Positions 1-64,000 of a stretch of 64,000 bases of DNA are shown here, in pieces. Within the stretch, counting starts at the first letter, position 1, and each line of letters starts with the position of its first letter. A model generated the notes under the pieces. It searched no databases. It saw only the letters and a program-made list of their open reading frames with translations, and was not told the DNA's origin. The position numbers and the translations under genes are program-made. The DNA lies in the NCBI GenBank assembly GCA_034096865.1, contig JAWQFJ010017327.1:45001-109000 (forward strand). The letters are read 5' to 3'. The DNA is from Theodoxus fluviatilis (taxonomy: Eukaryota; Mollusca; Gastropoda; Cycloneritida; Neritidae).

Positions 1-600
1 GAAATGAATATACGCATCACGAAATTTCCTTATGTTTAAACAGGATAAATATTGCTCACATTCAAAGGTTACTTTAAAAGTCCTATAAAAACCAAATATG
101 TTGCTTTCGTCAAGTGCCGAGCTTGCAGGTAGCAGTCTCGCAGTCTTTGTTTCAAACTACGAAAGAAACTCTTCTCGTCCAATGTGCCACAGTTGTTCCA
201 TATGTAAGTGAAGCCAAAACGAGATAAACACATTTCTATTGCTGTGTGTGTGTGTGTAGGTGTGCGCGCGCGTGTGTGTGTATTTGCAAAGAAACGCACC
301 ATGACTATCAGCACACCTCAATCACACAACTTACTGAGAAAAGAAAACAAAATAGTTTAAATAAACAGTCATTGATGTTTAATATACATCTTTAAAAGTT
401 GCTCATAAACACGTTGCGTGTTCTTTTTTGACTCGCAATAGGTACAAATATAAGCTATAAAAATAACATGAGTCATAAAAATCAAATAACAGTTTGTAGT
501 GTACACTAATCGTAGTTAAGCGTGAATTTTTGGTAATTATATATTGTTCCATTCCACACTGAAGTATTTATTTACATCACTGTGCATACTTTAAAAAACA
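1..600. other. non-coding, no gene recognised
   Basis: AT-rich sequence with a short GT/GC microsatellite near 241-282. The reading frames here are short and low in complexity and none resembles a known protein. Confidence 0.6.
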
Positions 601-616
601 AACGATTTTACTGCAG

Positions 617-1403
617 AAAAGGCACAGAATAAGAATATGGGGAAAGGGATAACCTGCTACAGAAGGAATCCCAACTGCTGGATGAGGCAACAGCCGAGTA
701 GAATGCCAGACAGCAACAACTGGCAGAAAGAGACAGACTTGTCTGAGAACAAGCTATGCAGAGGATGAACAGTGGTCCGTGTAAGTAGCGAGCTATGTTC
801 ATAAATAAAAACAATCAGAACCCTGCTGCATTTTGCTCTGTGTGCTCTGTAGTCACTAAGAGGAAATCTTTTTATTAATGCTTAAATCAAACCAAAGGGC
901 ATGTTTTCGAGGCCACGGCATTGCAGTTTTACCTCACCCTGTGCACAATAATTTATTATTTGACCTTGGTATTCTTTAGATGACTCCCCCGTCTCTTGAG
1001 CACTTTTAGACTGCAAAATATTTTTGTTTCCCTAATGAATAAATGCATTAAACACATTTAACAAGTTTTAACAGGCACATGCTACAGAGTCTCTTCATTT
1101 TTAACCTGCAACAACCTCTGGCAACAATTCCGAGGAATCCAGTGAGGAAGAAGCAAGAGTTACTCTCCACCCCAAAAAGGCAGCGAAAATCAACTTCCTT
1201 GAGTGAGGACTGGCTTTCCCTCTTTGCCAACAAGGACATAATGGTCAAACAAGAGATAGAGACAAAGAAGGCACAACTTGAACTAGAGATAAAGAAACTT
1301 GAAGTAGAAGGGGAAAAAGGATGAATGAAGAAAGAGAAAAGAGGCAGCAGATGATACAGGAAATGAGAGAAAACAAGCAGAGGCTGATGGAAGGGTTGGA
1401 GTA
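617..1403 (+). pseudogene. relic of a coiled-coil protein, probably the Harbinger accessory (Myb/SANT-like) gene
   Basis: Two coding-like blocks lie on the plus strand. The first (about 617-781) reads as a charged helical sequence containing NLLQKESQLLDEATAE and RQQQLAERDRLV, with two in-frame stops, and is followed by a GT at 780. The second (about 1079-1403) contains RKKQELLSTPKRQRKSTS, then ELEIKKLEVEG, and after a one-base frame change EKRQQMIQEMRENKQRLMEG before a stop. Heptad-like Glu/Lys/Leu spacing suggests a coiled coil. PIF/Harbinger transposons carry a transposase plus a Myb/SANT-like protein whose C-terminus is often coiled. The neighbouring transposase relic on the other strand makes that the likeliest origin. 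The Myb domain itself is not visible, so the identity is inferred. Confidence 0.35.
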
Positions 1404-1559
1404 AGGAAGCAAACAAATCTTCAGCCTGCTGGAAAGGTTGATGCCGAAGCGAAGGTTTCCACATGTCCATCTTGAGTCTCTGTACATATGCATGTTTTTA
1501 CACAGTAACCAATGGCCATCAAATTGCAAATTAAGGAGGTTTGTAGCTGCACCCACTGC

Positions 1560-2627
1560 ATGCAGTCCTAGTGTGTAGCAATGGCCCCCGAAAGATGTTC
1601 CTCGAGACTGGGAGGAGCCACACCAAAGAACGATGTCGTTTCACTCCCATACAGGGTGGTGTGACAGTTCAGTTCAGTTCAGTCTCTGAACCCTGAGATG
1701 GGTTGTTGACCCATTCTGGTCATTCATGCTGGCCTGGACTTCTGGTATGACGTTTGACACTCTTAACATGGCACTATCATGTCTGCAGTCCTCAAAGGGA
1801 CAGGATAAGAACTGGCCCACCGCGATTCGTAAGAGGCGAATAACTAGGGACACCGTTACTTGATTTGCGTTTTGCTCTAGACTGTTCTAGTGATTTTCGT
1901 ACTTGATGGCCTTACATAGCCTACAAAGGCTGAGAGGCCGTAAAACACTATCCATCCGTCCATCTCTCAAAGGGGCCACGGACATTGGGTAACAAGCCAT
2001 TCGGCACCATGATAGCTTGGAATTTGAGACAATGCAACTTGTTGTGGTCACTGAAACACATCCTTTGGTTTGATATGGGTCTGCAGATCGGACGTGCAGT
2101 TCCGTCAGTGAAGCCCCAGCAGCTAGTAAGTGGTGCACCTCTGGCAGTACTGCGTCAGCGCGTATGTTTTCCAGTGGCGTGGCTGCAGCCTGCACTGTTG
2201 CTTAATTAAGGTGAGATAGGAGGTGTCTACGGCCATTGTATATTAAACATATGGTCACTATGAGTGACGGTGAGGTCTTACTCCTTCCAAAAAGTGGTAT
2301 CAGATCAACATACCGATTTGGGTGGGCAAATCTCCTCAAAAGAATACAGAGCGCTTCTATGGCCGACACTTTCAACTGATTGGTATACTCAATGACGCAA
2401 GGAAGCCTGAGAACATTGCAATGCCGGGGCAGGTGTTCTTTTTCCAAACGGAAGTTCAGTATGGCCTCCCTGTGGCCAAGATTATTAAAAGAAAAGCGAG
2501 GGACGTCTCTCAAATAGTTCTCCCATTCTTCGTCTTCTTCTTCATGGAGGAGAAAGGCTGCCAGTGCTATTTTTTTCTCCTGGCCTAACGCCCTACTTGC
2601 CAAGGAAGTGTAGAGCAGGCTACCCAT
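1560..2627 (-). pseudogene. PIF/Harbinger-type transposase relic (DDE_Tnp_4 family), split by a retroelement
   Basis: Read on the minus strand, the 2627-2202 part contains NFRLEKEHLPRHCNVLRLP, then EALCILLRRFAHPNRYVDLI and PLFGRS, the N-terminal pattern of this transposase family. A second frame (about 2115-1970) gives CWGFTDGTARPICRP, then FSDHNKLHCLKFQ and VPNGLLPNVRGPFE, which covers the first catalytic Asp region. After the inserted retroelement the frame resumes with PFEDCRHDSAMLR. A C-terminal piece near 1660-1600 resembles LYGSETTSFFGVAPPSLEE. The centre of the catalytic domain is missing, and frameshifts and stops are present, so it cannot be functional. The family assignment rests on remembered sequence patterns. 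Confidence 0.7.
1802..1965 (+). mobile_element. retroelement 3' end with ATCC tail, copy 1 (with target-site duplication)
   Basis: The block contains GCGATTCGTAAGAGGCGA, then TGGCCTTACATAGCCTAC, and ends in a degenerate ATCC repeat. Flanking CTCAAAGGGAC (1791-1801) and CTCAAAGGGGC (1966-1976) form an approximate 11-bp target-site duplication. Relatives in the window start at different internal points but share the same 3' end. That is the pattern of 5'-truncated non-LTR retroelements (a LINE 3' end or the SINE it mobilises). It sits inside the coding sequence of the Harbinger transposase relic. Confidence 0.75.
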
Positions 2628-2711
2628 CTCTGTAAATGATATACGTAGCTATAAGTAACGATTTTGGATTAGCATTCTCGAATTTCAAATAAATATCCAT
2701 TGTCTCTCAAC

Positions 2712-5700
2712 CTTCCGGTCGCCCGCCTTCTACCTCCAGTTGCTGCCTTCTACCTCCAGTTGCCTGCCTTCTACCTCCAGTTGCTGCCTTCTACCTCCAG
2801 TTGCCTACCTTCTACCTCCAGTTGCCTGCCTTCTACCTCCAGTTGCTGCTTTCTACCTCCAGTAGCCTGCCTTCTACCTCCAGTTGCTGCCTTCTACCTC
2901 CAGTTGCCCGCCTTCTATCTCCAGTTGCCTGCCCTTTGTCTCCAGTCGCTCGCCTTCTACCTCCAGTTGCCTGCCTTCTACCTCCAATTGCGGCCTTCTA
3001 CCTCCAGTTGCTGCCTTCTACCTCCAGTTGCCTGCCTTCTACCTCCAGTTGCTGCCTTCTATCTCCAGTTGCCTGCCCTTTGTCTCCAGTCGCTCGCCTT
3101 CTACCTCCAGTTGCCTGCCTTCTACCTCCAGTTGCCTGCCCTTTGTCTCCAGTCGCTCGCCTTCTACCTCCAGTTGCCTGCCTTCTACCTCCAGTTGCTG
3201 CCTTCTATCTCCAGTTGCCTGCCCTTTGTCTCCAGTTGCTGCCTTCTACCTCCAGTTGCCTGCCTTCTACCTCCAGTTGCTGCCTTGTATCTCCAGTTGC
3301 CTGCCCTTTGTCTCCAGTCGCTCGCCTTCTACCTCCAGTTGCCTGCCTTCTACATCTAGTTGCCTGCCTTCTACCTCCAGTTACCCGCCTTCTACCTCCA
3401 GTTGCCTGCCTTCTACATCTAGTTGCCTGCCTTCTACCTCCAGTTACCCGCCTTCTACCTCCAGTTGTCCGCCTTCTACCTCCAGTGGCCTGCCTTCTAC
3501 CTCCAGTTGCCCGCCTTCTACCTCCAGTTGTCTGCCTTCTACCTCCAGTTGCCCGCCTTCTACCTCCAGTTGCCTGCCTTCTACATCCAGTTGCCTGCCC
3601 TTTGTCTCCAGTCGCTCGCCTTCTACCTCCAGTTGCCTGCCTTCTACCTCCAGTTGCCCGCCTTCTACCTCCAGTTTCCCGCCCTCTACCTCCAGTTGGT
3701 TGCCTTCTACATCTAGTTGCCTGCCTTCTACCTCCAGTTGCCCGCCCTCTACCTCCAGTTGGTTGCCTTCTACATCTAGTTGCCTGCCTTCTACATCTAG
3801 TTGCCTGCCTTCTACCTCCAGTTTCCCGCCCTCTACCTCATGTTGGTTGCCTTCTACATATAGTTGCCTGCCTTCTACCTCCAGTTTCCCGCCCTCTACC
3901 TCCAGTTGGTTGCCTTCTACATCTAGTTGCCTGCCTTCTACCTCCAGTTGCCCGCCCTCTACCTCCAGTTGGTTGCCTTCTACATCTAGTTGCCTGCCTT
4001 CTACCTCCAGTTGCCTGCCTTCTACATCTAGTTGCCCGCCTTCTACCTCCAGTTGCCTGCCTTCTACATCTAGTTGCCTGCCTTCTACCTCCAGTTGCCC
4101 GCCCTCTACCTCCAGTTGGTTGCCTTCTACCTCCAGTTGCCTACCTTCTACCTCCAGTTGCCTGCCCTTTGTCTCCAGTCGCTCGCCTTCTATCTCCAGT
4201 TGCCCGCCTTCTACCTCCAGTTGCTGCCTTCTACCTCCAGTTGCCTGCCCTTTGTCTCCAGTCGCTCGCCTTCTACATCCAGTCGCCCGCCTTCTACCTC
4301 CAGTTGCTGCCTTCTACCTCCAGTTGCCTGCCCTTTGTCTCCAGTCGCCCGCCTTCTACCTCCCGTTGGTTGCCTTCAACCTCCAGCTGCCTACCTTCTA
4401 CCTCCAGTTGCCTGCCCTTTGTCTCCAGTCGCCCGCCATCTATCTCCCGTTGCTGCTTTCTACCTCCAGTTGCCTGCCCTTTGTCTCCAGTCGCTCGCCT
4501 TCTATCTCCAGTTGCGTGCCCTTTGTCTCCAGTTGCTGCCTTCTACCTCCAGTCGCTCGCCTTCTACCTCCAGTTGCCTGCCTTCTACCTCCAATTGCGG
4601 CCTTCTACCTCCAGTTGCTGCCTTCTACCTCCAGTTGCCTGCCTTCTACCTCCAGTTGCTGCCTTCTATCTCCAGTTGCCTGCCCTTTGTCTCCAGTTGC
4701 TGCCTTCTACCTCCAGTTGCCTGCCTTCTACCTCCAGTTGCTGCCTTGTATCTCCAGTTGCCTGCCCTTTGTCTCCAGTCGCTCGCCTTCTACCTCCAGT
4801 TGCCTGCCTTCTACATCTAGTTGCCTGCCTTCTACCTCCAGTTGCCCGCCTTCTACCTCCAGTTGTCCGCCTTCTACCTCCAGTGGCCTGCCTTCTACCT
4901 CCAGTTGCCCGCCTTCTACCTCCAGTTGTCTGCCTTCTACCTCCAGTTGCCCGCCTTCTACCTCCAGTTGCCCGCCTTCTACCTCCAGTTGTCTGCCTTC
5001 TACCTCCAGTTGCCCGCCTTCTACCTCCAGTTTCCCGCCCTCTACCTCCAGTTGGTTGCCTTCTACATCTAGTTGCCTGCCTTCTACCTCCAGTTGCCCG
5101 CCCTCTACCTCCAGTTGGTTGCCTTCTACCTCCAGTTGCCTACCTTCTACCTCCACTTGCCTGCCCTTTGTCTCCAGTCGCTCGCCTTCTACATCCAGTC
5201 GCCCGCCTTCTACCTCCAGTTGCTGCCTTCTACCTCCAGTTGCCTGCCCTTTGTCTCCAGTCGCCCGCCTTCTACCTCCCGTTGGTTGCCTTCTACCTCC
5301 AGTTGCTGCCTTCTACCTCCAGTTGCCTGCCCTTTATCTCCAGTCGCTCGCCTTCTACCTCCAGTTGCCTGCCCTTTGTCTCCAGTCGCCCGCCTTCTAT
5401 CTCCAGTTGCTGCTTTCTACCTCCAGTTGCCTGCCTTCTATCTCCAGTTGCTGCCTTCTACCTCCAGTTGCCTGCCCTTTGTCTCCAGTCGCTCGCCTTC
5501 TACCTCCAGTTGCCTGCCTTCTATCTCCAGTTGCTGCCTTCTACCTCCAGTTGCTGCCTTCTACCTCCAGTTGCCTGCCCTTTGTCTCCAGTCGCTCGCC
5601 TTCTATCTCCAGTTGCTGCTTTCTACCTCCAGTTGCCTGCCCTTTGTTTCCAGTCGCTCGCCTTCTACCTCCAGTTGCCTGCCTTCTATCTCCAGTTGCT

Positions 5701-5790
5701 GCCTTCTACCTCCAGTCGCCCACCCTCTATCTCCAGTGGCCCGCCCTCTACCTCCGGTCGCCCGCCCTCTACCGCCGGTCGCCCGCCCTC
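2712..5790. repeat. 3-kb minisatellite, 20/21-bp unit
   Basis: About 150 head-to-tail units of the type CTGCCTTCTACCTCCAGTTG, with an extra C in many copies giving 21 bp. A recurrent variant reads TGCCCTTTGTCTCCAGTCGC. Units of 20 and 21 bp are mixed, so the array does not keep one reading frame. A rare variant with CCAATTGCGG appears near 2990 and again near 4590 in the same unit context, showing a higher-order duplication of about 1.6 kb. All three plus-strand frames are open for long distances only because the unit contains no stop triplet. I do not regard this as a protein gene. Confidence 0.95.
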
Positions 5791-5875
5791 TGTCTCCAGC
5801 AACCCCTCCAAAGAGAATGTGGAGGCCATGGATGAGTTCTCCTCAGCAGGCGCCACAAAGTCCTGTCCATTTTTC

Positions 5876-6040
5876 GTTTCCATGAGGTAGGAATATTGCT
5901 TTTTCTTTCTATGCATTACAAAGACACTTATAGGTTGACTGAATATATAGGAACACCACTATCTGTTTCCGTGAGGTAAGAACCACTGCTTTTTCTTTGT
6001 ATGCATTAGAAAGACATTTACAGTTAAGACTGAATAGGCA
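5876..6040. repeat. tandem duplication of about 90 bp
   Basis: Two diverged copies start with GTTTCCATGAGGTAGGAA and GTTTCCGTGAGGTAAGAA and share CTGCTTTTTCTTTGTATGCATT-like cores (first copy about 5876-5951, second about 5967-6040). Just upstream, the end of the minisatellite runs into a short open stretch (SKENVEAMDEFSSAG) ending near a possible GT donor, whose meaning is unknown. Confidence 0.6.
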
Positions 6041-6044
6041 AAGA

Positions 6045-7398
6045 CCCTATGGGACATTCTCATTAACGTACCCTGCAGGAGTTATCTTCGGCGCTCTCTG
6101 TCGAAAAACAACGCGTTAGGTAGAATCACCTAGTTCCGGTCGATTCTCGAAGCGTCTGCACTGAATAGATATTTGCTAGATCGCTCAAAGTACATGCATG
6201 TGGGGGTGGAAAACAGTACTGTGTCATGTAAAGCTCGAATGAGAAGCAGCAGATAACTGTTTAGTTCTGGCTTGAATTGACAATTTCGTTTCCTTGGTCT
6301 GGCGAGGACCGAAAATTCACTATCAAATCGAGTCGAGTGATCAACTTGCCCGCACGGCGTAATGTATAGCCTTTAGGCCTAACTTGTAAGATCGGGTCGA
6401 TAATGACAAGAAAATGGCATTAAAACACAAAAAAGTTTAATTACAACTAAAATCACCGATTATATTAATAAGTGACTATTTTTACACTTACAGCTAGTAC
6501 TCAAACTTTACAACGCAAACAAAACACACCTGCGGGGAGTGTCGTGGTCTCGCAATCGCATCAAAACTCGATGCACGAGTGATCGTTTCACTATCTGATA
6601 CGACATGGTATTCCAGCAAACAAGCAACTACTGCAACTTCATGAAGTTATTGAAATCTCAAAGTGTGATGTCAGACATCGATTGACCGATCGAATTCGAC
6701 TGCAGCTGCCGAATCAAACGTAAGCGCTGCCCCCAAGCTCGATCGTTTAAGTTGCTTGTGATCGTTTCACTATCTGATCCGACAATAATTACTAAACATT
6801 GATATCAAAAGCACTATTAAAAATTTTTGGCGGGTGGTCTACCCCGCACAACTAAAATCTACGGTTAATAATATCATCTCCACAAGCCGAACTACGTGAA
6901 GTTATACATTACACCGATACGAGTGCGCGCAAGTTGATCGACTGGATGATAGTGAATTTTCGGTCCTCGCCAGACCAGGCCGGGAAACGAAATTGTCAAT
7001 TCAAGCCAGAACTAAACAGTTATCTGCTGCTACTCATTCGAGCTTTACATGAAACAGTATATCACACTAGCTCGATCGTCTGCTAGCGTATAGTGACTTT
7101 GGTTCGATCGCGTACGTCTGCTAGCCAGCTATAAGTTATAACTACGTACGGTGAGGTTTGTTTACTTATCTTCTGTGGGTTTTGAGCAGAAAGTATACGT
7201 TAAAACTGTCTAATATGACTATTTTCGATTAGTTTTTAATCTAATTAATCTTTTTGCATGCTTTAATGTCATCCTTTTGCCACGATCTAGCGATCATCCC
7301 ATGAGCTTCTATTTTAACCAGTCTACCGGAACTAAGGGACGTAAAGGGACAAAACTGGGGCTGTATTTCCGTTTCAGAAGTGAGAATGTCCCATAGGG
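6045..7398. mobile_element. non-autonomous DNA transposon with perfect 18-bp TIRs and long internal inverted arms
   Basis: The ends are CCCTATGGGACATTCTCA at 6045-6062 and its exact reverse complement at 7381-7398. Inside, 6219-6325 and 6945-7052 form an inverted repeat of about 100 bp (containing TTAGTTCTGGCTTGAATTGA and complement). Flanking sections at 6340-6365 and 6905-6935 also pair. There is no transposase frame. The left part matches the block at 8953-9540, which continues into coding sequence, so this is a shortened family member. No clear target-site duplication is visible and the superfamily is not assigned. Confidence 0.75.
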
Positions 7399-7797
7399 AG
7401 GTCTGGCGTATCATCCCGAAGACACTACTTTTTTCTAGTATATTTCAGCACCGTCACAACATAAGAAAAGTTTGTCACATTCTGTTGTCCAGCTAAGGAA
7501 GTTACCAGAAAATCAAAGAACTTGCGAGACACGTGGGTGCGGAAGAAGACAAAGACGGGGGAACTGCCCAGCGGAAGTGGGCGAAAGGAAATAACCTCCT
7601 GGCATAAGATGGGTTTTTAAAAATAGAAAAAGCTAGTTCCTATCCCAAAAAAAATCAGTCTCTCTTTTGCAGGAAACCACCCATACACGTCACACAGTCA
7701 CTGGTGTCCTCCTCGCTTAACTAGATCATGCAGCCGAGACAGCTCTCCCTGAGGAGACACATATTCAGAAAACATATCCATGTGTACATGTATAGTT
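7399..7797. other. non-coding, nothing recognised
   Basis: Unique-looking sequence between two transposons. No open frame of note, no repeat and no RNA gene was seen. Confidence 0.5.
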
Positions 7798-7800
7798 CTG

Positions 7801-8034
7801 GGCCCGTATTCACGACGGCGATTTATCGGCGATTTATTTTAACTCCGATTTATCTCTAAACTCAGACGATTCCAACTGCCTGTTCCGCTCTCCCTTGGCT
7901 GGAAACCAGTATATATAGCAAAGCGCAACCTAGGATCCTCTGACGAGCGTACCTTATCTAACCGATCAAGATAACGCGGGGCTAGGGGATAAATCGAGTG
8001 TTAAAAAGATAAATCGTCGTTGTGAATACAGGCC
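7801..8034 (+). mobile_element. GGCCCGTATTC-type MITE, copy 1
   Basis: Terminal inverted repeats GGCCCGTATTCACGACGGCG and its near complement at the right end. Internal AACCTAGGATCCTCTGACGA is shared with the other copies. CTG precedes the element and CTG follows it (7798-7800, 8035-8037), suggesting a 3-bp target-site duplication. No coding capacity. Confidence 0.8.
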
Positions 8035-8037
8035 CTG

Positions 8038-8252
8038 GCCCGTATCCAGAACGGCGATTTATCTTTTTAACACTCGATTTATCCCCTAACCCCGCGCTAT
8101 CTTGATCGGTTAGATAAGGTACGCTCGTCAGAGGATCCTAGGTTGCGCTTTGCTATATATATATTGGTTTCCAGCCAAGGGAGAGCGGAACGGAATCGTC
8201 TGAGTTGAGAGATAAATCGGGGTTAAAATAACTCGCCGTTCTGGATACGGGC
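8038..8252 (-). mobile_element. GGCCCGTATTC-type MITE, copy 2, inverted next to copy 1
   Basis: Same family as the preceding element but in the opposite direction, with ends GCCCGTATCCAGAACGGCG and its complement. The two abut with only a shared CTG between them, making an imperfect palindrome of about 450 bp. The right flank is ATG, so a CTG duplication is not preserved. Confidence 0.8.
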
Positions 8253-8952
8253 ATGTCTGCAGCGCTTTCACTGTGTCAGTGTGTGTGTTGCTTCCCAGTC
8301 GTCGAACACGGGTCAGTCCATGTTGATCAGATTGTTCGCATTCTCCTCGCCAGTTCCCTGGCACGACGTCTCTGTCTCCATCCTCACTGTCAAGAAGCCA
8401 GGTGGACAAAAAGTTTTCTCCCTGTTGGTAAGCTCTCGTCTCTAGTAGTGTGCGTCTTAAATGTCTGTCACTATGTTTGTTGTGAGGTACCAGTGAGGAT
8501 TGATGAAGATGCCCAGTGATCAGGGGGTAAAGTGTAAGCGGTTTGAGACCCAGACAAAGGGTGTAAGTCGCTATAAAAAACCACACCTTTACCTTTACCT
8601 TTTTAGTTGTGGAGCGCCCCACACGCTTTAGTAATACGTAGGTAAAAGTTGGACCGCCGGATTCCAGGAGACAAAACAAACAATGATCACAAAGATCACT
8701 TGAAAGGTGTTGGAATCATTGGTTTAGTTAGTTTCTATACTACATCAGTGATTTCAACACCTTCCAGTGATCTTTGTGACCATTATTCGCTTTGGTAATG
8801 GCCGGAGAAGAGTTCACCTGGGGCCATATGGTAATTAGCAGCGCAGCCATGATCGTAGCAATTGTAGAGGGTCTTTGATCGTAGGTTACACAACTTCCGG
8901 TGCTATAGTTTATGTTGGGGTACGTTTCGGGCCTGTGGCAAAAGGGTGGAAT
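8253..8952. other. non-coding; short inverted repeat at 8683-8783
   Basis: GATCACAAAGATCACTTGAA near 8683 pairs imperfectly with the stretch ending CCAGTGATCTTTGTGACC near 8784, with about 45 bp between the arms. The rest shows no gene or recognisable element. Confidence 0.5.
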
Positions 8953-9528
8953 TAAAGCATGCAAAAAGGTTAATTAGATTTAAAAAACTATTCAAAAATA
9001 GTCACAATAGACTATTGTAACGTATAACTTCTGCACAAAACTCGCAGAAGATAAGTAAACAAACCACACCGTACGTACTTAGCAGACGAACACGATCGAA
9101 CAGTAGCCACTACGCCAGCAGACGATCGAGCTAGTGTGATATAATGTTTCGTGTAAAGCTCGAATGAGTGGCAGCAAATAACTGTTTAGTTCTGGCTTGA
9201 ATTGACAATTTTGTTTCCCTGGTCTGGTGAGGACAGAAAATTCACGATCATCGAGTCGATGAGTGCACGATCAACTTGCCCCGCATTCGGCGCAATGTGA
9301 CGTGTAAGATGATGACAAGAAAATGGCATTAAAGCACAAAACAAAGTTTCATAACAACCAAAATCACCGATTACATTAATAACTGACCATTTTTACACTT
9401 ACAGCTATATGTGCTCAAACCTTACAAAGCAAACAAAACACACTGCAGGGAGTGTCCCGGACACGCATCAAAACTAAGTGCACGAGTGATCATTTCGCTT
9501 TGCTCTCATTTGTTTCATCTGCTCCGAC

Positions 9529-9760
9529 ATGGTAAGCTGGCTATGCCAAGAAACCAATATCTAAATCGGAGTTAGTTGATACATTTTTCTTTCTTAGGTG
9601 ATGTCTGCGAGAAAGAAAACGCGTTACGTTGATTCTCTCAAGCCCGATGCCCGTCGACGTTACCTCAACAAAAGTGAGGTGATCGGTCTAGTGGTTTTTG
9701 TGCTCAGTGGCCTTACACAGCCTACAAAGGCTGAGTGATAGGCCGTAAAACTCCATCAAT

Positions 9761-9795
<35 letters not shown>

Positions 9796-9960
9796 CCCCT
9801 ACCAGCTGACAAAGGACCAACTTGATCCGGAATTGAGGAACATTCCGCCAATGAGTGCCACGGACATATTTAATTGTTGTACTCGGAACATCGGCGTACA
9901 CGTTGGAAGAGTTCAAGAATTATAGGTCTTTGGAAGCATATCGATTCTTCATAGCAGGAT
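9529..9960 (+). pseudogene. N-terminal fragment of a transposon protein, split by a retroelement
   Basis: ATG at 9529-9531 is followed at once by a GTAAGC donor. An acceptor ends at 9597 and the frame continues as VMSARKKTRYVDSLKPDARR then RYLNKSEVIGLV, where a retroelement is inserted. Beyond it the sequence resumes as PYQLTKDQLDPELRNIPPM, SATDIFN and, after a frame change, TSAYTLEEFKNYRSLEAYRF with FIAGFVGDVC, ending at a stop. The pattern (DPY, then a -YLV-SAYT-E- stretch, then -SLEAY- and -G-V-DV-) recalls the N-terminus of large uncharacterised invertebrate proteins linked to DNA transposons and YqaJ/SWIM domains. I recall this pattern but cannot verify it. The rest of the gene is absent. 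Confidence 0.5.
9687..9795 (+). mobile_element. retroelement 3' end with ATCC tail, copy 2
   Basis: Strongly 5'-truncated copy that begins near TTTTTGTGCTCAGTGGCC, contains the conserved AGCCTACAAAGGCTGA hairpin and ends in about seven ATCC units. It interrupts the preceding transposon-protein frame. Confidence 0.75.
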
Positions 9961-9990
9961 TCGTGGGAGATGTCTGCTGATTCTCGCCGG

Positions 9991-10454
9991 GTGTTTGTCT
10001 CGAAGGTCAGATCTATTCCGTAAATCTTCCCCCCCCCCATCCTATTCGTCTAGCATCGATCGCGGTCACCCTGTGCGCAATCGGGCCTTGATTGGTTTTC
10101 TCTGATAGTATAAAGTAGTAGGAGCGTTTGACTCCTTTTTATTTGTCTTTTTGTTGGCTGTTAAAACAATCTTTAACGCAGCAAGAAGTCGGCATGGTTG
10201 CACGTCTCCCGTACACAGCTTAGCAGACAGCGCTCGCCTCCTACCAACATGGCTGAAAGCACGTGGCGTCTACAAATAACTCCGGAAGTGACGACAACGC
10301 GTCTCCGGCCTATATACGTGCGTTCATGGACACTAGTGTCCATGGTGCGTTTGACTGTACATGAACTTGCAATGATTGGTCCTCAGAAAAGACGCCACCT
10401 TGCGGCGAGTATACCAAAGGCGCTTTCTATGATGCGCCTTGCTCAACTCAGTCT
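9991..10454. other. non-coding with a 20-bp perfect palindrome
   Basis: Contains a short poly-C run near 10030 and CATGGACACTAGTGTCCATG at 10325-10344, which is its own reverse complement. The 110-codon frame around it has no recognisable similarity. Confidence 0.5.
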
Positions 10455-10955
10455 ATTAGGCTTGTTCAGGAGTATAAAGCGCTGCATGAGCGCTTCATGT
10501 TGGCAATTGAGCGCTCTTTGCCTCTCCTGAACACCTACAGATTTTGTGCAGCGCTTCACTTGTTAAAGGGGAGGTAAATCTTCTGCGCCCCATGTTGTGT
10601 TGATAGACGCTAAGAAAGTGTTTTCTTTGCCACAGACATCCAGGGGCGGATTATGGGGGGGTTCCTGGGATCCCGGAACCCCCCCCCCCTGCCCCCCCCC
10701 CCTGCCCCCCCCCCCCCCAAAAAAAAAAAAGGACAAAAAAAAATAAGAATAATAAAATAATAATTAAAAAAGTGTTCAATCTCTCTCTCGAAACCATGAA
10801 AAAAAATTGTACCCGACGTAAAACGAGCCATGCAAATATCAATAATCTTATTTCTAAGTAGTCTTTTATTTGAACAAGAATGCGGTAAAAAGAAGCACGC
10901 AAAAAGGTAATTTCCCTTGGTTTTGAATGACTGCGAGCCGACGAATCGATCAAAG

Positions 10956-11046
10956 ATGCCGAAACGGCGCCCGCTCAGCGTCACAGATGCCGAGGGCTCT
11001 AAGAGAATTTCATTCTTTTTTCAATCGCAGCAGTCTGGTGCAACAG
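10956..11046 (+). CDS. hAT transposase exon 1
   Basis: Begins with the presumed start codon and ends CAACAG|GTGAGC, leaving one base of a split Ala codon. It encodes the basic, low-complexity leader. Confidence 0.75.
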
Positions 11047-14000
11047 GTGAGCATATTTTTCATGTATTTTTCATCGTTTTAGTAGGCAATACGAACCCGA
11101 TAGTATACGTGAGAAAGACGTGTGGGAACGCCGCTGCGCGCTCTCTCTCTCGCTTGTGACCTATTTTGGCTTCACGCACAGCGGGTCTACTCTTGTTGTG
11201 GCTACGTGTTTTGTTCTGCAAATAAAGGCCTATGACAAGAACAGACTTTTCAGTCACGTAGTTCAGATTTTCCCCTGCATGCTGATATTTTGTTGATCAC
11301 TGTGCGTTACGTGAGAGCTGAGTTGCGGCTTTTCAAAAATGTGTGTCTTCTAAAGTCGTCGAATTTGCATCGAAGGTGAGATTATAATATCTTTGTAATT
11401 GTTTATAGTTAAAGATAAATCATTTCTGAATATGTGTAGGCTGTTTGTATCGACCATATCTCGTCGACAACTAGAGATTTTCGATCTACCATTGAGTCAC
11501 TGAATTTTCAAACCATGCGTCTTTGTCCAAAATCATGGCTGATTCACTCCTTTTTCGAGAATATTTTATAATCAAACAGAATCATTCATATTGCTAATAA
11601 CGATCGAGTATTCATGTGATCCTGAATACTTCACAATTATTTCACAAGTGTTTGATTGCTAAAACTTTGTCAGTAGCTTGTAACTTTACATTCAAATCTG
11701 CTTCACCTGCATGGTCAGTCAGAACTAAGTGCGGTCACGTGACACGGCCGTGACATCTGATTGGCTCATATGTAGGTGTGGTGCTATTCGGAGGTGTTTT
11801 ATTCACAGGTTTCACTGTAATTCAATCTTTTTAAAAATTCTTACTTTTTAAACATAATACAAGATTTAGGATCTTTTAATAAGCTTTCTGTAGATATCTT
11901 TCTTTTTCTTGTAGCTGCAAAATTAAGATAGTTATGCCCATTTTTGTTACTCGAGCAAGGTCAATTTGGTCACAACATTTCTTCTTTGGTATCATGATGC
12001 GTTTTTATTCATTTAAAAAATCGTAACATTTAAAGTAAACAACGTGTAGCAATAACATTTATATCAATGAAAAGATCTTTTTAAGATCTTTCCAGTGATA
12101 TAAGTTTTATTGTTATCTGTAAAAGTTTTTTTTTCTCACATACCTAGATAGTAATCAGATTGATCAACATCACCTGTGACCACAGTGCGGGCCGTTTGTT
12201 TTAGGTTTGGCAGATTATGAGATAATATTATATGTTTAGAAATTCAAGTCCATTAGGCCTACACCTTTTTAAATTTTATTTTCCGGTTTGAACAAACAGC
12301 GACCTCATCCAGACATGAAGAATCAGGAGCTGAAACAGCAGTTGACTTGGATGCAAATGTGGTTTGCGGCCTTCCCACAGAACCGGAGCTCGAGGTAGGC
12401 CTATTGCACGCACCTTCTTTCTCTCAGACTCCGAGTCTCGTTCGCCGTGGCTGTATGCATGAGCTAGATATCACACTGAAATTGAATTTAAAGGTAACAC
12501 GTTCGTGGAGAAATAAAATGGATTGATATGTGTGTGATAAGGTTCCTTAGTCTAATAATAAATGTGTCCTTTTATGCAGTGTTCTGTAGAGCCAGTCCCA
12601 CTTCCAGACTCTGTTTCCGAAGATCAGACGCCGTGTAGCAGCGGGGATAGTAGACCGTCACCAAGCTGTTCTCGGAATCTGCCTACGGTGTCAGAATCTC
12701 ATTTGTCGACTGGTGGTAAGGGAGGTTTTGCATTTGATTAGGCTGCACTCAATCTTAACTGAAATTCAAAACTAAATTGCAACTTGAACAATAAAGTAAG
12801 ACTAAGTATACTAACGTACAAACATGAAACACACCCCTGGACAGTGATGCAATGTTCATTCAGTAATAGTTATACCAACGGCCCTGTTTCATGTAAGAAT
12901 GTGGTTATAATAAGACGAAAACAAATGAGGAGGAAGAGACTGGCTGGTTTGTTGTAGTTGGCTGTTGTTAATCTGTGATCACTACCAAAATATAATATAA
13001 TATTATTAAGTTATTAAGACCACGCTTTTACTGAATGATAGCACAGAAACAGTAGGTACCTACTGTTGTAGTCGCACATTGTCTTTAACTTTAAGACTTA
13101 TTCAGTAAAGCTTAGATTTGATTTTCATCATAGTTTTATACTGTTTTTCAGGCAAGTCTCAAGTTGACATCGCGAAGAGCTTGGATTCTGAAGAACCCTG
13201 GTCAGACCAAATGAAGCTGGACATTTTGACAAACCACTGGAAACCAACTAGTGCAAAGCATGTATTTCCCATCACTTTTCTTATGAATAAGCAAAGACGG
13301 TTTCAGTTTGAGTGGCTCGAGACCTTCAGGTGGCTCTGTTATTCACCTTCAGAGGATGGTGCATATTGTACAGCGTGTGTTTGTTTTCCAATGCGTGATG
13401 ACCTCGGATATTTCGTGAAGAAGCCATTCCAGAACTGGACCAAGGCAAGTGACCAGATGAAAAAACACCAGATGAAAGATTACCATAAAGATGCCATGAT
13501 CAAGGCTGAGTCGTTCATTGAAAACATGAAAGATCCAGCCAAAGCGATTGATGCCAGGGTGAATGAAACCCACATCCAGAGGATCAAGGACAATAGAGCC
13601 GTTCTGAAGAGTGTCGTTGACACAGTCATTCTCTGTGGCAGGCAGGGTCTTCCATTACGAGGCCATAGGGATGATGGATTGTTGGAAGACGAAAACCACA
13701 GCAACTTCAACGCGCTAATCCGCTTTCGCATTGATTCCGGAGATACAGTTCTTCAGCAACATTTAGAATCCTCTCATTCTGGTTCAGGTCATGCAACATA
13801 CATCAGCAAGACCACTCAAAACAACATCATAGAATTGATTGGGGACTACATCAGGGACAAGTTGTTGGCAGAAGTCAAAGAAGCAAACCATTTTTCACTT
13901 CTTGCCGATGAAGTGTGTGACACAGCCAACTGGGAGCAGCTTGCGGTTGTTTTGCGCTTTGTGGACTCGTCCGATGTCATACGGGAAGAGTTTCTAGCCT

Positions 14001-15394
14001 TTGTTCCTTGTGAACAAATCACAGGTGAAGCACTCACAGAAAAGCTCCTTTGTTGCCTTGAAGACTGGGGTCTGCAAGTTGAAGACATCAGGGGGCAGGG
14101 ATATGATGGTGGATCCAACATGGCCGGCAAATTCAAAGGGGTGCAGGCTAGAATCACTGAGCTGAATGATAAGGCCGTTTATTTCCACTGCGCGGCTCAC
14201 TGCCTGAATTTGTGCATCGTGAAGGCATGCGGCGTCCAGAGCATCCGCAACATGTTCGGGACAATGAGGGAACTCTCACTCTTCTTCTCTTTGTCTCCAA
14301 AGAGGCAGCGCTTCTTGGAGGAAATCTTGGAGGCTTGTGATATCACCAACAAGCGAAAACTTGTAGACTTATGTCGGACCCGATGGATTGAAACGCACAA
14401 TGCGTTCGAAACCCTGACCAACCTGTTCCCATACGTGTACCGTTGCTTGGGTGACATGGAGGACAAAAGCGAGGACTGGGACAGTGACACCCTGACGAAG
14501 TGCCGAGGACTGAGATCAGCAATCGCAAGCAGTTGTTTCATGGTGTCATTTGTGGTCACAAGAAACTGTCTCAAATACATCAAACCTCTCTCAGTGAGCC
14601 TGCAGAAGAAAACACGGGACATCGTTGAAGCCTATGCGGACATTGAAGGAACAGCCAGTGCTCTGGCTGATCTTCGAGGCAACCTGGATGACGTCTTCAC
14701 AACTTGGTTCACTCAGGCAGAGGAGCTTGCAGAAAGCGTCCATGAAAATGTGACAATGCCGAGGACAGCGTGCTCACAGACACACAGGTCTAACCAACCA
14801 GCTGGCACAGCTGAGGAATATTTTCGTCGAAGTGTTGCGGCCCCCTTCTTAGATCATCTTATTGTTGAGTTTGGGAGCCGTTTTCAGAACGCTGGGTTGG
14901 TCCATGGTGGACTAATGCTCGTCGCAGACCAAGCTGCTGGTGTTGCGAATGCATGCAAGGTCCCTGACGGCATTACGTGCTTGGCAGACAAGTGGGCAGC
15001 TGACCTACCAGATCCTGATGAAATTCCAGCAGAGTTCCATCGCTGGTGCGTCAAGTGGAAAGGACAGACAGCACAACCATGCCCTTCAACAGTGGCTGCC
15101 TCTCTACAGCATTGCAACAGGAACTTCTTCCCGAACATTCATGTCCTACTTCGACTCCTGGCAACGCTTCCCGTCACCACTGCTGAATGTGAGAGGTCGA
15201 TCAGCGGTCTTAAATTATTAAAGACCAGCTTACGGTCAGCTATGACCAATCAGCGCTTAAATGGCCTGGCGCTGATGCGGCTTCACAGAAACATCACAGT
15301 GGACTCATGGGCCATAGTTGACGCCTTTGGACGAAAGTTCAAGACCAGGATGGCGACGCAGCTCCCGCGTCAACTTTTGCAGTCTGACTGCTGA
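10956..15394 (+). CDS. hAT-family transposase, four exons (854 codons)
   Basis: Joins 10956-11046, 12300-12394, 12580-12715 and 13152-15394. Every junction is GT-AG and the sum is 2,565 nt with one stop at the end. The product would cut and paste the transposon in the nucleus. Residues 1-107 (exons 1-3) are a polar, probably disordered leader beginning MPKRRPLSVTDAEG with KRISFFFQ. The Cys cluster C170, C180, C183, C185 in the WLCYSPSEDGAYCTACVCF context is a TTF-type zinc finger. SLLADEVCDT carries the first catalytic acidic residue typical of the DUF4371-containing hAT proteins. GYDGGSNMAGKFKGVQARI and HCAAHCLNL follow. The C-terminal LLATLPVTTAECERSISGLK is the hAT dimerisation domain. The nearest known type is the ZMYM1-like / 52 kDa repressor-like hAT protein of marine invertebrates. 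The start is the first ATG in a good open context, but transcript evidence is lacking. Confidence 0.9.
12300..12394 (+). CDS. hAT transposase exon 2
   Basis: Preceded by AACAAACAG and followed by GTAGGC; 95 nt complete 32 codons with the base carried over from exon 1. The sequence is acidic (SSRHEESGAETAVDLDANVV) and has no domain. Confidence 0.75.
12580..12715 (+). CDS. hAT transposase exon 3
   Basis: Acceptor TTTATGCAG and donor GTAAGG; Ser/Pro-rich linker sequence. It leaves one G that completes a Gly codon with the first two bases of exon 4. Confidence 0.75.
13152..15394 (+). CDS. hAT transposase exon 4 (catalytic exon)
   Basis: Acceptor CTGTTTTTCAG. This 2,243-nt exon holds the zinc finger, the whole catalytic region and the C-terminal dimerisation domain without a frameshift. 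The open frame can be extended upstream of the acceptor to an in-frame ATG at 13118, but that stretch (MIFIIVLYCF) is intron sequence including the polypyrimidine tract. Confidence 0.92.
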
Positions 15395-15530
15395 ATCACT
15401 GACATCCGGTAGGGTGATTATTTCGTTGTATTAAGCAGATAACGGGTGAACAGGTGCATTGCTAATTTAGTTACTTTAAAGTGACTTGGAACACCCCCCC
15501 CCTGGCAAGGTCATAATCCGCCCCTGACAT

Positions 15531-15925
15531 CGTTTATGCACGTTTAAATGTATTCTGCATGAATAAAGTCCACTACTGTGTCATCCTTACTTGCCATTAC
15601 TCGCGCAAATAAAGCCCGTTCCAGTCCCAAAATGTTGTTTCTGAGGGTTATTTTACGCATCGACGGCCAGTGCAGGATCGAAGACGCCATTTTGAAAATG
15701 ATGCAAAATCGTCTGAATCACCTCGGATCGGTGATGAAAAGCGCTGCTCAGCGCTGAGTGAATCACGCCCCAAAATTGCTGTTCAGGAGTGAATCACATG
15801 CAGCGCTGAGCAGCGTTTTGCAGCGCTGCGTCTCCTGAACAAGCCTAATGATTAAACACTGTTTACAGTTAAAGCTAAAGCAGACTTTGAGTATGGTCGC
15901 ATAAGATAGCGTTTAAAAAAGTTAT
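15531..15925. other. right half of the split MITE and short flank
   Basis: Up to 15847 this is the right half of the older MITE, with several AGCGCTGAG-like repeats. After it about 75 bp of unassigned sequence leads to the Harbinger pseudogene. Confidence 0.6.
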
Positions 15926-17360
15926 TTAAGGAAAATATTCGTCAGCTACGAAAACAGAGGGCGCAGGATTGTCATTGGTGTTTGGCGTTGGCCTCGCAAC
16001 AGGAAGGTTCAGTTCTTGTCTGTTTAACGTTTGTCCGTTACGTGTTTTCGAAAAAGCGCCTCCATCACTTCCTCTGCCCGCACTGACGACATCTACTAAA
16101 GTGAAACAATAATTGACGTCACAGGCTGTCATGCGAATGATGCTGAGGAACTTTTTGTAGCTGAAGAATTCTGACATAGATTTCGGCGGTGCCTGCACGG
16201 AAATGTGTTTCCCATCTAGTGCACTGATACTATGGGAGGAAATTCCATTTTTGCAACAAACAAACAAACAAACAAACACACACACACACACCAATTAAAC
16301 AAGAAGGGCAAAGCCCATACGTCTCACATGCTTGACCTTGACCTTTATATGACCTTGACCTTCAGGTGACCTTCAAGATCAAGGTCAAACAACTAAACCT
16401 AGCAATGACATCATACACTAAGAAATGCTTTACACATTTTTCCTACCAAAATACATGTGACCTTGACCCAAGGTCAAGGTCATCCAAGGTCATGCAACAC
16501 AAAGCTGTTAATTCAAGACATAGGAAGCACAATGGTGCTTATTGGCACTTTCTACCATGAGATATGGTCACTTTTAGTGGTTCACTACCCCATTTTGGTC
16601 ACATTTCATTAGGGTCAAAGTGACCTTGACCTTGATGATATGTGAACAAATGTGTCTCATGATGAAAGTATAACATGTGCCCCACACAATTATTAAGTTT
16701 GAAACAGTTATCTTTTATAGTTCAGGGTCAGGGTCACTTCAAAATATGTATACAATCCAACTTTGAAGAGCTCCTGTGACCTTGACCTTGAAGCAAGGTC
16801 AACAAAACTGGTATCAAAAGATAGGGCTTGCTTTGACCTATATACCATATATAGGTGAGGTATCCAATCTCAAAAACTTCAGAGAAAATTGAGAAAATGT
16901 GAAAAATGACTGTTTTTTAGACAACATTTATGGCCCCTGCGACCTTGACCTTGAAGCAAGGTTAAGTCACTATGTATGTTTTTTGAGGCCTTGTCATCAT
17001 ACACCATAATGCCACATTTGGTATTGATAGACTTAATAGTCTCCGAGAAAAATCCAACGTTAAAGTTTTCGGACGCCCGGACGCCCGGTCCGGACGCCCG
17101 GTCGCCCGGACGCCCGGACGGAAGAAAAGGGTGAGTACATAGACTCACTTTTGCTTCGCATGTGAGTCAAAAAAGGGCAATGATTTCCCAATCTCGGTGC
17201 TGCGGTAGACGGTTCAGATACTGCCCTCGCATGTCTTGCCAGATTGCCCGACAGGTCTCACGTATCATGAAACAAAGTCCTCGGTACACGGAAGATAATA
17301 GGCACAGATGCTTGGGAAACACCAAATGCCAATTATCTGTCAAAACAAAAACAAAAACTT
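15926..17360 (-). pseudogene. HARBI1-like (PIF/Harbinger) transposase relic split by a HINE
   Basis: On the minus strand, sequence right of the inserted element reads LAFGVSQASVPIIFRVPRTL and, after a frame change, RETCRAIWQDMRGQYLN then PQHRDWEIIA. Left of the insertion it resumes as SISALDGKHISVQAPPKSM, then NYCFTLVDVVSAGRGSDGG and FVADEYFP followed by a stop. Conserved LDGKH, DV-S-GR-SDGG and VAD-xFP elements are the DDE_Tnp_4 catalytic signatures of HARBI1-type proteins. Frameshifts, a premature stop after VADEYFP and the 871-bp insertion show it is dead. Neither the Myb-like partner nor the terminal repeats were found. Confidence 0.8.
16300..17170 (-). mobile_element. Helentron-like HINE, copy 1 (subfamily A)
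   Basis: Minus-strand copy with both ends intact (CAAGAAGGGC on the left, GTGAGTCAA on the right). It is inserted in the middle of the HARBI1-like coding sequence. GTTT and GT microsatellites lie next to its left end. Confidence 0.9.
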
Positions 17361-17370
17361 TTTAAAATGT

Positions 17371-17659
17371 TTGATACACATATAACTCCACCGCATTGAA
17401 TCTGTTAAACTAAATGATGCACACATCTGCATAGTTTACTTGTATAAGGCACTCATATTGCATACTTTCTATTTCAGCTCAAAATCGTACGTCTTCCTAT
17501 ATCCAGAACTCAAGGGAATGAAGAACTACAACTCCTGCACAGTAGTTGACACCCCGAGCGCTATATCCGTTCCATGAGCATGCATTAATGAGGATGTTTA
17601 CTATTAGTATTACAATAAAGAATATGAAAACATCGGGTACGGATTCAAACTCTTCCTTC
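17371..17659. other. non-coding, nothing recognised
   Basis: AT-rich stretch upstream of the microsatellite. It may hold the lost N-terminal part of the Harbinger pseudogene, but nothing could be matched. Confidence 0.4.
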
Positions 17660-17756
17660 CTCTGTGTGTGTGTCTGTATGTGTGTCTGTCCATCCGTCCG
17701 TCCGTCTGTGTGTCTGTGTGTCTCTGTCTCTGTCTCTGCCTGCCTGCCTGCCTGCC

Positions 17757-17793
<37 letters not shown>

Positions 17794-17815
17794 TTGTCTC
17801 TCTCTCTCTCTCTCT

Positions 17816-17890
<75 letters not shown>

Positions 17891-17904
17891 TGTGTGTGTG
17901 TGTT
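17660..17904. repeat. compound microsatellite (GTCT/GTCC/GCCT, CT, GT)
   Basis: Successive runs of TGTC and CCTG-type tetramers, then CT, then about 40 GT dinucleotides. Open frames through it are repeat artefacts. Confidence 0.95.
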
Positions 17905-18990
17905 GTCGATAGCATTTTTAAAATAAAGGGCTATAAAATTTAAGTTGGGGTACCATAACCATCCCTCCCACTCCCCACCCCCCTTATCTCATTAGGTGTG
18001 GGCTATAGATACATGTATGTATACCGTTCTGCTCGAGGAGCGCGGAACGATTGTATAAGGAGTCGAGAAATGGAGAGTAGAAATCGAAGAGGATATAAAA
18101 TTAAGTAAAAGGCAATTCAATGTTTTATTTGGCGATAATCAGAGGCTCAAACAACTGTTATCACATCATGCATTCTATCACCATTGCAATGACCACTTGC
18201 TCAGTCATGAATAGGCATTGGTACTTTACAACAAACACGTACGTCACAGATGAAAGGTCGCACAAATGAACTCGCTTTTTTGTCAGGTACCTGTACCGTC
18301 TATTTCCACTGGCGGGGGAATGTATGCCAACTTAGATATAATGTACATAGGCCTACAGCGCATCAAATGGTTAACTGCGTGGTCGCATTAAAGTGTGCTA
18401 TCAGTGTCATCACAGGTACCCGGTTTTACTTCAAGATGGACAGAAACAATTAATGTGAGACAGAGACATGCACACACATATGAGAGAGAGAGAGAGAGAG
18501 ATAGAGATAGATAGAGAGAGATAGAGAGGGAGAGATAGAGATCGAGAGAGAGATTTATCTTCGTTATACTGCAGTCGATTTGGTCAAACCGGGTAGGTGC
18601 TCTGAAGGGTAGATTGAATGATTGGCGCAAATATAAAGGGTATAGCACGTTAATTTTAACATACTGGCCCGCACTATAAGTATAAAACGCATGTGTAGTA
18701 CTATAGGCCTAGTCGGTTAAGCAAAGATGCTTGACTTTGATTTTCTTTTGAATATGCTTTTGTATTGCGCAAGAAAACTCGAAAATTTAGTTAATTTACT
18801 GCTTCTTTTTTTAATAAAGAAAAGAAAAGAAATAACTGTGTATGTTTAATTTACCATCTCTCCTTCTCCCTCTCTCTCACACACCTGTCTTTCTCCTCCC
18901 TCTAACCCTCCTCGTTCTCTTTCTCAAATCCTGCTTCCGTTTTCTGATGCACTGATATTGATAACTGTTGCGCAACCTCACACGTCATTG
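17905..18990. other. intergenic DNA upstream of the hnRNP gene, with a GA microsatellite
   Basis: Holds a GA/GATA microsatellite at about 18480-18560 and pyrimidine-rich text near 18865-18935. No coding sequence or element ends were recognised. Confidence 0.5.
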
Positions 18991-19019
18991 TCAACGGCTA
19001 TTAAAGTGCATGTGTTATC

Positions 19020-19185
19020 GTAAGGATTGGTCAGCATGACGTCAGCGTGGTACATAAAATGCAAAAATACCGGTAAAAAACCGGTACGGTCCTCTGACTG
19101 GTACCCAACACTAGGTGGGAGAGGTAATAGTTCAGTTTAGTCTTTGTTGTGTTTGTGGCGGAGGGGAAAATCGCGACATCCGGTG
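19020..19185 (+). promoter_or_regulatory. probable promoter of the hnRNP Q/R gene
   Basis: GATTGG (inverted CCAAT box, 19025-19030) is followed seven bases later by the full palindromic CRE TGACGTCA at 19037-19044 and by TACATAAAATG, a weak TATA-like sequence. ACATCCGG (ETS-type core) lies near 19175. The arrangement is typical of housekeeping promoters and precedes a plausible first exon. No transcription start was determined; this is inference from motifs. Confidence 0.4.
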
Positions 19186-19383
19186 AAACTCATTTACAGC
19201 TTTTATTCTCTTTTCGTTAACGCACTATTTTAATAATAATATTTCGTGTGGGGATACAATTGATAAATACTTGTGTGAAAACATAATGGAAAAATCCGTG
19301 TTAACGAACGGGAGACCCCTGTATCAATCACGTGACCTGCCCGCCATTTGCGGAGTGACGTTCAAGCAGGAGGCAGCGTTGAT
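19140..19383 (+). other. candidate non-coding first exon of the hnRNP Q/R gene
   Basis: The exon end is GCGTTGAT|GTGAGTAC, a strong donor. The exon includes CCCGCCATTTGCGG, a YY1-like element common just downstream of animal start sites. It would splice to the acceptor at 23067. An ATG at 19286 opens a 32-codon upstream frame that crosses the junction out of frame with the main start. The 5' limit is unknown. Confidence 0.35.
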
Positions 19384-21227
19384 GTGAGTACATGCATGTT
19401 TCAGTTGCTGTTTTGAGTTTTAATCGTCAAGGAATATTATTAACATATATCACTGTATTGATATGGAGGCCGATTGAAGCATTCGGAATAATTCTGGCGT
19501 TCGTGGTTTGTGTGAAAACATTTCGACACGAGGACTGGGACTTGATAGCACTCATCGAGATGTCTTGCCTTTCGTGTGGAGGGTAGGATTGCAATAACAT
19601 TCTTTCGTTTTACACGGATGTCCCAATTTTTCAGAAACTGATAGCGTAGTCAACTTTTATTTTGTTTCGTACATATTGTATGACATCCTGTAGGGGTTAC
19701 GAAGGTTGTCTTGTAGTCATGTGGTTTGCATTGTTTGGGAATCATGTGCTCCACATGGCTAGTTTCAAAATGGCGCACACCACGCCGTTTTTCTTCGGAA
19801 TTAGGTCAAGGCTCTTGAATCATTTTCCATGGACTGTGGTGGTATTGTGTTGCATGAAATAAATTATCACTCGTAGTCTTTGTAACCATCACGTTACCAC
19901 GTCGTTAAATGCAACTGATTAGTCTCTCTTGATTGGTAGTTCGACGAGAAAATGAAAATGTGAATTCGCGCGCAATCTTCTAAATCGAGGCAAAGGAAGG
20001 TCAACTTTGCGACTCCCCGTACATTTCGATTGAATATCGCGGAAATGTGAATTGTTGTATTGGTTTTGATTTGTTACATTCATGTTAGTCATTAGATTAT
20101 TAGTCGATTTTAATCATATGGATTTTAACTTTGAATTAGGGTTTGACTTGTTACTTATGTTAGGTGTCTAAAGAATAAGATTCAAACTCAAAGTTATGCA
20201 ATCAAATTTGACACTAGGGACTTAAAATGACAAACGCTGTGGTGCAAAAATCATGTATCTGGATTAGTTCCAAAGTAATGGATGGAAACGTATTGAAAAA
20301 AAAGGTGTCTTGGATGTTTTGTAAAATGTTGGAATGGCTGGAGATGTCACCAGAGTGAAGCTATAAATAGTAACAGCCATGTCGAAACCATCCACCTTTA
20401 GCAGGATAAAAACTGGAATGCCTTTAGTAGAAGACAGATGTGTCCTCACATTTTAAGGGTCAAGACTGGTTGATGATGGTTAAAATTTGCTTTAAGGCAA
20501 TGTTGATAGTTTGATTTCAACTAAAAATTAAGAACACTGATAATGGAAAAGTTTTCCTTATATTAGGTACTTGCACTAAATTTTCAAACTCAATGTCATT
20601 AAATCAACTTAGGCTTGAATTAAAGGGCTTCAAGAGACAAACACAGTGGTACAAAAATTATTTTTCTATCTTAACAGTTAACTAGTTCAAAAGTTATGGG
20701 TGGAGAAGTGGTGAAAAAGGGGGTGTTTTTTAAATAATGAAACCGTCACAATTCTGTGACCGAATTTGGGGGATTGATGAAGTAAATTGTCTATAACTTT
20801 GTAAAAATACATGCAATGGACTTGAAATTTCCAGGGAAAGTAGTTCACTCTGTACTGCTTCAGACTGTCTAAAAAGGTAATGCTTTAGCTGTTTAAAATA
20901 CTGCAAATATATATATTTAATGCAAAATAGGCCTACACCATATGGAGTCGAAATATATTTTTAGAAGTCTGAAACAATTATTAATGTGTAATTGCTGCGG
21001 ATTTTGTTCTTGATAAAACTCCATAAAAGTCATAAAATGAATGGATTAATTGTGAAATTATTCGGACTTGATGAAGACTCGAACTCAAATCTCTGAGACG
21101 AAGTGGGACTGACATGGCAACGAAGACTCAGTCCATTCAGAGTTGAACACTTTATAAACACGTTTAATCTCCATGAAAATATTACCAATCCAAGTGAAAT
21201 AAGAATCAAGTATGTTGACATTAATTT
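19384..21227. other. intron 1, first part; no element recognised
   Basis: AT-rich sequence without long open frames. There is a second YY1-like AAAATGGCGC near 19770, so an alternative start region is possible. No repeat shared with the rest of the window was noticed. Confidence 0.4.
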
Positions 21228-22058
21228 TTGACTCACATGCAAAGCAAAAGTGAGTCTATGTACGCACCCGTGTCGTCCGTCCGGGCGTCCGTGAAAAACT
21301 TTAACGTTGGATTTTTCTCAGAGACTATTAAGTCTATCAACACCCAATTTGGCATGGTGGTGTATGATGACAAGGCCTCAAAAAACATACATAGTGACTT
21401 GTCCTTGCTTCAAGGTCAAGGTCGCAGGGGCCATAAATGTTGTCTAAAAAAGTCATTTTTCACATTTTCTCAATTTTCTATAAAGTTTTTGAAATTGGAT
21501 ACCTCACCTATATATGGTATATAGGGCAAAGTAAGCCCTATCTTTTGATACCAGTTTGGTTGTCCTTGCTTCAAGGTCAAGGTCACAGGAGCTCTTCAAA
21601 GTTGGATTGTATACATATTTTGAAGTGACCTTGACCCTGAACTATGGAAGATAACTGTTTCAAACAAAAAAAATTATGTGGGGCACATGTTATACTTTCA
21701 TCATGAGACACATTTGGTCACATATCAAGGTCAAGGTCACTTTGACCCTTATGAAATGTGACCAAAATGGGGTAGTGAACCACTAAAAGTGACCATATCT
21801 CATGGTAGAAAGTGCCAATAAGCACCATTGTGCTTCCTATGTCTTGAATTAACAGCTTGTGTTGCATGACCTTGGATGACCTTGACCTTGGATGACCTTG
21901 ACCTTGGGTCAAGGTCACATGCATTTTGGTAGGAAAAATGTGTAAAGCATTTCTTTGTGTATGATGTCATTGGTAGGTTTAGTTGTTTGACCTTGACCTT
22001 GAAGGTCACCTGAAGGTCAAGGTCAAGCATGTGACTCGTATGGGCTTTGCCCTTCTTG
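21228..22058 (+). mobile_element. Helentron-like HINE, copy 2 (subfamily A), reference description
   Basis: The family starts TTGACTCACATGCGAAGC. The first bases fold as GACTCAC...GTGAGTC around an inner TGC-GAA-GCA stem. Near the 3' end GCATGTGAGTC is the inverted copy of GACTCACATGC, but it lies 21 bases from the end, so the inverted repeats are asymmetric. Those last bases contain the hairpin GGGC-TTT-GCCC and finish CTTCTTG. Comparison with empty sites shows insertion between T and T without duplication. The body is non-coding and packed with TCAAGGTCA in both directions. These are the published hallmarks of Helentron-derived HINE/DINE-1 elements; replication would depend on a Rep/helicase protein encoded elsewhere. 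This copy lies in intron 1. Confidence 0.88.
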
Positions 22059-22437
22059 TTTTTATAGAAAAGGCTAAAATGAAGATAAATGATTAAATCA
22101 AGTTGCTTTGTTGCTGAAAATGCTTTTAAAAATGTAAATACTCTAGTGAACGTACCAGGTGCTCACAAGGCAGGTCATCAACTTTATGGGGGTTTGATTA
22201 GGGTGGGCAGGGGGGGGGGAAAGGTCGGGATACCAGAACTACAACTTGTGTGTGTGAAGAGGCTAATAATATGCTAAAGATTCCTTTGTGTGCCTAAGGT
22301 AAGAGGAGAGCCTCATTGTTTCACTACACAGAACTAAAGGCAAATGATGAAGGAACAGACTCTAAATTACAACTAATGCCAGTAATGAGAATTATTGGCC
22401 TTTTGTAGCTTATAGAAACCCCATCCATCCACCCACC
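22059..22437. other. intron 1, between two transposons
   Basis: Short unique sequence with a G-run near 22210 and a short CATCCATCCACC stretch. Nothing else seen. Confidence 0.5.
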
Positions 22438-22443
22438 TATTCA

Positions 22444-23005
22444 CAGGGTTCATACGCTCCTGGAATTTCCTTGAAAGTGCTTGAATTCTGAGGTGGTGTT
22501 TTCATGTCCTTGAATACCCTTGATTCCTTACAAAAACTAATTTCCTTGAAAAGTGCTTGAAAATAAGCAGAGTGGCTCCTCAAGCAAGCTGACAAGGCAG
22601 CTGAAGATGCTGAAGCCAATGGGGCTGTCAGACTGATGGCTCAGTCTAATGTTCAAAGAGCAAAAACCAAGTCAAAGCAGTCTGAAATATAGGATGTTGA
22701 CAAAGCAATTGAGGCAGAGATGCAGAAAATCAAAGAACCTCTGAAACTCACTTCACTGTGATTGTACATTTGTAGGTGTCGCATTGTGTAGAGTTTACAT
22801 CTTTCCTGTGACTTAGAGGTGTGCTGCAGGAAACAATCATCAGATTTGAATACCAGAATATTATGTCTGAACAATGTAAGCAGAAAAAAAACTTTTAGGA
22901 TAATGATCTTTGATGTAATTATTTCTTCCTCCACTGCCTTGAATTTTATGAAGTGGTGCTTGAAAAGTCCTGGAAATTTTTATGAAATTGTGAGTATGAA
23001 CCCTG
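22444..23005 (+). mobile_element. non-autonomous hAT element, 562 bp, 6-bp TSD
   Basis: CAGGGTTCATAC at the left end and GTATGAACCCTG at the right end are TIRs. TATTCA lies outside both ends (22438-22443, 23006-23011). Subterminal TCCTTGAAAGTGCTTGAA-type repeats are typical of this family. Between them about 60 codons of former coding sequence remain (EWLLKQADKAAEDAEANGA, then MAQSNVQRAKTKSKQSE, a stop, and more helical sequence), probably from the transposase N-terminal region. A 6-bp duplication fits the hAT6 group. The right end is 62 bp from the acceptor of the first coding exon. Confidence 0.82.
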
Positions 23006-23079
23006 TATTCATGAAGAATTATGTTGAGGTCTGCCATGTTGTTCATGTTGGTAATCTTTCTTTGCAGAAAACACACAAA

Positions 23080-23254
23080 ATGGCAGAGAATGGAGAAGAC
23101 ATGGAATTGAACGAAGAGGAATTGCTTGGTGAGGGTGACGAGACCTCTGGAGGTGATGGCTCTGTCAATGGCTATGCAGAGGATCATCAGAAGCTTCTTG
23201 ACTATGGCATTGACAAAATAGTAGCTGCTGAGCTCGTAAAAATCTACAAAACAG
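23080..23254 (+). CDS. SYNCRIP: hnRNP Q/R coding exon 1
   Basis: The acceptor TTCTTTGCAG ends at 23067, leaving 12 untranslated bases before ATG. This start is chosen because it gives MAENGEDMELNEEELLGEG, like the acidic N-terminus of the family, and because the sequence upstream is intron. It ends ACAG|GTAAGA with one base carried over. Confidence 0.93.
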
Positions 23255-26200
23255 GTAAGAGGTGTTGAGAATTGTGCCACTTTGCAATGATTAGATGAAC
23301 AAAGGTCATTTGAGGTTCAATCTAATTTCATGCTCCACATTCGAGTTGTAAATTTAAGGATGTGGTCGTCTGTATTGGAAGTTACTGTTGATTATCATTG
23401 CTCCCTGTCTCCTCCACATGACATTGAGGAATAGCTGCCTTCATAGCTTGACAGTTGCTCAGTTTTGGAAAAGTAGAGCCAGCTCACACTTGTGATAGGT
23501 GGCATGGGCTTATTGGGAATGGCAGGAAGGATGAAATGTAATGATAGGATATTGTTCATCAAAATCTATATCTTGTCACCCAAGCAACTTGAAGTTAGTC
23601 CTCTTTGCCTCACAATGTCTCGAACCATTTGCCTCAGTTCTCATCAACATAAAAAAACTTGTTCTGACCCTCCTGATGTGGAAAGCTTGTGCTTTTATTC
23701 TTCCCAGAAAAGCTGCTTCCATCTGATCTGGATTCAAGGGCTCTTGATGCGCTGAAGGAGTTCAATTCTGATGATGCCATCCAAGTTCTGAAAAACTTTT
23801 GCGAATCCAACCTTGAGCATGTGGGCAACAAGAGTGCCTTCCTCTGTGGCCAGATGAAGACCTTTCGCCAGATGAGCAAGCAGGGTGGAACAACAACATC
23901 TGGCAAGGGCCCAGATGAAGCAAAGCTGAAGGTAAGCAATTCTTGATGCTGAACAAGAGGTAATGCTTTTTTGACTCACATGCGAAGAAAAAGTGAGTAT
24001 GTACTGAGCCGTGTCGTCCGTCCGTCCGTCCGGGCGTAAAAAACTTAAACGTTGGATTTTTCTCGGAGACTATTAAATCTATCAACACCAAATGTGGCAT
24101 GATGGTGTATGATGACAAGGCCTCAAAAAACATACATAGTGACTTGACCTTGCTTCAAGGTCTAGGTCACAGGAGCCATAAATGTGGTCTCAAAAACAGT
24201 CATTTTTCACATTTTCCCAATTTTCTCCCACGTTATTGAGAATGGCGACCTTAGCTACAAGTGGTATATAGGTCAAAGCAAGCCCTATCTTTTGATACCA
24301 GTTTGGTTGACCTTGCTTCAAGGTCAAGGTCACAGGAGCTCTTCAAAGTTGGATTGTATACATATTTTGAAGTGACCTTGACCCTGAACTATGGAAGATA
24401 ACTGTTTCAAACTTAATAATTATGTGGGGAACATGTTATACTTTCATCATGAGACACATTTGTTCACATATCATCAAGGTCACTTTGACCCTTATGAAAT
24501 GTGACCAAAATGAGGTAGTGAACCACTAAAAGTGACCATATCTCATGGTAGAAAGTGCCAATAAGCACCATTGTGCTTCCTATGTCTTGAATTAAGGGGG
24601 GACATGGCGTACAAAAACGGATTAATAGAAAATAAATCATAACTCAGCAAATATGAAAGCTATACTAATGAAATTTTATACAGAATACAAACACACTGGA
24701 AGGTATATTTAAACAAAATTTTATTGCTGAAGACTTAGTTGTTCTTGTGTTATAGCAAAATAACTGAAAAATAAACATACCAATTTTCTCCCCTCCGTGA
24801 AATTTTCATTAATAACCTTTTTATGATCAACAATGATTGTAAACAAAGAAGAAGGTCTATATTATTCAATAAGATATAATAAGTGGATTACTAACACTTC
24901 TAAATAATTTTAGTGAAATTTAGAACAAGTAACCAAAAAATGTGCTCCGGGCATAACATAATTAAATTTTTACAAAAATTAAGCAAATTCAGCTACACCT
25001 TTCTGATTGGTCTTATTGAATGCAATATTTATTCATAAATATACACACACAATTTCAGAAAGCTATCTCAATCCTAAGTGACTTTATTTTTGGGGAGAAA
25101 ATCACTACCGTAGAAATAAAAACCACATTATGAGAAAATTGACTTTAAAGTTTGAGAAAGATTAAACGTTAACTACAACTGAACCATAACAGATACAATT
25201 TAATAACATAACTCATTGAATGTGTCGTTTATTTGTTATCATTGTAGCAAACTTTCAACTTATTATCTTAATTCAAAATATCAGGATAATTAGGTGAAAA
25301 GCATCACCTGTAGCAAAACATTCCCGTTTTCTGTACGAATCGCGTAATCACGGCAACTTCCGCCGTGATAACAGCTTCGTTCAGTGCCGTGTCTGTAGAT
25401 GAGAACGCGATCGCTGTTGTATCACAACCTCCAGAGGCTGTTGACACGACTTAATTTCTTTTCTGGGCTTGCTTTTTCCGTCCATTTCTGCATCTTCCGT
25501 GGAATTGTCTCGATCGAGATAGCGCGAACTTTCGCGCGCTGTAAGCGCACTTCGGAAAGAACCGATGTTTGCTTCGGCGGCCGACGTTCAGGCCGGAAAC
25601 AGCCGAAGTACGGTTCGGCCGTTTCCGCCTACCACTTCCGCCAGTCGAAGTAAGGTTCGGCCGTTTCCGCCAGCCACTTCCGCCTGATCACGCTGTGATC
25701 ACGCACACAAGCGGCCAATCAGAGCCTAGCTGAGAGACAGGCCGTTATTTCGAAGCTTTCCATTGGTTTGCACTGGCATCCGATTTGTACTTCGTGTGCC
25801 TTCGGTAATTATTCTTCGGTACCGGAAACAGTTGCAACGTAAAGCCGGGAAATGAAGCTTCGATGCGATACCAAACATGTGGCGTTCTTTGGAAGGAAGA
25901 TGCTGAAACTAAGCTTTCAAATCTGTGCATTTTGGCTTCCTGGTTAGTACTTTTTTTTAATCTAGCGGTGGGTACCTTACAAAACAAATTGGTTTAAAAT
26001 ACTTTGAAACCTAAGCCAGCAAAATCGATCGCACACACGTGTAGCGGAGATGTTGTAGATTCCAAATCCGCGCTTAACACGAAACTCAATTTCTGAAAAT
26101 TTTTCGTGAAATTCTGCAGGCCGTGTCCCCCCTTAACAGCTTTGTGTTGCATGACCTTGGTCAAGGTCACATGTATTTTGGTAGGAAAAATGTGTAAAGC

Positions 26201-26972
26201 ATTTCTTAGTGTATGATGTCATTGGTAGGTTTAGTTGTTTGACCTTGACCTTGAAGGTCACCTGAAGGTCAAAGTCACATAAAGGTCAAGGTCAAGCGTG
26301 TGAGTGGTATGGGCTTTGCCCTTCTTGTTATTGATTCTACCTCGTGGTACATCAGATTCAAGGCCAGCTATGCAAGCGACTTGCGCATATCATTGGAGGA
26401 GTATGTGCGCCTCCCCACACGCACAGGGATGTTGAAAGGGCAAGTCTAATTTATCGTAACAAAAGATATGAAAATATTTTCACCTTGATTTCACTCTCTG
26501 CCACCTTGTTTTCATTCTCTGCTACTATTCTCCTAATTGCAAGGGTATGTTGATTCCTGATGTCAACTTTTCAAGCCACTAAAAGGCCACAATGTAAGAA
26601 TTTCACCTGTCACTCAGCAAAGAATCCTTTGAAGGCCAAAAACTGGCATGACAGTCAAGGGAGGTAACTCTCTTAAAACCTGATACAGTAGTCGCCGCTT
26701 ATAAAACACGCGGTTAATAAAAACGGCCGGTTTTTTTTTAATACAGTTGGTCTGGTCCGGATTTACATCGTTACTGATGGACATGGTCAACACGCAAACG
26801 GTTAATAAAAACGCCGCTTATTAAAAACATTTTTGTTCGATCCCAATGTGTTTTTAATAAGCGGCGACTACTGTGTTGCTATAGTCACGTTTCAGCATTC
26901 ACACTTCACCAAGTCATCGCTGTCGTTCCCACTGTTACCTTCACCCCCCACCCCTCTCTCTCTGTCTGACTT

Positions 26973-27066
<94 letters not shown>

Positions 27067-30000
27067 TCTCTCCCTCTCTCTCCCTCTCCCTCTCTCTCTC
27101 TCTCCCTCTCTCTCCCTCCCTCTCCCTCTCTCTCTCCCTCTCCGTACTGTTTACTATTTCTTATCTATCCATGGAGGACATGAGGAGAGAACCATGGGCT
27201 GGTAGTGGTAGGCATGAATGGCAATTCTACGTGTCATGAGTACCAGCTCAAGGAGTGGTGTCAGTGTGTGTGTGTTTATACATGTGCTATTAGTGTGCTG
27301 CTGTTGTCAAATACTCCATGTCATTGTTCTCTTGGAGTTGAAGAGAGAGGGCTATGGGGTGGTAAAATCTGGGATGGATGGTCATACTCACAGTCCCAGC
27401 TCCAGACTAGCACAGCTCCATGCTAGGCTGGCCGTTCAGAACTGTGGACAGCAACTGGTGTATGTCGCTATGTTGTGCTGTCTTGTGGCAGCACAATACT
27501 CTAGTACACCCACATGTATTCTCTACAAGTAATAGGCCATGTGCATCATTCATGTACATGGTAGTTGAAAACAATACCATTAGGCCATGTGCATACATGA
27601 AGAAATGAGTGTGTTGATGGATCTCTCTCCAATTTTCCCCATAACATTGTACCCGTAGTGATTGTGGCATTCCTTTTGATTTGCAACTTTACAACCAACC
27701 AGTTCCCCACAAACAGAATGTGAAATCCCAACCTAAATCTGCTATGAACTCTGCTCTCTGCCCAGTCAGTCATTCAACACAGGAGAAGTTTGATTTTCCT
27801 GTAACTCAATGAAGTCAACTGAGCACCTTATGACGACATGTTTTTCGCAATAAACTGTACACATTAGAAACATGCAGATATAGAACTGTACCAAAAAACC
27901 CCAAATAAGCAAACTAAATATATAACGGTCAGGACATCCTACAACTGACAAATGAAGTAGCTGAAGCCAGAAAAGTTTTGAATTGAGCAAGGCTAGGCTG
28001 CCATTACGGCACTCACTGGTCACAACTGCTGTCCAACTGACATGAACAGTAAGACGTTCATATCAGGAGGACATTCAACAGAACACTGCTCTTAGGACAT
28101 TCCAGCTTTATATTTCCCATGGAAATAGCACAGCTGCCAGAAAATTGCCTTTTTCGTGCACATGCATAACATATTTTTCAACTTGGAAGTGCAATATTTT
28201 CAGTGAGTACGGTACAGTTGCCAGAAACGTGTCCACATTTGATTAGGCCGTATGTATTGGTGCCGTTGTTTGCTTCACTATGGCAAGTCATTTGCAGGGT
28301 CTAGGCTAACCACATGCTCTTAGGATAAAGAAAATTGGTGGTCATAAAGAGTCAGGTGACGTTGAATACACTCACAGTCCCAGCTCCAGACTAGCACAGC
28401 TCCATGCTAGGCTGGCCGTTCAGAACTGTGGACAGCAACTGGTGTATGTCGCTATGTTGTGCTGTCTTGTGGCAGCACAATACTCTAGTACACCCACACA
28501 TATATTCTCCAAGTAATAGGCCATGTGCATCATTCATGTGGGCTTCATGATGGTGATATTTGCTGATGTGTAATTGGCACTGTCTATTGACTTGTCTTCT
28601 GGAAAGCCATATCAGAAGGGTCTGATGTTCGAATGGAAGGAAGGCTGTGGAGTGGTTTTTGCTCTTAGATGCTGCTTTTTCTGTGATGAAATATGACGGG
28701 TTTGAAAAAGTGGAAATGGGTGATTGCATTTGTATATGAACATGAATGAAATGCAAAAGTATTCCTAGTTTGTAACCCACATTAACATTTTCTCATAATT
28801 ACCTTTTAATTCTCAATGTCTTGGATAGAGTGTATGCGTGTGCATATGTGTGTAATGAATTGACAGGGCAAAAATGAATGCCAATAGATTGTTTGCTTTA
28901 CTACAGGCAAGTCATTTGCAGGTTTAGGCTAAACACATGCCCATAGGACAAAGGAAACTGGTTGTCATAAAGAGTCAGGTGACGTTGAATACACTCACAG
29001 TCCCAGCTCCAGACTAGCACAGCTCCATGCTAGGCTGGCCGTTCAGAACTGTGGACAGCAACTGGTGTATGTCGCTATGTTGTGCTGTCTTGTGGCAGCA
29101 CAATACTCTAGTACACCCACATGTATTCTCTACAAGTAATAGGCCATGTGCATCATTCATGTGGGCTTCATGATGGTGATATTTACTGATGTGTAATTGG
29201 CACTGTCTACTGACTTGTCTTCTGGAAAGCCATATCAGAAGGGTCTGATGTTCGAATGGAAGAAAGGCTGTGGAGGGGTTTTTGCTCTTAAATGCTGCTT
29301 TTTTGACTCACATGCGAAGCAAAAGTGAGTCTATGTACTCACCCGTGTCGTCCGTCCGGGCGTCCGTGAAAAACTTTAACGTTGGATTTTTCTCGGAGAC
29401 TATTAAGTCTATCAACACCCAATTTGGCATGATGGTGTAGGATAAGGCCTCCAAAAAACATACATAGTGACTTGTCCTTGCTTCAAGGTCAAGGTCAAGG
29501 TCGCAGGGGCCATAAATGTTGTCTAAAAAACAGTCATTTTTCACATTTTCTCAATTTTCTCTGAAGTTTTTGAGATTGGATACCTCACCTATATATGGTA
29601 AATAGGGCAAAGTAAGCCCTATCTTTTGATACCAGTTTTGTTGACCTTGCTTCAAGGTCAAGGTCACAGGAGCTCTTCAAAGTTGGATTGTATACATATT
29701 TTGAAGTGACCTTGACCCTGAACTATGGACGATGACTGTTTCAAACTTAATAATTATGTGGGGCACATGTTATACCTTCATCATGAGACTCATTTGGTCA
29801 CATATCATCAAGGTCAAGGTCACTTTGACCCTTATGAAATGTGCCCAAAATGGGGTAGTGAACCACTAAAAGTGACCAATCTCATGGTAGAAAGTGCCAA
29901 TAAGCACCATTGTGCTTCCTATGTCTTGAATTAACAGCTTTGTGTTGCATGACCTTGGATGACCGGATGACCTTGACCTTGGGTCAAGGTCACATGTATT

Positions 30001-33000
30001 TTGGTAGGAAAAATGTGTAAAGCATTTCTTAGTGTATGATGTCATTGGTAGGTTTAGTTGTTTGACCTTGACCTTGAAGGTCATCTGAAGGTCATCTGAA
30101 GGTCAAGGTCATATAAAGGTCAAGGTCAAGCGTGTGAGTCGTATGGGCTTTGCCCTTCTTGTCTGTGATTTAATATGACGAGTTTGAAAAAGTGGAAATG
30201 GGTGATTGCATTTGTATATGAACATGAATGAAATGCAAAAGTATTCCTAGTTTGTAACCCACATTAACATTTTCTCATAATTACCTTTTAATTCTCAATG
30301 TCTTGGATAGAGTGTATGCGTGTGCATATGTGTGTAATGAGTTGACAGGGCAAAAATGAATGCCAATAGATTGTTTGCTTCACTATGGCAAGTCATTTGC
30401 AGGGTCTAGGCTAAACACATGCTCATAGGACAAAGGAAACTGGTTGTCATAAAGAGTCAGGTGACGTTGAATACACTCACAGTCCCAGCTCCAGACTAGC
30501 ACAGCTCCATGCTAGGCTGGCCGTTCAGAACTGTGGACAGCAACTGGTGTATGTCGCTATGTTGTGCTGTCTTGTGGCAGCACAATACTCTAGTACACTG
30601 ACAATGTGTTCCTTGTCTGGTGTGCCTCACCAGACTCTGCTCTCTACATGAGTTGTTTATCACTTGTTCTTGCATTTACATGAGGTGCATCCACTCAGTG
30701 CCACTACAATGTAACTGTGGTTCCAGTGGAGTGCATGCAATATCCTCCTTGAAAGAAGGTTTCAATTATCAGGTTTGTGAAGATAAAAAGGATTTTAGAA
30801 ATGGCATGGCTGGGAGTTGTTACAACTGGAAAACTTGGGGCTAGTTAGACATGCCATGATTTCTCTTGTGCAGGAGATCCTGGACAGGACGGGCTATTCC
30901 CTTGATGTGACCACAGGACAGAGGAAGTATGGTGGACCCCCGCCCGACATGGACCCCACACCACCAGGAGCAGGCCATGAGGTATGTGTGTGTATATGTA
31001 GCAGTCCCCAAGGTTGTGTATGCAGCAGTCCCCTAGGTGTGTGTATATGTAGCAGTCCCCTAGGTGTGTGTGTGCAGCAGTCCCCTAGATGTGTGTGTAA
31101 GTGTGTGTGTGTAGCCGTCTTGTGTGTGTGTATGAAGCAGTCCCCTAGGCGTATGTTAGTAGCAGTCCCCTAGGTGTGTGTATAGCAGTCCCATAGGTGT
31201 GTGTGTATAGCAGTCCCCTTAGTGTGTGTGTAGCAGTCCCCTAGGTGTGTGTGTATGGCAGTCCCCTCCATATGGCCATGAAATGGCTCTTTGTGTCAGT
31301 CTGGGGCTGACCCTTGTTTTCCCAGATGTATTTTCTGGCCTCAAGCTTTGCAATCTGTAGAGAGTCTCATCCTGTGCTGTTCCATTTTGTTGTCAATTCA
31401 GGTGTTGTACACGGGGTTGATTAGTTTGATACATGTATGTCTAATTTGTGACAAGTGCATACACCATGTGTCAGTGAATAAGTTTTGAATCGTATCGTAG
31501 TAGTTTGCTGAGCACTGCAGTATTTGGATATCTTTTCCCATTCAGTTTAGACGTTTGAATGCGTGGATGGTTATTTCTAGACCGGACTCTTTGTAGCACT
31601 GCCAGTGATGATCATGAGTTAGTGCTTGCAGGCCTGTGCGTGCAACTTTAGTAGCTTCTTGAGTGAGTGAGGCAGTCACGCTGTTACTTCATGTTGCAGA
31701 TCTTCTGTGGGAAGATTCCCCGTGACATCTATGAGGACACGCTGATTCCTCTGTTTGAAAAGTGCGGCAAGGTCTGGGACCTGCGGCTCATGATGGATCC
31801 CACCAAGGGCCAGAACCGTGGCTACTGCTTTGTCACCTTTTGTGACAAGGATGGCGCCCGTGAGGCTGTGTCACAGGTGTTTAGCTCCTCTCTTGCACTC
31901 TCTCTTCAACCTTCATCCCTTTCTTCAGAGCTCCAGTCCTCCAGAAATTATCCTTTTAATTTGATGTTGAAATTTATATACAGAAATGGTAAAGACTTTT
32001 TACTTTTGGTAATGGGAGTTGGGATTTTTGAAAAGATTCTACAGAATTTTGGTTCCTTAAAACCTGCCTGATTTTTCAATCTAGATTATGTTTTCTTTCA
32101 GCTGGACAATTACGAAATCAGAAAAGGAAAGTTCCTGAAGGTCAATGTCTCAGTAGCCAATCTCAGATTATTTGTGGGGAATATTCCTAAGTCCAAGACA
32201 AAAGACGAAATCAAAGATGAATTCGGCAAGCGGACAGGTACATGGTGAATCTGTTTTACTCTTTGGGAAGTGAAGCAGAGGTATGGTGAATGCTAAAACC
32301 TTGCTTGCAGAAGGCACCACAGAAGGAATAGTAATGTTATTCATCATTATCTTGCCAGGTGAATTATGAAAATTGAGAGTTTGCCTATATATATGGATTG
32401 GTCCCAGTTAGGAAGACTGTAAGAAAAGGTAGTGCAGCTTGTTTTCCATTTGCCTGGGTTGCCTTCTGGAGCAGCAGGTTTATGCATTTCCAATGAACCT
32501 CTGCTTTCAAATTGTAATCGCCAGCATTCAGCCAGTAATTTCACAAGCAGCAAATTTATCTTGATCTTGATCAGACTTTCATTAAATTGATCTTCAGCTG
32601 GCTCATGTGAAGCAGAAAGTACTTTGAACTGAAACTCTTTATCACAGCCTTCTTGAATGATACAGTGCAACATGTTCGTTTATTCAATCCTTTATTCATT
32701 CACATAGTTCCATGCTTTGTATAATTTCTTTCTGCATTTGAATATGCTCAATCATCTGTTATCCATCAATTGAATGTGTGCACATCGATGCAAATGTCAA
32801 GTATGAATGTTTACATGGTTTAGGTAAGTGTGATGCATGTACATGTTTACCTGCTTGCGCGTGTGTGTGTGTGTGTTCAAACCCTTTTGGGTTTCAGCTT
32901 TGTAAGAGGAATGCCTGCTGAGAGGATACGATGCATGTACTAAAATGGTTATGGTGGGTACCTTGTGTGCAGTTCACAAGACTGAAAATGTATGCTTGCT

Positions 33001-36000
33001 TCACTTTGTAAATTTTTTTACTCACATGCGAAGCAAAAGTGAGTATGTACTCACCCATTTCGAGCGTCCGGGCGTCCATTTAAAACTAACGTTGGATTTT
33101 TCTAGGAGACTATTAAGTCTATCAACACCCAATTTGGCATGATGGTGTATGATGACAAGGCCTCAAAAAACATGCATAGTGACTTGTCCTTGCTTCAAGG
33201 TCAAGGTCGCAGGGGCCATAAAATTAATGTTGTCTAAAAAATAGTCATTGTTCACATTTTCTCAATTTTCTCTGAAGTTTTTGAGATTGGATACCTCACC
33301 TATATATGGTATATAGGGCAAAGTAAGCCCTATCTTTTGATATCAGTTTGCCATACCTTGCTTCAAGGTCAAGGTCACAGGAGGTCTTTAAAGTTGGATT
33401 GTATACATATTTTGAAGTGACCTTGACCCTGAACTATGGAAGATAACTGTTTCAAACTTAATAATTATGTGGGGAACATGTTATACTTTCATCATGAGAC
33501 ACATTTGTTCACATATCATCAAGGTCACTTTGACCCTTATGAAATGTGACCAAAATGAGGTAGTGAACCACTAAAAGTGACCATATCTCATGGTAGAAAG
33601 TGCCAATAAGCACCATTGTGCTTCCTATGTCTTGAATTAAGGGGGGACATGGCGTACAAAAACGGATTAATAGAAAATAAATCATAACTCAGCAAATATG
33701 AAAGCTATGCTAATGAAATTTTATACAGAATACAAACACACTGGAAGGCATATTCAAACAAAATTTTATTGCTGAAGACTTAGTTGTTCATGTGTTATAG
33801 CAAAATGACTGAAAAATAAACATACAAATTTTCTCCCCTCCGTGAAATTTTAATGAATAACCTTTTTATGATCAGCAATGATTGTAAACAAAGAAGAAGG
33901 TCTATATTACGCAATAAGATATAATAAGTGGATTTCTAACACTTATAAATAATTTTAGTGGAATTTAGAACAAGTAACCAAAAAAAGTGCTCCCGGCATA
34001 ACATGATTACATTTTTACAAAAATTAAGCAAATTCAGCTACATCTTTCTGAATGCTCTTATTGCATGCAATATTCATTCATAAATATACACACAAAATTT
34101 CAGAAAGCTATCTCAATCCTAAGTGACTTTATTTTTGGGGAGAAAATCACTACCGTAGAAATAAAAACCACATTATGAGAAAATTGACTTTAAAGTTTGC
34201 GAAAGATTAAACGTTAACTACAACTGAACCATAACAGATACAATTTTATAACATAACTCATTGAATTTGTCATTCATTTGTTATCATTATAGCAAACTTT
34301 CAACTTATTATCTTAATTCAAAATATCAGGATAATTAGGTGAAAAGCATCACCTGTAGCAAAACATTCCCGTTTTCTGTAAGAATCGCGTAATCACGGCA
34401 ACTTCCGCCGTGATAACAGCTTCGTTCAGTGCCGTGTCTGTAGATGAGAACGCGATCGCTGTTGTATCACAACCTCCAGAGGCTGTTGACACGACTTAAT
34501 TTCTTTTCTGGGCTTGCTTTTTCCGTCCATTTCTGCATCTTCCGTGGAATTGTCTCGATCGAGATAGCGCGCGCTGTAAGCACACTTCGGAAAGAACCGA
34601 TGTTTGCTTCGGCGGCCGACGTTCAGGCCGGAAACAGCCGAAGTACGGTTCGGCCGTTTCCGCCTACCACTTCCGCCAGTCGAAGTACGGTTCGGCCGTT
34701 TCCGCCAGCCACTTCCGCCTGATCACGCTGTGATCACGCACACAAGCGGCCAATCAGAGCCTAGCTGAGAGACAGGCCGTTATTTCGAAGCTTTCCATTG
34801 GTTTGCAGTGGCCTCCGATTTGTACTTCGTGTGCCTTCGGTAATTATTCTTCGGTACCGGAAACAGTTGCAACGTAAAGCCGGGAAATGAAGCTTCGATG
34901 CGATACCAAACATGTGGCGTTCTTTGGAAGGAAGATGCTGAAACTAAGCTTTCAAATCTGTGCATTTTGGCTTCCTGGTTAGTACTTTTTTTTAAATCTA
35001 GCGGTGGGTACCTTACAAAACAAATTGGTTTAAAATACTTTGAAACCTAAGCCAGCAAAATCGATCGCACACACGTGTAGCGGAGATGTTGTAGATTCCA
35101 AATCCGCGCTTAACACGAAACTCAATTTCTGAAAATTTTTCATGAAATTCTGCAGGCCGTGTCCCCCCTTAACAGCTTCGTGTTGCATGACCTTGGATGA
35201 CTTTGACCTTGGGTCAAGGCCACATGTATTTTGGTAGGAAAAATGTGTAAAGCATTTCTTTGTGTATGATGTCATTGCTACAGACCTGTTTACTCTCCCG
35301 ATTTTAGCGGGAGACTCCCAATTTCAGACCCTATTTCCCGACCTCCCGCTAGCTTCGTAAATCTCCCGAATTTTTTTTTCACCGATCTCCCGAAAATGAA
35401 AAATTTTGAAAGGTTTATTTCGTTTCCGAAGCGTTTACATGACGATCCGAACTTTCTACTACGCCACTGAAGGTCGTTCTGCCGATCTGCAGTACAATTT
35501 GTTTGATTGGTTGAGTCAGGGCCTTTGTCCAATCGAGAGCCAGTTTACAATCTGGAATAGCCGCCATTTTGCTTGACCGATCCGAATGATGGCGTCGATT
35601 GAAAAGTCAATGAGAAAGAATCGCGGAACCGATTCTGAATCCGACAGTGAGTGTGACACAGAGGATGAGAAAAGCAAGTCCACTGATGTCAGAAGCAGAA
35701 AGAGAGTAAAGTACAACGAAAGTGGAAGGCTGAGTGAAAATCCGAATACCCGGCATTTCGCCCATCGTCTAAATCGCAATCACGCGGGTTTTGCACGTTC
35801 TGCAAGAAAGACATCAACGTGAGCCACGGAGGCAAGAATGAGAGAGAGAGAGAGAGAGAACTTGTGCGCGCACGAGAGAGAGAACTTGCGCGTGCGCGAG
35901 AGAGAGAGAGCGCGCGAGAGAAAGAGCGCGCGCGTGCGAGAGAGAGAGCGAGCAAGCGAGAGAGAGAGAGAGAGCGAGCAAGCGAGAGAGAGAGAGACAG

Positions 36001-39000
36001 CGCGCGCGCACGAGAAAGAGAGTGAGCGCCGGCGCGCGGAAGAGAGAATTTGACTTTTCGCCTCCCTGATCAGAGATGGGACTTATTGGCGTTTCAGCTG
36101 ATTTCTGAGTTTTTTATTCCACTTTCAGCTGATTTGTATTCAATTGTTATGAAGTTTGTGACCTGGGATGGTACACATATCTAAAAATAAAAATCTCCCG
36201 CTTTTTATTGAAATCTCCCGATTTTTGAGTCGCCATCTCCCTATTTTGCACAACTTAAGGTAAACAGGTCTGTTGCTAGGTGTAGTTGTTTTGACCTTGA
36301 GGGTCACCTGAAGGTCAAGGTCAAGCATGTGAGTCGTATGGGCTTTGCCCTTCTTGTTTTCTCTTGTTTTTCCTCTATGCATCTATTCAGGGGTGTTCAT
36401 GAGTTTCTTTGTTGACTAGCTCACCAGGATAGTTACACGCATAATTTACCCGCCTGCTAGATTTTTCACTAGCCAGCCTTTTGTACTCAAATGGCTTAAA
36501 ATTTGAATGCTCATGGTTTCATAATATTCAAAATGTCTAACTCATTGTTAACGAGCCTGTCGAATGGGAGACTGCAGTATTTAGCTAGAGGGTAATTTTA
36601 ACTTGCTGTGGGTGAGTGGATTTGAACACCCCAGCAAATGCTCAAGAAGTGGTGTGCATGCATGAGTGCAGATTGATAGGATCATTCATGTACGAGTATT
36701 TTGAATGTTGGTATGCCAGGAGTAAGCATTTTTTTTGTGTCACTGCAAGTGTGTGTTGATGTTTGCAAGTGTGTGTGTGATGATACAGTGTTACTTGTCT
36801 GAATGAAATTTTACATTTAGACCTCCATAATGGTATGTGCAAAGAAATAATTGTTGGTGTCTTATGATATGCAAGTCTGTGTGGTGAGGAGTTTGTAGAG
36901 AGCAAAGATATTGATATACAAACCATGTATGCAAGTGCAAATGTTTCATGGCTGAATGCCTGAACTGCCTGTATAAGCTGTGTTGATGTCTTGATTCATG
37001 CTGTCCTCTGTGGACCCTACTGACCTGATATTGCTCTGGCAGAGGGGCTGATGAGGGTCATCATCTATGGAGTGGCTGACAACCCCAAACTGCAGAACCG
37101 AGGCTTTGCTTTTCTGGAATACGACTCCCATAAATCTGCTTCCACTGCCAAGAGGAAACTGGGGGCTGGCCGCACAAGGGTTTGGAACTGTGACATCATT
37201 GTTGACTGGGCTGACCCACAGTCAGACCCCGAGGAGGAGATCATGGATAAGGTGAGTATTCTTTCCAAGGCAGTTTTTTATATAGAAAGTTGGCATAAAT
37301 GTATATGAATTTCAAACACTACTTGGAGTATGAAAGTATGCACTGTTTTCTCTCTCCAGTTGGGGTGAAATTGAGTTAATTTTATCAAGTGATGGACTAA
37401 GTATTGATAGGTGGAGAGATAAATGTATCTGGTTCCAATTAGCAGCTTAAAGTACAACTACACCTTAGTGCTCTGTTTTCGTGTTGCAGGTGAAGGTACT
37501 GTACGTGAGGAACTTGACCTCTGATGTGACTGAAGAATCTTTGAAGGAGAAATTTGAGGAGCATGGCAAGGTGGAGCGGGTGAAGAAGATCAAGGACTAT
37601 GGGTTTGTCCACTTTGAGGATCGTGACCAGGCAATCAAGGCTATGGATGCCCTGAATGGCAAGGTGAGAGTTATTGGCTTTGTCTCCCCATTTTTGACTC
37701 ACATGCGAAGCAAAAGTGAGTCTATGTACTCAGCCGAGTCGTCCGTCCGTCCGGGCGTAAAAAACTTAAACGTTGGATTTTTCTCGGAGACTATTAAGGC
37801 AAGACACGGGTCGAAAAGTTGGGAAAATTTCATATCTGGACGTTTTTGAGATAACATCAGTTTTGAGTAGTTCAAACACTTGCAAATGCCCCCACGTGTT
37901 TTTTTCGACCTGTCATTCGATAATTAGTTGAATAAAATGGCTTTGAAAAACATCACTCCTCGTAAAAAACGTTAAAAACGTCATTGATGCATCGTATTTT
38001 ATGACTTTTGGAAAAATTGTAACTTTCGATCTATTCTACGAAGAGGTTCACGCCCGGTACCGTTGGAAAGCTCGTCTTTTCGATCGAGCACAGCAAGGGA
38101 AATAACTCCGCCAACTATAGTGGTCTATTTTTAGTTGATGATTTCAAACAGCGTACACAGGGTTGTTTGGAAACTCACTAGCCAATCATTGAGCTTAGAG
38201 AGGGAATTCCACTTGTTTCAACCAATCAGAGACTCCAAAGCGAGGATTCCCTGGCCCACAATGCATCGTAAACATGGCTGCCGCTTCAACGCTAATTCTC
38301 TCAGTTAGTTTATGTTTTGCACCAAATCGAATAAATTCGACTTCAATCAAACAATCAGAGAATGCCCATGAGTGAATAAACTCAACATTATGCCGCGACC
38401 GAAAAATAGTGGGCGAAGAGAGCAGCTTTCGGCTGCACGCACCTCGAAAATACTTCGCGGTCAAGGTCGAAAGTCTAGTTCTACTTCGTCAACGCCTGCG
38501 TTGACAGTGCTATCGCGATCGCTGCCTCCTCGTCCCTCCATCTCAACTGCCTCGATTCCGGAAGAAACTTCAAACGCATCGGCATCAAGGAGGAAGATAC
38601 AGATGATGCAGGCAGAAGCAAAGCAGCCGATTGAAACCGATCATAAGTGGGTCAACGTGCACTTGACTTAGATCAGCTGAGTGAACTAATGAACGATGTT
38701 CTTTGCCCGAACTGTTTTCGGTCTGGTCTCACCTTCAGCATACTATACGATAAAAACAATGGCTTAGCCAGCAAACTTTGCTTGAAATGTGGAGCCTGTG
38801 ATGCCAGAAGAATGAAGAAAGCTAATGTGGCAGCCTCTGTTCAGGCATAGCAACAGCGCCTACACTAAGTGGCTTCATGCCTTCAACTCAAGGCATCAGA
38901 AGAGGAGGCTTCAGGAGGAAGAAGAAGGGGAAACCTATGGTGCTGGAATGGCAAACTGACTTGTTGTTGACTCATTCACAGCATGTGTCTCTCTGAAGTT

Positions 39001-42000
39001 GCCTTTATTGACCTTGGCATTTCCTGTGTAGTAGTAGGGCTGATCCTTTCCTCTTGAGCATGAACTTTTCCATCCCTGCATTTTTTTGTACTGGGGACTG
39101 ACTCACTGCACAAAACACTAAAAACTGGAAACTGTAAGTTCAGTTTCATTTTTTAGCATGTGTAGTCCTGCTGGATGAATGTATGAATAAATGAAACAAG
39201 TTTTAGCCATGATGGATAGTTTTAGAAGGACTTATGCATGACTAAAAGTTGTTTTTGCCATTTTCTCAAAATGTGTTTTTTTCATAGAGTTCAAATCAAT
39301 TAGTTACTCAAACTCATCACAGGATGATGATGATGACTTGTAATTTTCCAGGTATGTTACATGTATAATAATTTATGAACATACAGACACTTTTTGCTGT
39401 GAACTGATTATTTGGCCAGATATGATTTTTTTTCTTTGATGTTGAACCTACTTTATCTGCAATTCGGATATTGATGTGGAAGCAATAAGTACATTTTTTT
39501 ACTTTTTGCATTACAAACATAATCTTCTGTACATTTAAAGATAAAGAGTGTACAATTTTAATGCAAAAAGAATTTTCAAGAAATATCAAGTAGTTAAGAA
39601 GTTATAGAAATTTAAAAAGATACAGAAATTTGCATATTTTTGCATGTTAGGCGGCCATTTTGGATTACCCATAATTTTAATTACTGTCAAACTTTGATGT
39701 TTTGATTTACTGTTATGAGTTCTTTCATGCCAATGAAACAAAAAAATTTCAATAAACATATTTAAAAATTTCATGCTTCCTAGTAGTGTCTTGCCTTAAG
39801 TCTATCAACACCAAATGTGGCATGATGGTGTATGATGACAAGGCCTCAAAAAACATACATAGTGACTTGTCCTTGCTTCAAGGTCAAAGTCACAGGAGCC
39901 ATAAATGTGGTCTCAAAAACAGTCATTTTTCACATTTTTCACATTTTCTCCCACGTTATTGAGAATGGCGACCTTAGCTACAAGTGGTATATAGGTCAAA
40001 GCAAGCCCTATCTTTTGATACCAGTTTGGTTGACCTTGCTTCAAGGTCAAGGTCACAGGAGCTCTTCAAAGTTGGATTGTATACATATTTTGAAGTGACC
40101 TTGACCCTGAACTATGGAAGATAACTGTTTCAAACTTAATAATTATGTGGGGCACATGTTATACTTTCATCATGAGACACATTTGTTCACATATTATCAA
40201 GGTCAAGGTCACTTTGACCCTTATGAAATGTGACCAAAAGGGTGTAGTGAACCACTAAAAGTGACTATATCTCATGGTATAAAGTGCCAATAAGCACCAT
40301 TGTGCTTCTTATGTCTTGAATTAACAGCTTTGTGTTGCATGACCTTGGATGACCTTGACCTTGGGTCAAGGTCACATGTATTTTGGTAGGGAAAATGTGT
40401 AAAGCATTTCTTTGTGTATGATGTCATTGGTAGGTTTAGTTGTTTGACCTTGACCTTGAAGGTCACCTGAAGGTCAAGGTCATATAAAGGTCAAGGTCAA
40501 GCATGTGAGTCGTATGGGCTTTTCCCTTCTTGTTTTTCTTCAGGCTGGATTGGACTTGGGCTCTTGAACTGGCTGCGAGTTAGTTCTTGAAACAGCTTGT
40601 ACAGTTTTTCATGAAGGTTTGTAAGGGCCTGGTGCTGATGGGCTTGAGAAAGATAGTTATTATTGAAGTATGTGTGTGATTTCTCTCTGATACACTTGCC
40701 CAGAGGAGTGAACCCTCTGACATGGTTGGAATATCATTTGCTCTGTGGCTCAGTGACAAGTCATTGCGTGTGATTAATCGTTTGAATGAATGGTTTTGAG
40801 AATCTGAGGTTTGGGAAAGTGGTCAGAGATAAGTTGTCAAAGTAATGTCAAGATCCCTAGAAGGTATTTTGTTGGGGAGATGTATAATGAGTTTGCTTTG
40901 TGCTACAGCTACTGGGTGGGAGGAACATTGAAGTGTCCCTGGCCAAGCCCCCCACAGAGAACAAGAAGAAGGAGCAACGCAAGCGGGAGCAGGACGGCCG
41001 CAAGATGATGTACATGATGAACCCCCGCGGAGGCCCACCCTATGGAGGAGGAGGAGGGTAAGTCCCATGTGGAGGTCTGGGCCAGAATGGGTTCTGTGTG
41101 AACTGAACTAGCTGTCAGCTTTAACCTGTGTGGTGTGAACAGTGTGATTATCTGCATTTGTGCTGCGAGTTGGTTGTATTGGCGATTCATTTGCATAGTC
41201 ATCTTCATGCCTAAACCCTTAGCATCGCTCAGCCTTCAGCTGAATCTGGGACAAACAGTACTCTACTGAGATATTGAAAACTGCGGTCATACAGTTTCCT
41301 ATGACGATAACTCAGGACATCAGGTTTCCGACCTACGTGCAGTTCTTGCACTCCTCGCACTCCTCCTTGCACTCCTCCTTGCACTCCTCGCACTCCTCCT
41401 TGCATATGTTTTGACCACTGGTGTTTCTTCCTCAAGCATACACACCATTTTTCAATAGAAGTCAGCTCGTCACAAAAATGCTATGCAAACTGCATAAGTA
41501 CATGCACACTGATTGGCTGGCAGTGCTGCGCATGGTTAATTCTTGAGCTGTGTGAGAATGAAGAAAGGGAGAGAAAAGGATGGGATGCGTTGTTCTGTCC
41601 CACAGGATAAGTATGAGATCAGGTCAGGGTTGCCTCGAGCACAGTTCGGGTCCTTGTCCACAGTCGGTTGTGGAGGAGGCGGCTACAAACTGTGGACAGC
41701 AATGTTGCCTGATGCGGACTTCACCCATCTCTAGGGTGGTGACTCTGGCCTCGGGCACTACATTCCCTTCTGTTTCATTCCCCTGTGAGTTCGGGGTGAG
41801 AATTGACCCACCGCGTCTCCCTACGCGATTCGTAAGAGGCGAATGACTAGGGACACCGTGACTTGATTAGCGTTTACTCTAAACTGTGCTAGTAATTTTC
41901 GTGCTAAATGGCCTTACATAGCCTACAAGCCTGATAGGCTGTAAAACACTGTCCATCCATCCATCCATCCATCCATCCATCCCTTTTTTGACTCACATGC

Positions 42001-45000
42001 GAAGCAAAAGTGAGTCTATGTACTCACCCGTGTCGTCCGCCGGGCGTCCGTGAAAAACTTAAACGTTGGATTTTTCTCGGAGACTATTAAGTCTATCAAC
42101 ACCCAATTTGGCATGATGGTGTATGATAAGGCGTACAAAAACATACATAGTGACTTGACCTTGCTTCAAGGTCAAGGTCGCAGGTGCCGTAAATGTTGTC
42201 TCAAAAACAGCCATTTTTCACATTTTCCCAATTTTCTCTGGAGTTTTTGAGATTGGATACCTGACCTATATATGGTGTATAGGGCAAAGTAATCCCTATC
42301 TTTTGATACCAGTTTGATTGACCTTGCTTCAAGGTCAAGGTCACAGGAGCTCTTTAAAGTTGGATTGTATACATATTTTGAAGTGACCTTGACCCTGAAC
42401 TATGGAAGATAACTCATCCAAACTTCATAACATTGTAGTACACATGTTATACTTCCATCATGAGACACATTTGGTCACATATCATCAAGGTCAAGGTCAC
42501 TTTGACCCTTATGAAATGTGACCAAAATGGGGTAGTGAACCACTAAAAGTGACCATACCTCATGGTAGAAAGTGCCAATAAGCACCATTGTGCTTCCTAT
42601 ATCTTTGTGTTGCATGACCTTGGATGACCTTGACCTTGGGTCAAGGTCACATGTATTTTGGTAGGAAAAAGTTCTTAGTGTATGATGTCATTGGTAGGTT
42701 TAGTTGTTTGACCTTGAAGGACACCTGAAGGTCAAGGTCATGTAAAGGTCAAGGTCAAGCATGTGAGTCGTATGGGCTTTGCCCTTCTTGTCTTGTCACG
42801 TCGTAGCTGTAGGTAAAGCTAGTAAATCATTTCATTCCTTGGGGTTTGCTGTAGTACATGAAGATGGCACAGCATGTCATACTGTTTATCATTTATAGGC
42901 ATAATCGAAATAGAAGTGTGCATGTTGCATACATCATGCTGAAAGCTAGAGGAAATATTCCATTCATGCTAAAGAATCATTCTTGTTGTTTTGTTTGGTG
43001 AAGCGAGTTGAATAACGAGTGGAGAGTAAAAGGGTTACTTGCTGCATTATCCAACCCTCATTTCTTGTGCAGATGGGATGACTTCTGGGTCCCCCCTCAG
43101 AGGTACGGACCTCCCATGCCCCCCAGGGGTCCCATCCGAGGCGGTGGTGGCAGCAGATTTCATCCACCTCCTCCTCCTCCACGGGGATTTGGTGGCGGTG
43201 GTGAGTGTCTGCCTCATTCAACTCCCCTGATTGCTTCAGCAATTGTCATAGGGTCATCTGTTATCCTCTTGAGCCAGACAAACTAAGGGATTTCCCAACC
43301 TTATCCTACTTTTTGCTGCTGTTAGTCCAGTTTTGAGTGTGACTGCTGCAATAAGGTGCCTTGTGTGATGTAACGAGTTCTTTTGGGGAAGCTATGTTTG
43401 GTTGGCTGGATGTATGGCCTGTCTGCTATATGTGGACACCTCAATCAGAGCTTGGCATACTTGTAAGAACTATTTGCCCTTGCATTGCAGAAATTGACCT
43501 CCATATGAATAATGACCTCTGGTGCTTACTGTGCCAACTGACTTCATGTAATCTTTTGTGAGCATGAGCGCACGTATGTGCCTGACAGTATCTTGGATGT
43601 GTACACGTCGGTGCAAGGTGTGCTTATTGACTCACATGCGAAGCAAAAGTGAGTCTATGTACTGAGCCGTGTCGTCCGTCCGGGCGTCCGGGCGTCCGTA
43701 AAAAACTTAAACGTTGGATTTTTCTCGGAGACTATTAAGTCTATCAACACCAAATGTGGCATGATGGTGTATGATGACAAGGCCTCAAAAAACATACATA
43801 GTGACTTGACCTTGCTTCAAGGTCAAGGTCACAGGAGCCATAAATGTGGTCTCAAAAACAGTCATTTTTCACATTTTCCCAATTTTCTCCCACGTTATTG
43901 AGAATGGCGACCTTAGCTACAAGTGGTATATAGGTCAAAGCAAGCCCTATCTTTTGATACCAGTTTGGTTGACCTTGCTTCAAGGTCAAGGTCACAGGAG
44001 CTCTTCAAAGTTGGATTGTATACATATTTTGAAGTGACCTTGACCCTGAACTATGGAAGATAACTGTTTCAAACTTAATAATTATGTGGGGCACATGTTA
44101 TACTTTCATCATGAGACACATTTGGTCACATATCGTCAAGGTCACTTTGACCCTTATGAAATGTGACCAAAATGGGGTAGTGAACCACTAAAAGTGACTA
44201 TATCTCATGGTAGAAAGTGCCAATAAGCACCATTGTGCTTCCTATGTCTTGAATTAACAGCTTTGTGTTGCATGACCTTGGATGACCTTGACCTTGGGTC
44301 AAGGTCACATGTATTTTGGTAGGAAAAATGTGTAAAGCATTTCTTTGTGTATGATGTCATTGGTAGGTTTAGTTGTTTGACCTTGACCTTGAAGGTCACC
44401 TGAAGGTCAAGGTCATATAAAGGTCAAGGTCAAGCATGTGAGTCGTATGGGCTTTGCCCTTCTTGTGTGCAGTGTGTTCCTGCCCAAAGGTTGGATGGAG
44501 TACCTCAGCCAAGCATCGTCAGCCTGAGGGAATCAATTCTGTCTGACCAAGCTGCACTCTCTATTTGCTTTCAGACCCATTCTATGACGAGTTCTACGAC
44601 GACGACTACTACTTCGGGGGCTACGCTCCTGGTCCGATGCGCGGTGGGCGTCCAAGAGGTGCTGGTCCTCCCCCTGTAGGTAGAGTTCCGTAATCTGCTT
44701 TGTGGACTGCCTTAGGCCCCCTCCACTCCCTTGGGATGAACGAGCACCTAAATTTGATCCAAATTGATCCGTGGAAATTCAAAAAATCTGGCTCTGCTCG
44801 ATCCCATGGTTAAACGTGCTGTAAATGAGAAATGATTGATGCAAAGATGCCCAAAAGTTTTTTGGGTATTTTTTGAGAGCGTGTGTGATTAGATGTGATC
44901 TTGATTTTGTGCTCCTTTTTGCCCCCATTGTTGAAAATTCTTGTAACTTTTTATAGTGTGCATTCAACTTGACCCGTACTGCATTTCTGTGGAATCAAAA

Positions 45001-48000
45001 CCTTCCAATGATGTGTCATGTTTCATTGGGATTTGTACGCAGTGTTTTTGTCCACCTCGATTTCATGAACCTTTGAGATGCTGTTCTGACCCACTTCTGT
45101 TGATGTAAATGTTTCACCTTTGGCGTAGAGTTCATTTTGAAAGTAGAACAATGTACTGGTCATTGGGCGGTACACAAAGCATTACAGCTTTACCTATGTC
45201 ACTTTTCCTTTTCCTTCTTTTTATCACAACTCACTGCTGCTGCTTCTGTTTATGGCCCACCCTCTTAGCCACTAACTCTGTGTACACATGAGGAAACCCT
45301 GGCACAAGGAGAGAGGGACTGGAGCCAAGCACTTGCTGGTGAAGGGACCTCCTCTCCCTGCCAGAGCAGAACAGCCCTGCTTGCTCTGCCTGAGCTCGCT
45401 CTTACTCTAGCATGCCCACCAGGGGGAGGAGAACTGATTGAGGCTTGACTGACAGCTGGCCACACTTGGGGGTAGACATCCTGTTTGCATTTTCAGCTGG
45501 GATGGGACACCTGGCAGAAGAGCTGTGCACTTCAAATGCTCTTTGACTAGTCATAGTAGATCAATACTGACCAGTGCTGGGAACTAAATTTTGAATGGAA
45601 ATTTGTATGTACCATGGATGTCTACCCCCTAATGTGGCATTGTGTGTTGGAGGTGTAGTTATTAGTGGAGACATTGTGTTTGGTGTGACAGATGCATGAT
45701 TCTGCAACTTTTATAGAGGTTTTGGGTTGACTGTGCCTTGTCTATTGTGGCTCAAGCCGGTACTGTGATTTTTTTCCCCCCTAACACTCTACTGTTAACT
45801 TTGGTACTTGGATGTAAATTCATGTGCTGTTCATTTGTAGATTTGGTTTTCCATCGGAATTGAAAATGACTTAAAATTTTTTTATTTTTTTTTTTAACCC
45901 TGGCACAAGCTCTTTTTTTTAAGTTAACTATTTATTTTAACCTGAAGAATGGTTTTTCTTTAAAGAATGCTGCCTCATATTAAGCTTTGCCACTTTGCAT
46001 TTTTGTATTTTCGTGGGTTTTTAAAAATACATTTATGATTTTATTTGTACTTATTATATACCTCTGTATTGTGAGTACGGCAATTTGGTGTGATAGCTGT
46101 AGTCAATGTCTTGCAACCGGCTGGAAAAGGATAAGCTTGGTTGTAGTGGCAGCACACTCAGCCTGCAGTGAGTGCTGCAGTCTAGTGAAAGTTGCATAGG
46201 GCAATGATGCCACTTGGGCATACTGATGTTGACTGGCAGCAGTGATGCAACTGTTCCAGCATGTGCCAGTGTTTTCTGCTGCTAGGAAACCCGCATCAGT
46301 GATGTGAGGCTTTTGTGGCTGACTGAAAACCTGTGTAAAGGCTGGCCTTGTCCCTTGTTGATGTGTTGTGTATGACTTGTTGTACTTCCCTTCCCTTTTG
46401 CTCGAATGGAATCGAGATGTTGACTCAACCCTGCTGTGTGTGTGGACTTTTTCCTCGTGTGACTTGCAGTTTGATACCGTTTCAAGCATGTTTCCTGATA
46501 GAGCAGAGAGGGTCAAGGTGAAGACTGAATATTTGGCCTTTGCTGCCTTGCAAAATGCTGAGGAGGTCTTGTCAGTCACTCTATTCCAAAAGCATGGGAG
46601 AAAGCTGTGAGATTGAGTATGACAATGTTGTCCATATGTTGAAGCTCGTTTGGCTAATTGCAAAGTCAGTCTCTTGCATTGTCAAGGGTTGTCGTGTGTG
46701 ACTTGAAGTAATGTTGCCAGCAAGACAGTTTGATTTGGGGAGGCATTTATTCCCTCTACTGTTATGGATGTGTGTGTATGTGTATGTTTAATTTGGCAAT
46801 TTCTAAAAGTTGTGGTTAAAGTGACTGAACCCACATTAGTTTATCTTGCTGACCCTGAACCTTTTGTTTTGACAGTAGCAAAAAGAAAGAAATCTAGGTA
46901 AACTGCTAGCTGCATGCTGTCCCATCTTCCTGATGAGCACTAATTGTCGTCAGCATTAAAAGAAGTTTTATTTTCAGATGAATTTACTGCACACGTGACA
47001 TTAATGAGGGCCAACCAAAAAGTGGCTATGGTTACAGTAACATGACAGAAGAGAAAAGGGTCGGTGGGTCGGCCTGAACTTTTAAAAATTTCAAATTGTT
47101 TTGAGGAGGCCAGACGTAGTGTCAAACAAGTTATTTGGTCACTGAAAACAGTTTTTAAATGTAAATAGTGGCTTCCCTGAGCACTTGGATGGAAGGTGGG
47201 ACAACATGCAGTTTGCTGTCTACCATAACCACCACCACCACCACCCCCCCCCCCCCCACCACCACCCCCCCCCCACCCCCCACCACCACCCCCCCCCCCC
47301 CCACCACCCCCCCCCCCAAAAAAAAAAAGAAGAAAAGGTTACGTCGGCAGATAAACATTGTCGGTCAGGTTACTGTAACTGCAGCTAATTTTTTATTTAG
47401 TGTTAAACATGCATACACATGCACACACATGCACACCAACACACGTTCATGTTTGCAGGTTCAATGTGGCCTCCTTACCTGTCAAACTTACTTATCAACC
47501 CTATTTTTTTGTTTTTTGCTTTGTTGCCTTAACCACACGTTCTGCAAGTATAAAAAGTTGCAGGCATTTGTTGACTTCTCAAGATAAAATCTGAGGCTGA
47601 AATGAATGTTGAGAATGACATATTTAATTCATGTCCTTACTTGATACCTAAACTTTCTAGCTGATTTTTAAAGCAACAGTTGGTGTAAACGGTCGTGCAC
47701 ACATGTTGTCTGAAAGGATAATGGCCATCAAATGGACTGATTTTCCTGGAAAATGTTGGCAGCTTGTGTACCTCAGGTGAGGTGGTCAGAAAGCCTATCA
47801 CTTTGTCAGAAAATTGCCCATGTGACATTGTTTGTTGCAGCTGATGGAAAGAGATGATGAAGGTAAAGGTTAATATGTGTGTCTTTATTTTTATTGGCAG
47901 CCAATGCGTGGCCGCGGCGTGGCACCCCGAGGAGCAACGCGAGGTGGGGGGCCAGGCCCAAGAGGGGCGGCAGGGGGGGCGGGGGGCCCTCCAGTTAGGG

Positions 48001-48248
48001 GGCACCCTCCGTCACGAGGAGCCGGAATGCGAGGAGCCCGAGGTGGGAGCCAGGTCAGACCCAGCCAACCTATGCGCGGAAAGCGCAAGGCGGGCGGAGA
48101 CTTCAGCCAAGGCATCTCTAAGAGGCGCAACACGCAGGACCCGTGGGGCAACCAGCCCATAGCCCAGCAGCCCCTGGACCAGCCGAGCTATGGTGGTAAC
48201 AGCGACACCGAGTGGTACCAGGACTCGTACGGTCAGAACTGGGGCTGA
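23080..48248 (+). CDS. SYNCRIP: heterogeneous nuclear ribonucleoprotein Q/R (SYNCRIP/HNRNPR orthologue), 11 coding exons, 642 aa
   Basis: Exons 23080-23254, 23708-23931, 30874-30981, 31700-31876, 32102-32237, 37043-37251, 37490-37663, 40909-41057, 43073-43200, 44575-44675 and 47901-48248 join in frame (1,929 nt). The vertebrate proteins have about 620-635 residues. Residues 1-30 are acidic, and about 33-115 form the N-terminal acidic helical domain. RRM1 starts at IFCGKI (170) with RGYCFVTF at 209-216. RRM2 starts at LFVGNI (251) with RGFAFLEY at 293-300. RRM3 starts at VLYVRN (346) with KDYGFVHF at 378-385. Gly/Pro/Tyr-rich sequence and RGG repeats follow, then a bipartite basic signal (KRK 588-590, KRR 601-603) and the conserved NQPIAQQPL tail ending YGQNWG. 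The protein binds mRNA and in other animals acts in splicing, mRNA stability, localisation and translation. It is a single invertebrate co-orthologue, so the choice between Q and R is arbitrary. Confidence 0.96.
23708..23931 (+). CDS. SYNCRIP: hnRNP Q/R coding exon 2
   Basis: Encodes residues 59-133, the core of the N-terminal domain, with the strongly conserved NKSAFLCGQMKTFRQ and KGPDEAKLK. Acceptor TTCCCAG, donor GTAAGC. Confidence 0.96.
23971..26327 (+). mobile_element. Helentron-like HINE, copy 3 (subfamily B), carrying a TTAA-flanked insertion
   Basis: Ends TTGACTCAC and CCCTTCTTG. The central segment has the subfamily-B text CACGTTATTGAGAATGGCGA. The 3' half is interrupted by a 1,537-bp element at a TTAA. 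It shares GGGGAACATG and AAAATGAGGTAG with copy 5, which carries the same insertion at the same place. Confidence 0.88.
24596..26132. mobile_element. TTAA-inserting non-autonomous DNA transposon, copy 1 (1,537 bp)
   Basis: TIRs GGGGGGACATGGC and, in complement, GGGGGGACACGGC, with TTAA on both sides (24592-24595, 26133-26136). TTAA duplication with G-rich ends fits Kolobok better than piggyBac, whose ends usually start CCC. The right third is GC-rich with repeated CGGCCGTTTCCGCC blocks and small open frames on both strands that match no transposase. It may contain promoter sequence of a parental element. Confidence 0.8.
26686..26873. mobile_element. pogo/Tigger-like MITE, 188 bp
   Basis: CAGTAGTCGCCGCTTATAAA at the left end and AATAAGCGGCGACTACTG at the right end are inverted. 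CGGTTAATAAAAACG is repeated internally. TA precedes the left end and TG follows the right one, so the expected TA duplication has lost one base pair. CAGT...GCTTAT ends are characteristic of pogo/Tigger elements of the Tc1-mariner group. Confidence 0.8.
26955..27145. repeat. CT microsatellite
   Basis: About 50 CT repeats followed by CCCTCT variants. Open frames through it encode only Ser/Leu/Pro and are artefacts. Confidence 0.95.
27385..30598. repeat. 0.62-kb tandem duplication with partial flanking copies
   Basis: A block beginning CACAGTCCCAGCTCCAGACT occurs near 27388, 28373, 28996 and 30478. Full units of about 622 bp run from about 28268 to 28890 and from about 28890 to 30370; the second contains HINE copy 4. 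The first and last copies are partial. Units are nearly identical, so the duplication is recent, and the first full unit preserves the empty site of the HINE. Confidence 0.85.
29303..30161 (+). mobile_element. Helentron-like HINE, copy 4 (subfamily A), with an empty site next door
   Basis: Inserted in the second unit of the tandem duplication. The unoccupied unit reads GCTGCTTTTTCTGTGAT (about 28671-28687). The occupied one reads GCTGCTTTTTTGACTC ... CCTTCTTGTCTGTGAT. After removing the element no base is gained or lost apart from two element T residues, showing insertion between T bases without duplication. Confidence 0.93.
30874..30981 (+). CDS. SYNCRIP: hnRNP Q/R coding exon 3
   Basis: 36 codons, phase 0 at both ends, containing RTGYSLDVTTGQRKYGGPPP, nearly identical to the vertebrate linker before RRM1. 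Acceptor TTGTGCAG, donor GTATGT. Confidence 0.96.
30984..31265. repeat. minisatellite of about 23-28 bp in intron 3
   Basis: About ten units of the form AGCAGTCCCCTAGGTGTGTG with variable GT length. It starts two bases after the exon 3 donor. Confidence 0.85.
31700..31876 (+). CDS. SYNCRIP: hnRNP Q/R coding exon 4 (RRM1)
   Basis: 59 codons beginning IFCGKIPRD (RNP2) and including RGYCFVTF (RNP1). Acceptor ATGTTGCAG, donor CAG|GTGTTT. Confidence 0.96.
32102..32237 (+). CDS. SYNCRIP: hnRNP Q/R coding exon 5 (end of RRM1, start of RRM2)
   Basis: Finishes RRM1 with NYEIRKGKFLKVNVSVAN and starts RRM2 with LRLFVGNIPKSKTKDEI. It leaves one base of a split Glu codon before GTACAT. Confidence 0.96.
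33641..35168. mobile_element. TTAA-inserting non-autonomous DNA transposon, copy 2 (1,528 bp)
   Basis: Same ends and TTAA flanks (33637-33640, 35169-35172) as the element at 24596, with scattered substitutions and small indels. It occupies the identical position in the HINE consensus. Confidence 0.82.
35281..36272 (+). mobile_element. hAT element, 992 bp, 6-bp TSD, with transposase 5' remnant and GA/CG repeat
   Basis: CAGACCTGTTTAC at the left end and GTAAACAGGTCTG at the right end are TIRs. TTGCTA lies outside both (35275-35280, 36273-36278). A start codon near 35586-35591 opens MASIEKSMRKNRGTDSESDS and RKRVKYNESGRLSENP. In a shifted frame FCTFCKKDINVSHGGKN follows, a BED/TTF-like zinc-finger pattern at the N-terminus of some hAT proteins. 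The coding sequence then dissolves into about 190 bp of GA and GCGC repeats. It is therefore a deletion derivative. Confidence 0.82.
35838..36045. repeat. GAGA/CGCG-rich simple repeat inside the hAT element
   Basis: Alternating GA tracts and GCGCGCGAGAG blocks. Arg/Glu/Ala/Ser-only frames on both strands are artefacts of the repeat. Confidence 0.9.
37043..37251 (+). CDS. SYNCRIP: hnRNP Q/R coding exon 6 (RRM2)
   Basis: Completes RRM2; NRGFAFLEY is RNP1. CDIIVDWADPQSDPEEE matches the VEWADP linker of the vertebrate proteins. Acceptor CTCTGGCAG, donor AAG|GTGAGT. Confidence 0.96.
37490..37663 (+). CDS. SYNCRIP: hnRNP Q/R coding exon 7 (RRM3)
   Basis: 58 codons starting VKVLYVRNLTSDVTEE and ending AMDALNGK. 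Donor AAG|GTGAGA. A HINE begins only 31 bases beyond the exon end. Confidence 0.96.
37798..39795 (+). mobile_element. TTAA-inserting DNA transposon with GGCAAGACAC ends, internal deletion derivative
   Basis: GGCAAGACAC at the left end and GTGTCTTGCC at the right end are inverted. TTAA flanks both sides (37794-37797, 39796-39799). Coding remnants on the plus strand are listed separately. TTAA duplication suggests Kolobok or a related group; the family is not otherwise identified. Confidence 0.82.
38390..38938 (+). pseudogene. transposase remnant retaining N- and C-terminal parts
   Basis: ATG near 38390 opens MPRPKNSGRREQLSAARTSK followed by a Ser/Thr/Pro-rich stretch. In a second frame DLDQLSELMNDVLCPNCF then GLASKLCLKCGACD gives four Cys in two CxxC pairs, probably a zinc ribbon. 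Shifted by one base near 38847, SAYTKWLHAFNSRHQKRR and EEEEGETYGAGMAN end at a stop. I recall this layout (MPRP start, CPxC zinc site, -YGAGM- end) from invertebrate transposon proteins annotated with a Mutator-like transposase domain, but cannot verify it. The catalytic middle is missing. Confidence 0.45.
40909..41057 (+). CDS. SYNCRIP: hnRNP Q/R coding exon 8
   Basis: LLGGRNIEVSLAKPPTENKK finishes RRM3; a Lys/Arg/Gln stretch and NPRGGPPYGGGG follow. Two bases of a Gly codon are carried over to the next exon. Acceptor GTGCTACAG, donor GTAAGT. Confidence 0.95.
41344..41403. repeat. short CACTCCTCCTTG tandem repeat
   Basis: Five to six imperfect units of 9-12 bp in intron 8. Confidence 0.7.
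41750..41986 (+). mobile_element. retroelement 3' end with ATCC tail, copy 3 (longest)
   Basis: Contains GCGATTCGTAAGAGGCGA, GACTAGGGACACCGTGAC and the GGCCTTACATAGCCTACA hairpin before six to seven ATCC units. Its 5' extent is uncertain and may reach 41630. A HINE begins directly after the tail. Confidence 0.72.
41988..42790 (+). mobile_element. Helentron-like HINE, copy 7 (subfamily A)
   Basis: Complete copy in intron 8, located immediately after the ATCC tail of a retroelement. Small internal deletions shorten it to 803 bp. Confidence 0.9.
43073..43200 (+). CDS. SYNCRIP: hnRNP Q/R coding exon 9
   Basis: Encodes WDDFWVPPQRYGPPMPPRGP, IRGGGGSRFH, six Pro and RGFGGG. Acceptor TTGTGCAG, donor GTGAGT. 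The composition matches the Gly/Pro-rich section after RRM3 in the family. Confidence 0.9.
43627..44465 (+). mobile_element. Helentron-like HINE, copy 8 (subfamily B)
   Basis: Complete uninterrupted subfamily-B copy in intron 9, ending 109 bp before the exon 10 acceptor. I counted twelve TCAAGGTCA or TGACCTTGA motifs in it, several overlapping as AGGTCAAGGTCA. Confidence 0.9.
44575..44675 (+). CDS. SYNCRIP: hnRNP Q/R coding exon 10
   Basis: Encodes DPFYDEFYDDDYYFGGYAPG and PMRGGRPRGAGPPP, the Asp/Tyr-rich segment of the family. The in-frame donor is CCT|GTAGGT, which is weak; a second GT four bases downstream would shift the frame. Confidence 0.88.
44676..47900. other. last intron, 3.2 kb, no transposon recognised
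   Basis: Mostly unique, T-rich sequence with several T-runs near 45870-45960 and a C/CAC repeat near 47230-47320. If it were retained, translation would stop six codons after exon 10. No extra coding exon was seen. Confidence 0.6.
47230..47330. repeat. CAC / poly-C / poly-A simple repeat
   Basis: ACC repeats interspersed with long C runs and ending in an A run. His/Pro-only frames are artefacts. Confidence 0.9.
47901..48248 (+). CDS. SYNCRIP: hnRNP Q/R coding exon 11 (RGG box and C-terminus)
   Basis: 115 codons and a TGA stop. PMRGRGVAPRGATRGGG and further RG/RGG repeats are followed by the basic GKRKAGGDFSQGISKRRNT and the conserved NQPIAQQPL, then YQDSYGQNWG. The ending matches the vertebrate hnRNP Q/R C-terminus closely. 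Acceptor TTATTGGCAG. Confidence 0.96.
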   Translation, partial: PMRGRGVAPRGATRGGGPGPRGAAGGAGGPPVRGHPPSRGAGMRGARGGSQVRPSQPMRGKRKAGGDFSQGISKRRNTQDPWGNQPIAQQPLDQPSYGGNSDTEWYQDSYGQNWG

Positions 48249-49035
48249 CCGCCACACCCCGCCCAGCGCGCGGGGCCGGCTCGCCCCAGTTGGCGAGCAC
48301 GGCTGCAGCTGCTGCTGTGGGTGGTGGAGGCTGGCTATTGCTTGTTGGGCCAGTGCCCCGGCCTGCCCACCTGCTGTCAGATTGGCGCAACCGCACTGCA
48401 TTGGCAGGGAGGACACAGAAGGCCCGTGCGTGAACAGGCGGATGCAAGACACCACGCGCCCGATGCTCCGCTGTGTGTGGGGCCGTCAGTCCAAGTGTAG
48501 GATAGTCAGAAGTCTTTGGATGGATGACTAGTTCTTCAGGTTTCAGGCATCTTTAGGAACAGGACAGCAGGGAGAGAGATGATCTAATGGTTGCTCTATG
48601 ATTTTTTTTTTTCCTTTCTAATTTTTTTTTGTGTACATAGGTCAGCTACTAAGAATCCTTGGTTGAAAAATCCATGGTCTACTAGAAGAAAGATCCCATG
48701 TCAGGGATGTTAGGCTCTGTTTAACTCTTAATGCATTTACCATGGTTTTCATGCTGCAAACGTAATGGAATCTGTCAGTGATTTTAATATCCTGGTGATT
48801 TTTAAGACGTTCAGTCCTTCCTGGGAAGGGAGCAAATGAAAATCATGATAAACATTTTAAAATTCATATAATCCAGTCATAAATTTACTCTCTTCCCACC
48901 CCCACCAACTCCGGCATTGATGACAGATGAATTTTACCATTCGGGTTTCTGTTTTGGATTTTAACGGCTCCTCATTGACAAAATGTATTTCCAAAATGAA
49001 AAGAAAACACTAATAAAGTACCAGTCGTATTATAG
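48249..49035 (+). other. 3' untranslated region of hnRNP Q/R
   Basis: GC-rich for the first 200 bases, then AT-rich. AATAAA at 49012-49017 is the first canonical polyadenylation signal; AAAATAAAAG near 49104 is an alternative. The exact end is inferred. Confidence 0.55.
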
Positions 49036-51504
49036 CCATCCAAATTGTATATTGTGTTTTTTCTTCCATTTGCCCTGAGAATACAAAACCAAACCAAAAA
49101 AGGAAAATAAAAGACCCAACAAATGCTCTTTTGGCTGCCTCTGGCCAGTCTGATTGCTAAAGCTGCCCAAGAAAGAAGGGCACTGGCTGAGGACAGGCTG
49201 CTTGGGAGAGGCAGGGCAGAGGGGGCAGTCATGATCTCTTCCAGCAACAAGTTGCCAGACTGCTCTCTCTGGGCCCCGCGTTTTGCCGAGGATGTTCATG
49301 TCTAGGTATCGGTGTTCTGGTGTGGCTGGGATTTTCAGCTTTACACTTTGAGAGAGGCAAGAAAGATTAAGTGTTCTGTGTATGGGGGTATGTTAGTGTG
49401 TGAGAATGACAGTGGTCGGATGGGTTCGTGTCTTGCTGGTGAGTGAAGAAAAGTGATGTGCCAAGTTTGTAAATGCTGTTATGGAATGAGTGTGTTGAGT
49501 TTTTCATGACATATCAGGGAGAGGAAGGCAAACGATGGATGGAAGTAAATGACCAGGTGAGAGATGTTGGATATGACAATAGCGAGATAGGAGTGAATGG
49601 GTCATGGAGAAAAAGTGAAGGTGTGTGCATCAAAGCATTGATCACGGGGTGGTCTGACTAGCAGTAGGTAGTTGGGGCACTTCACAAACAAGATCTAACA
49701 AGGAACGAGCCCAGCGACACAGAGTGTCGGGAAACCTTTCCACACCCCATGAGTATTAGTTTGAGAAAGACTGATGTGGAGAGACTTCAGGACAGAGGGA
49801 TGAAAATGGAATAGACTTCAACAATGGGATATGAGCCTAAATTGCAGTGGGGATAGCGCCGAGGAATCCAACTTAAATCTTGCATGCATTTGCCTGTTGC
49901 TGAGCTGACGAGGAAGAAATTCACTAAGGCTCGGATGGACACTTGCAATGTGGGAGATTAAGAGATGGTTTGGCTCATAAAACTTAGTTGGATGTGAGTT
50001 GCACCTTAACTGTGACCTTTTACAGAATTTTGTGATGGCTTCAGTTTTTGGAGATATCAATTCCAGATGTTTGTAAACATCCTCAAGGGTGAGGGGAAAT
50101 GAAGGTGGGCTTTGAGGGCAGTTGGCCAAACGACAACATGCATAAGAAGTGTGAATGAACCAGGCTTCCTAGGATGAAAGGTATGCATATGGCTCAGCAT
50201 AGTCAAATAAATCGGCTGAGCATGGCTGGTGTGTGGAATGAGCAGTGGTTATGGCTGTGTTGGTTCCTTACACAGTTTGTGCTATACTTGCTATTTGCTT
50301 CTTTCTCTTCTTCTCAGCTGTCTGGCTTTGCTCCAGCTCTTCCCCTTCCATCCTTGGCAGGCAGACGCCTCTGGTGATGACACCATGTCAAGAAAGGATG
50401 AGGAGCCATTGAATTGGGATGGGTCCCACTGCATGGCTTGAGACTCCATCCACCCTGAACACATTGCATTTTGAATCCAAATGAAAAGCAAGTTGAAAAC
50501 TCGTGTAGGTTTTAAAGTAAGCCTCCATGTTAGTTTGGGTTTGAAAATTAGAATGAAAGGAATTGCTACCTAGGCATTTCTTGCAGAATGCTCGGCGTTT
50601 GCTGCAAGGAATTCTGCCAAGCTGCAATCAACATTGTTCCAATTCAGTACGGATGTCTTGTTGCCATGAGTCCCAACTGGCTTTCCTCCCTGCATTTCTA
50701 GGAGAGTTTCTGCTCCAGACCTAGGCACACTGATGGTATCTCTGTCATGCCTGAACACACCCTGCATGCCACTCATCACATGTGTATGCTTTCCCCTTTT
50801 CCTTCCAAGCTTCAAACAGGCTGTCCCTTTGTGAAATGTAAATGGAGCACAAAAGTACTCTCCAACTTCATGTAGTGAAGGATGGTCCTAAAAAGAGAAA
50901 AGACATTCTGGAATGATTGGTATGTGCACAGTGGTACACTTTGAGGAACACATAAGCACAAGAAAGGGCACACACAATCTTTGTTTCAGCTCATGCACTT
51001 GCTAAAGAATACATCCACAAAGCCTGCATGCCTCCAGATTTATAACCAAGTCGCATACATTTACTCTTAGGTCTTAGGTGGTTCCTGTCTTCTTGACTTC
51101 TGTTGAGGTGGACCAACAGATAATAATACAGAATTTCAATGGCCAAGTACACAGAAATTTAAAGTGTTAACTGCAGTAACAAACGTTACAAATTAAAAAA
51201 AAAATCACTAGGATTTGGAATGCTTCGACACCATGAGGAGAAACTAGAGGAAAAGGGATCATGTATTATGATACCCAGGGTTTATGAACGGTGAAGATGA
51301 GTTTTGGAACTGACAGTCCCACATTTTGTCCCCAAACCTTGTACAGTACTCCAATGTGATTTGGACTCTTGACACTTGTGGAAAGAATTGCTTATGAAAA
51401 ACCAGTCTAGAAATGCCAGAGCTCACATAAACATGTTATCCAAGTGACTTCTCATGCTATCTATGCTGTTGCTTTGTTAGCCTCAGCTGATGATGTCCCC
51501 TTGT
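49036..51504. other. intergenic or distal 3' sequence, nothing recognised
   Basis: Unique-looking sequence with only short open frames of ordinary composition and no similarity that I recognise. It may in part be an extended 3' UTR. Confidence 0.4.
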
Positions 51505-51516
51505 CTTTTCTTGGGG

Positions 51517-51638
51517 CATCGTGACTTGATTAGCGTTTACTCTAAACTGTTCTATTGATTTTAGTGCTTAATGGCCTTACATAGCCTTTAAAGGCTGATG
51601 GGCCGTAAAACACCATCCATCCATCCATCCATCCATCT
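51517..51638 (+). mobile_element. retroelement 3' end with ATCC tail, copy 4
   Basis: 5'-truncated copy starting near CATCGTGACTTGATTAGCG, with the GGCCTTACATAGCCTTTA hairpin and five ATCC units. Confidence 0.78.
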
Positions 51639-51819
51639 TGTCTTCTGCACCTGTTGAACTTGGGTCTGATATGGCTGTGCATCTGTCTCCGTTGGTTTCT
51701 TATCATTTTCTGTCCCCCCACCCATCCACATTGTTCCCGTTTCTTATCTATGGTGCTTTCTCCATCAATGCTCTCCTTCTCTTTCATGCCTTCAACCACC
51801 ATCTTTCTCCCTCTCATCT

Positions 51820-52150
51820 CTTTCTCTTCTCTCTTCTCTCTTTCTCTCTCTCTCTCTCTCCTCTCCTATCTCCCTCCCTCCCCTCCCCTCCCCTCCCCTC
51901 CCCTCCCCTCCCCTCCCCTCCCCTCCCCCCCCCTCCCCTCCCCTCCCCTCCCCTCTTGCCTCTCCCCACTTGCCTCTCCCTCTCCCTCTCCCTCTCCCCT
52001 CCCCTCTCCTCCCCTCCCCTTTCCTCCTTCCCTCTCCTCCCCTCCCCTCCCTCCCTCCCTCCCTCCCTCCCTCCCTCCCTCCCTCCCTCCCTCCCTCCCC
52101 TCCCCTCCCTCCCTCCCTCCCTCCCCTCCCCTCCCTCCCTCCCTCTTTAT
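51820..52150. repeat. pyrimidine microsatellite (CT, CCCCT, CCCT)
   Basis: Runs of TCTC, then CCCCT pentamers, then CCCT tetramers on the plus strand. The Gly/Arg/Glu-rich frames on the minus strand are repeat artefacts. Confidence 0.95.
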
Positions 52151-52753
52151 CTCCACCCTTCCCCCTCACCTGTCAAGAAGTATATTTCACGTTTTTGCCG
52201 TCTCATTTTATATATGTATTTTACTGTCTTTTGCATGTGTCTCCTAGATTTGACTGCCCCCATATCTGCACTGTTCGTACTCCAGATTTGCCAAGTCTGC
52301 CCTTGTCGCCCTTCTGTCTCTACGTTTTCCCTTTGCTCTCAGTGGCAGCCTGCAAGCCTTTGTCCCCTTTGTTGCTATCACCAAGTCTCATTTTGCCTCG
52401 ACTCCATCACCGTCACATTGCCCGTCTCCTAGTCTATCTCTGTTGTATGGTCTAGTTTGTTTCTGTCCCACTGTCCGTCCTCAGTTCCATTTCTATCCCG
52501 TTGTCCCCAAGTGTCTCCTCATGTATGTTTTTTCCGGACTTCAGTTGCCTCCAAGTCTTCCCCAGTTTTCAAGACTGTCTCCACTTGTCCAGATCGCGGG
52601 TTGCCCTCGTCTCATAATCTTTGCCTGCCTCTACACCTGTCCATACTTCCCTAGATGTTCCAGACTTGGTCTAAATCCTGTCTTTGTCTCTCAAGTCTCC
52701 AAGTCTCTCCACTTATCTTTCCACTGTCGAAAGTTTCTCCTCCTTTCTTTGTC
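52151..52753. other. C/T-rich DNA leading into the minisatellite
   Basis: Pyrimidine-rich sequence with degenerate GTCTCC and TGTCCC words that look like decayed units of the following array. No gene. Confidence 0.5.
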
Positions 52754-53893
52754 TCAGACTGTCTCAAGTCTTGTCCCCACTTCTCTGTCCCAGACTGTCT
52801 CTAAGCCTTGTCCCCACTTCTCTGTCCCAGACTGTCTCTAAATCTTGTCCCCACTTCTCTGTCCCAGACTATCTCTAGCCTTGTCCCCACTTCTCTGTCC
52901 CCACTTCTCTGTCTCTAGCCGTGTCCCCACTTCTCCGTCCCAGACTGTCTCTAAGTCTTGTCCCCACTTCTCTGTCCCCACTTCTCTGTCTCTAGCCTTG
53001 TCCCCACTTCTCTGTCCCAGACTGTCTCTAAGTCTTGTCCCCACTTCTCTGTCCCAGACTGTCTCTAAGCCTTGTCCCCACTTCTCTGTCCCAGACTGTC
53101 TCTAAATCTTGTCCCCACTTCTCTGTCCCAGACTATCTCTAGCCTTGTCCCCACTTCTCTGTCCCCACTTCTCTGTCTCTAGCCGTGTCCCCACTTCTCC
53201 GTCCCAGACTGTCTCTAGTCTGTCCCCACTTCTCCGTCCCAGACTGTCTCTAGTCTGTCCCCACTTCTCTGTGTCTAGCCGTGTCCCCACTTCTCCGTCC
53301 CAGACTGTCTCTAGTCTGTCCCCACTTCTCTGTCTCTAGCCTTGTCCCCACTTCTCCGTCCCAGACTGTCTCTAGTCTTGTCCCCACTTCTCCGTCCCAG
53401 ACTGTCTCTAGCCTTGTCCTCACTTCTCTGTCCCAGACTATCTCTAGCCTTGTCCCCACTTCTCTGTCCCAGACTGTCTCTAAGTCTTGTCCCCACTTCT
53501 CTGTCCCAGACTGTCTCTAAGTCTTGTCCCCACTTCTCTGTCCCAGATTGTATCTAGCCTTGTCCCCACTTTTCTGTCCCAGACTGTCTCTAGTCTGTCG
53601 CCACTTCTCTGTCTCGGACTGTCTCTTGTCCCTATTTTTCTGTCCCAGGCTGTCTCCAGTCTTGTCCCCCATTTATCTGTCCCAGACTATCTCTAGCCTT
53701 GTCCCCACTTCTCTGTCCCAGACTGTCTCTAAGTCTTGTCCCCACTTCTCTGTCCCAGACTGTCTCCAGTCTTGTCCCCACTTCTCTGTCCCAGGCTGTT
53801 TCTAGTCTGTCCCCACTTCTCTGTCCCCACTTCTCTGTCTCTAGCCTGTTCACACTTCTCTGTCCCAGACTGTCTCTAGTCTTGTCCCCACTC
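52754..53893. repeat. minisatellite, 37-bp unit with shorter variants
   Basis: About thirty units built from CCCAGACTGTCTCTAAGTCT and TGTCCCCACTTCTCTGT. A shorter variant lacks the CAGACTGTC part (CCCCACTTCTCTGTCTCTAG). Blocks such as 52770-52960 and 53040-53210 repeat in the same order, indicating higher-order duplication. Sequence similarity decays toward both edges. Confidence 0.93.
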
Positions 53894-54007
53894 CTGTCTG
53901 TATCCGAGTCTATGTCTGACTGCGAGTGATGTGACGACCAGGAGAGACCAAAGGCATGCGCACTGGCTGCTCGCCATGCTTACCTGATGGCTGTTGTTGT
54001 TCGCCAG

Positions 54008-54098
54008 GGTGGTTCTTGCTGCACCCCAAGCAACCCACCCTTTCAAGACCTCGCCATCTGCTGGCTCTGCCCTGAGCAATGGCGAACTCTCTCCACTG
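54008..54098 (+). other. candidate isolated exon (uncertain)
   Basis: A 91-bp segment has an acceptor-like TTGTTGTTCGCCAG before it and CACTG|GTAAGT after it. One frame reads VVLAAPQATHPFKTSPSAGS and ALSNGELSPL without a stop. The protein is not recognised and no partner exon was found, so this could be chance. Confidence 0.15.
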
Positions 54099-55440
54099 GT
54101 AAGTACCGGACTAGGTGAGTCTTCGCTGCTCTGGGTGGCAGGATGAGGCGAGAGGGTCATCTGTGGCCGTCAGTGTTTGCTTGGGGTCAGAGGGGGTGGG
54201 TGGAGGAACAGTGTGGGTTTTGAATAAACGGGAAGCCTCGGCAGCGTGAGCCTCTGAGGTCATCTGGAGTGATAGCGCGGAATGCTGCAGTGGAATGGAC
54301 GGCTCTTATTTTGAGGAGGGCACCTGATGAACTGGTATCTCGGATGTGAGTATATCTGATGCCTTGGAGACTACACGCACCTGGATCCAAGCTGGTTGCT
54401 GTCGTGCCCCGAGGGAGTAGCGCGCTATAGTGCTGAGTGTACAATCACAGAAATGGGGAGTACTGAGCCAGGAGAAAACCTCTCAACACGATTTATGTCC
54501 TGAACGAAGATGTTCCTGGATATCGTAATTTTGTGATCCTTCAATCTTCGATCTCAAAATGGCCAAAATAAGTTGTTCATTTGATATCAAAGCTCCATTA
54601 AAACTCCATTCATTCGTTAATCCACCCGATAGGGAGTTACGATCCCTCGGAAGAACCATTTGTCATGAACAGCCTAGGTCTTCATAAGTAGCCCTCGACC
54701 TTGTGGATGGCCAGTTCCCAGACGTTCTGATGCAGTGAGCTTTCATCAGGAGTGCAGCTATCTCGATCGGTTGTACTTGCACTAAGGCACTGACAGAAAC
54801 TTTGTACCTCTAGTCAGCTCAGCGTTCGTCAGCCTTGCCTACATAAGATGGGGGTAGTGAAAACATCTAAAGACATCTTGGTAAGGTGAAAACGCAAGTC
54901 AGTTGCTGCATTACATTAGCACCACAGATGTTCCCTCATTGACCTCCTCCTGTAACTTTAGAGTAAGCTGTTCATTTGCCTTGTTGCCTTGGTTTTGTGG
55001 AGAGGCGTGGCTGGGAACCTTGAGCGTGCATCTCATGACTGAAGGTCTCGCGAGGGACTGTTTTGAGAGATTTGTCATTTGCCTTGTGGAGGAAAGGTTC
55101 ATGGTGTGTGCGAGCAGTTTGGATGAAGGTGCTACCATGCACAGAATGTCCTCTGTACTGTGTTTTCGAAATAAAGTAACATGTCTCAACTGGAAGGAGT
55201 CGTTATCTTTCTTTTCTATCTTGGCTGTTGTAGGCGAGAGCTTCCCATTCTGTTATGCACCCACTCGAGAGGAACACACCTCATCCTTGTCCTGTTCTTT
55301 AGGCACCGAGTGGAGCTCATTTTTGCCCTCTGTGTAATGATTACACACCCACAGGCTTGTTGCCTCCCTGAGATGAGTGAGCTGTGTGACTGAGAGAAGC
55401 CGACCAGTATTCATTGTATGATGTGCACAAGGAAGTTAGA
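54099..55440. other. intergenic, nothing recognised
   Basis: Contains a 144-codon frame (54903-55337) of mixed composition with no similarity I recognise and no repeat structure. No element ends noticed. Confidence 0.4.
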
Positions 55441-55459
55441 CATGTGGTCAAGAGTACAG

Positions 55460-55680
55460 GGCCCGTATTCACAACGGCGATTTATTTAAACTCCGATTTA
55501 TCTCAACTCAGACGATTCCAACTGCCTGTTCCGCTCTCCCTTGGCTGGAAACCAGTATATATAGCAAAGCGCAACCTAGGATCCTCTGACGAGCGTACCT
55601 TATCTAACCGATCAAGATAACGCGGGGCTAGGGGATAAATCGAGTGTTAAAAAGATAAATCGCCGTTGTGAATACGGGCT
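55460..55680 (+). mobile_element. GGCCCGTATTC-type MITE, copy 3, with empty site in the opposite arm
   Basis: Inserted in the left palindrome arm. CAG flanks both sides (55457-55459, 55681-55683). The opposite arm has the uninterrupted GAGTACAGAGGTGCTGAG in complement, so the CAG was duplicated on insertion. This confirms the 3-bp duplication of the family. Confidence 0.88.
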
Positions 55681-56325
55681 CAGAGGTGCTGAGTATTGGT
55701 GTGACACAAATATTTCAAAATAATCTTTCAGATACAGTAATGATACTCTTCATTTCACATAAATATGATGCATTAGGTGATGTCTAAATTGTACAGAAAA
55801 GAAAAACTGAATGCAATGTTTAGTTTAGTTTAGTTGTATTTAAAGAAGACAGTTTGGAGTCTCATCTTAACTTGACACCACCACTCGTTCAGAAAAAGAG
55901 CCACAAAAGATAAACTATTCAACACAAAAACTTTATTGCAGCTTCAACATCCAAGTATTAATGATATTTTTGCTCCTAGGTCAAGAAGATATGAAATAAA
56001 ACCATAATTGTTAGTCAAATTAGAGGTTAGCATTCGTCTTGACTCAACTTTACACCGCAGTCAATTTTCATGTCACACTTTCTCTCACTGACAGCATTCA
56101 ATCTTTTGCGCAAAACATGAAAAACATCAAAATTAAAGAAGATTTATTGAGCATCAAACACATGCATTTGATGCTCAATAAATCTTCAATTTTAATGCTT
56201 TTCATGTTTTGCGCGAAAGATTGAATGCTGTCAGTGAGAGAAAGTGTGACATGAAAATTGACTGCGGTGTAAAGTTGAGTTAAGACTAATGCTAACCTCT
56301 AATTTGACTAACAATTATGGTTTTA

Positions 56326-57135
56326 TTGACTCACATGCGAAGCAAAAGTGAGTCTATGTACTGAGCCTTTTCGTCCGGGCGTAAAAAACTTAAACGTTGG
56401 ATTTTTCTCGGAGACTATTAAGTCTATCAACACCAAATGTGGCATGATGGTGTATGATGACAAGGCCTCAAAAAACATACACAGTGACTTGACCTTGCTT
56501 CAAGGTCAAGGTCACAGGAGCCATAAATGTGGTCTCAAAAACAGTCATTTTTCACATTTTCCCAATTTTCTCCCACGTTATTGAGAATGGCGACCTTAGC
56601 TACAAGTGGTATATAGGTCAAAGCAAGCCCTATCTTTTGATACCAGTTTGGTTGACCTTGCGTCAAGGTCACAGGAGCTCATCAAAGTTATATACATATT
56701 TTGAAGTGACCTTGACCCTGAACTATGGAAGATAACTGTTTCAAACTTAATAATTATGTGGGGCACATGTTATACTTTCTTCATGAGACACATTTGGTCA
56801 CATATCATCAAGGTCAAGGTCACTTTGACCCTTATGAAATGTGACCAAAATGGGGTAGTGAACCACTAAAAGTGACTATATCTCATGGTAGAAAGTGCCA
56901 ATAAGCACCATTGTGCTTCTTATGTCTTGAATTAACAGCTTTGTGTTGCATGACCTTGGATGACCTTGACCTTGGGACAAGGTCACATGTATTTTGGTAG
57001 GGAAAATGTGTAAAGCATTTCTTTGTGTATGATGTCATTGGTAGGTTTAGTTGTTTGACCTTGAAGGACACCTGAAGGTCAAGGTCATTTAGGTCAAGGT
57101 CAAGCATGTGAGTCGTATGGGCTTTGCCCTTCTTG
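56326..57135 (+). mobile_element. Helentron-like HINE, copy 9 (subfamily B), with empty site in the opposite arm
   Basis: Sits in the right palindrome arm. The left arm, read in complement, has ATGGTTTTATTTCAT where the right arm has ATGGTTTTATTGACTC ... CTTCTTGTTTCAT. As for copy 4, no target duplication exists and the element contributes two T residues. Confidence 0.92.
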
Positions 57136-57473
57136 TTTCATTTCTCCTTGACCTAGGAGCAAAAATATCATTAATACTTGGATGTTGAAGCTGCAATAAA
57201 GTTTTTGTGTTGAATAGTTTATCTTTTGTGGCTCTTTTTCTGAATGTTTGGTGGTGTCAAGTAAAGATGAGACTCCAAACTGTCTTCTTCAAATACAACT
57301 AAACTAAACATTGCAATGATTGCATTCAGTTTTTCTTTTCTGTACAGTTTAGACATCACCTAATGCATCATATTTATGTGAAATGAAGAGTGTATCATTA
57401 CTGTATCTGAAAGATTATTTTGAAATATTTGTGTCACGCCAAAACTCAGCACCTCTGTACTCTTGACCATGTA

Positions 57474-58331
57474 TGCAAGACGATGGTCTGTGTGACCTTC
57501 AAAATGGTAAACGGGTGCGAGCAGAAGAATGAAACTGCGGTCGCCATGTAAAAGGCGTCTGCTTGTGGGGTCGTTTTGACGCCGGTTGTGAGGAAGTAGT
57601 AGCTCTGATTGCTGCTCAGAACATAACATACCTTGATGAATGAAACCAAGTCTTAGCAACTGTCTTGGCTGTGCGAGTCAATTTGAAGCGGGCAGTGTCC
57701 GTACATGTGCTGTGTCCGGTGGCATGAACTGGTACGCTGAGAAGCGGCAGTGACAACAGAGAACACATCCTGGCGAGCTGGAGGTTCACCCTGGCATCGG
57801 TCTGGCCCCACAGCGTGCTCGCTCTCCAAGCTCCTACCCCTCCTCTAACCCCTTTCCCTCCTCTCCCCCCTTCTCCAACCTCTTCCCTCCTCACCCCCCA
57901 TCCCCCCTCCCTCCTCTTTCACCCTCCTTTCCTCCCCTCTCCCATCTCTCCACCCCTCTCCCTCCTTCACACACCTCTCCCTCCTTTTCCACCCCCCACC
58001 CTCTTCCACCCTTCTCCCTCCCTCTCCTCCTCCTCTTCTCGCCCTCCCTCCTCATCCTCTCCCTCCCCCTCCCTATTCACCTTCTCCCCTTTTGAGACAT
58101 GTGTTTTGGACTATGGACATGGCGGTAAACGAAGTCCACGCCTGCTGGACACGACGACTGCAGACCATTGGCACAATGCAGAGGGAAGACCAGGTAGGCT
58201 GCGGCTGGAGGAGACTTCCGGGCTTGCGTGTGTGCAGCAGTGGTAGAGTCCCAAGGATGGCCAGAGGACAGTTCATGAGGGAGAGCGCTCGCTGACAATG
58301 GTCCCCTCCTAACAATGGGTATCGTTGGATC
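57474..58331. other. intergenic with a C/T-rich tract at about 57830-58088
   Basis: The pyrimidine tract is a degenerate CCTCC/CTCCCT repeat. The flanking sequence contains only short frames with no recognisable product. Confidence 0.5.
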
Positions 58332-58594
58332 TGTGGTGGGGTGCATATGAACCTACTACACAGTAGGCAACTAAATGAGAAGTTTGCTTCTAAATTGTGA
58401 AGTAAGGTGTGCATGGAAGCTGAATACGCATAGTTACCTCCTAAGTTGGCCACTAAACAACCCAAAATTTAGTGGTGGTATGTGTCAGCACTACACGGCT
58501 AAGTAGCCAACTATTTGCAAATTTCAATGGCGACGTGTTGCCGGTTTGCACAGAAAACGCTCTTATTTCGGGATACTAGCAACCCATTCTAAGA

Positions 58595-60461
58595 CAAGAA
58601 GGGCAAAGCCATTCTGAACACAGATATAGTATCTCTGACACAGGTTGGTCACGTGACTTCGGCTCCACATTCCAATGATTTTACCAATCAAAATTCAACA
58701 TGATCAAAAGACCATTGAGAGTAAAAAGAGGCGATTCTATTTCATACCAATTATTTATCTCGATAGATAAACACAAATTTGGTGTTCTAAAAAAACTGAG
58801 ATTTTCAGGAAATAATTTGAGAACTACTTTTAGCGTGAACGTCGTCTAAAAGGTTGCAAACTGCCTTGAGCACGTGCGATTGTGTATATAGTAATACACG
58901 CAATCTTTGGACCTACTATAAACACAGCGAAAAGGATTCCTATGGCTCCGGGCTGGTTTCGTGAATCTATGGTTATACTCTCGCAAGTAATTGCTTTCTG
59001 GCCGGAACCTGTGGTCTAACTGCCTTCACACTGTTTGACGAGCTCCACACTTCGATCATTTGTGTATCGACTGATGGAGTCAGTAAGTGATTTAACCTAC
59101 ATTCCGTCTGTGTTGAACGTTAATCGAATGGAAGTTTCTTCTGTAGGAATCCGTCTGATTCCGAAGTTGGATATTATCGGATAGCTCAGAAGCAGTTTTT
59201 CTAAGTTTAATCCTTCTAAGCATACATTAAATTAATGATTCCTCATCAGCAAAAGCACTCGGCGGGTTTCTGTGTGTATCGGTCCAAATGATTATGCAGA
59301 CGGGATTGGTTGCATTACTCACTCAATGAAGTATAAATATTGCTGTTGTATTCAAAGTCCTTATAATTAGTAGAGTTCACAATATTACACTCTTGTGATT
59401 CGAATTTTACGGCATACAAGTTTTACATTCATGGGAAATCGATGTTTAGAAAATGAACTGACGGAAAGATGGCTACCAGTATCGAGTGTATCACAACAAG
59501 CGGAGGAATACACTCACAATGTGATATGGCATTCAGCGTGGCTGAGACTCAGTGTTCAGAACGGTGGTATGCATGTTATGGAAGAATTAAGGCTATCACG
59601 TGACCAACCTGTTGCTGAGACTATATCCACTAGTCTCAGCCACGCTGAATGGGGCAAAGCCCATACGACTCGCATGCTTGACCTTTATATGACCTTGACC
59701 TTCAGGTGCCCTTCAAGGTCAATGTCAAACAACTAAACCTAGCAATGACATCATACACTAAGAAATGCTTTACACATATTCCCTACCAAAATACATGTGA
59801 CCTTGTCCCAAGGTGAAGGTCATCCAAGGTCATGCAACACAAAGCTGTTAATTCAAGACATAGGAAGCACAATGGTGCTTATTGGCACTTTCTACCATGA
59901 GATATGGTCAATTTTAGTGGTTCACTACCCCATTTTGGTCACATTTCATAAGGGTCAAAGTGATCTTGACCTTGATGATTATGTGACCAAATGTGTCTAA
60001 TGATGAAAGTATAACATGTGCCCCACATAATTATTAAGTTTGAAACAGTTATCTTCCATAGTTCAGGGTCAAGGTCACTTCAAAATATGTATACAATCCA
60101 ACTTTGAAGAGCTCCTGTGACCTTGACCTTGAAGCAAGGTCAACAAGAGTGGTATCAAAAGATAGGGCTTACTTTGCCCTATATACCATATATAGGTCAG
60201 GTATCCAATCTCAAAAACTTCAGAGAAAATGTGAAAAATGTTTTTTAGACAACATTTATGGCCCCTGCGACCTTGACTTTGAAGCAAGGACAAGTCACTA
60301 TGTATGTTTTTTGAGGCCTTGTCATCATACACCATCATGCCACATTTGGTATTGATAGACTTAATAGTCTCTGAGAAAAATCCAACGTTAAAGTTTTCGG
60401 ACGCCCGGACGGATGAAACGGGTGAGTACATAGACTCACTTTTGCTTCGCATGTGAGTCAA
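58595..60461 (-). mobile_element. Helentron-like HINE, copy 10 (subfamily A), with nested element and empty site
   Basis: Minus-strand copy. Its terminal hairpin (GGGCAAAGCCC) was struck by a 1,042-bp element. The opposite palindrome arm gives the empty site: GATTACATTTTCTTTGGAT against GATTACATTTTTGACTC ... CTTCTTGTCTTAGAA, again with two element T residues and no duplication. Confidence 0.9.
58610..59651. mobile_element. TIR transposon, 1,042 bp, 9-bp TSD (MULE-like)
   Basis: GGGCAAAGC stands on both sides (58601-58609, 59652-59660) as a perfect 9-bp duplication of the HINE hairpin sequence. The imperfect TIRs of about 50 bp begin CATTC and share GATATAGT and ACAGGTTGGTCACGTGA. An internal copy of one terminus (CATTCAGCGTGGCTGAGACT, 59530-59549) is exactly inverted to 59632-59651. 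Nine-base duplications are typical of Mutator-like elements. No transposase frame is present, so the class is tentative. Confidence 0.75.
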
Positions 60462-61093
60462 AAATGTAATCCATGCACAGCATTAATTTATCAAAGCTGT
60501 ATGTTGAATGCATCAATAGGTCGTGAAAGCTTTTACATTTTACAAATCGAATGCAGGTCGACGCATCCACGCTGAAGCATGAGTTACCCGTTGCCATCGG
60601 TCATGGCGTCATCCGTCATCCTTCCGCCCGAAGGATGACAGATGACGCTTCTCTGTAATACGCCGTGTCCGATGGCAACGGGTAACTCATGCTTCAGCGT
60701 GGATGCGTCGACCTGCATTCGATTTGTAAAATGTAAAAGCTTTCACGACCTATTGATGCATTCAACATACAGCTTTGATAAATTAATGGTGTGCATGGAT
60801 TACATTTTCTTTGGATGGGTTGCTTAGTATCCCGAAATAGAGCATTTTCTGTGCGAACCGGCAACACGTCCGCCATTGAATTGTGCAAGGAGTTGGCTAG
60901 TTCACCTCTTGTCGTGACCTCTACGCATGCGCATTAGATGGGATATCCCAAGATAATAATCTGGGTCATTACTTCGTTGTGGCGACCAAGTAGCGTCTCA
61001 TGCACATCTTACTGTCGTAGTTGTGAACAACGAAGTAGACAACTACGTCGTGGTTACCACCTAACATAGTAGGTTCATATGCACCCCACCACA

Positions 61094-61657
61094 GAAAACT
61101 CCGCTTGCAGTTTCTACTGTTACCACTATTACTAATATTTCTAGACAAGCAGACTGGAGAAGGCCTTTCGAGGAGGCGAGCGCTGGCGAGCAGTCGACCT
61201 TCATGAACGGTCCTCCGGTGGTCGGGATTCCTCACCTACTCTTTCACGTTCGCTTTGCACAAGTCTCGATACGAGTGCTATAAACTAGCGAAAGCGCCGG
61301 TCCTGTCGATCTAGGAATGTACGTTTTGATCACACCAAGATTCGGGCGTTTGTCAATTCGAATAAAACGTGAATGGCGCATCTTTCGTAGATGCCGTAAT
61401 GTTCTCATTGAAAGCTGTAGTCGAAATAAGAGATAAGGTGGGGAATAAAAATCTGCAAGTGTTTTACATCCGTCACTGAAAAGCGGCGAGGGGAAAAAAA
61501 TCCTTCCTGGGCAGGTCATTGAACATCGGCTCCTACGTCAAAGGCGGGGATACGGATTGACTCCCTCAGGCGACCGCATTAGTGGACTTGTCCGTGGGGA
61601 GAGGTGCGGAAAAGACGGCGAATATTCGTGGGGGGAGAGAGGGAAGAAAAGAAGTAA
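61094..61657. other. intergenic, nothing recognised
   Basis: Mixed sequence with short frames only; no repeat ends seen. Confidence 0.45.
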
Positions 61658-62502
61658 CAAGAAGGGCAAAGCCCATACGACTCACATGCTTGACCTTGAC
61701 CTTTACATGATCTTGACCTTCAGGTGACCTTCAAGGTCAAGGTCAAACAACTAAACCTACCAATGACATCATACACTAAGAAATGGTTTACACATTTTCC
61801 CTACCAAAATACATGTGGCCTTGACCCAAGGTCAAGGTCATCCAAGGTCATGCAACACAAAGCTGTTAATTCAAGACATAGGAAGCACAATGGTGCTTAT
61901 TGGCACTTTCTACCATAAAATATGGTCACTTTTAGTGGTTCACTACCCCATTTTGGTCACATTTCATAAGGGTCAAAGTGACCTTGATGATATGTGACCA
62001 AATGTGTCTCATGAAGAAAGTATAACATGTGCCTCACATAATTATTAAGTTTGAAACAGTTATCTTCCATAGTTCAGGGTCAAGGTCACTTCAAAATATG
62101 TATACAATCCAACTTTGAAGAGCTCCTGTGACCTTGACCTTGAAGCAAGGTCAACCAAACGTATCAAAAAATAGGGCTTACTTTGCCCTATATACCATGT
62201 ATAGGTGAGGTATCCAATCTCAAAAACTTAAGAGAAAATTGAGAAAATGTGAAAAATGGCTGTTTTCTAGACAATATTTATGGCCCCTGCGACCTTAACC
62301 TTGAAGCAAGGTCAAGTCACTGTGTATGTTTTTTGAGGCCTTGTCATCATACGCCATCATGCCAAATTGGGTGTTGATAGATCTAATAGTCTCCGAGAAA
62401 AATCCAACGTTAAAGTTTTAAACGGAGGCCCGGACGCCCGGACGCCCGGACGGACGAAACGGGTGAGTACATAGACTCACTTTTGCTTCGCATGTGAGTC
62501 AA
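61658..62502 (-). mobile_element. Helentron-like HINE, copy 11 (subfamily A)
   Basis: Complete minus-strand copy with both terminal hairpins. The CCCGGACG-type short repeats just inside the 5' end (left of the GAGTCAA end) are expanded, as in copy 1. Confidence 0.9.
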
Positions 62503-62774
62503 AAACGACGACGATGATGATGACAACGACAAGGACTACGGAGGTTTTAAGTCCCTTCTCCCACAGTCATGTCTCCCAAACTAATTTTTCTCCTGATCTT
62601 TTCTTACCTTCCTCCTCCTCTCCTCCCCTGATCTTGACGAATGCAGAAAAAGCCGTTTCCCCTCTTGAATCATTCCATCTGTACTAAAATGCACATCGAT
62701 GTCATTATCTGCAGAGAAAAGGTGACGGCAAAGGTAAGTTTTTATCTTGCAGGCCCTCCCTCCCTCCCTCCCTC
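62503..62774. other. non-coding, C/T-rich
   Basis: A short GAC/GAT repeat follows the HINE, then pyrimidine-rich text. No gene. Confidence 0.5.
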
Positions 62775-62789
62775 TTTTCCTTCCTTCTC

Positions 62790-62970
62790 TCCCTCTGTAG
62801 GTTTGCGTCTCCCTACGCGATTCGTAAGAGGCGAATAACTAGGGACACCGTGACGTGATTCGCGTTTACTCAAAACTGTTTAGGGATTTTCGTGCTTGAT
62901 GGCCTTATATAGCATACAAAGGCTGATTGGCCGTAAAACACCATCAATACAATACAATCCAATCCCTCTC
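62790..62970 (+). mobile_element. retroelement 3' end, copy 5, with ATACA/ATCC-like tail
   Basis: Contains GCGTCTCCCTACGCGATTCG, GTAAGAGGCGAATAACTAGG and the GGCCTTATATAGCATACA hairpin. The tail has changed to CAATACAATACAATCC instead of a pure ATCC run. Confidence 0.75.
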
Positions 62971-63111
62971 TCCCTCCATCACGGCATATCAATCTTTGTA
63001 GGCTATGTTAGGCCACCGATCACGAAAAATGATTTGGATTGGTTGGAATCGGTCAAGTCACTACTTCCCAAGCTGTTCACCTCTCACGATTTGCATAGGG
63101 AGACGCAGTGG

Positions 63112-63332
63112 GTCTACTCTCACCCCCACCCCACAGGGGGTCTATTGTCACCCCCACCCCACAGGGGGTCTATTCTCACCCCCACCCACAGGGGGTCTAT
63201 TCTCACCCCCTCCCCACATGGGGTCTATTCTCACCCCCACCCCACAGGGGGTCTATTCTCACCCCCACCCCACAGGGGGTCTATTCTCACCCCCACCCAC
63301 AGGGGGTCTATTCTCACCCCCACCCCACAGGG
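63112..63332. repeat. minisatellite, 27/28-bp unit
   Basis: Eight units of GGGGGTCTATTCTCACCCCC followed by ACCCCACA, differing by one C. Each unit contains GGGGGTctattctcACCCCC and so can form a small hairpin. Confidence 0.95.
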
Positions 63333-63434
63333 GGTATGTTTAAAACAAATGACTGCCCATTGATCGTAGCACTTGATAAGACAACCGATGCGAGGTCAAG
63401 TTCTTGGTATTTTTTAAAATGAAGACAAGTTCAG

Positions 63435-64000
63435 TTGTGTGTGTGTGTCTGTGCGTGTGTATGTATGTAGGTATATATGTGTGTGTGTGTCTGTGTGTGT
63501 CGGTATGTTTGTGTGCGTGCGTGTGTGTGTGTCTGTGTATGTGTGTGTGTGTCTGTATGTTTGTGTGTGTGTGTATGTATGTATGTATGTATGTATGTAT
63601 GTATGTATGTATGTATGTATGTATGTATGTATGTATGTATGTATGTATGTATGTATGTATGTATGTATGTATGTGTGTGTCTGTGTATATGTGTGTCTGT
63701 GCCTGTGTCTATGTTTGTGTGTGTGCGTGCGTGTGTGTGAATGTGTGTGTGTATGCGTGTGTGTTTGTGTATGTGTATGTGAATGTGTGTGTGTATGCGT
63801 GTGTGTTTGTGTATGTGTATGTGGGTGCGCTTGTGTGCGTGTGTTTGTGAGTGTGCGTGTGTGTGTGTGTATGTGTGTCTGTATGTGTACGTGTGTGTGT
63901 GTCTGCGTGTACGCTTCTGTGCGTGTGTTTGTATGTGTGCGCGTGTTTGTGTATGTGTTTGTGTGTGTGCGCTTCTGTATGTGTGCGTTTGTGTGTGTGA
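63435..64000. repeat. GT and GTAT microsatellites, running past the window end
   Basis: A pure GTAT block of about 25 units near 63572-63672 is embedded in interrupted GT/GTCT/GTGC repeats that continue to the end. Cys/Val-only frames are artefacts. Confidence 0.95.

What the first reader, a model, noticed from the sequence alone, without database searches (positions are those of the whole stretch)
21228..22058. Eleven-copy HINE family with asymmetric terminal inverted repeats and hairpins at both ends
Copies at 16300, 21228, 23971, 29303, 33017, 37694, 41988, 43627, 56326, 58595 and 61658 all start TTGACTCACATGCGAAGC (TTTACTC in one copy) and end GGGCTTTGCCCTTCTTG. GACTCACATGC at the 5' end is inverted as GCATGTGAGTC, but set back 21 bases from the 3' end behind a hairpin. 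Helentron-derived HINE/DINE-1 elements show this same architecture. About 18 percent of the window (11.9 kb including nested inserts) lies inside these copies, so the family must be very abundant genome-wide.
Basis: partly seen in the sequence, partly recalled or inferred. Interest (0 to 1): 0.75.

Follow-up and report, generated by a model that had tools for sequence, protein, structure and literature searches.

The report
Gene-sense-oriented Helentron-derived repeat family
The repeats are copies of a very abundant "hitch-hiking" jumping DNA whose full-length, protein-coding partner was found in the same genome, and the copies beside the genes I could recognise point the way the gene is read, which may reveal how such elements choose where to insert.

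Summary
All 11 copies are there (8 on +, 3 on -), and the family has 13,868 exact 5' ends in the 965-Mb genome. The HINE reading holds too. Insertions go into T-runs without target-site duplication. A 9.3-kb element carries the same two ends around a protein with OTU, Helitron Rep and PIF1-helicase domains, plus an AP-endonuclease piece in another frame: a Helentron. Corrections: the copies span 25.4% of the window (14.0% HINE sequence), not 18%, and Rep lies antisense to the structural direction.
Beyond the finding, copies lie in the sense direction of host genes: six inside a SYNCRIP/hnRNP R-like gene in the window, and ten of ten recognised genes on ten contigs. Neighbouring copies share strand in 62 of 67 pairs (1-60 kb). 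Of four other repeat families, two show no strand runs, one is intermediate and does not follow HINE, and one, hAT-like, follows HINE, so selection is not excluded. Best guess (about 40%): insertion into the exposed sense strand of germline-transcribed genes. The family is ordinary; its strand rule is not.

The parts
16300..17170 (-). HINE copy, 871 bp
21228..22058 (+). HINE copy named in the finding, 831 bp, upstream of the first recognised coding exon of the SYNCRIP-like gene; 4.8% from consensus
23971..26327 (+). HINE copy with about 1.55 kb insert after consensus position 643; inside the SYNCRIP-like gene
29303..30161 (+). HINE copy inside the SYNCRIP-like gene; clean empty site at 28580-28779
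33017..36356 (+). HINE copy with an insert after the same consensus position 643 and further extra DNA; inside the gene
37694..40532 (+). HINE copy with 2.0 kb insert near consensus position 115; inside the gene, close behind an exon
41988..42790 (+). HINE copy inside the gene; 6.0% from consensus
43627..44465 (+). HINE copy inside the gene; nearly identical to consensus (0.24%)
56326..57135 (+). HINE copy downstream of the last recognised exon; clean empty site (inverted flank copy at 55897-56096)
58595..60461 (-). HINE copy with about 1.06 kb extra DNA before a second 3' end, inserted as one unit (3'-end bypass reading); empty sites at four places
61658..62502 (-). HINE copy, 845 bp
23083..48245 (+). 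span of recognised coding exons of a SYNCRIP/hnRNP R-like gene (RRM exon 31667-31879, others near 23677-23943, 30868-30981, 32105-32236, 37024-37305, 37487-37666, 40891-41058, 47898-48245)
   Evidence: tblastn with recalled human hnRNP Q, Pfam RRM, PDB hnRNP R / Syncrip, ORF scan (first and last exon by eye)

Best explanation
These are copies of one HINE family: 851-bp non-coding deletion derivatives of a Helentron in the same genome that supplies Rep, PIF1 helicase and endonuclease. Shown: shared ends, T|T insertion without duplication, deletion-derivative structure. Inferred from known Helitron biology: a single strand, read 5'-TTGACTC...GGGCTTTGCCCTTCTTG-3', is peeled off by rolling-circle replication, ends at the 3' hairpin, and is joined into a T-run of exposed single-stranded target DNA. 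Shown for ten genes: copies near or inside genes carry this strand in the sense direction of the gene. Best guess for the cause (about 40%): the exposed target is the non-template strand of genes transcribed in the germ line, so insertion records transcription direction. The confidence below is for identity, mobilisation and the sense pattern, not for the cause.
For: Autonomous element C10001:187179-196508 with both HINE ends; its ends are 94% and 95% identical to the HINE consensus over 389 and 492 bp. Domains OTU, DUF6570, Helitron_like_N, PIF1; Exo_endo_phos_2 in a separate-frame piece. Two 1.26-1.31 kb copies keep Rep fragments between HINE ends. Empty sites; flanking T in 34-36 of 36 copies at the four nearest positions. 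Strand: neighbours alike in 100 of 112 pairs, 62 of 67 at 1-60 kb. Twenty-one HINE marks bracketed by exons of five genes, 21 of 21 sense. Genes recognised beside HINEs on ten contigs, ten of ten sense. Pfam scan of 125 ORFs on the HINE strand gave nine host families; 100 ORFs on the other strand gave transposon and low-complexity families plus one THAP hit. T-runs exceed A-runs on the sense strand only 1337:1117, so target composition cannot make the bias. Six of six exon-bracketed copies no more than 1.2% from consensus are sense.
Against: For the cause: a hAT-like repeat (K2), which should insert as double-stranded DNA, shows the same strand behaviour (22 of 25 neighbours, 16 of 17 with HINE), so a selective or other shared cause is possible. 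Replication direction was not tested. Exceptions exist: 12 of 112 neighbours differ, and in a 60-mer listing of copies on scattered contigs 6 of 8 neighbour pairs agree. The HINE listings are the first 100 places each, so the strand-run figures rest on 24 contigs. Only ten genes; four of them (C11, C13, C25, C33) came from stretches I chose because HINE strand was uniform there, and the C11 gene (DUF885) is below Pfam's cut-off. Three of eight stretches fetched that way (C18, C24, C1535) showed no recognisable host gene. Only one of four Helentron loci checked had both HINE ends.
Confidence: 0.85

Rival explanations
1. Helentron insertion is strand-neutral, and antisense copies inside genes are later lost by selection (cryptic splicing, premature polyadenylation, antisense transcription, or silencing of the host gene).
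For: A hAT-like family, for which no single-strand target model applies, is also sense-biased. Orientation bias shaped by selection is discussed for other transposon classes (PMC3828378, PMC3446317, search listing only).
Against: Six of six exon-bracketed copies no more than 1.2% from consensus are already sense. The HINE consensus has no AATAAA/ATTAAA on either strand and no 3'-splice-like site on the antisense strand. The one K2 copy examined has more such signals on its sense than its antisense strand, the opposite of what purging predicts. Other repeats in the same stretches show no bias (54 of 102 pairs, 42 of 87 merged events; K3 7 of 14, K4 6 of 10 at 1-60 kb), though K1 neighbours agree in 14 of 19.
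Confidence: 0.35
2. HINE strand follows replication-fork direction (insertion into the lagging-strand template, as for IS200/IS605), and genes tend to be co-oriented with forks.
For: Single-strand transposons IS608/ISDra2 behave so (PMC5371812, passages). Strand runs of up to about 180 kb occur (C7).
Against: In the window the strand changes between 17.2 and 21.2 kb and between 57.1 and 58.6 kb, on either side of one gene with recognised exons at 23.1-48.2 kb. Ten of ten agreement with gene strand would need near-perfect gene-fork co-orientation.
Confidence: 0.15
3. Strand runs are produced by local tandem or segmental duplication of stretches already holding HINEs.
For: Some copies lie very close (11 of 112 pairs under 1 kb, all same strand).
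Against: Copies in the window have different immediate flanks; empty sites are found for single copies; pairs at 10-30 kb still agree 21 of 25; other repeats in the same stretches do not agree.
Confidence: 0.05
4. MITEs of a DDE transposon with imperfect terminal inverted repeats.
For: Short non-coding copies with inverted ends.
Against: No target-site duplication; same ends on a Rep/helicase element.
Confidence: 0.01

Closest known systems
HINE / DINE-1 elements and Helentrons (Thomas, Vadnagara and Pritham 2014, PMC4067079)
   Same: SubTIR 2 bases from the 5' end and set back from the 3' end, 3' palindrome, T|T insertion without duplication, deletion derivatives of a Rep-helicase-endonuclease element, Helentron Rep motif.
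   Different: 3' subTIR is 21 bases from the end here (38-60 in the mite). Rep is antisense to the structural direction, as reported there for Helentron-Da-40 against the majority. Gene-sense orientation was not mentioned in the parts I read.
Cg_HINE elements of the Pacific oyster (PMC7492417, passages)
   Same: HINE modules with 5' subTIR plus inner complement, tetranucleotide microsatellite (here GTCC), 3' palindrome, TT targets, no duplication.
   Different: The consensus here has no long satellite array in the middle; its autonomous partner was found, whereas the authors could link none to Cg_HINEs. No sequence comparison was made.
Helitron2 (as described in PMC4067079)
   Same: Asymmetric terminal inverted repeats and palindromes at both ends.
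   Different: Helitron2 is described without endonuclease; a piece matching Exo_endo_phos_2 is present here.
IS200/IS605 single-strand transposons (PMC5371812, passages)
   Same: Single-strand target model and orientation that follows a strand-exposing process.
   Different: Their orientation follows replication; here it follows gene strand. Unrelated enzymes (recalled).

Membership tests
HINE / Helentron | Subterminal inverted repeats, near the 5' end and set back from the 3' end | tested here: met
   (3' repeat exact in 6 of 11, one or two changes in 4, absent before the end in 1); consensus
HINE / Helentron | Palindrome near the 3' end | tested here: met
   GGGCTTTGCCC six bases from the end in 9 of 11 window copies, one mismatch in 2; not the predicted minimum-energy fold of the last 45 bases
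HINE / Helentron | Insertion into T-rich DNA between T and T, no target-site duplication | tested here: met
   36 copies; empty sites
HINE / Helentron | Longer relative with same ends encoding Rep and PIF1 helicase | tested here: met
   C10001:187179-196508
HINE / Helentron | AP endonuclease fused C-terminally to the helicase | tested here: inconclusive
   Exo_endo_phos_2 E 1.6e-6, over cut-off, in a piece in a different frame from the main ORF; weak Exo_endo_phos in the ORF itself. The frame is broken in the one copy read.
HINE / Helentron | Helentron-type Rep motif 2 (F/Y-x-R before it, S between G and P) | tested here: met
   FYRVEYQQRGSPHIH; criterion
HINE / Helentron | RPA ORF (found in many, optional) | tested here: inconclusive
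   No RPA family in the long ORF or one further ORF; the rest of the element was not scanned
Canonical Helitron | 5' TC, 3' CTRR, A|T target | tested here: not met
   Ends TTGAC / CTTCTTG, T|T target; criterion in passages of PMC13286980
Helitron2 | Rep/helicase without endonuclease | tested here: not met
   Endonuclease piece
DDE transposon MITE | Target-site duplication and DDE partner | tested here: not met

The most novel reading that the evidence does not exclude
Helentron integration is transcription-coupled: the rolling-circle single strand is captured by T-runs on the non-template strand of genes active in the germ line, so that more than ten thousand HINEs form a strand-resolved record of ancestral germline transcription.
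Probability: 0.35. Interest if true: 0.85.

Novelty: new member of a known kind. Interest (0 to 1): 0.6.

Why it matters
How rolling-circle transposons of animals pick targets is poorly known (my judgement). A family that lies in gene sense wherever I could tell, already in little-diverged copies, gives a direct and simple test of whether they need single-stranded DNA exposed by transcription. If so, such families could be read as a map of germline transcription in any genome that has them. If selection is the cause instead, it is unusually strong for a short non-coding element.

Tried and rejected
Target composition as the cause of strand bias: T-runs against A-runs 1337:1117 on the sense strand, too small. 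Polyadenylation or splice hazards in the antisense strand: none found for HINE. Segmental duplication: flanks differ. Ends on other Helentron loci of the same Rep group: C930 shows a junction near a 5' end; C605 and C15793 showed no end of the element itself at the expected distance, so only one full partner is shown. Torsin exon on C10001 (same strand, 6.6 kb from the element) and a coiled-coil gene on C26 (no family above cut-off) agree but were not counted. An ORF resembling ATP synthase subunit h on C5 (E 0.007, below cut-off, same strand as its HINE) was not counted. A phage-record comparison of the window's hAT-like ORF found nothing. Literature: nine searches; in the titles and abstract starts listed I saw no paper on Helitron or HINE orientation relative to genes. 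That is a listing result, not a proof of absence.

Full report
Observation. Eight of the eleven have the exact 5' end. They span 16,261 bp, 25.4% of the window; HINE-homologous sequence in them is 8,957 bp, 14.0%. In the genome that holds the window (965 Mb, 19,668 contigs) the exact 18-mer 5' end occurs 13,868 times, about evenly on both strands, and the exact 21-mer 3' end 13,148 times.

Anatomy. I collected 36 distinct full-length copies from the window and fetched loci. Thirty are 803-871 bp; their majority consensus is 851 bp, with divergences of 0.2-2.9% for 18 and 4.0-6.5% for 12. The 5' end TTGACTCACATGCGAAGCAAAAGTGAGTC folds into a hairpin; the predicted fold of the last 45 bases does not use the GGGCTTTGCCC stem. 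The left flank has T at -2 and -3 in 36 of 36 and at -1 in 34 of 36; the right flank begins with T in 34 of 36. The two flanks share at most 4 bases (2 of 36), which T-runs on both sides would give. Of 36 joined-flank queries, seven found a spanning match in held sequence; I aligned five of those. Three window copies give clean empty sites, the host sequence running through with nothing gained or lost at the junction (29303-30161; 56326-57135; 60461-58595 at four places). Two C7 copies lie in repeats with small differences at the junction. The other two were not aligned.

Autonomous partner. A Pfam Helitron_like_N search of the genome gave 18 places, which fall into groups by identity. One group has nine members. 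One of them, C10001:187179-196508, has TTGACTCACATGCAAAGC at one end and CAAGCATGTGAGTCGTATGGGCTTTGCCCTTCTTG at the other, 9,330 bp apart, with a 2,268-codon open frame between. Its outer 381 and 480 bp match the HINE consensus at 94% and 95%. The frame holds OTU, DUF6570, Helitron_like_N and PIF1. A piece at its end in another frame matches Exo_endo_phos_2 above its cut-off. Rep motif 2 reads FYRVEYQQRGSPHIH, which by the criterion of Thomas et al. (PMC4067079, section 7 read) is Helentron type. Rep is antisense to the structural 5'->3' direction in this element and in two 1.26-1.31-kb copies that carry Rep fragments between HINE ends (L053, L054). The same paper reports Helentron-Da-40 as such a case (passage). 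Of three further loci of the group checked near the expected end positions (C930, C605, C15793), none showed both ends.

Strand domains. In the first 100 listed places of each end pattern, merged to 136 marks on 24 contigs, neighbouring marks share strand in 100 of 112 pairs; without the two densest contigs 63 of 75. With the 5' list alone and distances of 1-60 kb it is 62 of 67. In a separate list of 95 copies with an exact 60-base 5' end, mostly one per contig, 6 of 8 neighbour pairs agree; the two that differ are 41 and 70 kb apart.

Genes. In the window a SYNCRIP/hnRNP R-like gene lies on +, recognised exons 23,083-48,245, with six HINEs between its exons, all +; the flanking HINEs at 16.3-17.2 kb and 58.6-62.5 kb are -. 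On other contigs I recognised DNMT1-like (C2), CCT3-like (C4), SDE2 (C5), KHDC4 (C7), a family-B DNA polymerase (C1), DUF885 (C11), glutamate carboxypeptidase-like (C13), cadherin (C25) and SNX3/12-like (C33) exons. Pfam or PDB matches support them, all above Pfam's cut-off or clear in the PDB except DUF885 (best E 1.7e-4, below cut-off). Names such as DNMT1, CCT3 and POLA1 are my reading of the translations. In all ten genes the nearest HINEs are sense; in five of them 21 HINE marks lie between recognised exons, 21 of 21 sense (sign test for ten genes p = 0.002, for the five alone 0.06). C1, C2, C4, C5 and C7 came in contig order. C11, C13, C25 and C33 were among eight stretches chosen because HINE strand was uniform there; of the other four, C26 has a coiled-coil gene (also sense, not counted) and C18, C24 and C1535 gave no recognisable host gene.

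Less eye-dependent test. A codon-score scan of held loci gave 337 candidate ORFs: 164 on the strand of the nearest HINE, 153 opposite, 20 without a HINE. The score was trained on exons already recognised, and for loci without a HINE of their own (L069, L072-L074) the strand came from the contig listing. I left out the window's ORFs (39 and 53) as the discovery case and scanned the other 125 and 100 with Pfam. The HINE-strand set hit 21 families, of which nine are host genes (DNA_methylase, SDE2, Cpn60_TCP1, DUF885, KHDC4 KH, TOR1A_C, DNA_pol_B, Cadherin, PX); the other twelve are transposon, low-complexity or weak. The opposite set hit five: Tc5 HTH, THAP, HTH_Tnp_4, DUF2457, NOA36. The THAP hit could be host or transposon; I did not resolve it. 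TOR1A_C lies 6.6 kb from the Helentron (L057) and was not counted as a gene hit.

Controls. Other repeats in the same stretches agree with the HINE-gene direction in 54 of 102 pairs between contigs (42 of 87 merged events); HINE pieces do so in 61 of 61, but there the direction was largely defined from HINE itself, so only the control figure is informative. Genome listings (first 100 places) of four other repeat words: neighbours within 60 kb on the same strand K1 14 of 19, K2 22 of 25, K3 18 of 29 (7 of 14 beyond 1 kb), K4 7 of 14 (6 of 10 beyond 1 kb); agreement with the nearest listed HINE within 60 kb K1 7 of 16, K2 16 of 17, K3 7 of 12, K4 6 of 13. So K3 and K4 are unbiased, K1 is intermediate but does not follow HINE, and K2 behaves like HINE. 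K2 is a 507-bp element with CAGGGTTCGTACAGGT inverted ends, hAT-like by my recall. One C7 HINE sits in a K2 T-run, which would tie the two, but other K2 copies lie hundreds of bases or more from a HINE. K2 is the main result against a Helentron-only cause.

Mechanism. Rolling-circle transfer of one strand and joining at T|T without duplication follow from known Helentron biology plus the empty sites. The sense bias cannot come from T-run composition (1337 T-runs against 1117 A-runs on the sense strand). It is present in little-diverged copies: six of six exon-bracketed copies no more than 1.2% from consensus are sense, among them two at 0.24% in the SYNCRIP-like gene and in SDE2. HINE has no AATAAA or ATTAAA on either strand. 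I therefore put insertion into the exposed sense strand of transcribed genes first (about 40%), selection second (about 35%), replication direction third (about 15%). [quoted passage not shown] Whether the genes concerned are transcribed in this animal's germ line was not tested.

Novelty. The family is a new member of a known kind (HINE/Helentron). In nine searches of the held library I saw no listed report of gene-sense orientation for Helitrons or HINEs; subscription papers are mostly not held. Papers seen: PMC4067079 (abstract, sections 6, 7, 15, passages), PMC7492417, PMC5371812, PMC13286980 and PMC10030826 (passages), PMC5717806 (abstract and outline); others in listings only.

Noticed in passing
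L010, L017, L028 and one search places: A 507-bp hAT-like repeat (K2, CAGGGTTCGTACAGGTCAT...) has strand runs like HINE (22 of 25 neighbours; 16 of 17 agree with HINE). Unexplained.
   Followed up: partly
window 58595-60461 (-): HINE followed by about 1.06 kb of other DNA and a second 3' end, inserted as one unit into a repeat: looks like 3'-end bypass and transduction.
   Followed up: partly
window 23971-26327 and 33017-36356: Both copies carry an insert of about 1.5 kb after the same HINE consensus position (643), so they may be one subfamily that moved with its cargo.
   Followed up: no
L053:875-2130 and L054:854-2164: HINE-ended copies of 1.26-1.31 kb that keep Rep gene fragments.
   Followed up: partly
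HINE consensus: Thirteen TCAAGGTCA sites in the consensus (9 and 4 on the two strands). By recall this is the extended half-site of ERR/SF-1 nuclear receptors, so the family may have spread many such sites.
   Followed up: no
window 13118-15394 (+): Open 758-codon frame with DUF4371 and hAT dimerisation domains: a transposase or a gene derived from one.
   Followed up: no
window 2700-5900: Long stretch of short tandem repeats open in several frames with strong T and C excess on +.
   Followed up: no
G000:C28:90944 (-): An antisense HINE mark in a + run lies 136 bp behind a K2 start, where K2 copies have an A-run; it may have followed the T-run of the other strand. Sequence not fetched.
   Followed up: no
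L039-L041, L049-L052, L055, L056: Further Helitron Rep groups in this genome, unlike the HINE partner.
   Followed up: no
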